A stretch of 64,000 bases of DNA from Erodium maritimum (lineage: Eukaryota > Streptophyta > Magnoliopsida > Geraniales > Geraniaceae): assembly GCA_963921825.1 (NCBI GenBank), contig OY997594.1:60683675-60747674 (forward strand). Reading direction: 5' to 3'. The position numbers and the translations under genes were made by a program. Each line of letters opens with the position of its first letter. The first letter of the stretch is position 1. The notes under the pieces were generated by a model, which worked only from the letters and a program-made list of their open reading frames with translations, did no database searches and was not told the origin of the DNA. Positions 1 through 64,000 of this stretch are shown here, in pieces.

Positions 1-830
1 CCGCGACCTAGATATGAAATATCCGCAAACTACTTCGGAAATATCCGCAAACTTCACAGTAAAAATCCGCAAACTAAATGTGAAATACGCAAAGAATCTA
101 CTCGCTAATAAAAAAAATGTTTCGATTGAACTTTCAAAATTTAATCGGGTTCGTCCATTGCGAATAATATATCGACGGTCCTAGATTAGCGCGCGAATTT
201 ACCCCAACTTTTTCTATAAAACCTCGAAATTCAAAACCAGAAAGTTCCTAAACAAGAAATAGGAAATCGAATTAAACACAGAGTTACAAAGTCTCTCGAA
301 AAATTCTCTACGATTTTCCAAGTATCAACCCTAGATCGGAGTTTTCTCGAAGAAATCTAGATCACGGACAAGGTTAAAAGACTGCGATTCTTCGAAACTT
401 GATTCCAAAACAAAATCTCATATCGCACCTGAGATCGCACCAATAGGATCGCACCGTGAGATCGTCGAAATCGCAACAGAGATCGCTGGAGATATTGATT
501 GATATCGTCGGATTTTAACACAGCAAACAATACACAAATCGAGATGTCATCTACAATATGTAAGTATAGATCTATTCAACAAAATTGATTTTAATCTACA
601 ATCGCTGCAAATTCTAATTTTCCGATAACCAAAACGTCATGATCATGGTGGTTTTTTTATCCGTAAACTAGAATGCCTAGATACTCAAAACAGTAGTTTG
701 TGTTGTACGATATTTAGCAACATATAATATTTGTTTCTTCTCAAACAATATATAAAATCTCCTCCATGACAAACTCTCAAACTAGGTGTGCAATATCCGC
801 AAACTAACTTGCTTATTTCCGCAAAGCTTA
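1..830 (+). repeat. YCGCAAAC motif array, 5' side of transposase gene
   Basis: Repeated ATATCCGCAAAC(TA) units at about 20, 41 and 63, further variants near 90, then again near 790 (atatccgcaaactaac) and 810. The middle part (120-543) is the leader and probable promoter of the transposase gene; 560-972 is its first intron, which also carries motif copies. Confidence 0.7.
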
Positions 831-3356
831 AATAATCTACTTTGCCTGTTACTATATACTACTGCCTGTGTATCAATTTGAGTATATTATAACTATCTGA
901 TTCTATGTGTGCTGTATATGCAATCAGAAATTATTACATCCTCAAACCGATCCTTATTTCGATGAATATCAGCTGCAGGGACAGACAGTGATTGTACTGC
1001 AGAATCAGATCTCCAAAACACTGTTCTGTTTTCTGCTGGAGGAACCAGGATATACTTGCCATCCTGCCAGCCTGAACGAACCCCGTTTGTAGGAAAGGAA
1101 TTCAAGACACTTAATAAGGCGATAGATTTCTACCAAAATTACGCTAGACTGTCTGGATTCACTACAAGAAGGTCTACCGAGAAGAAGGATAAAACAAACA
1201 ACATAAAGCTAAAGTACATGGTATGCTCCAAACAGGGTGAGATCCCCGAACAAAACAGTCCTCAAATTTCAAAGCCTACAAAAAAGAGGAACAGATTGCT
1301 CACAAGAATTAATTGTGAAGCAATGATAAGGTTCACATTTGTTTCGGAGGAATTGGGATACAAAGTATCAAAATTTGTTGAAGGTCATAACCACCCTATG
1401 GTTGGAGCGGAGCACAGACATGAGATGAGAGGTAACCGACACATGGAAGGCAACCATGTTGAGTATATGAACTTTTGCGAGAGATCGGGAATAGGTCCCT
1501 CAAAGGCACACAGACTAATCAGTGAAACACGCGGAGGCCCCAGCCATGTTGGAGCTTTGAAGCAAGATTTCTACAACTACCACAGGGACTTGAAAGCCTA
1601 TATTGGAGGAATTGATGTTCAGATAATCCTTAACCAGTTCCGTGACAAGAAGGTAGCCAACAACCAGTTCTACTATGAGTACGATGTTGACCTAAGCGGA
1701 AGCCTCACTAAACTATTCTGGTGTGATGAAATAGCTATCAAGAATTACGAGCTTTACGGAGATAATGTTTCCTTTGACACAACTTACAGGACTAACCAGT
1801 AAGTATAACTCGTATTCGCTAATCCATTGAAAAAGAAATTTTGAACATTATTCTTTATTAACGATTGATGTTTTGTAGGTACTCGATGCCATTTTGTCCG
1901 TTTACAGGAGTAGACAACTATGACAAATATGTGACTTTTGGGCTGGGACTGGTAACACATGAGGATATCGAGTCTTTCACTTGGATGTTTAACGCTTTTC
2001 TGAAAGCGATGAATGGGAAGCAGCCAATGTATCTGGTGACAGATCAAGACCCAGCAATGAAAGTTGCAATACCAAAAGTCATGACAGAGACTAAGCACAA
2101 ACTCTGCATGTGGCACATTATGAATAAGATTCGTCTTAAGGTCAGTCTCTATAAGAAAATCATATACTCTGTATCAACATCTTGTAATGCTTGTTTACAC
2201 AAAACGTTTTATTCTTAATATGGTTCTCATAGTTAACTACTATGCGATGAGTTTATATCTATTCTCAAACTGTTATGTCTGTTTTCTCAATCTATGAACA
2301 CAAAATATCCATAAGCCACAGTATTGTCAATTTCTATTATTTATTTCTTCGACTTTACAAATCTTACAAAAAATGTTACAGGTACCTGGAAGTGTAACAA
2401 ATGATACAGACTTTGAGAAAATGTTGGATTCCATAGTATACAACAACCTTATAGGCCCTGATGAGTTTGATGAAGAGTGGGCTAGCATCATTGAAGACTT
2501 CAATTTGCAGGACAACACTTGGCTCAATGGCATATTCGATCTGCGACACAGTTGGATCCCATCATACCATAGGGATTTCTCAATGGGGTTGTTTATGAGA
2601 ACAACATCAAGGTCTGAATCAGCCAACCGGGCCTATCAACAACTCACAGATCAGTACCTAAACCTTGTTCACTTGATCTGGCGGTGTGGAGTGGTGATAG
2701 AGAACCATAGGAGTGAGCATTTCAGTCTTATGATGCACAGCTACAATTCATATCCGGTGCTAAAGACAAACACGTGGTTTGAAGCAGATGCTTGGACCGT
2801 ATACACACACACTGTGTTTGCTGACATACAAAAGCATATAGTTTACGCTCTCAACCGCTGTAGCTTGCCAGGCATGGATGACACCGCAGATGACACCATT
2901 GTCTATAAAGTCAGGGATTCGTCGATTATTAAAGATGGTAAGGAATTCAGGGTGACTTGGACGATGAGTTCAAACAACTTTGAGTGTAATTGCAACAAGC
3001 TTCTAACAACGGGCTATATATGTTCTCACATATTTTTTGCGCTGCAAAACACAACGTTAAGGAAGATTCCTAGGACGCTGGTAAACCCGAGATGGTGTAA
3101 AGACACAAACTTGACAGCTACATTGTCTTCTAATGGTGTTGCACCTGAAGGTCCTAGTCTGAAGGACGATGAAGTTATGGATGCAGTGAAAAACAGGTTT
3201 ACTGAAATGATTGGGACAGAAGATGCAGCAATTTCAAGTATTCGAGGATTGTTGGACACTCTAAATCGATACAGAGTTAAGACGGTGGATGACATAGTGA
3301 ATGAGAATAGACTCAATAGAACAAGTTTCATAGCATCGGTGACAGGGATCAAATAA
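544..3356 (+). CDS. FAR1-domain MULE transposase (four exons)
   Basis: Exons 544-559, 973-1798, 1879-2140 and 2382-3356 give 692 aa; all junctions are GT-AG and in phase. The first coding exon is only 16 nt. The start is the ATG at 544, just before a GTAAGT donor; 1056 has only a TTG. Domains: FAR1 DNA-binding domain from about residue 46 (GKEFKTLNKAIDFYQNYA) to a Cys/His cluster ending near GHNHP; MULE transposase core with the first catalytic Asp in FDTTY (D274), the second in TDQD (D336) and the following CMWH motif (C357, H360); SWIM zinc finger CxCx9CxH (C570, C572, C582, H584). It should bind the element ends and catalyse excision and integration in the nucleus. The frame stops at TAA 3354-3356, while a recognisable FAR1-family tail continues in frame to 3572. 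A domesticated FAR1-related gene is the alternative, but the Ulp1 gene and motif arrays favour a transposon gene. Confidence 0.85.
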
Positions 3357-3572
3357 CCAGAAATAGTCACTGTCCAGCCTCCAAATATCACAAACACCAA
3401 GGGCTCTCGCTTGCGATCTGGGAGTAGAATGATCAGCAATAAAGAAAAGGCAATCAATGCTAGTAACAAGCGAAAACGGCTATGCGCCACATGCCGCACA
3501 TTGCAAGACCATGACAAAAGGACCTGCCCTCTGAATATGAATAAGAAGAAGAAGAAGAATAAGAAGAAGTAG
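3357..3572 (+). other. In-frame C-terminal extension of the transposase beyond a stop codon
   Basis: After the TAA at 3354 the same frame stays open for 71 codons to TAG at 3570-3572. It reads as the usual FAR1-family tail: a proline/valine stretch, NTKGSRLRSGSR, a basic segment NKRKRLC, a Cys-rich knuckle (C-x2-C...HDKRTCP) and a lysine-rich end. The stop therefore looks like a single nonsense change, or a stop that is read through. No splice site that would skip it was found. Confidence 0.65.
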
Positions 3573-3589
3573 AAATGATGTATATTTTC

Positions 3590-3960
3590 AACTGCGGATT
3601 TCGTTGTTTCAGTTTGCGAATATAGAGATTATGTTTTGCGAATAAATAAAGACTGTTTGATGATACATTTGCTTGAGTTTTCCGAATTAATAAATTTTAT
3701 TTATGCACATGTTTTTATTTATATGAAAATTAATATAATATATTGTACACACATAAGGCAAGACAAGGACACAAGGACCTTCCCCGCTGAGTAAAAATAG
3801 GAAGAAGAAATAGACTGATGGAGATTATCGATTGCGGATTTGGCTTTTTCTGTTTGCGGATATAGGTCAACTGTTTTGCGCATTCAATATAACAAATTGT
3901 TTGCGAATATTTCAAATTTCGTTTACTAAAATATATATAATGATTTTAGAATTTACTACT
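3590..3960 (-). repeat. YCGCAAAC motif copies in reverse orientation
   Basis: Downstream of the transposase the motif reads on the other strand (ctgcggattt, agtttgcgaatat, gttttgcgaat, tgtttgcggatat). This is the main place where the orientation flips relative to the rest of the element. Two similar short segments (about 3510-3660 and 3760-3910, both including a polyA-like lysine stretch followed by motif copies) look like a degenerate local duplication. Confidence 0.55.
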
Positions 3961-3999
3961 TTCGTTTTGCGCACAAAAGGGAAGTGAAACAGTTTGTGG

Positions 4000-4095
4000 T
4001 AGACCAATCAAATAATGACAGCGTGGAAACGTGGGGGAGAATTAATTGCTCCACTAACCCACGATGCCCTACATATTCCCCTATATATACCCAAA
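4000..4095 (+). promoter_or_regulatory. Core promoter of small gene A1
   Basis: A CCAAT-type block (agaccaatca, 4001-4010) and a TATA box (ctatatatac, 4081-4090) lie 60-155 bp before the ATG at 4155. The same arrangement recurs before A2 (4811-4821 and 4891-4900), so the pair has kept its promoters as well as its reading frames. Confidence 0.55.
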
Positions 4096-4154
4096 TAATG
4101 TATCCTTCTATACTCAACCCTCAACTCTTCGAATACCCAATTTTACTCTGAAAA

Positions 4155-4472
4155 ATGGCGTCGTCAAGCAGCAGGAAGCGTAAAAGCTATGAAGATGAAC
4201 TCGACGAACGAGAAAGGAAGCTGAAGGAGCAGAACAAGAAGGACAGAAAACAAAAGCGTCTCATCAAAAATGAGAAGTTCGTGACGAGCTTCAAGGAAAT
4301 CAAGCACAAGCTTTCTGAGATCGAGCTTGAGCTTCAAATATTGGCCTCGGATGTTGGCGATGAGCTGTGCACTGACATGAGCACCGAAGAGGTGCTTGCA
4401 AACACAGCCTTCACCAGGAAGATAACCGAAGTGATCATAGCTGTGAACAAGGCTATGAAACTGGTGGTATAA
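4155..4472 (+). CDS. Small basic/helical protein A1 of unknown function
   Basis: Single-exon ORF of 105 aa starting MASSSSRKRKSYEDE. I do not recognise the family. The N-terminus is a Ser-rich, Arg/Lys stretch that could be a nuclear localisation signal (RKRK). Residues 15-45 are highly charged (ERERKLKEQNKKDRKQKR), then an amphipathic helical part (SEIELELQILASDVGDEL) and a C-terminal hydrophobic helix ending NKAMKLVV. No signal peptide, membrane span or Cys/His motif. ATG at 4155 is preceded by a TATA box and short leader. A paralogue of exactly the same length lies 812 bp downstream, and substitutions keep the frame, so the ORF appears to be under selection. It sits in the MULE between transposase and Ulp1 genes; an accessory role in transposition or anti-silencing is inference. 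Confidence 0.6.
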   Translation: MASSSSRKRKSYEDELDERERKLKEQNKKDRKQKRLIKNEKFVTSFKEIKHKLSEIELELQILASDVGDELCTDMSTEEVLANTAFTRKITEVIIAVNKAMKLVV

Positions 4473-4599
4473 GAATAGCAAACCATATTCTTTTCATTCC
4501 TTTTGTCTGTTCTTAACCAGTTTAAAGTAATTAAAAAAATCGTTTTCCTTAAAATAGTTTATATTTCACTTTTGATTATATATAATTCCGTTATTTATG

Positions 4600-4766
4600 T
4601 TACACGCGAAACAGATTATTAGAATCAGCAAACCATGATCTCTGTATCCGCAAACCAGAATCTATGTTTTCACAAACTTCCGTCCTTAATTATAGTCGCG
4701 AAACATAATAAAAGTATCCGCAAACTACAAGATCGTATACGCAAACACCAAGTAAAGATAAAATAC
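4600..4766 (+). repeat. YCGCAAAC motif array between A1 and A2
   Basis: Units such as tatccgcaaaccagaatc, tcgcgaaacataat, tatccgcaaactacaag and tacgcaaacacc, about 25-35 bp apart, all in + orientation. Confidence 0.65.
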
Positions 4767-4966
4767 AACTTCGTTTTTGCGTACAAAAAGGAAAGTGGAC
4801 CGGTATGTGGTAGACCAATCAAATATTGACAGCGTGGAAACGTGTAGGAGAATTAATTGCTCCACTAACCTACGATGCCCTAGATATTCCCCTATATATA
4901 CCCAATACTGTATCCTTCTATACTCATCCCTCAACTCTTCCTATAACCAATTTTACTCTGAAAAAA

Positions 4967-5284
4967 ATGTCGTCCTCAAGCAGCAGGAAGCGTAGAAGTT
5001 ATGAAGATGAATTCGACGAACGCGAAAGGAAGCTAGAGGAGCAGAATAAGAAGGACAAAAAACAAAAACGTCTCATCAAGCATGAGGAGTTTTTGATGAA
5101 GTTCAAGGCAATAGGGCGTCAGCTTTCTAACATTGAGCTTGAGCTTGAAATTTTGGGTATGGAAGTAGGCGAACAGCTGTGCACTGACATGAGCTCCGAA
5201 GAAGCGCTTGCAAACTCAGCCCTGAACAGGAAGATAACCGAAGTCATCTTAGCGGTGAACAAAGCTATGAAACTAGTGGTATAA
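4967..5284 (+). CDS. Small basic/helical protein A2, paralogue of A1
   Basis: 105 aa, starting MSSSSSRKRRSYEDE and ending NKAMKLVV like A1. The ATG at 4967 is chosen because it aligns with the A1 start; the frame is open further upstream but has no conserved upstream coding sequence, only promoter. Changes relative to A1 are mostly substitutions, with the same length, basic N-terminus, charged heptad-like middle and conserved QLCTDMSSEEAL / ITEVILAVNKAMK blocks. Promoter and 3' sequence are duplicated too. Function unknown; the conserved helices suggest oligomerisation, possibly A1-A2 heteromers. Confidence 0.6.
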   Translation: MSSSSSRKRRSYEDEFDERERKLEEQNKKDKKQKRLIKHEEFLMKFKAIGRQLSNIELELEILGMEVGEQLCTDMSSEEALANSALNRKITEVILAVNKAMKLVV

Positions 5285-5409
5285 GCATAGCAAACCCTAG
5301 TGTCTTTTGTTTCCCTTTATCTGTTCTTAACCAAATCTTATTAATCAATAAAAAAATATTTTCCCTTAAATACGTTTATATTTCGCTTTCAAGTTATGTA
5401 TGATTCCAT

Positions 5410-5665
5410 GATTTGTGTTACACGCGAAACAGAATATAACTATCAGCAAACCATGATATCTGTATCCGCAAACCAGAATCTCTGTATTAGAAACTTTAAG
5501 TCAATAATAATAGGCATAATAATAGTTAAATTTACAATATTAGCAAACCAGTATATATGAATCCGCAAACTACAAGTCCGTATCCGCAAAAAACATGTTA
5601 GAAAAAAAATAACAGTATTAGCAAAACAGGATCTCTGTATCCGCAAACTACAAGGCCATATATGA
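5410..5665 (+). repeat. YCGCAAAC motif array after A2
   Basis: Copies such as cacgcgaaacag, tatccgcaaaccagaatc, tattagcaaacc, aatccgcaaactacaag, tatccgcaaaaaac and tatccgcaaactac. Bases 5666-5860 beyond it hold AT-rich sequence in which I see nothing else. Confidence 0.65.
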
Positions 5666-6170
5666 CCATTATACCCATCATCGTCTTCCTCCACATTTTC
5701 TTTATCCTCCTTTTTCTCATCATCGTCATTGTCACTGATGATAATAGGGCAATCCTCTTTGTATTATGGTGACATGACATAATTAAAAAAAAAGGTTTAT
5801 GATGACATGATTTGTACGGTTAAAAAATTGATTTAAACTAAACCAAACGGCGGTGAAAAGACATAACAACGCATTAAATGAGATAAGATCTTGGTGCATT
5901 GAAGGAGGATTTTAGTAATGATGTACTGTAACCGTGGTAACTTAACCGTCAGATTTTGAAATCATATCATCTGATTTTGGGGAACGATTGGCACGTGTCC
6001 TCTACAAGATCTTATCGTATCACATTCCGATAGACGTAAATCAGCATTTAGTTTGAGAATTATGAGTTATTGATTGCGAAAATAATATATATGTTACCAG
6101 TAAACTAATCTATATATAATTAGAACTCTACTTTTAACGAAATAACGATAATGCCACCGCAAGATTTCAA

Positions 6171-6180
6171 CTATAAATAC
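6171..6180 (+). promoter_or_regulatory. TATA box of small gene B1
   Basis: ctataaatac followed by a C-rich stretch (cccccacccctatat) about 90 bp before the ATG at 6271; the same box and C-rich stretch are found before B2 at about 7344. The upstream 300 bp (from about 5866 and about 7012) are also duplicated, including CAGCATTTAGTTTGAGAATT. Confidence 0.55.
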
Positions 6181-6270
6181 CCCCACCCCTATATTTCTTA
6201 ACCCTAGAACTCTTCTTCAATTTCAAAACCTCTTCTCTAATAACTTCAAACCACCAGATATGCAAAAGAG

Positions 6271-6618
6271 ATGGCCTCCAACAGGAAACGCACCAGATCT
6301 CAAGGTAACGTTTGCACCGAAGAAGCTGTGGAACGTACCATTGAGGAACGTTCTAAGAAGATGCGTGAGATGGAGCAAGCGGCTATGGATACGGCAATGG
6401 AGATTCGCAAAGTAAAGTTGGCACTAATCCAATGTCACTTTTTTCTGATGGAGGAGAAGGTGGAAAACCTTATCCATGATCTGGAAGTGCTTGACATGAG
6501 GAACGGCAATGCAAAGCTTAACGAAGATAGAGACAAGATGATGACGGCACTGAAACAGATTCAGGATTTCTTCAAAACCATGGCCATAGTACAAGACGAA
6601 GGCACATCCGGCCCATGA
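6271..6618 (+). CDS. Small basic/helical protein B1 of unknown function
   Basis: Single-exon ORF of 115 aa starting MASNRKRTRSQGN. It has a basic N-terminus (RKRTR) that could be a nuclear signal, a long helical middle rich in Glu, Met, Lys and Ala (residues about 18-60), a helix around LIHDLEVLDM, and a C-terminal helix ending IQDFFKTM before the tail EGTSGP. No Cys/His metal site, signal peptide or membrane span. The architecture resembles A1/A2 (basic N-terminus then helices, about 105-115 aa), so the A and B pairs may be distant relatives, although I see no convincing residue alignment. A duplicated copy (B2) lies 1172 bp downstream. Function unknown. Confidence 0.6.
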   Translation: MASNRKRTRSQGNVCTEEAVERTIEERSKKMREMEQAAMDTAMEIRKVKLALIQCHFFLMEEKVENLIHDLEVLDMRNGNAKLNEDRDKMMTALKQIQDFFKTMAIVQDEGTSGP

Positions 6619-6739
6619 AGGATGTAATCATATTTTCACTTTTATCATGTCAATCGTCTTTTGATGTTTTTGTTTTGGGTTTTGAACACTTGGTTTCTCA
6701 ATGAAATGATGATTAGTATCTACCTATTCTACTGTTAAA

Positions 6740-7005
6740 GTAATCTATGTAAATTCGCAAAAGACATATTATGTATTCTCGAAGACGTAGTTTTAATTGC
6801 GTAAATGAGAACATGATTGCTCGCAAACGAAAATTGCTGAAATGATAACATGTTTGCACACAACTAGAGCATATCAGCAAAATACAGACAATAATTACAT
6901 TCGCGAAACATAATAACAGTATCCGCAAACAACAAGTCCGTATCCGCAGACAATGATTTCTGCATCCGCAAACTACAAATCCTTATCCGCAAAACTAAGT
7001 GCGAT
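6740..7005 (+). repeat. YCGCAAAC motif array between B1 and B2
   Basis: Copies such as attcgcaaaagac, ctcgcaaacg, catatcagcaaaatac, attcgcgaaacat, tatccgcaaacaacaag, tatccgcagac, atccgcaaactac and tatccgcaaaac, all in + orientation. Confidence 0.65.
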
Positions 7006-7442
7006 AAGACTGACCAACACATTAAATGCGATAAGATCTTCTTGCATTCGATTGGGATTTTACTAATGATGAAATATAACCGTGAAAATTTAACCGTCTG
7101 ATTTTCAAATCATATCGATTACATGATACGTCTAATTTTCGTAAAGATTGACACGTGTCCTCTACAATATCTTACAAAATCACATACCGGTACACGTAAA
7201 TTAGCATTTAGTTTGAGAATTATGAGATACGGATTGCGAAAATAAGGTATATGTTTTGCGGAATTATTATTAGTTAACTAATCTGTCTATAATTAGAACT
7301 CTACTTTAAACATAATAACGATAATGCCACCGCAAGAATTCAACTATAAATACCCCCACCCCTATATCACTGAACCCTAAAACTCTCTTTCAATTTAAAA
7401 TTCTCTTCTCAAATAACTTGAAACCACCAGTCTGCAAAAGCG

Positions 7443-10400
7443 ATGGCCTCAAACAGGAAACGCACCAGAGGGGAAGGAAACGTTTGCAACGCAGAAGCTA
7501 TGGAACGTACCAGAGAGGAAGCCGCTTTGGAGTCTAAAATACAGTTACGCAAAATAAGGTTGGCACTATGCCAGATCCACTTTTTGCTGATGCATGAGAA
7601 GGTGGAAAGCCTTGCCAATGAACTGCAAGTGCTTGACATGAGCAACTCGACTGAAAAGCACAAGGAAGATAGGGACATGATGATGGCGACACTGAAAAAG
7701 ATTCAGGACTTCTTCAAAACTGTCACGCCCCAATTTCAGCGAACCGAAACTAGGGACGCGAACGTTTTAAAAGTTACAAAACTGAAACCTGTTTTCGATA
7801 AATCACCTAAAAAGTCAGTTTAGTTCCACAAAAGAATAATATTTACATCTCAAAATAAAAGTCCCACACTTGGACAAAACGAGATACACGTCTCTAGACT
7901 CAAACACCCAGCAACCCGCTTCAAGCTCTTCAAGCTTCAGAAGCTCACCTAGTCCAGACTACGAACGGTACCTGTAGGAAAAGCAGCTAGGGGTGAGCGT
8001 TCGCTCACCACCACATATAACATACTGACTATGGCATAATTAGTAGACAAAGCCGATGACACCAACAACGACTCAAGACACCCACACGACCGGTCTTTTC
8101 CTCAACTGACTCGACACACGGACACGTTACGTAGACCCCACACTACGATCGACGACCTCCTCCAAGACACGACTGACCACACAATACCAAACAAGATCAC
8201 AAAGGATCGCAAACCAGCTGCTCAGTAACCAATCTCTGTATCCTGCCCTTTCCGATCCCAGTCGGTACAGGCGGTCGACCTGTCGCGCAACTTCCCCCGA
8301 TCCCAGTCGGGGGGCTAACCCACAACCTCTCCGCTTCACCCGATCCCAGTCGGGTGGTTAGCCACACCCGCGCGTCCTTCCCCCGATCCCAGTCGGGGAG
8401 CTAGCCCACAACCCCTCCGCTTCTCCCGATCCCAGTTGGGAGGCTAGCTACACCACACAACCTCCACCAGTAACCAGTAACCAATCACAAACACAAACAA
8501 GTTCAAACAGACAGTAACGACACCGGTGACAACTCCACAGGCACTCAAGGCCAACAAAACACCGACAACCAAACACAGGTTCAACAACCCTACGGGCCCT
8601 CATGGCCACCCAAGACACCAACGATAAAGTAAGGGTTCACACCCCACGGGCACTCACGGCCACTCAAAATACCGAAACGACAACACGGGCTCTCATGGCC
8701 ACCCAAACTCAACAACAAACAACACGCGACAACCTCCGGGCATGGTCATATGCCTCCAGTGAAACAGTTAACGCTAAGTTCTCTGCTCCTACGACACTAC
8801 TAAGTGTCACATGCACTTTCAGTAATCGCTACGTTCCCGTATCATGCATTTCTAATATTCGATAACCTAAATAACCCACGACACCCCGGTGTCACATGCA
8901 ATTCTACAGTTAACTTTCCCTAGTCAGGGCCGAGATCCGGCTACTTTTCCCTACCTCGAAAGCAACTCCAGAAGCGCTCCACTAAACCCGAGATGAATCG
9001 CAGTTACTCGCCGAGCCTCCCTTTGCCTCGGTCCGCAGCACGATCTAAAGGAACACAGATTTAACTCACTTTAAACTAGTACGAACCGGTCGAAAATAAA
9101 TAACTCAAAGCCCAAAATAAAAACGGTTCCGCCGTTAAGTTAACGGCTACGATTTGTCCATTTTAAACTTGACTGTTGTCGTTTACACTCGAGCGGGATA
9201 AAAGTCGGGTTACGACGGATCGGGTTCGAGCACCCGCGCACCGAACCCAGGTTTGATCTAAACCCAGTTTAAACCCCTTTTTAACTTAAAACCGTCGTTG
9301 AACTCCCTTGCCTTAATTAATTCCGCCTTTGATTTTAAAATAAAACGGTTTCCTTCCGTTCGTTTCCAAACTCGATATTTTGGTCCAGAACCCTTATAAA
9401 GTCGATTTGATTTCGCTTCCCCCCTTTTTGATTTAACTTAACTCGAGTCTAACCTTAATAAACGACTTTCGTTTTTAAAACCCGTTTAACCTAAGCCGAT
9501 ATAGTTTTATCGATAATTAAATTACGTCCAAACGGTACGGATTTAATCTTTAAACTAACACTGATTTCGTTTTACAAACAGTTTGAACCCAACCCAAGCG
9601 TACTTAAATCTATTCAAACATAAGAATACTTATATCGATAACTTATATTTTGTCGATCTTTACAAAATCAGATTTACACGATTACAACAATCCTTTAAAC
9701 AACCAGATCTACGTTTTTCTATTCCGTTCCCTTCCATTTCGGGAGCTCCGTTCCATCCCGACCAGATTTGAACGAACTCGAGAAAAGGGAAAGCGAAGAA
9801 GAAGAACGGTTCTGCTTGGTCCGGCCGACCACCGGCGCCGGTCGGCCGAGCTTCCACGGGCCGAGAACTAACCGTGAGGAAACGGTGGCGGCGGTGGACG
9901 GCGGTGCACGGCGGCGTCGGCGCGGGTCCGGACGACTCGTCCCGTTCCGGATCTGGCGAGCTCGCCGGCGACGGAGCTCGGTTCGTGTCTCGGACGGGCA
10001 GATCGTTTACGGGAAGAGGGCGGCGACGCGTTAGGGCTCGGACGGGACGGTGGTGGACGGCCTGTTCTTCGGCGGGGACGGGGACGACGGCGTGGGGAGC
10101 TCGGTGGCGGACGGTGGCCGGAGCTGGTGAGGAAGACGAAGGAGAAGGATGAGGCAGCGAGCTCGGGGACGGGGTTGTGTGGCTGACCGGAGCGGTGACG
10201 GCGTCGGGACGGAGGAGAAGAGGACGGGACGGTGCACGGAGACGGAGGAGCTGGGCGTGGTCGGAGCTGGGCGTGGTCGGACGGAGATGGAAGGGAGACG
10301 GCGTGGTGGCTGGAGGAGAGGGAGGTCGGGGTTCGGCTGAGACGTGGCGGCGTGTGGTGGCGATGGGAGAGCGGCCGGAGCCGGTGGGAGGTCGCCGGAG

Positions 10401-10710
10401 GTGGATGGAGAGGATCGGTTTCGAAGGAGAAGGGAGAGGTGTGGGGGTCGGCTGCGCAGGAGAAGAAGAAGTGAGGGTTATGGGTTGAAACCCTAAAACA
10501 AAGGGTTTTATACCCTGGGCTTGGGCCGGGTCTACTGGTTTGGGCCGGGTCTGGCCCGCCCGGTCCAGCCCTTTAATATATATTTTTTTTGCACTTGTTT
10601 TAAAAACTTACCCTAAGGTTTTCGTTTGCAAATTAATACCTTAACGAAACGAAGCGGGTTTTACAAAAACAATTGAGGTAGACATGGAGCAGGGCACATC
10701 CGACCCATAA
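7443..10710 (+). pseudogene. Small protein B2, paralogue of B1, split by a solo LTR
   Basis: The B2 frame runs from ATG 7443 to the TSD base 7720, then meets a solo LTR; the frame resumes exactly after the second TSD copy at 10671 and ends at TAA 10708-10710. The distal piece encodes a tail EQGTSDP that matches EGTSGP of B1, and the following 3' sequence is also like that of B1. Before the insertion the gene would have been about 105 aa. As it stands the ORF runs 381 nt to 7823, ending in LTR-derived residues after FFKT, so a truncated protein with a foreign tail is possible. The frame itself shows no other damage, so the insertion may be fairly recent. Confidence 0.85.
7721..10665 (-). mobile_element. 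Solo LTR of a Ty3/gypsy-type element (2945 bp), copy 1
   Basis: Begins TGTCACGCCCC and ends ...GTTTTACA on +, i.e. a TG...CA LTR lying on -. It is flanked by perfect 5-bp duplications AAAAC (7716-7720 and 10666-10670). No internal retrotransposon sequence is present, so it is a solo LTR. It shares with the LTR of the element at 58883 the 3' end (TTGGGGCGTGACA), a GGTGAGCG..CGCTCACC hairpin (7992-8009), the conserved block GGCCGAGATCCGGCTACTTT (about 8930) and degenerate tandem repeats. The GC-rich half (about 9770-10500) yields long overlapping ORFs in several frames that are not genes. Confidence 0.9.
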
Positions 10711-11261
10711 AGGATGTAGTTATATTTTCCCAATTATCATGTCAATCGTCTTTTTATGTTTCTGTGTTTTGTGATGAAAACTTAGTTTCTCAGTGAATGT
10801 ATGACTAGTATCTGCTTATCAATATTAAAGTCACATACATTTAACTCGCAAACGATATTGCATAATCTGAAACAAGGAACCCCACTTTCTCAAACCAAGG
10901 ATTGACAATTCGCAAAACAGAAAAACAGTTCCGCAAACTAGACACTGTATATTCGCAAAACAAAAAACACATAACCTCAAAAAAAAGAGGAACCCAGGTT
11001 TCGCAAACCAAGGATAGCCTCTTCGCAAAACAGAAAAACAATACCCGCAAACTAGACACTATACATTCGCAAAAACAGAAAACACATAACCTCAACCAAC
11101 AACTTATTTATCCTACAATACAACATATTCAGAAACAAAAGATCTTATAAATTTTGAAAATAGTACACACATTATTCTCAAACAAAATATATCATAAATT
11201 CTCAAACAAAAAAAATTGTCGTTTCTGAAAACAAACACCAGTAATCAAAAAGAGTAATTCA
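10711..11261 (+). repeat. 3' sequence of B2 and YCGCAAAC motif array
   Basis: 10711-10820 is the duplicated 3' sequence of the B genes. From about 10840 to 11230 motif copies alternate between tcgcaaacc/attcgcaaaac and ttccgcaaactagac types, with two near-identical blocks (about 10890-10980 and 10990-11090). Confidence 0.65.
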
Positions 11262-14200
11262 CTAAGCTTTATGACGTTCGCATGGTAATAAGGCTTTATA
11301 CTTGACACTAAATTTGAATGTGGCCTTCTTCTTTTTGAAATAATCTTTGATATTCTCCTCAATTCCTAGCCACAGGTTGTTCTTCTCAAATGTGATCAAC
11401 TTAAAGAGGAATCTTTTCCTCAATAACTCGATTTGTGCAGCCTACAAAATCAAAATTTAAAAATCAAATATATACTCATTGCTATATACTAACAAAGAAA
11501 TAATTGTTGGTTTAACTTACATCATTAACGTTCAATTCTCCTGCCCAATTCTCATTGCCAAGATACGATTCCATGTGCCACATAGCATACACCCCACAAT
11601 CCATATGATTGTCGTTAGATTCCCATGGTACATGTAACCGATCAATCTTACCGTTGAAAATTTTCTGAGCTAGAGCTTTATCAGTTTTTGATATGAACTT
11701 GCAAATTTTAGACCTCTACGCAAATCAAAAACACCAAAGAAAAATAAATAAAAACAGAAATGAATAGATAGACAGTAATCAAACACATACTCAATGAGAA
11801 AAGAATACATACCAATGTATAGTGAATTTTTTCATAACGAACATCATCATCAACCATTCCTTTCACATTGTCAATAATAATTGAATTTCCATTCTTCATA
11901 TCAATGCATAACAGTGTGAAGTGATTGCTCTTAAAAGCAACTATGAAAACCTGTAGAAAATATATAAAATGCATCAGCATATCAGCAAAACACATATTCA
12001 CTATCAGCAAACTACATTTTCATTATCAGCAACACATAGAAACTGTTTCTCAAACCAGGGTGCGCATATCAGCAAAACATGTATTCATTTTCCGCAAACT
12101 TGATAGAAAATATTCGCAAACAAGAAAATCTATACCCTCAAACCAGATATTGCGTGACTCAAACAGGTAAACGTTATTTCTCAAGCAAGGGTGCGTATAG
12201 ACGCAAAACATACAAACCTTACCCACAACCAACATATTGAATATTCTAAAACCAACCATGTATTATACTTACCAAGTCCAACTTCTTCCATGAAAAAGAA
12301 GGGAACTCCTTAGTTTCAAATATGAAAATTTCGTCAAAAGCTACATCTTTTTTATGTGCTGAAAGCGTAGCCTACAAAATAAAAATATTAATAACAAAAA
12401 CATATTAAAATAATTCAAACTATAAACGTAATCAACAAAAAAAATTGCACAAACTATCCTTACACTAAGAGTAGCTAAAAAGAAGAACCGGTTAGGTGAT
12501 GAATCACTCTTGATAGTTTCGAGATGATTCAGATAATGACACCACCCATTAATGGTTTCCAGTTCAATCCATGCATCCTTTTTGAAAGAAATAAAGCCCC
12601 CATTGGTGATATAACTTTCAGAGCACTGAAACATAAAAGCCCTGCATTCACAGAGAGAAAAAGTCTATTCACTGTATTTGCAAAAATAAAATATGAAAAC
12701 AAAATAAGGGGAAAAACATATTTTACTTACCAATCCTCGGTTTTGCTTTTATTCAGCACCCAATCTGCAACACAATCCTCAACCTCCAGAATATCGTACC
12801 AATAATCTGTTTGACGATCAACGTACGGAGAACACAGAAATTTAGACGGTGCAATCAAACGAGGTAAAGGTTGTTTGTCTGGGGTTTCCCTTAATAAAGA
12901 TGCCTTGCTACATCCAATTGACATAAAACTATTGCCACTTGCAGCAGGTTTCTTAACAACAAGGGGATTTTTCTTAACACCACCTTGAGCTTTTTTTGCT
13001 GCAACAGTACGGGGTACTTTCTTCTCGGGGACAGCAGCGGGGCCTTTCTTACCGGGTGCACGAGCGCGACCTCTCTTCTTCGGTGGATCAATAATTGAGC
13101 CAGGCTCCACATGACCAACACCATCAGTCGACTTCTTAGGAGGATGCATGAGCCATTTTTTATCAGGAAAAGGTATGCCAGCAGGGCGTTGGACTATGGA
13201 TTCACGAAATCTTGCCATTGCAAGTTCAGGATTCTCGTCAACTGTCTCAGATACCTCTTTCCCACCAATAGAACGATTGATATTTTGGTCAACCCGTGCG
13301 GTAACAATTGGCGGGGGTTGAGTCTTGCAAGCTTGATTAACAGGTGGATCATTGTTGACATTTTTTTCAACAACAATTATATTGAGTGGCTCGGGTTGCT
13401 CTTGAAGTGTCTGAAAAAATTCATTGACAGACGGAGACCCGTTGACATTTCCTTGACTGCATTCTATAATAAGTGGGTCTGATTCCACTACAAGAGCCCA
13501 ACAATCATCTTTGTTAACAACATCGGGAGCTTCACATTCCGTGATTGGATTATCAACAACCATGTCACAAGCTTGCTTCCCAATACCATAAGCAACAGAA
13601 ATAGCGTCAAACTCATCGCCAACACTGTTATTCTTTTCTGGCTCAGTTTGTTCTACAACAATATTATCCACAGGGCCTGCATCATTACTTGCGAACAATT
13701 TCTGTACCACATTATCGCATTCATGGCTTGACAATGTAGTGGATCCAACAGGGCATGGTGAAAGAACATTGGCAGGCGATTTTTGGGATGGTGAAAGAAG
13801 TCTGAACGATGGTGGAGTAACGGCACGAGCATGTGGCTTCTCTCCTCCTTTGTACCCTTCCCCAACGCGTGTTGCTGCTTCAATCAATTTCTCAATGGTC
13901 TCAATAACCCCGGGTAGATTAAACCATGAGTCTTGTGACAGCAACACACTTTGTGTGTCAGGCATGGCATCTTCGGGATTTTTTTTCCCGGTCAAACCAT
14001 CAAACAGGGTTGACATTGTCTTGAAACACTCAGTATTGGGGTCAGCGATGTTCCCTTCAACCAACAACTGATGCCATTCCAAAAAACCTTCTGCAACCTT
14101 ATTCCCTGTTATTCGAAACATTTCTGCAATCCTCTGAATACGATAAAAAGAAGCATGTTAATGTGATTAAATGCAAACAAATAAAACACAGGGTATCCAT

Positions 14201-16939
14201 CAACTACGAAACACATCTTCAAACCAAAATGTGCATATTTGCACACAATAAACCTAGGCACAAATCACATGCAACAAATACTCAAAACTGTTTCGCAAAA
14301 CAGAGTGCGCATACTCGCAAAACAAAGAATCACTATCCGCAAACTAGGTAAAGAATACACGCAAAACATAAATTCACAATCCGCAAACAGGGTAAGCATA
14401 TACGCAAAACATATATTCACAATCCGCAGACTAGGTAAAGCATATTAGCAAAAAGGTCAATCAATAACAGAGAATGCATCAACTAAAACACACATCTGCA
14501 GACCAAAATGAGAATATTTTAAAACTGTTCCTACCAGAGTACGCACTATCGCAAAACATACAATCACTATCCGCAAACTATTAAAACCATATTAGCGAAG
14601 CAAAAATTCACTATCCGCAAACTAGGTAAAGTATATTCGCAAAACATATATGCACTATCCGCAAAACACAATATCACTAAACGCAGAACATATATTCACT
14701 ATTCGCAGAACATATATTCACTGTTCGCATAACATAAATTCACTATCCGCAAACCAGGTAAAGCATATTCGCAGAACATATGTTCACTATCCGCAAAAAA
14801 AACAAGTCAATCAATAAACCTAACTGTACATTTGAAAAACATAATTCCCCCACAAAAAAATTAATTAAATAATAGAATACCTCTGCATAACACCTTTCAC
14901 TATGAAAGGGGGGGGGGGGGGGGGGGTATTCAGGGCCGGCGGATCTCCACCATTTCTATCACCACTTTCATTATTCCTATTTACGTTAGGTGGTGGATGC
15001 TGAGCAACATTATTTTCCTCGCTAACACGTGGAGGACCCTCCCTCCGTATGTGACCCATTCCAAATGACTCACACTGTAATTCATCACCGACTCTTCTAT
15101 TCACCAATGCAGTATTCCATCCGATCAAAGACGGCCACACCCTAAGAACCTCACACGTGCTGACTTCAACACGATCAAGATAAAACAACTGCATCATTGA
15201 AAGGAAAAGACATGTCACATGAATATAACATAACAGTTTATTAGATATAAAATACAACACGTTAAAATGATAAATAAACTTACCAACAAGAAAGTGATTG
15301 GTCCAGAAAAATTCTTTGAACCATCGGGTTTTAACCAGGCTTGTTTTGTATCCACAAGTCTCTTGACTAAGAACTTGCACCAATTAAAATCTTGTATGTG
15401 AGATACATCAACGATAGAACGGAAGCATGACTGATTCACATAACCATCATTCCCGGAATCGATCATGCAAGTGACAAACAACATCATGAAGTTTCTTTTG
15501 AAATCATCTCCCCCTTCAATTTGCGTCTTCATCTCATCAACCAACTGCTTACTGGTGATAAGACGCTTGAACTCGCCTTTGTCTTTTGTATCGAACTGCT
15601 GCTGCCACAATTTAAGTTCATCAGTGCACAGGGTGGCCCACTTATCGACTATGACGTCGCGCACACCATTTGGAATGCCCAAAGTTTCATGCACTTCATT
15701 CTCTGTGATACGCAATTTGGCATCTGGCAATTCCATTGATGAGCTAAGATGGTTATACTTAGACACCAGGTAATATCCAATCTTGCTTGGAATGATCTTC
15801 ACAGCCAAATGAAGAATGTGCCCAAACCCAATTTCGCGCACTGCTTCTTGTTGGCGTTTATTCAAACTCTCCACCAACTCAACCAATCTCTTTGGAGATG
15901 ACCTGGTCTTCAAAATAGCATCCACGCCAACCTTATCAGATAACGGGACAACTCTATCAGACTCACAACCCTTGGTGCGCTTAACATTCTTCTTCTCAAC
16001 AGCTAATTCTTCACTTCTCTTCTTTCCAGCTATAGCAGGTCGGACAGCTACATCGAGACATTCACGAACCTCAGCTACCTTCTTCTTCTTAATTGAAAGT
16101 CTTCGTTTATTTTTATTCTTAATAGACTTCTGCTCCTTCAACATATTAGCAAGAGTCGTATTTCCTTCACCAACATCAGCCTCTGTGGATGGCCTATCCA
16201 TTAAAAGAAGAGGTACCACTGTATCCGGAGTTTTATCTATAATTCGCAAATAGGGGTTAGCATTTCAGCAAAACAGACAATATACAAAAACATTGCATAT
16301 TCACGAGAAAGAAAAACAGTGTCCGCAAACAAGATACTATATATTCGCAAAACATAAATTCACTATCCGCAACTACATAAATCTAATTCGCAAAACATAT
16401 ATTCACTATCCGCAAACAAGGTAAAACATATTATCAAAACAAGTCAAACAATAACAGGGCATGCATCAACTACAAAACACATCTGCAATCCAAAATGTGC
16501 ATATTTGCATACAATAAACATACGCACATATCAAATGCAGGATTATTCAAAACTGTTTCTCAAACCAGAGTGCGCACGCTCGCAAAACATAAATTCTTTA
16601 TCCGCAAATTGGGTAAAGAATAATCGCAAAACATGAATTCATTATTCGCAAAACAGAAAAACAAAGTCCGCAAAACAAGATACTCGCAACACAGAAACCC
16701 CAAAAACTCAACCAACAACTTGGTTTTCCTCAAAAGTAGATCAAAATCATCTCATAGTTGAATAATTTCATGGTATTTCATTATTCACTTGAATATGGTG
16801 TACACTAAAAGCAAAACACAAGCACTCTGAAAACATAGCACCTATAAAAATCCGCAAACTACAAACACTATATTCTCAAATTACCTGATTCGCTGTCCCT
16901 GTTGCAGAATGTTGTAGATTCAGCAACCTTGTTCTTCAT
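11262..16939 (-). CDS. MULE-borne protein with C-terminal Ulp1-like (C48) cysteine protease
   Basis: Nine exons on -: 16885-16939, 15284-16236, 14881-15188, 12731-14133, 12464-12641, 12273-12371, 11813-11950, 11521-11715, 11262-11441; about 1170 aa. All junctions have GT-AG and fit in phase except that exon 3 is one base off, within a run of 19 G (14908-14926). ATG at 16939 begins MKNKVAES and joins in phase with DKTPDTVV. The N-terminal half carries the region typical of plant transposon Ulp1 genes (SPKRLVELVESL, IGFGHILHLAVKIIP, ETLGIPNG, DFNWCKFLVKRL); the middle is low-complexity, Pro/Lys-rich with an AT-hook-like KKRGRARAP. The protease has the catalytic His in NHFTLL, Asp in IIIDN and Cys in DCGVYAMW. 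Ulp1 enzymes cleave SUMO or similar modifiers; here the target is unknown. Long introns are filled with the element motif. Confidence 0.8.
11951..12272. repeat. YCGCAAAC motif array in a Ulp1-gene intron
   Basis: Intron between exons 6 and 7 holds variants such as tatcagcaaaac, tttccgcaaacttg and attcgcaaacaag, whereas the short intron 12372-12463 has none. Confidence 0.6.
14134..14880. repeat. Dense alternating motif array in Ulp1-gene intron 3
   Basis: From about 14290 to 14800 two forms alternate: CACTATCCGCAAACTAGGTA and CATATTCGCAAAACATATAT (and close variants), roughly every 25-30 bp, about twenty copies in 500 bp by eye. This is the clearest block of the motif. All are in + orientation, i.e. 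antisense to the gene. Confidence 0.8.
16237..16884. repeat. Motif array in Ulp1-gene intron 1
   Basis: Same alternating TATCCGCAAAC / ATTCGCAAAACAT units as in intron 3, including a segment (about 16440-16640) that is clearly similar to 14170-14340 (GGGCATGCATCAACTACAAA-type sequence followed by ATTTGCATACAATAAAC), so blocks of array have been duplicated between introns. Confidence 0.7.
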
Positions 16940-17376
16940 TCTCTACAAACGGATTACTATAATCAAAAAGCTAGATAACCAAACGAACAAGATTGAATCA
17001 AAACCCTAAAAACACCAAAAATTGTAACTCACCACAATGAACTATTGAAATTCACTTCGAAAACGCGCAGAAGACGAATATCAAGGCAATGGAAGCTCAA
17101 AAAATCAGATTCCGAAATGTTCGTTTCGCTAAAAACTCGATTCTGCAAGTGTTTTGGTGAGCACGAAACGTTTCTGCGCGAACGGGTAGATAAAAGTACG
17201 TTTATACCCCCGAACCATAGCAAAACAGTTGAAATGAATCCCACGCGCGACTTATTTACGACGCGTGCCACTGATGACGCGTTCAAATCTGCGCCATCGC
17301 GAAATTCACATCGGACGGCCATTACGCAGTGCGCAGGTTCGCACCAAATCAGGGGGTTCGCACCTGATTGCTCTCC
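16940..17376. other. Right terminal region of the MULE (5' side of Ulp1 gene)
   Basis: Gene-free, CpG-rich terminal sequence with no canonical motif copies, ending ACCTGATTGCTCTCC at 17376 against (TA)n. It contains two tandem near-copies of the terminus (ggttcgcaccaaatcagggg / ggttcgcacctgattg, 17336-17370). It should hold the Ulp1-gene promoter; no obvious TATA box was identified. Confidence 0.55.
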
Positions 17377-17394
17377 TATATATATATATATATA

Positions 17395-17656
17395 GGATAA
17401 CAATCAGGTACAAACTTGTATCTTTCTTCAGAACGTATAACTATCAATCTAGGCCCTTGGATCGTAGAATTAATGACCCAGATTTAATGCATATCTTTTA
17501 ATATCTTTTTAATTAATGCATATCTTGTAATTGATTTCGTAATCAATCACCACCCCCCCCCCCCCGGAATTTCGGTGGCCATCCGATCTGGATAATCAAT
17601 GACCTAGATTAGTTCTACGTTTTGACCCGAAATAGGGTTTGTACTTGATTGTTCCC
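17395..17656 (+). mobile_element. 262-bp MITE, copy 1, in (TA)n
   Basis: Starts GGATAACAATCAGGTACAAA and ends TTTGTACTTGATTGTTCCC, so the two ends are imperfect inverted repeats. Both flanks are (TA)n, which hides any target duplication. It contains a run of 13 C (17553-17565). A second copy lies inverted at 19103-19360. Confidence 0.75.
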
Positions 17657-17670
17657 ATATATATATATAT

Positions 17671-19054
17671 GAGAGCAATCAGGTGCGAACCATGAGTTAT
17701 GGTGTGAACATGCGAACTCAACCAGATTGCGCCATTTGTCGCGCTCAGAAAATGCCCCCCCTTTTTTTATAATCAAGTTTATTAATTCGATTTTTCCAGT
17801 TTCGTTTCAACTCCGATTTCATTTTTTCTTGCGCCAATATTCTTATTTTTTCAAGAGCTTTCTAACAAGTAGTGGATTGCATATATTTTGATGTGTTTTT
17901 GAATAAGTGTGTGGATGTGTGAATATGAGTGCGAAAAGTGTGATGTGTTTTGCAAATTTAGTGTATATGGTTTGCGGATTTAGTGTATATGGTTTGCGTA
18001 TTTAGTGTATATGGTTTGCGTATTTAGTGTATATGGTTTGCGAATTTAGTTTGTTTTGCAAATTTAGTGTATATGGGTTGCGGATTTAGTGTATATGGTT
18101 TGCGAATTTAGTGTATATGGTTTGCGAATTTAGTGTATTGCATACTTATGTACATATGATATATATGGTTCAACTCCATGTTTGAATATAAGCTTACGAA
18201 TATTAATGTCATTTAAACTTTCCTACCATATACAGTAAGTTGCTTATTCAAGATTTATCATTTAAACTTTCCTACCATATACAGTAAGTTGCATACTAAA
18301 TAATATATATGGTTCAACTCCATGTTTGAATATAATCTTACAAATATTAATGCCATTTAAACTTTCCTATCATATACAGTAATTTGCTTATTCAAGATTT
18401 ATCATCCTCAAATTAGATAATATTCTAATAAACCAATAAGATTAACTCCAATTCCAGGTTTTAAAATTATATGCAAGTTATAACTCCAACCTTTATCATA
18501 AAGTTATTTGAAGTCTTAGTAGTATACATATACTTCCTCCATCCTACAATATTCTACAATGAGTGTCTCATTTATTTGACAAAGATTTAGTTTTAGTAAA
18601 GTGTGAAAATTACACTAAATTCGCAAACCATATACACTAAATCCGCAAACCATATACACTAAATTTGCAAAACGCACTAAATTCGCAAACCATATACACT
18701 AAATCCGCAAACCATATACACTAAATCTGCAAACCATATACACTAAATCCGCAAACCATATACACTAAATTTGCAAAACACATCACACTTTTTCGCACTC
18801 ATATTCACACATCCACACACGTATTCAAAAACACATCAAAATATATGCAATCACTACTTGTTAGAAAGCTCTTGAAAAAATAAGAATATTGGCGCAAGAA
18901 AAAATGAAATCGGAGTTGAAACGAAACGGGAAAAATCGAATTAATAAACTTGATTATAAAAAAAGGGGGGGCATTTTCTGAGCGCGGCAAATGGCGCAAT
19001 CTGGTTGAGTTCACACGTTCATACCATAACTCATGGTTCGCACCTGATTGCTCT

Positions 19055-19056
<2 letters not shown>
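17671..19056. mobile_element. Foldback element with ~450-bp inverted repeats, non-autonomous relative of the MULE
   Basis: Left arm 17671 to about 18137 and right arm about 18607-19056 are near-perfect inverted copies. The ends read GAGAGCAATCAGGTGCGAAC, identical to the MULE right terminus at 17376 apart from the first base. Each arm's inner part is a tandem array of a 22-bp unit (TTTGCGRATTTAGTGTATAT plus GG; 17948-18141 and 18610-18780) with the same GCGRA/YCGC core as the MULE motif. Flanks are (TA)n. The centre (18142-18606) has no ORF and contains a degenerate tandem duplication (about 18160-18260 and 18300-18405, with ATGGTTCAACTCCATGTTTG). Confidence 0.85.
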
Positions 19057-19102
<46 letters not shown>

Positions 19103-19105
<3 letters not shown>

Positions 19106-19360
19106 GAACAATCAAGTACAAACCCTATTTCGGGTCAGAACGTAGAATTAATCTGGGCCATTGATTACTCAGATCGAATGGCCACCGAAATTCAGGGAGG
19201 GGTGGTGATTGATTACGAAATCAATTACAAGATATGCATTAATTAAAAAGATATTAAAAGATATGCATTAAATCTGGTCCATTAATTCTACGATCCAAGG
19301 GCCCAGATTGATAGTTCTACGTTCTAACGAAAGATACAAGTTTGTACCTGATTGTTATCC
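19103..19360 (-). mobile_element. MITE copy 2, inverted relative to copy 1
   Basis: Reverse-complement homologue of 17395-17656, starting GGGGAACAATCAAGTACAAA and ending TTTGTACCTGATTGTTATCC, again between (TA)n tracts. With copy 1 it brackets the foldback element symmetrically, so 17395-19360 is one ~2-kb near-palindrome. Confidence 0.75.
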
Positions 19361-19549
19361 TATATATATATATATATATATTGACTAAAAGGTGCGATTT
19401 CATTAAACTTAGAATTCAACTACAAACGAGGGCATTAAGAAAAAACACTCATTGGCCACTAAGAACAACCATGGAACACAAATGTTTGTTATTATTTTAA
19501 CATTATTACCGTTATAAACGACATTGGAAATATGACGAAACCGACTATG
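19361..19549. other. Short unassigned spacer
   Basis: (TA)n followed by about 170 bp of unrecognised sequence up to the TSD of the next solo LTR. Nothing else seen. Confidence 0.4.
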
Positions 19550-22500
19550 TGTCACGCCCCAATTTCAGCGAAACCGAACTCAGGACGCAAATCTTTTAAA
19601 ATAAGAAAATACTTGAAACCTGTTTTCATTAAACGCTTTAAAAGTACCATTTGTTCAACAAAATAAAATTACAGTTTAAAACACGTCCCAACAAGTGGAC
19701 AAAAGTACAAGGTATCCGTCACTAGACTCAAAAGACAAAACCCGGAATCCGCTCCTAGCTCCACAAGCTTCGAGAGCTCACCTAGTCCGTCCCACGAACA
19801 GTACCTGTAGGAAAAGCAGCTAGGGGTGAGCGTTCGCTCACCACCACGGATAACAGACTGACTACGGCATAATTAGCAGACAAAGCCGGTAACACCAAAA
19901 CTAAACCCAACACCGGGAATACCATCCCCAAACTCAAGTAACTTAACTGACACACAACCCGTTACCTTCCATGACCAACTCAACACCTTGACACGTAAAG
20001 TAGACCCGACACAACGATCACGACCTCTCCCAAGGACTCGAAAGAAACTACGCAACACCAAACAAGATCACAAAGGATCGCACACCAAACGAGATCACAA
20101 AGGATCGCAAACCAGCTGCTCAGTAACCTCCCTCACCAGACTCAACCTCAAACTCGTAAAGTAGAACCGACACCACCAACAATGACCTTCCCCAAAAACA
20201 CGAACCCGAATCAGGCTAGCCGAAGAATGCTCAGAACCTGCCGAGCCTCGTACACGGATCAGGCCAGCCGAAGAATGCTCGTAACCTGCCGGACCCGGTC
20301 ACGGATCAGGCTAGCCGAAGAATGCTCATAACCTTTCGGGATCCGGACACGGAACAGGCTAGCTGAAGAATGCTCAGAACTTGTCGAGGCTCGAGTTTGG
20401 TCAGGCCAGCCGAAGAATGCTCGTAACCTGTCAAAATCCACACCACTCCCCGACACACAGTCGGTTCGGGCAAACACAACCACAAACACAAGCAAGTTCA
20501 ACAAACAGGCACTCAAGGCCACTCAAGACACCTCAATAGTCAAGACTCGGTTTCCACAACCCCACGGACCATCATGGCCTCCCAAAACACAACCACTTAA
20601 CTCGCGGGCTCAACAACCCCAAGACATCAATAATAACACACGGGCTCTCATGGCCACCCAAACTCAACAGCAAACACAAGGGCTCTCATGGCCACCCAAA
20701 CTCAACAACAATTAACACGGCTCTCAAGGCCACCCAACTCAACAACAATTTACACGACTCTCAAGGCCACCCAACTCAACAACAATTAACACGGGCTCTC
20801 AAGGCCACCCAACTCAACAACAATTAACACGGGATCTCAAGGCCACCCAACTCAACAACAATTAACACGGGCTCTCAAGGCCACCCAACTCAACAACAAT
20901 CAACACGGCTCTCAAGGCCACCCAAGATGCCAAAATAAACAATCAACCTCCGGCTTAACCCAAGCCTCCAACAGTCCTAATATCAACAGTTTCACAATCA
21001 ACCTCCGGGCATGGTCATATGCCTCCAGTACTCCTAATATCGATAAGTTCACAATCAACCTCCGGGCATGGTCATATGCCTCCAGTAAAACAATTTTCGC
21101 TAAGTTCTCTACTCCTACGACACTACTAAGTGTCACATGCCTTTCCAATAATTACTAAGTTCCCGTAACATGCTTTTCTGACAAACGCTACAATCTCGTA
21201 TCATGCTTTTCTAATAATTACCAAGTTCCCGTAGCATGCTTTTCTAATATTTAAATAAACCTATTCAACCCACGACACCTCGGTGTCACATGCAATTCTA
21301 CTATTAACTTTCCCCAGTCAGGGCCGAGATCCGGCTACTTTTCCCTACCTCAACTGAAGAGCAACCGCTATGTTTCCTAGCTGCTGACGTTCTGGCTCGT
21401 TACCTCCGGGCTTCACCTCGATCGAAGCCGGACGCTAAAGATAACACGAAAGTCATAATTAGAGTCGGTTCCCAGGTTAATTTAAAGGTCACGATTAATC
21501 CAGTTTAAAAATGACAGTTGTCCCTTATACTCGAGCGGGATAAAAGCGGGGTCACGGCGAATCGGGTTTGAGTACCCGAGCATCGAAACCGGTGCTTGTT
21601 TCCGAGGCACGGTTCCAATGCACGAAACCCAAGGTCCGGTTCAGCGTTCCGTCGTTAAACCCATCCTAAGTATGTTTCAACAGTCCGGTTATTCGTTCCA
21701 CGCTCAACCGTTTCAAGGTCCATTTTAAATCAAATATGATTGTTCTTTTTAATTCCTTTTTAAAACCAACGTCGTGTTAGTTCGTTTTCCTAACGAATTT
21801 GTTTCTCAAAATTCCTCGACTCAAAACCGTTATTTTAAACCCAAAATTGATTTTAAACCCTTAAACTCAAAACTGATTTCTTTTCCAATTTCTTTTAAAG
21901 CTGTTTTTCAGTTTCAATTGATTTGTTTCCAACCAGTTTAGATCTACTCGATTTGTCCACAAGAGATCTCTGTTTTAACAATTTTCCAGATCCAAAACCA
22001 AACAAAAAAAAAGAACAACCTTTAATTCAACTCGTTTCATTTCTTTTCTGGAGTTACAACACTTCCCGTCGTTTTCAAAAACCTACTCTAATCTACTGCT
22101 CGGGACGAAATACAGAAGCTAAAAAAAAGACGAACGAACAGAAAATAAACCGGCCGCCGGCGAAGACGTCGCCGGCGAATAAACCCCCAGGCACGAACCT
22201 CACGTGGAGGGAAGGACGGCTGGGCGGTGCACGGTGGCGGTGCACGACGGGGACCTTCCTCGCCTCAGATCCGGACGACCCCGGTGGCTCTGTCCCGGAG
22301 CTGTCGAACGCGCCAGCGAAGGGAGGAGAAGACGAAGGAGAGGACGGCGGTGGCTCGGGGGGCCTGAGGAGGCGGAGGATACGGTCTCAGATCCGGACGG
22401 ATCGGTGTCCCGTCTCGGATCTGGTGAGCTCGCCGGCGAGACAGGCCCGAGAGAGGGAGGTGCTCGGCGACGGGAAGCCGGACGGTGAAGGAAGAGGGCT

Positions 22501-23003
22501 CGGTGGGTGGTGCCGTGGCTGGACGGAGACGGCCGAGAGGTGAGGGAGAGGGTGGTCGGGGACGGCGTGGCGACGAGGGCGGGAGGTGCTGGTCGGAGAC
22601 GTCGCCGGCGATGGCGTGAGGAGAGTGGAGCTTCGGGAACCAGAGAGAGAGAGGGAAGAGGGAAGGGGATGTGGTGGTCGCCGTGGTTGAACGGGGGTCG
22701 GAGACGGCGAGGAAGAGGAGGTCGGCGTGGGGTTCGAAGAAGACGAAGACGACGTGAGAGAGGGAGGGAGGTGGTCTGCGCGAAGAAGGAAGGGGGGATT
22801 TAGGGTTTCAGACCCCAAACTTCGGTTTTTATATTGAAGCCTCAGTTGGGCTTGGCAGCGTTTGGGCCTCAGTCGGGCCTGAGCTTCCACGGCCCAACAA
22901 GAGGAAAAGGCTGGGTCTGGCCTGACCTGCTGGGTGGGTTGCTGGTCGGGTCCGGTCCGACCCGATCCGACCCAATAGTGTTTTTTTTGAAGCGGTCTTC
23001 ACA
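19550..23003 (-). mobile_element. Solo LTR of the same family (3454 bp), copy 2
   Basis: Begins TGTCACGCCCCAATTTCAGCG-type end and finishes ...CTTCACA on +, flanked by perfect CTATG duplications (19545-19549, 23004-23008). It shares the GGTGAGCG..CGCTCACC hairpin (about 19825), the GGCCGAGATCCGGCTACTTT block (about 21320) and the GC-rich 5' half with copy 1. It is longer mainly because of expanded tandem repeats: CCGAAGAATGCTC-type units (20215-20430) and CTCAAGGCCACCCAACTCAA-type units (20640-20930). No retrotransposon coding sequence. Confidence 0.9.
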
Positions 23004-23008
23004 CTATG

Positions 23009-24100
23009 TCTCCTCAATGTGTTGCATAAACGCTGGATACTCTGTAGAGTGCGACCGAACATGTTTTCATCAGTTTCAAAGGGAGGCGAGCGATGATGGT
23101 ATATGTGGTTCAGGGATTCCTACTGGTAAAAGCCCCTGAATCCTTGGATAGAAGCCTTGAACCTTCACTGACTAATCATTAATCTTGCACAAAGGAACAA
23201 GACAGTTAAGGTAAAACAAAACCAGAGTGGTCGAGGAGGGTGAGATGGTGGATTCCAGGGGGAAGGGCGCGCCGGTGGCGGTTTTAGAGACGACATCGGC
23301 GACTTCAGAAACGCCGACGGCTTTAAGGTCGATTGACGTCGAGGTGACCCAGACGACAACCATCTGAGTTGTAAAGGAGGGACCAAACATAATCGGGAGA
23401 CGCTTCGTTGGTGGCGTGAGGGAACCAGCGTTGCGTTGGCTAACAGCGACTCGAAAATGACCTTGGTAGAAAAGATCTCCACATAACCCATAGAAGAGGG
23501 ACATAGAAAAAGGTATATAGAACATAGAGGCATAACCATGACATAAATCATGACAAAAACCATAGCCATGATTTTTCTTCAAGGGCGGCACAAAACTCTT
23601 AGGCTAGGGTTTTTCTATTTTATATAAATTATTTTATTAAATTTTATATACACTTTTTTATTTTTTTTAATCCTAAATTTATAACTTTTTTAATTCTTTT
23701 TTATTCTTTTCTTTTTTCATCAATATGTTTATTAATTTTTTTAATTTATATTATTTTATTCGAATAGTCAGTACGAACAATCAACACGAACAGACAAACA
23801 CGATAGACTCTGACTGTTAATATTGAATACTAAGTTTTTAATTTAACAGACAACACCAAGATGTTAATATTGTAGATCTTTTTACTTTCCTAAAAAGAAA
23901 AATAGGTTTGATCCCAAGAAAAAGGAGGAAACGGCGAATGTATACACGTGGCGAGTAGATGAAAGCGATTAAAAAGCATTCCGAGCTGTGTAAAAGCAAA
24001 CGACGTCAACTAACGGACAATCGAATTTTCAAACGTTGCGTGCGGTAAGAATCATGGTCCACCGCCTGGGACAAACCCGGTAAATATAAAATGCAATTAT
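23009..24100. other. Gene-free stretch upstream of the SINAT gene
   Basis: Nothing clearly coding. Overlapping ORFs on - (23165-23591) and a 41-codon ORF on + (23245-23370) have no recognisable motif. 23600-23790 is very AT-rich. A G-box/ABRE (ACACGTGGC, CACGTG at 23945-23950) and ACGT cores near 24000 lie where the SINAT promoter is expected; they could give ABA or light response, but this is inference. Confidence 0.4.
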
Positions 24101-25872
24101 TTTATTTTCAGGAAAAAAACAGAAAAAGAAATTTAAAAAAAAACACATTTTCAGATAGTTGGAGCCGAGAGCAGCACAACGAAGAACAAACGATGCAAAC
24201 TATAGATGGTGAATGATTTATCCAATTTCCATATCTGGGTAAAATGCGTAAGTCCCGGAGTTCCTTTTCCTGCTACAATTAGTTTTATTTTTCGATCTGC
24301 AAATTTAATTTCAGCTTACAATACTTGGGGATCAATTTGGGTCAGGATCTGAATTCATTGTTTCGTGTTTATGATTTTGAGCAAAACCCATGTTCTCTGG
24401 TGTGGGTTGATTGCGTGTAAAAGGTACGAGGCATGGAAATCTTAAATGGGTATGTGTGGGTTTTGATTTGATGTGTCGTTTCTGGTGTGTTTTTGTTTTT
24501 TCTCATGATTGGTAATGGGGTTTGGGTCTGAATCCTGAAATGGGGTTTTGGGTTTTTTCTTCTTCTTTTTTCTGATGTTGCTTGTGCTTTAATCTGATCC
24601 ATTATTACATTTTCTGGAGTAGGAAAAGGCTTTCCAGTTCTATATGTTCATAAGTAGAAACTTGGTCGGAGTTGGGAGGTGTGATCTTGTTGTTGAGGTG
24701 CTTGTTTTGGTTGATTTGATTGTTCCTATTATGGGAAACGACATTTTTTGTTAGAATTTGGATTTGCATTTGGTTTAAAATGTTAGTTTGATTGGATGCT
24801 TGATAGTGTAAGAGACTTGATTTCTGCAACATAGCTTGCTCTCCATGTGATTTTTTCATGGTTGATGTAGATGCAGAAGGTATTTTTTTTAGAAAGCCCC
24901 ATGTCAATGTGCTTCTCCTCTTCATTTTTTCTGGATTTTCCAAGTTGCTTGCTTTCTGCTTTGTTTTTTTTTTTGTCATTCTCAGTACCATTTATTTTTT
25001 TCTTTTCTTTCAGCTGATATTTTTTCTTCATTTCACATTATCAATAATTCTTTTGGTACACAAGTAATTCTATCTATTGTTTTCTTGGCCTCACTGTTCT
25101 TCTTGGTAAACAAGGAAGCAACTCTTTTGGTTCTAAGTTTTAGTTCTGATTTATGCAGTTGCATTGTTTTTCTTCTTGGCACTTTAGAGCCTATAATGTT
25201 TAACAGTTTTTGGGTTACAATTTTCTAACTCTCTCCTCATCTCCTCCAAGGGGGGAAATAGAACTAAAGACGCCAATGATTTAGCTGGAGCAAGAGAAAC
25301 TATAAATTTGCATCAATTATCTATGTGTTGATTCAACCTACCATACTTGAAAGTTAAAACACCAACACCCTGAAGGCATCTCATTCAATTTTATTTTCTT
25401 GGTTCCTTGATTATCACGGAGAAAAATATAAACTACCTTTGTTTCTTTCAATCTACTGGGGTTAGTTCTCTTATATAAAATAAGGTTACTTAGTATCAAG
25501 TCAAAATAACATTTTAGTTAAGTTGTATAGGTCCAAGTAAAATATGGCTTTGAGGACTGGGTATAGCTGAACCAGTCAATTTAGAGTGAGGTTCAAGTGA
25601 TATAGTCTCTGGAAATGGATTAGGAACTGTCAGTGGTGTCAGCTTTCTGTCAAGCTCCCCATGTTTTCTCTACTTGGATGTCAGATAGAAGTTGAGGGTG
25701 GATTTGTCATTTACTTTCACTTCTTTATTATAGCCATATCATATTGACAATTCCTACTTTTATCTTGATGGACAGAGCAAGTACCTGTGTACAGTAGAGA
25801 TCACAATAATTGAGTAGATGTGGTCTGAATGTTAGTCACTGAACTAGAGATATCATAATATTTTCATCAGTA
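24101..25872 (+). other. Probable 5' UTR exon and long 5' UTR intron of the SINAT gene
   Basis: A likely leader exon ends at a GTAAGT donor near 24248 (aaaatgc|gtaagt) and the T-rich stretch ends at an acceptor ttttcatcag just before the ATG at 25873, making an intron of about 1.6 kb. A leader intron is common in plant SINAT genes. Lys-rich ORFs on - (24605-25031) are only the complement of the T-rich intron. Confidence 0.5.
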
Positions 25873-27689
25873 ATGGCTCCAGGAGGCAGCACTTACAAAG
25901 AAGTTCTTGAGTCTCATATGATAGTATCAGATTATGATACTGTTTTAGCAAAAACTGAGAATGATGCTACAGCGAACAAGGCCACTGGTGGTCTGGGTGG
26001 CAAACATGGAGTTTATTCTACCAATGGTGTGCATGAACTACTTGAGTGTCCTGTCTGCTCAAATTTAATGTACCCTCCCATTCACCAGGTATGTTCTTAG
26101 TTTCTATAAGTGCTTTGATTTCTCTTTATTTGACTAGAAAAGAAATGCTTACTGCTATAAGTTCTTTTTCGGGTAGTTCTATAAACAATTTGAAATGAGC
26201 TTGTTTTACCACTTGAGATGATTGCATATCTATATGACTGGAATATATCTAGGATTTGGAACAACAAAGTGTCAGTTGTCGATTAACTAATAATGATAAA
26301 AATCATTAATTTGATTACTTCGATTAGTATAATGATTTTTTATTATGTTCATAAAGTTTGATGATCGTTAATTTCGATTAGGTAACAAAAATCACCAATA
26401 GTCGATTGACTAGTCAAATGCATTCTTAGGTACAAATAGGAAGAACATTAAGGGAGATGAAAATTATGGATTTTTTTGTTAATTATTTATTATATTTAAT
26501 TTTTGAATGGAAAATCGTCATTTTGAAACAAGTTGATAAATAAAGTGCAACAAAAATACAAGTTCATGACACTTTTTTGCCATTATTAAAGAAGAGGGTT
26601 ATGACTTGCGAAAAGTGAATAGCACAGGGTACTTATTTTTTTGCAATTAACCCTAATTTTTAACTGTTTTCTCTTGGAACAAGAAAAGAAAATTATTCTA
26701 ACTTTCTAGGGGTATGATTTGTGAAAAGTGAATAGAACAGGGTACCTTTTTTTTTTGCAATTAACCCTAAGTTTTAACTGTTTTCTCTTGGAACAAGCAA
26801 AGAAAATCATTCTAACTTTCTTACGTTGAAATTTTCACTTGCTTTTAATTAGAGTTATACTTGTCAGTATGATGTTCTTTAAGGTTTCCTTTTATGTATG
26901 AAATCTTCCCTTGCAGTGTCCAAATGGCCACACACTATGTTCAAACTGCAAAGTTAGAACACACAATTGCTGCCCAACTTGCCGCTATGATCTTGGAAAT
27001 ATAAGATGTTTGGCTTTAGAGAAAGTTGCAGAATCATTGGAACTTCCGTGCAGATATCAGAGCCTAGGTTGCCATGACATTTTTCCTTACTACAGCAAGC
27101 TCAAACATGAGCAACACTGCCGATTCCGCCCATATAATTGCCCTTATGCTGGCTCTGAGTGCTCCGTCACCGGTGACATCCCAACTCTTGTTGCACATCT
27201 TAAGGACGACCACAAGGTTGACATGCATGATGGCTGCACCTTTAATCATCGATATGTCAAATCAAATCCACAAGAAGTTGAAAATGCTACATGGATGCTA
27301 ACCGTAAGTTCTTTATACTATAGTTAACTCATGCAAATATTTGTATGACAATGACAACTCTTGTGCAGGTGTTCAATTGTTTTGGTAGGCAATTTTGCTT
27401 GCATTTCGAGGCATTCCAAATTGGTACAGCCCCGGTTTACATGGCGTTTGTACGGTTCATGGGTGATGACAACGAGGCAAAGAAGTTCAGCTATAGTTTG
27501 GAAGTTGGAGGGAATGGACGAAAGCTGACGTGGCAAGGGGTTCCAAGGAGCATCCGGGACAGTCATAGAAAAGTGCGCGACAGCCAGGATGGGCTTATCA
27601 TCCAGAGGAACTTGGGGCTTTACTTTTCAGGAGGGGATAGGCAAGAGCTCAAGTTGAGGGTTACAGGGCGTGTATGGAAAGAGGAATGA
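25873..27689 (+). CDS. SINAT: SINAT-type RING E3 ubiquitin ligase (SIAH family)
   Basis: Three coding exons, 25873-26088, 26917-27303 and 27369-27689, give 307 aa, the usual SINAT length. The RING finger spans about residues 59-94 (CPVC...CPNGHTLCSNC...CCPTCR), split by intron 1 after PPIHQ. It is followed by the SIAH-type zinc fingers (CRYQSLGCHDIF...KLKHEQHCRFRPYNCPY...LVAHLKDDHK) and the C-terminal TRAF-like substrate-binding domain (ENATWMLTVFNCFGRQFCLHFEAF...) ending RVTGRVWKEE. The protein should act as a cytosolic/nuclear dimeric E3 that ubiquitinates targets; plant SINATs are linked to auxin, light and autophagy control. All zinc ligands seem present and no damage was seen. Intron 1 contains a tandem duplication. 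Assignment to SINAT2, 3, 4 or 5 is not attempted. Confidence 0.95.
26596..26821 (+). repeat. Tandem duplication (~110 bp) in SINAT intron 1
   Basis: Two adjacent copies (about 26596-26706 and 26707-26821), each with GAAAAGTGAATAG.ACAGGGTA, TTTTTGCAATTAACCCTAA and ACTGTTTTCTCTTGGAACAA. They differ by a few substitutions and by homopolymer length. Confidence 0.8.
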
Positions 27690-28139
27690 GTTGTTGTAAA
27701 TTAAATGGTTTAGGGAGTGAAGCTGAGTCAGTATAGATGGTTATGGACTCTGCAAACTAATATGGTCGGCCAATCTTGCTGTTGAAAAGGTAAAACAAGT
27801 TTTAGGGTGGATTGGGTTTTGCTGAAGAGTTGTCTTGTGCGGAATGCATTCTTCTTATAGGCTGTATCTATCTCCAGGGGTTGCTCCTCTCACTGTGTTG
27901 GTTTTTTTTGTTATCTATAAAAACAGGTTCTGTTCTGAATTGACACTTGTTTCTGTCTGTATCCTATTTACTATATGTAATGGAGGTCACCATAGTATAC
28001 CAAGTTTCATTTTTACTACTATGTGTACATCTCTAGCTGTTTATTTGAGTTAGGGTTTTATGTCCTCCAGGATTTGCACACTCTGCCCAATAACTATTGG
28101 TTTAAATATTCATTTTCATTTTAATCCAGTAAAGAACAG

Positions 28140-29660
28140 TTGTAAGAGCAACTTAAGATTACACCCTGCCCTTGGTCTTAAAATCACAGGGTTTCTCTTC
28201 TTCCTACTCGACTCTCTCAACGCCTACCCTTTCTGCAAATTGTACCGCACTTACTCAACCACCTCCCACTCTGCTCATGGCTCCCACCACTTCTCCCGGC
28301 TCTGATGTGGCCACCCATACCGCCTTCAATCAGGTAGCGTCCCACCACAACATCCCGACTAAACCTTATGTATATCCATTGTCTAGGTCACCTCTCACCA
28401 TGCCGTCGGCTCCTCCAAAGGGATTTATCAAGACGACGCGCCCCGGAAGAAAACGCATCGGCCTTCTTCAACCCCACTCTGTCCGCTCCCGGTAAGGAAG
28501 CAGGCCATCGTCTCCGAACACCGATCGAAACCTTCTGTAAATCCATTTACAACTAAGGTGGCATCACTTGGTAGCCACACGAGTGCCACTCCGACGACGA
28601 GGCTAGACCTCCTCCCATCTATCGTGGCATCGCCACCAACCGCACACAAGCCCATTCCCCAAGCGACGCAAGGGGTGAACTTCCTATTAGAACGATTGGA
28701 TCCGATGGAGCTGTCATGGCTGTGACGGCCACGGATCTACTCCCTCGGTCACCTCTTCCAAGGATCGGTTGTAACCACAACAAACCTCTCACCCCGTCCT
28801 CCGATGGAGGATCTCCTCGCTTTCCAAGCAAGTTTCGACGCCCTCCAGATGGACGAAGAGGAAGATCAGATTATATGCATCCCTCGGGATTCAATGATTG
28901 CCTAAACTCGCGCCACACGACATTTGGGTTTGCTGGATGATTATTCACATCCTGTCATTTTGACAGACGTCCATGAATGGACTAATGATGAAGGTCTGAC
29001 ACCATGAGGGACTAGTGATTAAGGATCTTGACTGGGGGGATCATCGACTTTTATTTCACGTCCTAGGCTGAGAAGGATGAGATTCGTCGGTGGGAAACGT
29101 GGTCATTTAAGAAGGCGCCTCTGATCCTCGAGGATCTCCATCCACATAGTAACCCGACCATCTTTCCGTTCTCTCGACTCCAAATGTGAATCTGGTATCC
29201 AACCTTCCCTACGACGGCCTCACAACGGACACAAGAGGATATCCATCCACATAGTAACCCGACCATCTTTCCGTTCTCTCGACGCCAAATGTGGAATCGG
29301 TATCCGACCTTCCCTACGACGACGACCTCACAACAGAAACAAGACTCCATGTGGGACGAGCACTAGGGGGCTTTGTGGATGCCAAAACAGACTCGGCCGT
29401 ACTTGTTTGAGGAGGAACATTGAGTGTCAGATTCTAGTAGGTTCTGTCCACACCCCTCCGACGCTCGACTCGACTTTTAATCCCGGCACATACCACGCCA
29501 GTCACAATCCGGCTGCAATATAAAAGACACGGGATTCTGCTCCCATTGTGGATGTATCGAACACCAGGATACAGCCTGCCCTAGGCAGAACAACAACCCC
29601 AATCTAGGGCCACACCGCTTTGACATGTCCCTCATGATTCAGGAAACCCCACACCTATAG
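28140..29660 (+). pseudogene. Degenerate retroelement remnant with an L1-ORF1-like zinc knuckle
   Basis: No long intact frame. In pieces it reads like ORF1 of plant L1 LINEs: a fragment FDALQMDEEEDQIICIPRD (about 28830), a fragment RRWETWSFKKAPLILED (about 29078-29130), and a CX2CX4HX4C knuckle (FCSHCGCIEHQDTAC, 29535-29579). Stops and frame changes separate the parts. A segment of about 100 bp (29133-29228) is tandemly repeated (29233-29337). The zinc knuckle is the firmest part; the family assignment is tentative and a retrotransposon gag is the alternative. Confidence 0.4.
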
Positions 29661-32100
29661 GTGGGGATTCATAGGGACTGGTCGGATCCTATCCGATCCC
29701 ATTCATCCGCTCCCCGAGGATCCTCATCGAATCCTTTGACCCATAGAATGTCCTTACCCCCACTCTTCACGCTAACACTACAACCGTCTCGATTAGTGGT
29801 TCCCCCGAGATTTATACTGCTAGCATTTCCATACCCACCTACAACGCATGATCTCCGAACCAGCTCTCTGGACCGCTCCGGGAATCGGACCACAAGATCT
29901 ACTTCCTAACTAGGGGTTTTTTTCTATTTGGGTCCCATATCTTGTAGGGGGCGACATACTCAGCACCCACTATGAGTGTTGGGAAACCTAAACGAGTCTC
30001 ATCACGCTCCATCCTTCTTGATGCACGTGTGGCCACACACACTTCGACTCCAAAAGAGAGGAGCCTGGACAACCCCTAGATGATGGAAATGACTTCGTGG
30101 GAGGAAACAGGGGTGAAGTCTGCAAAGATTCCTCGCTAGGGTCAATGAGAGCGAGAATTAGCAACGGGGTCTATGTTGGGACGCATACCCCGCCTTGTCA
30201 AGGTCAGTTTCACTATGACCACTAGATCCCCATTTTCTTGGATTTCTCCCTGGATTTCTGGTACCCCCCATCTAACACAATATAATCTCCACTAAGAGAT
30301 CAAAGTGTTCAGCATACACCACAAGCGTTGACAGGTCGGGACAAGAAAAGATCAAAGTCAGTCAGACCGGACTACTATCGACAAAGAGGAGCTCCTCCTT
30401 CATACTAACTTGGATTCACCGAGTATTCGATTACATGGTAAAGTCTTGGACAATCTGTTTCGGGACTACGTCTCACCCTCTAATGGCCTCGAGGATGTGT
30501 GGAAGCTCCCTACATCCCGAGCTCAAGGTCTCTATTTATAGGCTCAACTAACCACCCTACACGGTGTGTAGATGGTGCATTCACGCATTGTAACCCGTGA
30601 AAACTACACGACGTGGAGGTGAATTCTCCACGGCATGTAGGTCCTCACGGTGTAAGGATGAACTCTCAACGACCTGATGGGCAGAAAAATGGGTTTCATA
30701 GTGTGTAACACTAAGGTTCACGACATGTAGCCCAAAACCTTAGCGCGTCCTTCGTCGGGTTGCTGCCACGTTTCCACTCTTACACGACTAAGAGGTTGAC
30801 GCTCAACGACGTGTATCTTCAAGAGATTTGTCTTCTTCAGCTGTTTTCTTCGATGTTGGCTTGACTCGACTTCTAATGGTCCTAGATCATCTTCGTCCTC
30901 TCGGGCTCCTCGAGCTACTTGTAAAGGGAGGAATGCACCGGACAGAAAGACGAAAAATAAAAGAAGAAAATAAAGACGTGAAATCTATGCTAAGTAAGGA
31001 CGAAAACAGATAAAATGTGGGAAAGTTTAATTAAATAACACATACAAATGGGATCCCATCATTTACCAAGTCTAGTATCCCGTTAGCGGAGAGCAAATAT
31101 GTAAGAGCCCCGGGGAGTATTATGTCGTCATGCTCATCATATTCAGACTTTTTCATTGCTACCAAACAACCACCTGATCATGTTGATGTCCAACAACCAC
31201 CGACAAGGAAATTAGGATGACAAAAACAAAATGTAGGTGTTCCAAGACAAGGGTGGGCTGTGTGGAAATCAACATCTAAGTTATTTGCTTTATCGTTTAG
31301 TGGACTCGTATCAAGGGAATACAAAAACTGACAACGATTTTTCAAAGGCCAACTATCGAGAATACTATAATGATTCAAACATAAAAGAGCAATTCTAAAG
31401 GACGACCAAACATTCATAGGTCATTGATCCGATGATTGATCCAAGATCAACAACAAGGTTAAGAAATGCATCAAGTATTGAAATAGATGTAGAAATGTTA
31501 ACACGAGCGGCAAGATGAATGATGGCTCTACGTCAAGGCAAACAAGTTGTATACACAACATAAAACACGTCCTAATTCATCTGGATGCATTGATGGGAAA
31601 AGGTCAAAGAGGAGCCACACTAGACATGGGGCTACATGTATATAGTTGGACACCCTTATTCATACTACTCATCCCAACATATTAAAAATAATTATAATTG
31701 AGACTTCAACTATCAGCTTGAGCTTTTAGTTGAGTTGGTCTTCTAATATGGTATCAGAGCCTGATGTCATCTCAATTTCTTAAATATGTTCCAAAATGGG
31801 TCCGCATTTATATCTCTTCTCAATGGACTTATCCTCTTTCTAAATAATTCACCTGCAAACTCGTAAACGGATTTTGTTCCCATCAATCGAGGTCCGTTCA
31901 CAAGGGTAGAAAGCGACCAAAAACAATGAAATGATGAGTGACCGATGCTTACTTGACTGTTAGACAAACCCAGCAAATTGGGGTCCACATTTGTAGACAG
32001 GACACTCTAAAGCTTCTATGCCAATTTTACCGTTGGTGAAGAAATAAAATAAGGTTGGGTCGTTTAAACGGTTAAATAAGGCGACTGCGGATTTCCCGCG
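29661..32100. other. Unassigned, probably decayed repeat DNA
   Basis: No convincing gene. Short ORFs lack motifs. At 31745-31765 the sequence cttctaatatggtatcagagcc resembles the LTR-end/primer-binding-site junction of plant retrotransposons (TGGTATCAGAGC complementary to initiator tRNA-Met), suggesting an old LTR to its left; borders could not be drawn. Confidence 0.35.
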
Positions 32101-32529
32101 CATATAGACGCAATGAGAAGAAAAGAAAAAAAAAGAAGCAATCCCAATCGTTCTTCTTCTCCACATGTTATCAAGCTCCTCTGTTTCCACATTTCTCTCT
32201 CCGTCTTCAATTTCTTCTCTTTATAGATCCCCTTATCCGCTAATCCAATAGTTTGCTCTTTCCTCCTCCTGGGTCCATCGGGACCTTCGCTTTTCCGGTA
32301 CGACACCATTGTTCCTGCATTCATTTCACCTTCTTCTCAATTCCTATGGTCCGGATGAAGATTGTGTTACTAGATTTGATTTGAGATTTTGTTTTGATTT
32401 GTGTTTCTAGAAGATGGGTTCGTGATGATTGTGATTCTTATTTTAGGGATTTGATAGTTTTGAGCAGCAATTGCTTTGGATGGGTTATTGAATTGGTAGC
32501 CATTGCTGCGACCATCCCCTCCTGAAGCG

Positions 32530-34157
32530 ATGTGGTGCTGCGGAGGTTCGGAGGAGGAAAAGAGTGGCCCGCCAGCTAACCAATACACGGGCCCACCCAA
32601 GGCCAATGCATATGGAGGTCCAGGTATACCTTTACTCCATTTGTTTCTGGTGATTCTTCATGTGTTCGATGATATGCTTGAGTGAAGATTTTTGGTTCTG
32701 AGGCAGTGTATTGGGTTGTGTGTTACTATAGGCACTCAAAGAGGAGAACCAAAGACTGCCAATGCAGTGAAATCTAGTGCACCCAAGAAAGTGTTGCCAA
32801 TTCAAGCTCCTACTATGTCACTTGATGAACTCAATAGGCTGACTCGTAATTTCGCCAACAAGTCTTTGATTGGAGAAGGGTCTTATGGTCGGGTCTTCCG
32901 TGCAAAGTTAGATGATGGAAGGGAGGTGGCGATAAAGAAGCTAGACAGTGCACAAGAGCCGGACGATGATTTTACAGCTCAGGTAAGGTTCTTGGTGGTT
33001 TTTAAAGGTGAAATGAGACCAATGTGTATGAGAACTTACCAATCAAGTTGATGATGCTATTGTAGTTGTCTTTGGTTTCAAGACTTAAGCATGAGTATTT
33101 TCTGGAGTTGTTGGGGTATTGTTTGGAGTCGAACAACAGAATCTTGGTGTATCAGTTTGCCACAAAGGGCTCACTACATGATGTGTTACATGGTATGCTT
33201 AGATACAACGTTTTCAATCAGTTTCAGACTCTTTTTGTCCTTCTCAAAATCTGATTCTTTTGAAGTGTTGCTCAGGGAGAAAAGGGATACAAGGGGCAGA
33301 ACCTGGTCCTGTTCTTAACTGGAACCAGAGAGTTAAAGTTGCCTATGGTGCAGCAAAAGGCCTTGAGTTTCTCCATGAAAGAGCTCAACCCTCAGTAGTA
33401 CATCATGATATTAGATCCAGTAATATCCTGTTGTTCGATGACTTTCATACAAAAGTTGCCGACTTTAACTTGACAAATCAATCATCTGATACAGCAGCTC
33501 GGTTGCATTCAACTAGAGTCTTGGGCACATTCGGTTACCATGCTCCAGAGTAAGCATTTCTCATCTCCCCTCTACAACCTATAGATTGTACACTAAAATT
33601 TCTTATTGATCCTAGATTCATGTTTAATTTTGTTTAGGTATGCAATGACGGGGCAAATAACACAAAAGAGTGATGTTTACAGTTTTGGAGTTGTCCTCCT
33701 AGAACTCTTGACGGGGAGGAAGCCAGTAGACCACACAATGCCTAAAGGGCAACAGAGTTTAGTCACTTGGGTGTGTCCTGTTGTTGCTCATGCTACAACT
33801 TTATTGCTCTTACTTGTGCCAAAGGGTAACGGTTGATTCTAATACTGTAGGCAACTCCAAGGTTGAGTGAGGACAAAGTGAAGCAATGCGTGGATCCGAA
33901 GCTGAACAATGAGTACCCACCAAAAGCTGTTGCCAAGGTTTGCTTGGTTCAAAACAAAAAATTGGTGTTTTTGGAAGCATACTAAATTTAAACATCCTAC
34001 TCTGTTGTTGTGTTATGTGTCTCAGATGGCAGCAGTAGCAGCACTTTGTGTGCAGTACGAAGCAGACTTCAGGCCAAACATGACTATTGTTGTCAAGGCT
34101 CTTACACCGCTCTTTAACTCAACAAAAACAGCAGGTTCTCCACAACTCAATCCTTGA
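32530..34157 (+). CDS. PTI1: PTI1-like Ser/Thr receptor-like cytoplasmic kinase
   Basis: Seven exons (32530-32623, 32732-32982, 33066-33192, 33276-33549, 33638-33770, 33851-33937, 34026-34157) give 365 aa, the normal PTI1-like length. It starts [10 protein letters not shown] (Cys-rich N-terminus, possible membrane lipidation site). Glycine loop GEGSYG is at residues 79-84, the ATP-binding Lys in VAIKK is K100, and there are typical PTI1 blocks ([75 protein letters not shown]). PTI1 kinases act downstream of Pto- or OXI1-type AGC kinases in defence and oxidative signalling. The catalytic loop reads [10 protein letters not shown], i.e. HHD at 200-202 instead of HRD, while DFN at 220-222 in place of DFG is, as I recall, normal for this subgroup. 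The Asp is kept, so activity may be changed rather than lost. No frame damage was seen. Confidence 0.92.
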
Positions 34158-36228
34158 AAAAACATACATTTTGCTATTGCTTACGAGGTCTGGAATGTAT
34201 CAGAGGAACCGTGCCACCTCTTTCACCACTGTCCTTAATGTTCATGACACTCCACAGCTGTATAGTGACACTGCCTCCATCAAAGTTTATGAGAATTTCT
34301 GTTGTAATTTTATGTAACATAGAGTTCATGGATTCAACTGTTGGTACATTACATTGTTCTAGACCAATTTGGCTAAACTGGTTTGTGTTAGGAGTCCACA
34401 CATGAACGTTATCTCACATCAAACAAATATGAGATCAACAGAGAGTTCATATACATCCTCAGCCATACATGGTCCCTAGACTGCATATACCATTGAGTTC
34501 TGAAAAGAAGCATTAAATACACAATTAAGCTGATCAGAATGAGGAGCAATAAAGTCTCTGTTAGGTTGGTGATTTATTTATGGGTAATCAGAACACTTTT
34601 AAATATGAAATGGGCCTATGTGTATTCTAGTTATTGCCATCTTTCAATTATTGATCACAAATCACAATAATGAAACTGACATGATTTGAAATGCTCCAAA
34701 CAAAAGTAGCTTATTTGAGTTCTTCACTGTTTGATTACCATCTCTTGTTCAGTTAACATGTTGGTCCGGTGATAATGATCTTTGTTAGGTTCTTAAATTT
34801 ATTAAATACAAGCTAAATGTACAAACATTTCCATGTTTAAAACTCTAACTCCTCTGTAATATCAAATCGTTAATTAAAAATTAGACACGTTTAGTCTTTT
34901 TTGGTTAATTGAACAAACATCTCAGCTCATCATGGTTGGTGTCTGTGGGCTACTAACCCAGATTAGAGGAGTTATTTAAACACGAGAAAGTGTAGTTTAT
35001 GTGATGGTGTGCATAATAATAAATATGTGACCAAGTCAAACTTAATGTATTTAAGAAAATTGTCTGCTCATTCATAATGATCAAATTACTCCTCACCAAA
35101 CCCCCAAGCGATTGGAAGAAGTACTACGAGGTGCACCTACTTATGCCCCCACCTACTCCTTTTTTTAGTCATTTCATTTCTATACAAACCTACCCATCTT
35201 TGAGTATCACGTACATTTTTCGAATACTATAAAAGGATAATTCTACAAACCTACGTGCCTATAATAAATTAATTTTATAAACCTACGGCTTAATAAATTC
35301 TAATACTTATTTTTATACTCACCAATTTTGTTTTGTTTTTTTTTGTCGTGTAGAATAAGGGTTAATATTAATACAATATTTTACCTTAAATTTTGTCTTG
35401 TTAGTTTCAGCAAACGATAAAACGTAGGTTTGTGAAATTATTTTTCAAGTTATCCTGATATAAAATGAATCATATGCAAAAGTTAATTGTCATATGAAAT
35501 TAATAATAATAGATATAAATTTTTATAGAATCTTATACACACTTGTAGAAAATAACATGTAGATATATAATTTTATACATAATAAAGATTAAATTACGTG
35601 TAAACAAACAAACGACATATCAACTCAATCCTGAGATACATAGATATGCCATTACACAACAAAACAAAACATACAGTGACAGTTGAGATGTTCCTCAACC
35701 TCTCCAAGACAAGAAGAGCAATCTCCAAGCTTGTGACCAATTTTGAATCTATTATACCATTTGGCATTTACTAAATCATTTCATGCATTGACCTTACACT
35801 ACAGTGCTCATTTTTAATACACAAATTATTAGGTAGACTTTTTCGGGACATGTCCCATGGATGTAACATACTAACATGGGCACTGGGACCCTCCTGCTGC
35901 CACGGCCATCACGAGTTCAAGAGCTTCATTACTCTACGGTAAGGTGTAGGAGAGGTGTGCGCGAACACCTAATCACGTCCTGACACGTGGTTTCTTACCC
36001 GTTCGAGTCCTCGGTGCCAGATTGGCGCAAAAGGACAGGTGTTGTGCTGAAGAAACTACCGACCCGTAAAAGATCTCAAATATATAACAAAGGAGGAAGC
36101 AGTTATTATATCTCTATATATAAAGATATTCAGACAATGAACATGAAACATGTTCATTAGCAAGCATGTGCTATCTCCTCCAAACTTGTGTCCTTTGTTG
36201 TTGATTCAAGTGTTTTAGTTTAAAGGGA
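34158..36228. other. Intergenic stretch between PTI1 and MTP genes
   Basis: The first ~250 bp is the likely PTI1 3' UTR. The rest is AT-rich with no gene seen. It contains a MITE-like inverted repeat at 35234-35456 (listed separately) and a G-box (CACGTG at 35984-35989) some 240 bp before the MTP start codon. Confidence 0.4.
35234..35456. mobile_element. Possible small MITE
   Basis: Starts AGGATAATTCTACAAACCTA and ends with an imperfect inverted version (CGTAGGTTTGTGAAATTATT ... GTTATCCT), with an AT-rich centre. Similar TATAAAA sequence lies on both sides, which may be a target duplication but is weak in such AT-rich DNA. Confidence 0.35.
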
Positions 36229-38298
36229 ATGGAAGCACCATTGTTGAGTGGTGAAGGTGAAGCTTATCATCATCCGAAAGGAAAGCCCAGAGGGCTCAAT
36301 AACTCAGTCACTGATATCAAACATGACTTCTTCTCCAACTTGCCTGACAAGGTCAGGTCTGGGCTTCACCCTGAGACCCCATTGCTCCTCGACCTTTCCA
36401 GGGCCACTGGCCTCTTAGAAGGTACTCTGCTTACTTTTATCTTCTTTTTTATTTATGGGTTTTGCTTTGAATCTCGGAAGATTCACTTTTTCGTTCATGT
36501 TTTGATGTATTAGTTTATGCAAACTTCTGGGACATTTTTGATGTTTTGTGATGGAAATTGGAGGTGGAATCAGATTTAGAGGTGATTAAGTCACGTGCTT
36601 TGTAATTTTCAATTGTGTCTAGAGCGAATAGTACCCAGATTGTCATTTTGTAATAATCCATACTCGGTGTACTAATTTTTACTAATTTGGACTAAAACTC
36701 GATTTGGGTGTAACAAAATGGATGTTTGGGATTTTAATTTCCAGTCACTTGATAAGCAATTTGAAGCCTTCACCTATCAATTTGAGTCCTTGAACTGGAT
36801 TAAGCTTTAACATGATATTGAGGTTTGATTCGAGCTTGTGAGCGAAGACATGAGCTTTTAAGTTGGATCAGGTTTTAACAGTTTTGAATTTGAATAAGGA
36901 AGGTGGGTTGATTCACTAAAGACATTCCTATGTTATGTTTCCTTGCTGATCATGTAGGAGAGAAAGAGTACTATGAGAAGCAGTTTGCAACACTAAGATC
37001 CTTTGAGGAAGTTGAGTACCCTGCTGGTTCCTCGAATGTGAGCGATGAAGAGGAAGATCGAAAGGAACAAGCCCAACACGAGAGAGCCATGAACGTCTCT
37101 AATCTTGCAAATGTTCTTCTACTTGCCTTCAAGATATATGCCACGGTGAGGAGTGGGTCGTTAGCCATAGCAGCGTCTACACTAGACTCTCTGCTCGATC
37201 TCATGGCTGGCGCCATACTCTGGTTCACACACTTATCCATGAAAAGCATCAACATTTACAAGTACCCCATTGGAAAACTCAGGGTGCAACCTGTAGGGAT
37301 CATTATCTTCGCTGCTATTATGGCCACTCTTGGTATTATTATTAACTCTCAACTCAAGCCATCCAATTGTATCAACCTTTTATTTTATGTTTTTTTGAAT
37401 TGTGAGTTGTTGTATGTATATATAGGGTTCCAGGTGCTGATCCAGGCCATTGAACAACTGATCAGAAACTCGCCTTCTGGGAGGATGAACTCGGAGCAAT
37501 TGCTATGGCTGTACGTGATCATGCTAACGGCCAGTGGAGTGAAACTTGTGCTATGGTTCTATTGCAGAAGCTCTGGAAATAAAATAGTTCGTGCATATGC
37601 AAAGGTATGAATCTGCAACAAAAGGGTTAGTTGCAGATAGCTATTACCGACTTTATAACGCATTATTCAATTTTACCAGGATCATTACTTCGATGTGGTA
37701 ACGAATGTCGTTGGTTTGGTTGCTGCTGTTCTTGGGGATAAGTTTTATTGGTGGATCGACCCGCTTGGTGCTATCGTCCTTGCAGTATATACCATTTCAA
37801 ATTGGTCCGGGACTGTGTTGGAAAATGCAGGTTAGATCCACAAAAGAACAATGTTTTCATACCATGATGTTTTTCTCTGCATTGATTCATTATTTGTTCT
37901 TTGCAGTTTCACTTGTGGGACAAACAGCTCCTCCAGAAGTCCTCCAGAAGCTCACATACCTCGTGTTAAGGCACGACCCACAGATCCAACGTGTGGACAC
38001 TGTTCGCGCTTACACATTTGGGGTTCTTTACTTCGTTGAGGTTAGATCATCACCGAGCAGCGTGTACTTAACCGAGTGTTACTTGTGAATAAGTTTTGAT
38101 GTTCTTGATGAAATTCAGGTTGACATAGAGCTGCCGGAGGATTTGCCCCTGAAGGAAGCGCATGCGATAGGAGAGTCGTTGCAGATAAAGATAGAAGAAC
38201 TGGCAGAAGTTGAGAGAGCCTTTGTTCATCTTGATTTCGAGTGTGATCACAAGCCGGAGCATTCTGTTCTGAGCAAACTGCCCAACACTCAAGGATGA
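36229..38298 (+). CDS. MTP: Metal tolerance protein (Mn-CDF group, MTP9/10-like)
   Basis: Six exons (36229-36421, 36958-37332, 37426-37604, 37680-37830, 37907-38040, 38119-38298) give 403 aa, as expected for plant MTP8-11-type proteins. It starts [10 protein letters not shown] (dileucine-like LL). Six hydrophobic spans can be seen: [14 protein letters not shown], the [18 protein letters not shown] helix, [48 protein letters not shown] and [13 protein letters not shown]. The Mn-type DxxxD metal sites are intact in TM2 (DSLLD, D141/D145) and TM5 (DHYFD, D250/D254). The C-terminal cytosolic domain ([10 protein letters not shown]...[11 protein letters not shown]...[11 protein letters not shown]) is complete. 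The family exports Mn2+ or related cations by proton antiport into Golgi, prevacuolar compartment or vacuole. No Zn-type His-rich loop is present, which supports the Mn group. Confidence 0.94.
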
Positions 38299-38963
38299 CA
38301 AGAAGAAATAACCTTTTTGGATCTGGACTGTGTCCAGTGTTCACTGTAATAGACATGTGTTAGTGTAACTGTACCCTGACCTCTAAGGTTTCAAGTGTTT
38401 TGTGTCTTTTGTGCTTCATCAGGCTGATATAAGATGTATGATTCTAGTTTTTAGGCAAAGTCTATCTCCGTTATTCATAACTTCATTAACTTTGAGGCGT
38501 GAAATGACAAAAATAGCCTCAAGAAAAAAATACAAAAAAAAGATATTTCTGTAATTTCACATCCAAAATGGACTCGAGTAAAAAAAACTACTTAAGTGGA
38601 TGTCAAAACTGTTATATTTAGGGGTACTTGTTGAGAATGCTTCATATCAGGGATAACTGAGTCAGACTATATGAACCAGGTATCAAATTCTTTTCAAAAG
38701 AACATTACATTTCTGCATTGATTATGCAGGAATTTTATCCAAGGTTCACGAAATTCTTACAGAAAACTAGTATTAGCAATCTTCCCTGACTCTCTTCTCC
38801 ACATTTGAGACATTTAGAGACAAATTGGATTTAAGGAAAAGCATAGCATTTCTCTGGAGGAAGAATATTGTGTGCCAAGTCATAAAGCAATTGATTTACC
38901 TTCTTACTCTGATAAGATGGGGACTGCGTTTTTGAGCAGTGCTCTCGCTTTCTCGATACTATA
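38299..38963. other. Shared 3' region of two convergent genes
   Basis: Contains the 3' UTR of the MTP gene (+) and of the NST1-like gene (-). Nothing else seen. Confidence 0.4.
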
Positions 38964-41900
38964 TCAGAAGATGGAAAACCTTCTGGAAAATAAATTGTAT
39001 TCTTCAATGGCCGTCTCCTCTTTGCAATGATCACTGTCGACAAGGTCTGCTGAATGGTTAGAAGAAAAACCCCAAACAGTTTCTTCAGGAGGGGTGTTAT
39101 CTGATCTATTTCCTGACAAGAAAGCTACTGGCCCACCAAAATGGAAGAGGGAGAAGGCTGAATCGTCCTGCAATTTAGCAGGACTATCACATGGTGGTGC
39201 TCTGGGTGAAGGTGATGCAACTGAAACCATGCTCTCGGTATATGCACTGTTAAAAGATTTTTGACCTGCACCTGGCTTGGGGATATAAGATTGTGCCTCA
39301 AGGTTCATGGCATTGACTTTGACAATAAGATGATGAGCGGGATCTGGGCCTGGATTGAGCTGGTTGTTCACAGCACCATACTGCGTGCTAAACTGAGAAT
39401 CCCCATTTGATCCATACCCAAAAGGGCCAGAATATAAGCAGTGGTCTGGATGATGGATTGCTGTCAATCCATTTGTAGGAGCTGCTTGCCAGGATACTGG
39501 ACTTTGATGGTAGTAACCAGTTGATGGAGCTTGAAATGCTGGGATTTGCATATTTTGATTATGCATTTGAGGAAGCAAGCCTTGATGCTTAGAAACCTTA
39601 TTAGAAACAACTCTTTTATGATCGCTGTTTTCGCCTGTTTTTGCTGGTGAAAACTTGAAACCTGTCTTTCCAAAAGCCTCCCCTCCATTGGTATTCTGAC
39701 TTTTCTGAAGGTCAACTACATAAGATTCTGCGAAGCTATTTTGCATATTGAGTACCATGCCTCTTCCTTGTGAATCTTGACTGGCATCTCCAGAATCCGA
39801 TATGTTCCCAAGACTTGAAGAGGCTGTATTGCTGTCTCCTTCACTAAGACATGATGAGCAATTGACAGAGCCGGAAGTGCTACTGATGTTCAAAACATTT
39901 GAGGGAGGGCAATTCTGGGTAGAAACATCTTCACCAGGCTCCATTTCTCGAATCTTGACAGTAGATGAACTCATAGTAACATTGGAGTCTGAGATGCTTC
40001 TTGGGTACTCTTGTGGTTCCATGTGCTCCCGAACTTGTTTAGGATGAAGGCAACCTCTGCTTGAATGGTTATTCCCAGTGATAGTTTTGGTTTTTGACCT
40101 TACACAATTTTTTCGCCCATAATGAGAACTATTCCATGCAGAGTCTGACTTAGTCACATACTTGGCATCCCGTCCTGAACTATGTTGTCTGGTAACATTT
40201 GACATGTACTGTCTATTTGATCCATTGATACCACCGGATGGAGATTCAGAGTCATCACAAGAATGTAATGGCTCAGATTTATCAACCCCAGGTGGATCGA
40301 CTTGAACTTCTTTCTGCGATTTCATTCTCTGAGAAAAATTCGACTGCTCAACTGTAAGAGAACCAACCCCATCTTTCGAACTGGTAACTCCTCCATTAGG
40401 ACCATCGTACGAGCTGTTTTGCAGTCTTGAAGAGGCATAACCTTTTGGCAACAGTTCATTTTGAACCTCTGGAGATGTGAGCCTATATTGAATAGTATCA
40501 TCTGATTCGCTAACTGAATCAGTACAGCTGAAGGCCTGGCTTGGCTCCTCATCAACAGTTTGTGGTGATTCTATGTTTGAGACATCAAGAACATTAGCAG
40601 TTTCATTAGATTCAGAAGCACTTCTTTCTCTATCCCTTCCCTTTCCTTTTAACCTCTCCTTTCTTCTAAGTTTCTTCTCTTTTTCTTTTGTTCTTCTCCT
40701 TTCCCTTCGTTCTTCCTCTTCACGCTTTTCTCTCTCTTCCTCTTCAAGAAGTTTTGTCTGTAGGTATCCATTACATATGTATCAGAAATATTTCTCTAGA
40801 ATAAAAGCCAATTTTGCTAATGCTTCATGAACCAGGAAGAAGAGATGTTATATATATATTATAGGACCTGCTTTTCTAAAGTGATGATTTCTTTGAATGC
40901 TACGTGAATCCGTTCTTCCATCAGTTTAAGTGCAAGACAAACAAATATGTTGTGAGCATTTTGGCGTGTTGTTCCATCTCTGAAAGCTTTTTCTACCTGA
41001 AAAGAAAATTGATACACATTAACAGAAGATATGATGATTGCCCATTATACACGCATACAAATGCATCTACAATTACACTGCCAACCAGTATTCCTTTTCT
41101 AGTGCTTTAATATAAACCAAACCGTAACAAGCATTCTTTCAAAGGATCAAGCCACGTACTATGCATCAAAACTAGTTAACTTTAATACATGTGCTTAACT
41201 CTTCTGTTTTATCATAAGTTCAGGGCTGCTATCAATCAAACCTAGGGATTCAATGGTCAGGTCTCAGATGCCATAAATCATATATATCCATTTTGTCCAT
41301 ATTGTTTAACTGTTATTATCAACATCTTCTAGAATGACCCTGAATCTCATAAATAAACTAATTGAAGGGAACAAACACCGTTATTTTGTCTTGTTGACCG
41401 TTATTGATCCTTCAACTAAGCTTGTAGGCCACAACCTTGAGAATATAATTTCTACTAAGAAAGTCCTCTCTTCCCCAGGCATTATTATACTGATAAAAAA
41501 AATAACACGGTGAAGAACATACACAATGAGATCCCTGACATAACATGTCATGAAGAATTGGCTAAAAAGGAAAATGAATCATGCAAATTAAATCTATGGA
41601 GAGCAATGTTGCAAAATAAACATACCTGTTCCTTAAAAATAACAGTGGCAGCATCCAGAAGAAATTCTCGAGCGAGTTCAGGACTCTTTGCATGCTTTAG
41701 GGGGCGGGAGCATTCTCCATCCAATTCATTCCCGTCCTTATCCATGAAAACTTCTTCCTGAATGCACAAGTGTAGAACGATTAAAAATTCATGGTTGTAG
41801 AAAGTAATTGCCTTGACAAATATATTTCTGTGAACTTTCTGTCTTAGTAAACATCTGTCGGTGAAGAATGCAAGTCATTAATGAGCCTTAAGAGAACTCG

Positions 41901-44379
41901 AGTTACCTCTTCTTCCTCGGCCTCTTCAGCATGCTCAAAAAAACGTTTGATACTTTCTCCTCTGGTTATTGTAACATATCCATCCTCCACAACAAGCCGG
42001 CGATGTACACATTGTTGGCCCTTCAGCGCATGAGCTTCCACAGAGAGCTCGGTGCAGTGCCCATCTAGTTTCCATGCCCTCAAAGTTAAATAGCAAGCAC
42101 TTATACCACCAAGATCCAGGCCATTAACATGAACACTTCCATTCATGCCAACATTTTCAAATTCCAGGATATCAGATTTTCCTTCTCCAGTTCCAACTGC
42201 CCATTCAAAGTAATCATACATCCCAATAGTGTCTGTGAAAGTATCCCGCCAATCAGCCTGGACTGTGTCATCAGATACCTGAAAAATTATATATATATAT
42301 CAATCAGCCCACATTCAATTTAAGCAACAGGTATATTCTTCAAAACCATTTCTCACAACCTTCCTTGTTATATGGACAATCATAAGACACCACAATATGA
42401 ACAAAGCACATTAGGAAAAGTTCTGACTCCCTAGGATTGACAAAATCACACACCTCATACTGGAACGCTGTGTCTGCTGCACAAAACCAACTTGTGCAGC
42501 GAGGTTCTCTCTGCCTGCACTTCAATTCCCTCAGTTCTTTGAATTCGCGAAGAACATTCCTTCTGCAATCTCTGCAAAACTTCTTTCTTTCAAACCTGTG
42601 ACATTAAAAATGAGTAAGGATTGAGGGGACTGCTATGCATATCTGTGTGTAACAATACTCTGAATACTGTCAGTTTTAAACAATTAACGTCTTTGACACA
42701 ATTATGCAGATTTCTAACACAATCAATTTAGTTTCGCAAGATCTGAAAATTAAATTAAATTATCTTCTTAAGAACACATCTCACGATCAAAAAAGTTTTG
42801 AACTGTACAATAAACCTTTATATCTATGTTATTTTACCAGGACTGCCACTTTCAAACCAGCTTAGTAGCTGGCTGAACTCCCCCACCTTTCTCAAACTGA
42901 ATCTTACTCACAGGGTATAATCACATACCCAAGAACCCACCTGTATATAAGCCTCTTCATAAAATCCTCTTCATTCATTTCTAAGAGAGTCTGTTGAGTC
43001 TCCTCGCCAAGAGCTGACCAGAAATCTACCAGTGTGTCACACAATATCCCGGCAGTGTGCAAGGCACATGACTCCCTCACTCCATGTCCTCTGCCACAAC
43101 GACCTCCTCCAGCACAGGAATCAGGATAAAGCAATTCCCGTTCCCGTTCTCTTGCTCGTGCACTGTCAAAGACCTACATGACATGAAATGGCAGCCACCA
43201 GAAGATGAAAATTCATACACAAAAGAACCCAGTGGAACTAGAAATAGGGTAATTAGCAACATATACATTTTGGATTCCCTTAAAGGACTTGGAACATATA
43301 TAGCAGTCTACAAGTGTCAATGACCCATCCTCTATTGAGGTAAGACCACCCCAAGGATGGACAGAAGGATCTAGAACTTCATCTTGGCATACATCTGTCA
43401 AGCTTGTACCACCATCACTTTGATTTTTTGAAGCCCGCTCTCGCTCTAATGTTTTCCCATACATTAAAATATGTACAAAACCATCGAGGAGTAATCCATG
43501 ACAGTGAGCACAATACATGTTCTTACGAACTAGATCAAAAAGAGCCTGCTTATCAACTAGTAAGAGTTCCTGCCGCACTTGCAATGACAACTCACTCCAA
43601 AACTACATCACAATTCGAAACAATGTGTTAGAAAGCTACATTTCATCTTACAAAGATAAAACACTCCAACACGTGTGGTGAGAGTGGCCGTCCATTATAT
43701 TTGTATGCTTGTTAGCCACTGTCTTTAGTTCTTGTTTCTATGTTTGTTATGTTATTTTGATATGCCCAAACATTAAATATTGACTATAAATAACTTCAAT
43801 GGACCCACATAATTCAACATTCTAAGTTATATTGTTTCCTAAACTTTTCTTGATATGCAGACTTGGAGCCTGTGGTAGTTTATAAAGAAAACTCATTTCA
43901 ATGACAATAATCCCAACCAAAACAACATTTGCATGTTCATTAATTATCATATTATGCACGCTCACTGACTGCGAGACTACATGAACACATACATATATTC
44001 ACAAACAGACTGTAAAACCCTCAACCATCCAAAAAGTAATCCATTCATCTGCATATACAGTGCAGCTAAACAGCCCAGAAGCACAAACAAACTATGCATG
44101 TAAAATTGATTTGGTAAATGAACTAATTACTCATAATCCAATCAAAACCCAATACCTTCCAGCTAACAATCGCTCAAGCAAACACAACCTTAACTCAAAA
44201 TCATCCTCACTCTACAACTTGAACAGAATGAACCGACAAAAAATTTCATAGACGATAATCCCAAAAATAATCGATACCTTCTGGAGCTGATTGTAGGTAA
44301 GGTCGTCGTTGTGGTTTGACCAGAATCCATTTGCCGCCACCGAGCACGCATTACTGGATTGGCAACTTAATCCAGGCAT
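38964..44379 (-). CDS. Conserved plant NST1-like / erythroid differentiation factor-like protein
   Basis: Eight exons on -: 44278-44379, 43267-43602, 42941-43173, 42454-42595, 41907-42278, 41626-41757, 40868-40996, 38964-40757; in-phase total 1079 aa. The start MPGLSCQSSNACSV and the following NQLQKFWSELSLQVRQELL are the hallmark N-terminus of a plant family annotated as stress response NST1-like or erythroid differentiation factor-like. Visible parts: a Cys-rich N-terminal half (NMYCAHCHGLLLDGF, CYICSKSF, KFCRDCRRN, CTSWFC) that may bind metal; a central folded part (DYFEWAVGTGEG...); an acidic stretch EEAEEEE; a very charged coiled coil from about residue 483 (KLLEEEEREKREEEERRERR...); and a long Ser/Gly/Asn-rich tail ending EEYNLFSRRFSIF. 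Biochemical role is not established. The frame at 40451 begins only with TTG; the exon is open to the acceptor at 40757. Confidence 0.88.
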
Positions 44380-45727
44380 CTTTTGGACACTATCACAGAT
44401 TCAATCAACAAAGATTATTCATGGCTCTGAAATCAACTCCAGATTGAAACCCGCCGGTGCATGCAAAGAAGCATACACGAATTGCGTTATTAAGCGATTG
44501 AATTGATTAATGAGAAATGTCGAGATCGGTGACTGAAAGGGTATTGGATCGCAATAGATAAAATTTGGATTGAGAGAGGTCTAATTGGTAGAAAGAGAGA
44601 AGGAGAAGTGAGGGTTTTTGGTTGATGCTGAGATTAGTGAAGACTGTGTTTACTTAGAGAAAGAGAGAGAGATTTATTTGATGCTTTAGCCTCTGCCTCG
44701 CCATGGTGGCTACATGCTAATGGTGGTTGGTTTAACAGAAATACGTGGACACTCCTATTCAAATTATCATAATGAATCATTTTTTTATTAGAAATAACAA
44801 TTTCCAAAACTAAAACAAGGGTATCAATATAGAATTCAATGTTTACTTTCTCGAGAACTCGGTGAATCATCTACAAGGTTCACTTAGATTCGATTCGTAT
44901 AGAAAGAATATAAGTTAAACAGACACTCTGGTTGAATTTATAATAATAATTATTATTTTTTGTAAACAATTTATAAAACAAAAGTTCTTTCTCCATTCAA
45001 TTTGTATAAAAAGAAACAATAGATAACATATAAATAATCACTTATTTATTAATAAAAACTCTGAAACACATGAGATTTTAGTTAATCTAAAAGACAATTA
45101 AATGTACACAAATAACATTTTTTTTGTTATTTGTCTAAGAGATACAACTTATTAGTATATTTATCTTGGAAATGACATCTTTACTTATTTATCTGGTTGA
45201 ATTTATAATAATAAATATTATTTTACAAAATTTTTTTAAAACAAGAGATCTTTCTCGAGAACTCGATACAACTATAAAATTCATATAGATTCAATTTGTA
45301 TAAAAAGAATTAAACACAAATATAATCAATAGATAGCATATAAATAGTCACTTATTTATCACTAAAAGTCTAAAACAAATGAGATTTTAGTTAATCTAAA
45401 AGACAATTAAATATGTACCCAAATAACATTTTTGTTATTTATCAAAGTGATCCAACTTATTAATATCTTTATCTTGGAAATGACATCTTCAACCAACAAA
45501 CCAGCCTTGCAACCTTAGCTCAAATAATATATGATTGGGCCGAGCATTGTAATTTGGGCCTGATCAAACTTAATAGATTGTATAGAAAAGCCGGGCTCTT
45601 CTGCAAAATTGGGCTTTTCATTAGACGGATTGGTCCTCTAGTAATAGTACAACACAACACTGCTTCAATCTGAAGTAGCTGAAAAATTCAGATTTGAGAT
45701 CAAATCTCCAACCTGACGATCTGAGCT
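44380..45727. other. Intergenic region between divergent NST1-like and TMCO1-like genes
   Basis: The first ~300 bp is probably leader and promoter of the - strand gene (purine-rich gagaaagagagaga near 44660). 44849-45492 is a degenerate tandem repeat (listed separately). The last ~200 bp precedes the TMCO1-like start. No gene seen. Confidence 0.4.
44849..45492 (+). repeat. Degenerate tandem duplication (~300-400 bp unit)
   Basis: 44849-45183 and 45250-45492 share ordered blocks: TTTCTCGAGAACTCG, GATTTTAGTTAATCTAAAAG, ACAATTAAAT, AAATAACATTTTT.GTTATTT and TATCTTGGAAATGACATCTT. GGTTGAATTTATAATAATAA occurs at about 44930 and 45194. Confidence 0.75.
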
Positions 45728-46309
45728 ATGGCTACTCCGACGATGTTGTCGTCGTTCCAGTACTCGGACAGTCTCACCGTCGTAGGCATCTCGATGTGCA
45801 CCGCCATCGTCTGCGAGGCCATCTCGTGGGTCCTCATCTACCGCACGACCTCCTACAAGTCGCTGCGCTCCTCCATCGACAAAGCCGCCAAAAAGCTCGA
45901 GACCATGAAGACCGACAACCCCAACAAGATCATCGGCAAGAAATCCAAGACCAAGAAGATCGACCGGGTCGAGTCCAGTCTCAAGGAATCCAGCCGCGAC
46001 CTCTCGCTCTTCAAGTTCAAGTCCGGCGCCGTCGTCGCTCTCGTGCTCTTCGTCGTCTTCGGGTTGCTCAATTCGCTCTTCGAAGGCAAGGTCGTGGCCA
46101 AATTGCCCTTCAGGCCCGTGGGGATTGTCATGAAGATGAGTCACAGAGGGTTGCAAGGGGACGATTCCACCGATTGCTCCATGGCCTTTCTGTATTTCCT
46201 GTGCTCCATCAGTATCCGTACCAATTTGCAGAAGTTCCTGGGTTTCTCGCCGCCGAGGGGGGCTAGTCCTGGAGGTCTCTTCCCGATGCCGGATCCGAAG
46301 ACCAACTGA
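45728..46309 (+). CDS. TMCO1: TMCO1-family ER membrane protein (calcium load-activated Ca2+ channel homologue)
   Basis: Single-exon gene of 193 aa, close to TMCO1 family length. Layout fits the family of Oxa1-superfamily proteins: hydrophobic span at about residues 17-38 (LTVVGISMCTAIVCEAISW), a cytosolic basic coiled coil at about 40-95 (KAAKKLETMK...KKSKTKKIDR), a second span at about 98-118 (GAVVALVLFVVFGLLNSLF), the PFRPVGIVMKMSHRGL segment, a third span around 150-165 (CSMAFLYFLCSISI) and the tail LGFSPPRGASPGGLFPMP. In animals TMCO1 is an ER Ca2+ leak channel and part of a multipass translocon; the plant role is inferred. GC-rich, third-position-biased codons contrast with AT-rich surroundings. 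A long antisense frame (45665-46156) is a shadow of this codon bias. Confidence 0.93.
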   Translation: MATPTMLSSFQYSDSLTVVGISMCTAIVCEAISWVLIYRTTSYKSLRSSIDKAAKKLETMKTDNPNKIIGKKSKTKKIDRVESSLKESSRDLSLFKFKSGAVVALVLFVVFGLLNSLFEGKVVAKLPFRPVGIVMKMSHRGLQGDDSTDCSMAFLYFLCSISIRTNLQKFLGFSPPRGASPGGLFPMPDPKTN

Positions 46310-48717
46310 TCCATTTTAGTATGATTTTTCTATTTCTATTTTTACAATTAGATTTGAGTTCATTGGTGAACCTCGGTGCAATTCTAGGATTTCGAATTCA
46401 TAATTGTCTATGATTCTATAACCGAGAAGTAGGATACAATTGGTAATCCAGATTGATCTAATAATTGATCTCTAGACTACAATGCATTTGCGTAACTGGC
46501 TTTAATTTTTTTGAATCAATTAAGCATTTTTGGTGTGTGTTGTGTTCTATAGTTTAAGATTATCATGAAAGTATAAATGCCTGAGTTTACAGTGTGTTTG
46601 AATATGGACATTGTTATATTTCTCCAAATATATACTTGGGCTGTTGTTTTGGATGATTATTTGATATGATGATCATGTTCTATCAAATTTGAAGCAGTAC
46701 ATGTTGAATTGAGGTGTCTTAATAATGAGATGCAAGAGCAAGCACCTCTTACTGATCCTTGAATGTCTGGAAGTTCAGTGCAAACAAATTATGTACTGAT
46801 TAGGACTTGTTCAGTTTGTTATTTCATTGGAATTGGCAAGTTAGGGGGATATGTGGGGGAGAGTCAGTGCATCCACTATGTATTGGTCAATCCATGTGCC
46901 CAAAATAAAAGTGGAAAAATTCAGTTCATCTCGTCTTGCTTTGCTGCATAATTCTGTGAGAAATGACGATTTCTTCTTCTTTTCCTTCTGTGCTAATTGA
47001 ATTATTTGCATAAGCTTTTTTAGACCTCGTTTTATGTATTTTTGCCAAAGTATCCAATGGTTCTTCTGGGTGTGTTTGGAGAATGACTTATGATGTAAGT
47101 CATACTGGAATGAAGGAAATCATATTCAGTTCATTATCAAATGTTTTTGGCATTAGATGATCGGTATCAATAGAGGATGATGAACTGATGAATATCACAT
47201 TCACATGCTAATATGTTATTCACATGCATGAAGATTGACGTATAAACTTCTTATATTGAGTGTATATGTACTAAAGATTTGGTTCGGCTCCTTTACTAAT
47301 CTGAATATTATGGTAGAGGTATTATGTATGCAGGTGGAGTAACGGAATAACAAATATTGTGTAATTGCTCCTCTGAGTCTGAACTGATAGTCTGGGGGCG
47401 GGTTTAAGTTTGGAAACTTGACCTAACATTGGTACTTTCCAGCCTTAGGTTTGTAAACATCATAGTAGTTTAAATTGTAATACGATGTTTATGATTAGTC
47501 CACCTAAGTGTTCCCCTACATATCTATGATTTGTAACTTGTCTGTCACATATTACATGTCTTGTTATGCTATATGAAAGTTGTTGATATGAGAATGAAAG
47601 AGGAGTAGGACTATATGAGAAATGCCATATGTATTGCAATCCTCCATGTAACTTGATGTGTGAGAGAACATGTATGTTTTTGTAACTATGAAATTATAAG
47701 GGTTGATTGGTTTTTGAATTTGATTAGCATAGAGGTATTGCTCTTTTAGCAAGGGATTAGTTTAGATTAAAAAACCATCTATATTAGCCCAGCGGCATTT
47801 TATTTTTATTTTCAAAAATTAGGTTCCTTTCTATTCTAGGTTTGGTTTCTGTGTTTCGAGGTCTTTGGTCCTTTGTCTCCTTTTGCCCTTGCCTGTGAAT
47901 TATGTCTGTAGGATCAAATTATTTTATAGATAAAGATTTCAAGATACTTATCAACTGGTGTGTATAGATTCACATCCTAACAATGTAAGGCTCTACAATT
48001 TTTATGCTCTGCTTTTAGATGGTAAGAGTTGGATGGGGTTTGAAGCAATTGTGGGTCTTGCTGTTCATCATGAGGTATCTTTTTTTTGTAACTTATAATT
48101 ATCTTCTTTGATAATTGTAAAAGGAAGTGTCATGAATTTGTCTTTCTTTGTTGTATTTTGTATAAATTTGTTTGAAAATGACTATTTTATTATTGAAAAT
48201 TTAAAATTTTAAAAATAATAATTAAAGAGCAAAAATCCAAATGTTCATATCTCTTAAATTTCTCACTATATTTTTACTTATTATTTTTTAAATTTAAATT
48301 ACAAGAATAAAATCATTATTTGTATACAAATTATAACAGAAAGACAAGTTTTAAGTACTTTTTCAATTATGAAAAAAAGGGTTATAAATTGTAGTTCTCT
48401 ACTGGTTTGGCTTTTCAATTGTTTGGTGTTCTATGGACTGGGTAGTAAAGGGTTATTGTTTTTTTTTTATCTGTTTGGTGTTTTTCTGGATTGGTTAGTA
48501 AAAAGATGCAAGGAGAAGCAGGATTTTGGTGCCTTAGGGTCCGCAGATGGGATTTGCAGTAGTTGTCTTATGGCCAAAGTTTGGGTTCTTTTTTGTTGTT
48601 TTCACATGGCCTATTTTTTTTTTTTCTTTTCATTTTGTTGTAGTTTCTACGGTGGTGATGGTTGTAGTTTTCTGGTAATGGCTGATGTTTATTAGTGTTT
48701 GGTTTTGTAAGGGTTAT
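46310..48717. other. Gene-free stretch
   Basis: Begins with the TMCO1-like 3' UTR. Otherwise AT-rich DNA. The Phe-rich 108-codon ORF at 48369-48695 has no motif and looks like chance in T-rich sequence. Confidence 0.4.
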
Positions 48718-49303
48718 TGATGTAGAGTGTGTAGCGGAAAGGGGAGTTCTTTATCGAATTCGTTGATTTATGAAGAATACCAAATAAGATAGTTATCAGA
48801 TTCGTTGATTCAAAAGAATATCGAAAGAGATAGATTGAGTTGAAACTTGTTTTTGTGTTTATTAATCAAAATCTGACTTATAATCAAAGCATCATGTGCT
48901 TATATAGCAAACTAAACTCCCAAAGTCCTAATACAATGAGGAAACTATATCCCAAAGTTCTAACTCGAATAAAGGAAACCTCAAATCCTAACACAAAAGG
49001 GAAATAACGAACCGAGCTCTAAAAGTACAATTTTACCCCTCCAGACGACTTCGGATGGCCGAAAAACATCGTACTTAATGGCAAAGCAATGAGTTTTGCT
49101 CGAGAACCCGTTTCAACCCAGAAACTGTTAAGGCTTTGTCAAATTCGGGCACTAATGCATTTCTAGGTTTTCTAGCTGTTGTGTCATTATGTCTTCATGT
49201 TGGACTAAATCATACCCTCCGAGGTGGAGAAGATTCGACCTCGAATCTAGACCCACGCCATCGTCCTCGTACCAAGAATCCCCTTCAAAAGGGGTAAGAT
49301 GCT

Positions 49304-52300
49304 TGTAAGAACCGCCCCCGATCGACTCCGGTTGAACCGGTGACTTTGGACGAAGTTTGACTTTTGGCCGGAAAAGTCAACCAATGACTCCGGAAGTCGT
49401 TCGGGACCTTCCCGGGGCCCAAAAGGCTTAGCCACTATCACGGTTGACTTAATTGGGCCGTTTCCTTTCCGTTGACTGTAATATTGGATGAAGTCAAACC
49501 GGGACTTTTATCGGCCAATTACGACTCGATTTAGAGCGAAATCCGATAAATTTGTATGCTGGAATTTAATTAAGCTAGGAGTGGTCCACACAAGGACAAG
49601 TGTCCATGCTTGCTTGGAAGGGAAGAATTGGGTGTAGTTTGACCCTTATGCCCTTATTAGTTGTTGTTGGGAAGAGATAAGGTAAGGGGGTATTTTGGAC
49701 ACTATCCCATCTAGGTTTATGACCCAATGTGAGGCTCATTTCAGCACAAATACCAAGGCAGCCGAAATTGGGAGAGAGAGAAATGAGAAAATTGGTTTTT
49801 GAGGCTTGAAGAAGAAGAAATGAGGAAAAATGGAAGCTTGAAGCTATCTTCTATCCAAATCCCTTCTAAATCACTTGATTTCTCTTCTACTCTTCATCCT
49901 CAAGGTAAATCTCTCATCTGTTTTCGTTTCTACAACTTTTGGTTCATGCGTTTTGTTGGAGAATGTAAGAACTTGTTGGGTTTTGAAGCTTGAGTTTGGT
50001 TATTGAGGTTTTGGAGGATTTTGATGTTAGATGTTGGTTTTAATTCATGTTTTTGGAGTTTTGATGAAAACCCATGGTGGGTTTTGAAGTAGAGACGTTT
50101 AGGAACTGTTTTTGGAGCTTTAAAAGGTCATCCATGGAGGTTTGGAGGGTAAAAATCGTGAAAACCCGAAGCTGGAGGAAGCAGACGGGTGAACAGTACC
50201 AGGCGTCACGGACCCGTGATGGGTACCGTGACGGAGGACGTCACGGCTCCGTGAGGGAGACCGTGACGGCGCCAGACACGGCTCCGTGAGGAGATCCGTG
50301 ACGGCCCAGTCCACGGATCCGTGACCAGATCCGTGGCAGACCAGTCTTGGTCCCTTTAAACCCCTTTTCGATCTTTTCGTCTACTTCAAGAGTATGTTTT
50401 TGGGTCTTTGCTTGCTTCTTGGTTAAATCTTGATTAGAGTTTGTTGTGTGTCAAGACCTTGGTGTTGCATTCGAGAGACGAAAATCTTTCCGGGATCCGT
50501 TTGAAGAACGGAGGAGAGGTGAAGCGAGCTTTACGGTAGAGAATTGTTAGAGGAAGACCACAAGGTAGGGAAAGTCTTAACTTCTTATTTAAACGCTTAG
50601 TATGCATGTTAGGATAATAAAATCGGAAAGGTCCTAGAATTGTCTATAGGATGCGAATAACTAGAATAATCGTCTTTCAATTACTAATATTTGGATGTGT
50701 CTAGAATGCATGCTTAGGATGAGAATAACTAGTGTAACTCGCTTTCAATACTTTGGAATTGATTTACTGGTAGAGAGGCCGTGATGAGCCCTCGGATTAG
50801 TTGTTGTGCTAGGTTCGAATGCTTGGTTGCTAGTTATTAGGATAATCAAGAGTCTAATGAAACTAGTTTAATTTCATGTTTGATTGGTTGAACGTTACTT
50901 GCTTGGTTGAGTGTTTACGTGTTGAATTAATTGTGTGTTTGAACGGATGATCGAGTATGACTGGTTGTGCCAAGGGGTACAATCAGGTCATCGATGTACC
51001 GATGGTTCGTGACAGGTAAGTATACGGTAAGTGTGGAGTGTTATTAGATGTCTTTATTGTGATGAAAGTGTGATTTGAGAAGTGTTTATTGATGGATGAA
51101 TTATAGTGTATTTTCCTTATTCTTATTCTTGAATGTTTGTTTGTTCGGTTCTGTACTACACCGGGGGGGGGGGGGGGGGGGGGGGGTAATCCGGTGTCGT
51201 TGTGGTGGTTGGAGTTTGGCAGATACTGTGAGTTATTGGTTGAGTATTGGAGCCTGAGGGCATTGGTTACTGGATATTATGAGGATTGATTATTGGAGCC
51301 CGAGGGCATTGGTTACTGGATATTATGAGGATTGATTATTGGAGCCTGAGGGCATTGGTTATTGGACCCTACAGGGCAGTTGGTTGGATTACGTTATGAG
51401 AGATGGTTACTGCGGTTTCACCCAACTGTGTGCGTCCTACGGGAGCACTACTTGGTTCCCTATGAATTATGGTCCTTTGGAGGCATTTCCGAGAATTCCG
51501 ATGATATGCGCCCATTTAGGATTGTTTCCGGTGCCCCGACGCATGTGCCTCCTCTGGACCGAGGGAAAATCTGATATGATATGGGTACTCTGGTGGATCG
51601 GAATATGGGAACCGATGTGATCCTAGAATCTATCCATGGATCGTAGGCTTGATAAAGCGAGTGGTTGGCGTGATATTAATTGCTCCCATGTTAATGAGTT
51701 ATGATTCGTTATAGCATTTTCATGGAATCTTTTAAGTTACTGTTATCGTTGAAAAAGCGATACTATTTCATTACACTGATTCCATAGTTTTTCCATTGAT
51801 GAATAATGTTTAATCGTTCCCAGTTGTGATGGTTTTCTATTTTATTATAATGTTCTCTATTTGTTCTCTGAGAAGTTATCGTTATCCTTGAGAATGCGAT
51901 ATTGTTCTCGTTGTTTTTTTTATTTGTTTATTATACCTTTTGGTCTAAGGGTTTTAAGCACTTTTGTGACATCGATCTAAAGCAGTTTTATTATTAAACT
52001 TGGAGGCTAAAGTTGTTTACGATCTTCCCTACTGAGCGTAAGCTCACCCTTTTTTGTTTATTTATTGTGTGTACAGGTGTACTTGAGATCTGGGAAATTC
52101 GAAGATCGGGAGCTTCCGGATGTCTTGAGGGTTGTATTAGAGATGGGTTGGTCCACATTGTTGAACTTTATTCACCTTATGTTACTTGTCAAGTTTTGAC
52201 ACTATATTTGAAATTTTGGATTAAATTATTGAGAAATATTTTGGACTCGCTTTCAGCTTTAAAAGGGTTTATTACAGTTTTACCACTTTTATCTCAATTG

Positions 52301-52347
52301 TTACAGGTCACGTCTCGAGTCCGGCCAAAACCGGATTTGGGGCGTGA
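49304..52347 (+). mobile_element. Solo LTR (3044 bp) inserted in the gypsy element
   Basis: Starts TGTAAGAACC and ends TTGGGGCGTGACA; TGCT occurs directly on both sides (left 49300-49303, right 52348-52351), so the duplication is 4-5 bp. Ends and the TGAGC-GTAA-GCTCA hairpin (about 52034) resemble those of the LTR family at 7721/19550/58883, but the body is different, so it is a related family. It contains a cluster of palindromic CACGG..CCGTG units (50205-50335), a run of 24 G (51163-51186), and tandem repeats of TTATGAGGATTGATTATTGG (51240-51365). Confidence 0.8.
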
Positions 52348-55300
52348 CATGCTTCACATTGAAGACGTTAGAGGTGCAAACATGGCTTGGGAGGCCCAAC
52401 CGATAAGCGTTCAGATTGTTCTTCTCCACAATTTCGACAGGTCCAATTTTCTTGGCAACTAACTTACTGTATTCGCGGGGCAAAAAGCGATCCTTCGCCA
52501 GGATAGCCCAAACATAGTCGCCCACATCAAACTCAACAGCACATCGTCTTTGGTTAACTTTCTCCTTATATTTGGTCGTAGTAGTAACCAAATGATCCTT
52601 AGTGATCTGATGGACCTGAGTCAATTGTCCCACAAACTCTTCAACAGTAGCATGGGAGTGCACCTTGCTGGACAAAAGAACCAACAGATCAAAAGGGCCT
52701 CTCGGTGATAAGCTATATACCACGTAGAACTGACTGAACCCTGTGGAACGATTAACAACATGGTTATGGGAAAACTTAGCTTGAGGCAGTTTCAGGTCCC
52801 ATGCCTTGGGATGATTCCCAATCAAACTCCGCAGAAGGTTACCAAAGGAGCAATTAACGACCTCTTACTGACCATCCGTCTGAGGGTGATAAGCACTGCT
52901 AAAGTTCAACATTATGTTGACCAAACGCATATACTCCGCCAAAAGTATCCCACAAAGTGAATATCACGATCAGAAACAATAGAAGTAGGCAATCCATGCA
53001 GTCGATACACACCCAGAAAGTATAGTTGTGCCACAGCAACAACATCCGATGTTTTCTTACAAGAGATGAAATGAGCCATCTTGGAGAAGCGATCCACAAC
53101 CATAAAAATGGAATCAGAACCCCGTTAAGTACGTGGTAAACCCAGGAAGAAGTTCATATTTACATCAGACCATGGCTGTGCGGGAATTGGCAAAGGCATG
53201 TACAATCTTGTATTCGTGGAACCACATTTAGCCAACTGACAAACACGGCAACATGCAACAAAACGAACAACTTTCTTGCGCATGGAGGGCCAGAAATACG
53301 AGTCGGCCAGAAGCTAGAAGGTGCGATCATGCCCCACATGCCCTTCGTTGTGGCGTTCCTGAATCATCTTTAAGCGAACGCCGCACCCAGGAATGCACAA
53401 CTGCAAACCGCAAAAGAGGAACCCTGCTTCCAACACAAAATTAGTACCGACTTCCTACTTCAAGCGGAAAAGAACTTGAGAAAAGAAGATTTCATCAAGG
53501 TAAAATTCGAAGAATGAATCGAAACCTGGAACGAAGATATACATCTAAGTTAGCAACCCATGACGGTGATTCATCGCGTCTGCAACACGAGTAGAAACAC
53601 CTGCCTTGTGCTTAATCATGAAAGTAAATTGTTGGAAGTAAGAAATCCAAGACGCATGGAAATGAGAGATCTTATCTTGGCTTCCTAGATGCTTAGAGGG
53701 TCATGATTAGTATAAAGAACAAATTCCCTCTGAAATAGATAGTGGCAAAAATGTCTAACAGCCCGAACAACAACATAGAACTCAACATCATACGTACTGA
53801 AGCGACATTTGGCACCCGATAGCTTCTCACTGAAGAAAGCAACGAGGCGACCCGCTTGACTAAGTATAGCTCCAATACACAACTTTGACGCATCATAGTG
53901 CAATTCAAAAGGTTGGGAGAAATCAGGGAGGACGAGAGTAAGGGCCGAAGTCAGATGACGCTTGATCTCACCAAAGGTTGTTTTCGCGTCTTCTGACTAG
54001 CTGAACCGAGACCCTTTCATGCAATCTGTGATATAATCTATAACGCCAATGAAGTGAGGAATAAAACGCCGATAGAAGGATGCCAAACAATGGAATTTGC
54101 ACACCTTAGTGATAGTGGTACGCTTGGGCCATTGGCACACGATTAGGACCTTAGTCGGGTCAACTTGCAACCCCTCGCGGGAAAACATAAACCTCAGAAA
54201 CTGGATAGAGTCAGTTAGGAAAGCACATTTACAAACAGTCGCGTATAACTTCTCACGACAAAGCACCAACAATACATCACGCATATGCTCAATGTGGTCT
54301 GTCTCGCTTGCACTGTAAACCAGGATATCATCGAAGTAGACAACGGACGGAGGGCCTGATTCATCACCCGCATAATAGTGCTCGGTACGTTGGACATGCC
54401 AAATGGCATAACTAGGCACTCATATAGTCCCTCACGAGTTTTGAAAGAAGTCTTCCACTCGTCACCCATGCGCACTCGAATATGGTGGTAATTACTCTTC
54501 AGCTCCATCTTGCTAAACATAGAAGCACCACCCAATTGATCGAGTAAGTAACCCAAAAGAGGAATAGGGAACCGAGAGCATATCGTAATTTTGTTGATGG
54601 CCTTACTATCAACATACATACGCCAGGAACCATTTTTCTTCGGGGTAAGGAGAGCCAGGACAACGCAAGGACTAAGGCTCTCACGAATTTGGTCTGTAGA
54701 AATAAGATCCTCCATTTGGCGACACATTTCCTCATGTTCACGTGGACTCATACGGTAATGGGGTTGGTCTGGCAGGGAAACACTAGGCACCAAGTCAATT
54801 GGTGTTGTATATCTCGCACGGGAGGCAATTCATAGGGTAGGGACTAAGGAAAAACATCCCCAAATTCTTGGAACAAGGGCTGGACTCGGGCAGGAACAGT
54901 GTTGGGTGTATTAGAAGTGACCAGTGAGCAGCACACAATAAATATCATCCCAACCTCTTCCATGGCACCTTGAAAAGATGCACAGGACAACAGGGCAGCG
55001 ATGGATGACAACTAACAGTAAAAATAATGCCACTGCCACTCTTGGGCTTGGATGGTAGCTTTACAATATTCGTACCTCGGAACAAGAACAAGTAGGTATT
55101 ATCATGCCCATCATGAATAACAGTATTATCATATTTCCAAGGACGACCTATGAGGAGGTGACAAGCATTCATGGGCACCACATCAGAATAAACAACAGCA
55201 TGGTAAGTGGATCCAATGAAAAAGTTAACAAGGACGCGGTTGGAAACTATAACATTTGTACCTTTGCTGAGCCAAGAGAGGCGGTAGGGCTTAGGATGTG

Positions 55301-56570
55301 GTTCAGTCAAGAGAGAAAGCTTGGACACTACGACTTATGCAACCACATTCTCACAACTATCACCATTAATGATCAGATTCCAGACTTTTCTACTGATGGT
55401 GCAAGTGGAATGGAACAAGCTCTTTCAGAGCCACTCGTTTTCAGGGACATGCGGGGTTAGACAAGAACGTCAAAGTACCAATAGAGGACCCACATCACCT
55501 AAAACATATTCTTCGTTGGCTACCTCCGCCAAATCATCATCATATTCATCAAAAACTGGAGCTGAGGCATGATCACCAGCCTTAGTGAACAGGTCATGAG
55601 AGGCAGATTTCGTGTTTCGGCAGTCTGTTTGACGATGACCTAGTTCTCCATAATTGGAGAAGTGCAAGCCGCCCAGACGCTATGGAGGGGTGCAGTACCT
55701 CGCGTCGGTGGAACGACAAACTATGAGGTGCTCGTGCGAGCCGGCTGTGGGGATGAACCCACACCACTGGCTGTTGTAGAGGTTCGGAAGCTACTGGCAC
55801 CACACTTGGCTATTTGTTTCTCTTCTTAGGAAGCACGCTGTTGCGCTTCAACGATTGTTATGAAGTCGAACATATTTAATACATCCTACAATTGGACACA
55901 TAGTCCTCCAATATATCGAGACACCAACTGGAGATCGGAATCTATAAGATCAATACGAGCAAAGTAAGTATAAATTTGGTAGAGTACTCCTTAAATGACC
56001 GGGATCCGTGACAAAGATTTTGGAATCGTTGATACGATTCTTGGTCGAAATTGTACGGTAAGAACACAGTCCGGGTGTGCTTCTTAAACTTTCCCCAATT
56101 TCGATCTTCTGCTTACCATGGTGAACCCTAGTTAGCTTTAGTTGTTGCCACCAAGCCTGCGCACGACCCTGCAAGTGGATTGCAACAAGTGAAACTCTAC
56201 GATCCTTTGGAAATTCCTTGAAGTCCAGAATCTCCTCAACCTGTGAAAACCAGTCCGCGACCTCCTCATGGTTGAGGCTGCCATCGAAATACGGAATCTC
56301 CACCCTGAACCCTTGTTCCCATCGATTATCTGGGACATGGAGAATTGGGGAAAAATTCCTGGTCTCTAGGGCGAAGAGATTATCAACGTTTGTGACAGTC
56401 ACAGCATCGCGACGGAGCATATCATCCATTCTTTGGGATAGTAACTCGACCTATCGCCTCAAATCATCGTTTTCAAGACGAACTAAAGCAATCTCCTCAA
56501 CATTATCAGCACCATTGACGTAGGTGGAAGCCTGAAGATTCTGTCATCGAGGCGGCATCTTCTTGGAACG
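52348..56570 (-). pseudogene. Broken gag-pol of the Ty3/gypsy element
   Basis: On -, in order from 56570: gag (WEQGFRVEIPYFDGSLNHEE...AWWQQLKL, 56110-56350), a knuckle near 55660 that has lost its expected Cys residues (HFSNYGELGHRQTDC), protease region (about 54945-55330), reverse transcriptase ([16 protein letters not shown]...[26 protein letters not shown], 54350-54700, with the YFDD box at about 54335), RNase H (HYDASKLCIGAILSQ..., 53685-53903, with YTNHDP where YTDH is expected), and integrase ([12 protein letters not shown], about 53075-53103, and a C-terminal part in 52352-52825). Order PR-RT-RH-IN identifies Ty3/gypsy. Many stops and frame changes break the frame, so the copy cannot make active proteins. 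Confidence 0.85.
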
Positions 56571-57077
56571 GTGAGGCTCTAATACCAACTGATGTAGAGT
56601 GCGTAGTAGAAAGGGGAGTTCTTTATCGAATTCGTTGATTCTCGAAAACTACCAAACAAGATAGTTATCAGATTCGTTGATTCAAAAGAATATCGAAAGA
56701 GATAGATTGAGTTGAAACTCGTTTTTGTGTCTATTAATAAAAATCTAACTTACAATCAAAGCATCATGTATATAGAAAACTAAACCCCCAAAGTCCTGAT
56801 ACAATAAGGAAACTAAATCCCAAAACCCTAATTCGAATAAAGGAAACCTCAAATCTTAACACAAAAAGGAAATAACAAACCGAAATCTAAAAGTATAATT
56901 TTACCCCTCCATACGACATTGGATGGCCGAAAAACATTGTACATCATAACAAAGCAATGCATTTTGCTCAAAGCCCGTTTCGACCCAAAAAAATGCTAAG
57001 GCTTTGTCAGATTCTAACACTGATGCATTTTCGGGTTTCTAGCTATTGCGTCAATGTCTTCAATTTGGATTGCATCA

Positions 57078-58882
57078 GTTAATAAGGTGTTGCATTTTAG
57101 TACGTTAACTTTCTTTTCTTTCCTTAAAAAGAAAAAAATCAGGAGGAGTCCATGTTAATTATTTGCTGGTATTGAAATTACTCCAATTCAAATTATCAGA
57201 TTATTAGGTGGAGGGTTGAACTAGTATTCTATACTCCAATTCATAATATATGGTTATTAGGTGAATGGTTGAATTATTATTCTAATAAATAATAGATCAT
57301 ATAGAATAAGAAATTTATTAGCATATGAAGTAAATATCGTAAGAGAAGATAGACGTTGATTACAATTAATGTAAAGAGACCTTAAATTTGAGACAATTAA
57401 TTCAACATATCTGAACCTAATATTTAAACCCAAAATCCGTTGTTACAGTTAGTTGATCCTTATATTACATTGTTTTGTTCTTGATGTTCTTTTTTACATT
57501 TTACAACATAAGGATCCATTTAATACAAATTAATCCCAACTTTGGAATCGCAGAATGCCCAAAGGCTGCGATTTCGTGTGGTGTATTTTTTTCACCAAGT
57601 TTCTTATTTTGATCTTTCCTACTTCGTTTCAACTCCGGTTTAATTTTTTCTTGCGCCAAAATTCTTCTTTTTTCAAGATCTATCTATCAAGTAGCATATT
57701 GAATATGTTTTGAACAAAAAAAAAACATGTACAAGCAAAAACACAAATTGTTAACCGTGCACATGACCGTCTCTACATATTAGAGGTGTTAGGAAAAAAA
57801 TTTAAAATGGGCCTTTTTTTAGCAAAATATGTGATATTTTAATAATAAGAAACAAGAGTCATTACAAAGATCAGGATCCTAAAAGGTCCCTGACCAGCAA
57901 ACTCTGGGAGAAAATGATCGTAATCGTAGACAATTTTTGGAAGATAGATAACTCTAATAAACCGAAAAAACTGAAGAGATACGCTTGGTGATGACTCTTT
58001 TCGTTGTGATTAGCACGACCGAACATGAACTCAACAGTAGTAATGAAAGGATGAGCTTGTACCAGAGACCCCTCTCGTTCAAGATGTTTTAGTTATTAAA
58101 ATGAGTCTTTTAATAACTAAAACATAAATATATTCCGATATTTTATTAATATAATAAATAAGTATATATTTGTACGGAGGGGACATAAAAACCTTACTCT
58201 AGTAATTCGTCTAAATATATCTAATAACAAAATTTATATCTCTTATACGATTAAATATACCTTTAGTAGTCTTCGTCCACAACGATCTCCCATTTTCTCC
58301 TTATCCAAACTTAAAAAATATTGCATGAGTTTTGCAAATAACTAGAATGTAGTAAGTTAAAAATTATAATCTAAAAATTATGATTTTCAAACAACTAATT
58401 TTTCAAAAGTCTAATGTGAAGAATTGTTGAAAAGTTTTAAACTAAATCAATGATGATTTCAAGCTAACTATATACATTTCAGTGTAGGTTGTTATAAACT
58501 ATAAACTAATTAATAAAAATAATTGAACAATAATTAATTAATTAACAATACTAATTTTATATTATAAATTGTTCTTCGTGTTTGTCTTTGTTCTCTATAA
58601 TCAAGGTAAGAATTATCATATAATGATATTTTTTTAGAACGAAATAGAATTTGAGAAGAAAATCACAATTAAATAATAAAGAACTTAGAGAAAATAGATT
58701 GGAAGTGTTTAGGATGAACTTAAACCCAAAACTAACCTTATATTTATACATGATTTAGAAGAGAAAAAATACAAAAAAAATAATTTAGAAGAAGGAAAAT
58801 ATTATTTTGGAAACAAAATTCAATTAGATTCAAGATTAGGAACATAAATCGTTTGTTTTGGAATATTGAATTTAATTTTATA
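57078..58882. other. AT-rich gene-free stretch
   Basis: No coding signal seen. Contains a ~95-bp remnant of the foldback family at 57621-57715, listed separately. Confidence 0.4.
57621..57715 (+). mobile_element. Remnant of the foldback element arm
   Basis: Matches the arm at about 17808-17905: CGTTTCAACTCCG, TTTTTTCTTGCGCCAA, ATTCTT, TTTTTTCAAGA, CAAGTAG and ATATGTTTTGA appear in the same order and spacing. No second arm or terminus was found nearby, so it is a decayed or partial copy. Confidence 0.6.
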
Positions 58883-61487
58883 TGTAATAACCACTACTGG
58901 TCAACGCCAGTCAAACCTGCGAAAAACAGGAAAATTTAATTTTTTTAAGACAGACACTTAATTGAACTTAAATTGACCCCGAGGGTCATACCGGACTTAA
59001 GTAGACCCCGTTATCGACCAAAGTGAGTTCCGAGAGACTCAGGGCAACTTTATGATCGATTTGAGAAATGTTGACTTTTCGCTGGAAAAGTCAACTGAGC
59101 GACGTTTTGGTCCATTCGAGGACCGTTTTGGATCCAAAAAGATTAGTCGTCGTCGCAGCGGTCTTAGTTGAGCCATTTCCTTGTAGCCCGTCAAGTTTCG
59201 TAATTTCTTGGAAAAAGTCCCCGTTCGGGGCCCGAAACGTCCGATTTTCGCGAATCTGATTGATATTTTCCCAAAAGGTGTGGGACCCACCTTGCCACTT
59301 GTCAAACAAGTGGTGGTGTTAGGTTTTGGGGGGAAAAAGAGAAAATAAGGCTTATAGGGTTCGACCAAGGGGGTTTTAGAAAGAGAAACAAAAATCAAAA
59401 AAGAGAAGAGAGTTAGAGAGAGAAGGAGAAGAAGAAAAGAGAGGATCTAGGGTTTGTTGTGTCACTATTCACGTCTTCCACCCTTGGATCGTCTCAAAGC
59501 TTGGAGATTCACACTCCCATCGTCTTCCTCTACGGTAATCACCAAACCGACCTTCGATTTGTCATTTTCTAAAATAAGGTTTTGGTTTGAAACTATTAGT
59601 TTAGGGTTGTATTGAGGTTGGGGGATCGTTGGAGACGTTTTGGAGACGTTTTGGGGTGAAGGGGGACGTTTTCCGGCGGCCAGGAGCTCAGGAGGAGCTC
59701 CGGCCACCATAGGGGGGTGGCCGGCTACCATGTGGGGTGGCTGGCCGGAGCTAGGGCCGGCCACCACCATGGTGGGCCGGGCCCCAAAGAGCCCTAGCCA
59801 CCCACGGCCAAGCTTGGACGGGTGGGGCCCACGTGCTCGGGTGATCGGTTTTTGTGTTCGGGTGGTTTAGAACGTTCCCCGGACCATTTATCCACAACCA
59901 AATCGAAATTTGGAATTAAAATGCGAAAGTTGTAATTATCGGGTTTAGAAACTTTAAACGTTCATTAATTGACTCGGAATTCAGAATTCGATTCACGCCG
60001 GAGCTTGTGGGTTAGCTTTTGGAGAACATATACGAGGTAGGGAAAAGTAGCCGGATCTCGGCCCTGACTAGGGAAAGTTAACAGTAGAATTGCATGTGAC
60101 ACCGGGGTGTCGTGGGTTAAGTAGGTTATCGAATATTAGAAAGGCATGATACGGGAATGTAGCGAACCTTAGAAATGCATGTGATACTTAGTAGTGTAGT
60201 AGGAACAAAGAACTTAGCGATATTAGAATTACTGGAGGCATATGACCATGCCCGGAGGTTGATTGTTTAATTTATGTCTTGGGTGGCCATGAGAGCCCGT
60301 GTTTTATTGTTGGTGTCTTGGGTGGCCATGAGAGCCCGTACTTTACTGTTGTGTCTTGGGTGGCCATGAGAGCCCGTGTTTTACTGTTGGTCTCTTGGGT
60401 GACCATGAGAGCCCGTGTTTTACTGTTGGGATGTCTTGTGAGGCCGTGAGTGCCCGTGGGGTTGTTGAGCCCGTGAGTTACTGTTGGTGTGTCTTGGGAG
60501 GCCATGAGGGCTCGTGGGGTTGTTGAACCCGTGTTTTTACCGTTGGAGTCTTGAGTGGCCATGAGTGCCTGTGGAGTGTTGAACTGGTCTTGTTGTTGTT
60601 TGTTGAACCTTGTTTGTGATTGTGATTGTGAGTGCCCGAGGTTAGTGACCCGACTTCGTGTCGGGAAGGGGTGTGGAATTTGGCTGGCTTACTTGGCAGG
60701 GATCGGTAAGTTGCGAGCGTTCTTTGGCTAGCCTGCCCGAGTTCTAGTCTTGGTAGGTTGTGAGCGTTTTTAGGCGCTGAGAGGGCAGATCCCCTTCCGA
60801 CTAGCTATCGGAAAAGTAGCTCGGTTTATCGCTAACAGGTCGACCGCCTGGAGCCTGACATCGGCAAAGCGCGTGGGGCAGGCTCGAGCCCAGACGGTTA
60901 GCAACCGGCACTGAGCAGCTGACAGGAATGTGATCCTTTGTGATCTTGTTTGGTGTACGATCCTTTGTGATCTTGTTTGGTGTTGCATAGTATTCTGTCG
61001 TGTCTTTGGAGGAGGTCGTCAATAGTTGTGTCGGGTTTACATTACGAGTTCGAGTGTTGAGTCTGTTGAGGAAGGTAACGGGTTGTGTGTTAGTTGAGTA
61101 CTTGAGTTTGGGGATTGTATTCCCGGTGTTGGGTTTGGTTTTGGTGTTACCGGCATTGTCTGCTAAGTATGCCGTAGTCAGTCTGTTATCCTTGGTGGTG
61201 AGCGAACGCTCACCCCTAGCTGCTTTTCCTACATGTACTGATCACAAGATGGACTAGGTGAGCTCTCGAAGCTTGAGGAGCTAGGAGCGGAGTCCGGGTT
61301 TTATCTTTTGAGTCTAGTGACAGATACCATGTACTTTGTCCATTTTTTGGGACGTTTTTGAGTTGTAAATATTATTTTGATTAAATAAATGGTAATTTCA
61401 AAGTGTTTATTCAAAACAAGTTTCAAATATTTTATGGTTGTAGATGTTCGCGTCCCGAGTTCGGTTTACTAAAATTGGGGCGTGACA
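58883..61487 (+). repeat. 5' LTR
   Basis: Starts TGTAATAACC and ends TTGGGGCGTGACA. Contains the AGTAGCCGGATCTCGGCCCT block (about 60045), a minisatellite of about 38 bp (TTGGGTGGCCATGAGAGCCC, 60277-60560), and the GGTGAGCGAACGCTCACC hairpin at 61197-61214, about 270 bp before the end. Confidence 0.9.
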
Positions 61488-61489
61488 GC

Positions 61490-61502
61490 TTGGTATCAGA
61501 GC
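61490..61502 (+). other. Primer-binding site (initiator tRNA-Met type)
   Basis: TTGGTATCAGAGC two bases after the LTR end, complementary to the 3' end of plant initiator tRNA-Met, as in most plant Ty3/gypsy elements. Confidence 0.85.
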
Positions 61503-62411
61503 TCGAGGTTTCACACCTCGGACTGTTCGTCAATTAGGTGGGGAGGGTCGAGTCAGTGAAGTCCCGTCGTGCGTTGGGTACGCAGGTCGGAAACCGTGTG
61601 TAGACCCGTACTGTCTTGAGTCTTGCTTTGTTTGTGCGTATGTTGCAGCATTTTGTTGCAGGCATACTGATTGTGTGTTGTGCGTGAAACATTTTTAAAC
61701 TGTCGCGACTCGACTCAGGGGCGCCCCTGTAGTCGAGCGTGACGGTGTTGATATCAAGTGGGTACAATGTAATTCGGGGACGCCTGGACCGGATTGTAAC
61801 TACGTGATGTCAAGAAATGAGGTTTTTAATGAAATGGAGAAGGTTTTTAAATTGGTTGGCCTTGTGGGCGTGTGTGACATTGGTTGGCCCGGTGGGCGTG
61901 TTTTGGTTGAGGTTGAATGACTTGATTTGTTTGTGACTCGTGGCGCGTGTGTTTTTTGTTTTGGCGGTCAAGCGTGTGTGTCGGTTAAGGCTTTTGTTTT
62001 AGGGTTAAGATTCGAGTCTGAAACGAGTTTGGAAAACAGGTCTGCGCGAGCGTCACGGATCCGTGACGGACCAGAGTGATTTGGAGAATTTTATGTCTTC
62101 CTCACGGGTCCGTGACCCCAACCGTGACGGGGTCTGTCACGGGTCCGTGACCCCTGTCTTTTACACCGTCTTGATTACGCAGGTTTCGTGTTGTTGTTGC
62201 ATGGCTTGGTGTGCGTTTATGCGGTTTAATTGAGGTTTCGCTTACGTATTATTATAATTAAAGTATAAATAGGGTGAGCGGTGTGACGTTTAGTAACAAG
62301 TACGTTAGGGTAGACGTAGACCGTGTGAACGTTAGTGTATTTGAGGATGTTGTCTTTATATAAATTCGCAAACTGAACGTTTGCGTGTATCCGTGCAAAG
62401 GATACTGACAC
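61503..62411 (+). other. Retrotransposon leader with palindromic CACGG/CCGTG cluster
   Basis: Non-coding leader between PBS and gag. 62052-62155 holds several GTCACGG-NN-CCGTGAC palindromes (for example CGTCACGGATCCGTGACGG), like those in the solo LTR at 50205-50335. It could be a packaging/dimerisation region; that is inference. Confidence 0.5.
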
Positions 62412-63956
62412 ATGGCTCGCGAAAGACGAGGACGAGCAGCGGTAACACGGGGACGGGCGCCCACGCGAGGCAGGCGGGGACGGTCAGCGGGGACACCAGG
62501 ACGGGTGCCAACCGTTGAGCCCGCTGAGTACGCGGAGGCGCAGGGTACTCCTGTCGGAGAAGACAGGAGAAGTGACGCGGGACCGTCTACGGGCACACCC
62601 AGCGTCCCACCGGTCGCGGACCCTCCCGTTACCACTGCCCTGGATGAGCTGACCAGGACACTCCAGAGTTTGGTGGCGATCATCGCCAGTCGAGAGTCGG
62701 CATCGCCAGCTTCGGAGGCAGCAGTGGCCCTAGTGAGGCCCGTTCAGGCAGAGGACCATACGGCCCGGACCCTGCTGGACTTCCTGAAGCTAGGAATACA
62801 TACATTTGCCGGGGAGCCGAACCCCGACCTATCCGAGAGGTGGCTAGAGCAGGTCACGCGGGACCTGGATACATCAGGTATCGAGGATGGCCGCCGCAGA
62901 GTGTCCTTTGCAGCTCACCAGCTGAGGGACAGCGCCTACCACTGGTGGGGGCGTGTGAGGGACAGTGTCGGGCATGACTACGCCACCTTCCAGATGGTCT
63001 TCCTGGCACAGTACTTTCCCGAGTCGGCTCGGTTGGACCGACACCGACAGTTCCTGGATCTGCAGCAGGAGGGGATGACAGTGGCAGAATACGAGGCCAG
63101 ATTCACGGCCCTGACCAGATTCGCGCCCGAGATGGTGGCGACAGAGCAGAACTGTTGCCTGTGGTTTGAGGGGGGACTGAGACCGGTGATTCGGGACAAG
63201 GTTCTCGCCTTGAGGTTGCGAAAGTACTCCGAGCTCTTGGACACTGCAACGACGGTGGAGCAGGGTATCTGGGATGCGGCCAAGACCCGTGAGGTTCGAC
63301 AGCGGCCGACCAGCTTTGCAGGGTCGTCCGATTCATGAGACCCGAGGAGACAGAGGACCACGGGGTTCTTCCAACCACAGGCTCATCAGTTTGGGGCAAG
63401 ACAGATGTGGTCGGTGGCGTCCGTGGGGCCAGTCGTGTCAGAGAGGAGGCCGCCATGCTATCTCTGCGGGCAGCCAGGCCACTTGCAGCGGGAGTGTCCG
63501 AGGAGAGGAGGGCCCGCGGCGCTACCAGCGACCAGCCGGACGGGCCAGGGCTCGGGGTCGAGAGCCGACGAGATCAGCTGTTTCCAGTGCGGCCCGGTTG
63601 GACACACTATGGCATGGTGTCGTGAGCCGTTGGGAGCAACATCAGCGCAGCGCCGCAGCAGTCGCGGACAGTACAGTCACCCAGGGGTCGCCCTCGTCAA
63701 AGTCAGCAGTCGAGGTTCTCACAGCCGTCTACGAGCGCGCCGGTTCCGAGGCAGCAGCAGAGACCTGGGTATTCAGCAACCAGTGCGCCGGGTCAGAGGC
63801 AGCAGGCCTCGCAGGGGAGGGTGTACGCAGTCACCGACTCCCGGGCCCCAGGATCTACCACGTACCGCGAGACCATCCAGGGTACGTGTTTATTGTATCA
63901 TTTATGGGCTTTGTTCTTATTTGATACCGGGGCGTCGCATTCGTTTATTTCATTGA
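62412..63956 (+). pseudogene. Gag (capsid and nucleocapsid) of the Ty3/gypsy element, interrupted
   Basis: ATG 62412 opens a 308-codon frame: an Arg/Gly-rich N-terminus (RGRAAVTRGRAPTRG), then the retrotransposon gag domain (FAGEPNPDLSERWLEQV...YHWWGRVRDSVG...MTVAEYEARFTALTRFAP). TGA at 63336-63338 ends it, but the same frame continues and contains two CCHC knuckles (CYLCGQPGHLQREC and CFQCGPVGHTMAWC, about 63455-63625). The Gln/Pro/Ser linker and protease that follow (motif LFDTGASHSFI, about 63917-63949) are in a different frame. So this copy has one nonsense codon and one frameshift. The first capsid-like frame is otherwise clean, suggesting a fairly young copy. Confidence 0.85.
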
Positions 63957-64000
63957 GTTGTGCTGAGGGGTTGGGGCTGAGTTTAGAGCTGTTGAGTCCA

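Follow-up and report, generated by a model that had tools for sequence, protein, structure and literature searches.

In maize, MuDR (mudrA and mudrB) combines a transposase with a convergent accessory gene. The element described here shares this arrangement, although it differs from MuDR in size, in the number and kind of its accessory genes and in its TA targeting. The comparisons that follow draw on parts of the cited papers, one of which also names mudrA and mudrB (PMC4486113). Mutator-like elements (MULEs) that carry Ulp1 genes are known as KAONASHI (KI-MULE) in Arabidopsis and as Jittery-like and MuDR-like elements with ULP in grapevine and melon (PMC2528002). KI-MULEs have a MULE transposase and a ULP gene in reverse orientation, the orientation that an Ulp1-like gene takes below around most transposase matches listed, and some Jittery-like families of grapevine have a ULP gene after the transposase that may face either way. 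Terminal inverted repeats are missing from KI-MULEs, whereas our element has short, imperfect inverted ends; its TA microsatellite targeting, small genes and motif arrays go unmentioned for KI-MULEs in the available text of PMC2528002.

A second group of relatives is defined by counter-defense. The short motifs bound by VANC proteins share one orientation and are densely packed in introns and other non-coding DNA of the proteins' own element (PMC5735166), and KIU proteins, which are Ulp1-carrying VANCs, reportedly act alike (PMC13317346). The present element resembles VANDAL21/Hiun, VANDAL6 and the KIU type in being a multi-gene MULE with a short tandem motif of one orientation in non-coding DNA and introns (PMC5735166, PMC10398659, PMC13317346). 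It differs in motif (YAGTATTAY and AGTTGTCC/AC in VANDALs, as far as these excerpts go) and in gene content, VANDALs having three genes and the present element seven small genes and two others. Also, sequence-specific loss of DNA methylation, caused by the element's protein, marks the VANDAL/VANC type and is a prediction for our element. Finally, MuTAnT of Medicago and SaTar/AgS-MULE of guayule share with it (TA)n at the ends, gene-less relatives with common termini, and several elements arrayed within a single TA repeat (PMC4486113, PMC5907723). AutoMuTAnT is, however, 4,873 bp long with a single transposase gene (PMC4486113), and AgS-MULE1 is 5.3 kb long with 400-bp inverted repeats (PMC5907723); Ulp1-like and small genes are not described for either in the portions of these papers at hand. 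The combination of an Ulp1 MULE with motif arrays, TA targeting and small genes had no match in the literature searched.

The window analyzed here, a stretch of 64,000 nucleotides from Erodium maritimum, begins inside a large autonomous-type Mutator-like DNA transposon of about 19 kb when uninterrupted, which inserts in TA microsatellites. Its genes have a fixed order: S1, then S2 and S3, the FAR1/MULE transposase, A1, A2, B1, B2 and a convergent Ulp1-like gene. The parts within the window are as follows.

1 to 17376, plus strand: right-hand 60% of the element
544 to 3356, plus strand: FAR1/MULE transposase, 692 aa, four exons (544-559, 973-1798, 1879-2140, 2382-3356)
4155 to 4472, plus strand: A1 (family A), 105 aa, at least 150 scored matches
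4967 to 5284, plus strand: A2 (family A), 105 aa, tandem duplicate of A1
6271 to 6618, plus strand: B1 (family B), 115 aa, at least 150 scored matches
7443 to 7720, plus strand: B2 (family B), broken by an LTR insert, its end resuming after 10665; intact in copy B, a second copy of the element
7721 to 10665, plus strand: LTR insert with TG...CA ends, lying within the second B gene and flanked on each side by the 5-bp duplication AAAAC
11262 to 16201, minus strand: Ulp1-like gene, eight exons, open frame of 1138 aa, introns with motif arrays
10846 to 16858, plus strand: densest motif stretch
17326 to 17376, minus strand: right terminus, reading inward GGAGAGCAATCAGGTGCGAAC, with (TA)n outside

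The transposase exons join at GT-AG sites into an open frame, and the protein matches the Pfam models MULE (PF10551; 5.7e-27) and FAR1 (3.1e-16), both above cut-off. FAR1/Jittery-like transposases combine a FAR1 DNA-binding domain and a MULE core with a SWIM finger; here a SWIM-like CxC...CxH at residue 570 was assigned by eye, and Pfam gives no SWIM match in this protein. The match of the Ulp1-like protein to Peptidase_C48 stays below the Pfam cut-off of 20.7 bits (16.3-17.1 bits; E 0.0091 for the whole and 0.0051 for the C-terminal part), and His978, Asp995 and Cys1054, assigned by eye, stand in the expected catalytic order. The DUF1985 and DUF287 domains, which characterize the VANC of VANDALs, found no Pfam match here (N-terminal part at E up to 10, whole protein at up to 1). 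Exon 1 of the gene has at least 129 scored matches in the genome; one further copy (copy D) gave no match to the exon that encodes the catalytic Cys.

The original prediction held that these genes form one multi-gene element, and the features on which it built (the transposase, the protease-like gene, two duplicated pairs of small ORFs and a shared motif) were found again in the window. Support for a single unit comes from the distant terminus, set in (TA)n, from another complete copy and from the order of genes elsewhere in the genome. Around the 124 scored matches listed for transposase exon 4 in its own genome, a family A gene lies downstream on the same strand within 10 kb in 106 and never in the other three arrangements (0, 0, 0). 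Likewise, B1 is downstream of 101 (otherwise 0, 0, 0) and S1 upstream of 94 (otherwise 0, 0, 2). The Ulp1-like gene is downstream on the opposite strand, i.e., convergent, within 40 kb in 78 of the 124 (otherwise 0, 0, 1); random placement gave a mean of 0.46 and a maximum of 2 such neighborhoods (200 trials). A, B1, S1 and the Ulp1-like gene are all present at 51 of the 124. Such a fixed order implies one mobile unit. One could suppose instead that unrelated transposons are neighbors by chance in a repeat-rich region, and the element does have LTR inserts and TA-array elements inside and beside it. The identical order recurs, however, at many loci spread over all nine large contigs, together with paired ends, which refutes chance; we give it practically no weight. 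Separate occurrence of the transposase and Ulp1 genes elsewhere, without the motif, had been named as evidence that would speak against one element. A minority of the 192 clusters among the matches listed hold just one of the two genes (the Ulp1-like gene only in 32, the transposase only in 11), and these may be fragments.

The element is larger than the window suggests. The window copy spans window coordinates -11643 (G000:C7:60672031) to 17376, 29,020 bp including three LTR inserts, without which (judging from the empty sites in copy B) it would measure about 20.3 kb. The contiguous element of more than 17 kb that had been proposed does extend to 17376, but it starts 11.6 kb before the window, and 7721-10665 is foreign to it. 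The GC-rich stretch at 7.7-10.7 kb was considered as a part of the element and ruled out, being an LTR insert with its flanking AAAAC duplication; it is a later insertion, consistent with a solo LTR, and has relatives at 19549 (plus), at 61491 (minus) and at two sites upstream of the window. Copy B, free of later insertions, measures 18,856 bp and has (TA)n at both ends.

An inverse terminus had been expected within about 10 kb upstream. It exists: the left end, GGGACGCTATCAGGTGCGAAC, follows (TA)n, 11.6 kb before base 1, and its distance, slightly beyond that limit, is due to two upstream LTR inserts of 2.9 kb each. The two ends are, though, imperfect inverted partners, matching at 16 of the first 20 bases, 23 of 30 and then 27 of 50 without gaps; BLAST of the two ends of the window copy aligns 87 bp at 80%, partly TA repeat. 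The terminus GGAGAGCAATCAGGTGCGAA has three matches in the window at up to three mismatches, against 0.01 expected. In a non-random sample of best matches, (TA)n stands outside all five left ends read (window copy, copy B, L049, L050 and copy C) and all four right ends read (window copy, copy B, L052 and L053). A target site duplication of the 8-11 bp type is indistinguishable within the (TA)n flanks of both ends. A transposase match lies downstream in 34 of the 40 scored left ends listed, and the Ulp1-like gene lies inward in 32 of the 40 scored right ends listed. Left and right ends could be paired 22 times; 16 pairs enclose all three gene matches and eight measure 18.0-19.5 kb. In the 20 kb examined of copy C, S1, S2, S3 and the transposase were found, and no A, B or Ulp1-like gene.

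The small genes number seven (S1, S2, S3, A1, A2, B1 and B2) rather than the four first noticed. The suggestion that those four are new is compatible with the database searches, in which the plant genomes covered were this species' own: A and B have no relative above cut-off in Pfam or PDB sequence searches. These are short proteins that have many charged residues and begin with a basic stretch. A and B are two families without detectable kinship; joining them into one was tried and is unsupported, as the best score (z 2.7) was equaled in 7 of 300 shuffles.

Pack-MULE-style capture would make the Ulp1-like and small genes functionless fragments of host genes. MULEs often hold captured genes, and capture of Ulp1 is frequent, according to the available part of PMC2528002. 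The frames are, however, open. In a non-random sample, the 30 best of the 124 matches, pN/pS of A1 is 0.336 in frame, against 0.883 and 0.750 in two shifted frames (29 copies); A1 evolves under purifying selection, with a constraint equal to that on the transposase, which is itself under selection. Between the window copy and copy B, dN/dS is 0.18 for A1, 0.29 for A2, 0.29 for B1 and 0.15 for S1, and the same genes are present in older copies. Among the genome matches listed, no host gene was identified as the source. Capture of functionless fragments is improbable, although the genes may once have come from the host. It should be noted that the values are not uniformly low: B2 gives 0.70 from few changes, an acidic ORF on the minus strand between S1 and S2 gives 0.54 between the two copies, and the S2 paralogues give about 1.0, so that no constraint is shown for S2.

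Beyond the right terminus, the same TA array holds smaller elements.

17395 to 17655, plus strand: MITE M copy 1, about 260 bp, ends GGATAACAATCAGGTACAAAC / GTTTGTACTTGATTGTTCCC, without the motif; a separate element sharing the TA array
17670 to 19056, plus strand: foldback F1, 1,387 bp, gene-less, with the large element's terminus and a motif array in each arm (nine motifs)
19101 to 19361, minus strand: MITE M copy 2, opposite in orientation to copy 1

The prediction of a terminus shared with a foldback element holds closely for F1, but the interval 17377-19378 also contains the two copies of MITE M (about 260 bp each), which do not share that terminus closely and flank F1 with TA repeats between. 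Two simpler descriptions were rejected. The interval is not a single foldback, its outer arms being a separate MITE that is also found apart from the large element, at other places and in either orientation; nor is MITE M always beside the right end, since L052 has a right end without it, and the impression came from best-scoring matches. The best 40 scored matches of the F1 arms are all at least 96% identical, some being the two arms of one element. Gene-less relatives keep the motif (nine per 1,387 bp in F1, ten per 373 bp in F2), and MITE M has none in four copies.

A k-mer scan that presupposed no motif recovered [C/T]CGCAAA, the motif of the element. It occurs there 53 times in 7,670 nt of non-coding DNA, against 2.7 expected, and twice in 6,759 nt of coding DNA, against 1.4 expected; 19379-64000 has three. 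The densest stretch holds 32 of the 56 matches of 1-17376, all on the plus strand and many 22 bp apart. In copy B, 61 of 69 motifs are on one strand, the commonest step is again 22 bp, and the 8-mer TCCGCAAA occurs 41 times, against none in 35.2 kb of the window. A motif dense and of one orientation in non-coding DNA, and absent from coding DNA above the chance level, is the pattern of VANDAL/VANC, and the arrays suggest that the element may have its own regulatory system, with VANC-like anti-silencing acting through the motif. CpG observed/expected is 1.19 in non-coding DNA (1.00 with the motif masked), 0.61 in coding DNA and 0.64 elsewhere. The high non-coding value is as expected if the DNA escapes methylation or is kept, but it could instead reflect youth or selection at other sites. 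Counting against anti-silencing, the motif thins out in two older copies, from 3.7-3.8 per kb to about 1.1 and 1.35. We also considered whether these older copies show a change of the motif to CTCAAAC. CT is enriched in them, at 1.6 and 2.2 per kb over a background of 0.6, but young copies also have 1.5, and TG is raised as in decay, so that we make no claim of co-evolution.

What would bind the arrays? Both ends of the element repeat TGCGAA within 50 bp (positions 15, 33 and 41 at one end, 15 and 34 at the other), and its resemblance to the motif core means that the transposase could be the binder. The arrays would then be subterminal and internal repeats at which assembly of the transposition complex is assisted, and the Ulp1-like gene and the small genes would either ride along or regulate something else. 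In favor of this, the FAR1 domain binds DNA, and F1, which shares the terminus, has the motif in its arms. Most motifs lie far from the ends, however, in introns and intergenic parts across the whole 19 kb, where a transposase has no need of them, and the terminal TGCGAAC differs from CGCAAAC in context and lacks the 22-bp steps. We regard binding by the transposase as possible, if on the unlikely side. Alternatively, the A and B proteins might bind the arrays in place of the Ulp1-like one, giving a new system of anti-silencing or target choice. Their basic N-terminus and the oligomer-like 22-bp spacing would suit this, as would the retention of both duplicated families at most copies, the transposase-like constraint on A1 and the lack of relatives above cut-off; neither family has a recognized DNA-binding domain, and we find this alternative doubtful.

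Taken jointly, the structure described, mobilization by the transposase, VANC-like anti-silencing via the motif and a partner role for the small proteins make a reading to which we give about an even chance. The transposase would excise and insert the element and also the gene-less relatives that have its terminus. A protein of the element, most likely the Ulp1-like one, would bind the [C/T]CGCAAAC arrays of the non-coding parts, by analogy with VANC and KIU proteins; the array sequence CCGCAAAC is a putative target. By the same analogy, such binding may hold DNA methylation off the element and its foldback relatives, or remove it. As for the small proteins, they could be partners of the Ulp1-like protein, or co-factors in transcription or targeting. 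More tentatively, the element may represent a TA-targeting Mutator lineage with a novel multi-protein system of self-protection or targeting, in which a degenerate Ulp1-like protein and two families of helical-looking small proteins work jointly on CGCAAAC arrays phased at 22 bp, and foldbacks without genes survive by copying only the termini and the arrays.

In closing, the element is a candidate source of transposase for the MITE and foldback population of TA arrays. Its small-gene families would be new proteins and are candidates for a role in anti-silencing or in the choice of TA microsatellites, the latter being an open question according to the available part of the SaTar paper (PMC5907723). 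If the arrays are an anti-silencing platform, they would constitute a second VANC-type counter-defense, with an unrelated motif, in a TA-targeting MULE, and selection on gene-less relatives would favor both the arrays and the ends.

The large Mutator-like element whose right-hand part occupies 1-17376 of the window (G000:C7:60683675-60747674) had been expected to have an inverse terminus upstream of base 1. Such a terminus is present. In the upstream sequence (negative coordinates, 0 being the base that precedes base 1), the left end, GGGACGCTATCAGGTGCGAAC, lies at -11643 immediately after a long TA run and pairs with the right end of the element (17376). The window copy is thus 29,020 bp from end to end, and contains three inserts of one LTR family, each beginning with TG and finishing with CA when read in its own orientation. 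A second complete copy, copy B, is without all three.

-11579 to -8708: LTR-family insert 1, 5-bp duplication GTCGA
-3342 to -428: LTR-family insert 2, 5-bp duplication CCGAT
7721 to 10665: LTR-family insert 3, 5-bp duplication AAAAC
G000:C7:14493946-14512801 (-): copy B, 18,856 bp

For inserts 1 and 3, copy B has the exact single-copy site; around the site of insert 2 it differs at several bases. Minus its inserts, the window copy measures about 20.3 kb. Further members of this GC-rich LTR family lie at 19549 to about 21.6 kb (+) and at 61491 to about 58.9 kb (-). By eye, frames at 52301-54829 (-) and 62409-63956 (+) resemble retrotransposon pol and gag pieces, and one at 36912-37610 (+) a host membrane transporter exon.

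The transposase and Ulp1 genes of the original prediction are both real frames, open after splicing. Pfam gives the transposase MULE and FAR1 matches above cut-off, and the Ulp1-like protein a Peptidase_C48 match below cut-off only; His978, Asp995 and Cys1054 of the latter, assigned by eye, are in order, as in copy B. The prediction of four small genes was right about the two pairs, each of which is a tandem duplication (84% over 735 bp and 77% over 749 bp), but too low in number, as more lie upstream of base 1 (S1, S2 and S3). The order in copy B, left to right, is S1, acidic frame, S2, S3, transposase, A1, A2, B1, B2, Ulp1-like gene.

S1: leftmost gene of copy B, 104 aa, family A
Acidic frame: Asp/Glu-rich, L009:2029-2652 (-), lying between S1 and S2, and present in copy B too (204 aa, opposite strand)
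S2: 88 aa in copy B, family B
S3: family B; the copy B frame carries one stop codon, and that of the window copy is interrupted by the second LTR insert

S2 is present twice in the window copy, the first without an ATG-initiated frame above 70 aa in an ORF scan. S1 groups with A1/A2 (z 6.5 and 6.7; 0/300 shuffles), and S2 and S3 with B1/B2 (z 6.5 to 11.1; 0/300 shuffles); between families A and B, z was at most 2.7 in the shuffle comparison. None of the small proteins matched Pfam above cut-off. The stretches 5′ of the duplicated genes are more alike (3975-4094 vs. 4786-4905, 92%; 6094-6257 vs. 7267-7430, 88%) than the coding parts of the same pairs (84 and 79%, respectively), which suggests that their promoters are conserved.

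Copies were sought in the 763 Mb of the element's own genome (40 contigs, nine large), a plant genome to judge by the FAR1 transposase and the repeats. Scored matches, with first-look candidates in parentheses, numbered at least 124 for transposase exon 4 (811), 150 for A1 (573), 129 for Ulp1-like exon 1 (810), 150 for B1 (699) and 150 for S1 (452). Clustering the transposase (F), A1 (A) and Ulp1-like (U) matches within 25 kb gave 192 loci among the matches listed.

Gene content of the 192 loci, among the matches listed
A+F+U 64; A+F 42; U only 32; A+U 27
F only 11; A only 10; F+U 6

Where all three genes occur, their order is always F-A-U among these matches. At the ends, among the best 40 scored of 397 left ends, 34 have a transposase match downstream, 37 have S1 within 3 kb and two have none of the three genes, and the Ulp1-like gene lies inward of 32 of the best 40 scored of 256 right ends. 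Scored ends form 22 left-right pairs of 7.5 to 41 kb; gene-less short pairs look like deletion derivatives, and long ones like copies with inserts. The whole is almost certainly one multi-gene mobile element, and very probably one that targets TA. Two same-strand transposase matches 2 kb apart (G000:C3:16219419 and 16221460, -) may be a tandem or nested pair.

A1 and the transposase appear constrained. For A1, pN/pS was 0.336 (bootstrap 0.238-0.438; 29 of 30 loci retrieved), vs. 0.883 and 0.750 in shifted frames; for transposase exon 4 it was 0.403 (0.327-0.510; 30 loci), vs. 0.547 and 0.808, the intervals being rough because the loci are the best 30 of 124 matches and the copies share ancestry. 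Frames are open at 27/29 and 20/30 loci, respectively. Between the window copy and copy B, dN/dS, each value resting on 7 to 28 differences, was 0.18 (A1), 0.29 (A2), 0.29 (B1), 0.15 (S1), 0.54 (acidic frame) and 0.70 (part of B2).

Two older copies were examined. Copy C (L056/L057) has a TA-flanked left end, then S1, S2, S3 and transposase in order (transposase pieces 76-91% identical), with a GAAGATGAA-type repeat where the acidic frame sits in the window copy and copy B; A, B and Ulp1-like matches were absent from the 20 kb examined. In copy D (L058/L059), A is matched at 79-84%, B at 66% and the Ulp1-like gene at 61-80%, with no match to the exon bearing the catalytic Cys.

A second TA array, at -17821 to -16866 (L010:1178-2133), holds MITE M (a separate element of about 260 bp), F2 and MITE M, a plan matching that of the array to the right of the large element.

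-17554 to -17182: F2, gene-less element, 373 bp, ends similar, 10 motifs

With no pattern preset, the 8-mers most enriched in copy B relative to 35.2 kb of the window were TCCGCAAA (41 vs. 0), ATCCGCAA (32 vs. 0) and CCGCAAAC (28 vs. 0). The motif [C/T]CGCAAA occurs 53 times in non-coding, twice in coding and once in LTR sequence of the window copy, nine times in the adjoining array and three times in the other 44.6 kb. Copy B has 69 motifs, 61 of them on the + strand, and motifs that follow each other on one strand are most often 22 bp apart, or roughly two turns of the helix; density is lower in copies C and D. The gene-less relative F1 has nine motifs, and four copies of MITE M have none. 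Since the spacer varies among the element, F1 and F2 and the core is constant, the comparison suggests the core to be the part that is conserved; it is made between elements because the repeat units within F1 are nearly identical. Non-coding CpG observed/expected is 1.19, and 1.00 after masking the core, vs. 0.61 in coding sequence and 0.64 in window 22801-58000.

A FAR1/Jittery-type transposase with ULP (PMC2528002), TA targeting (PMC4486113, PMC5907723) and motif arrays, in VANDALs (PMC5735166), are each already known. The open literature yielded no report of the three combined, or of A/B-type small genes; the search reached few subscription papers and no plant sequence database, so the evidence of absence is weak.

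What might the arrays do? They are probably bound by a protein of the element. By analogy with VANC in VANDALs, the most likely arrangement is that they would recruit an element-encoded factor opposing silencing; that this is their main task we consider an even chance. The Ulp1-like protein would be the first candidate for the factor, because Ulp1-carrying VANCs are reported in a review to counter silencing (PMC13317346). VANC domains were not found in it with Pfam; the likeness is one of anatomy, and membership in VANC stays an analogy.
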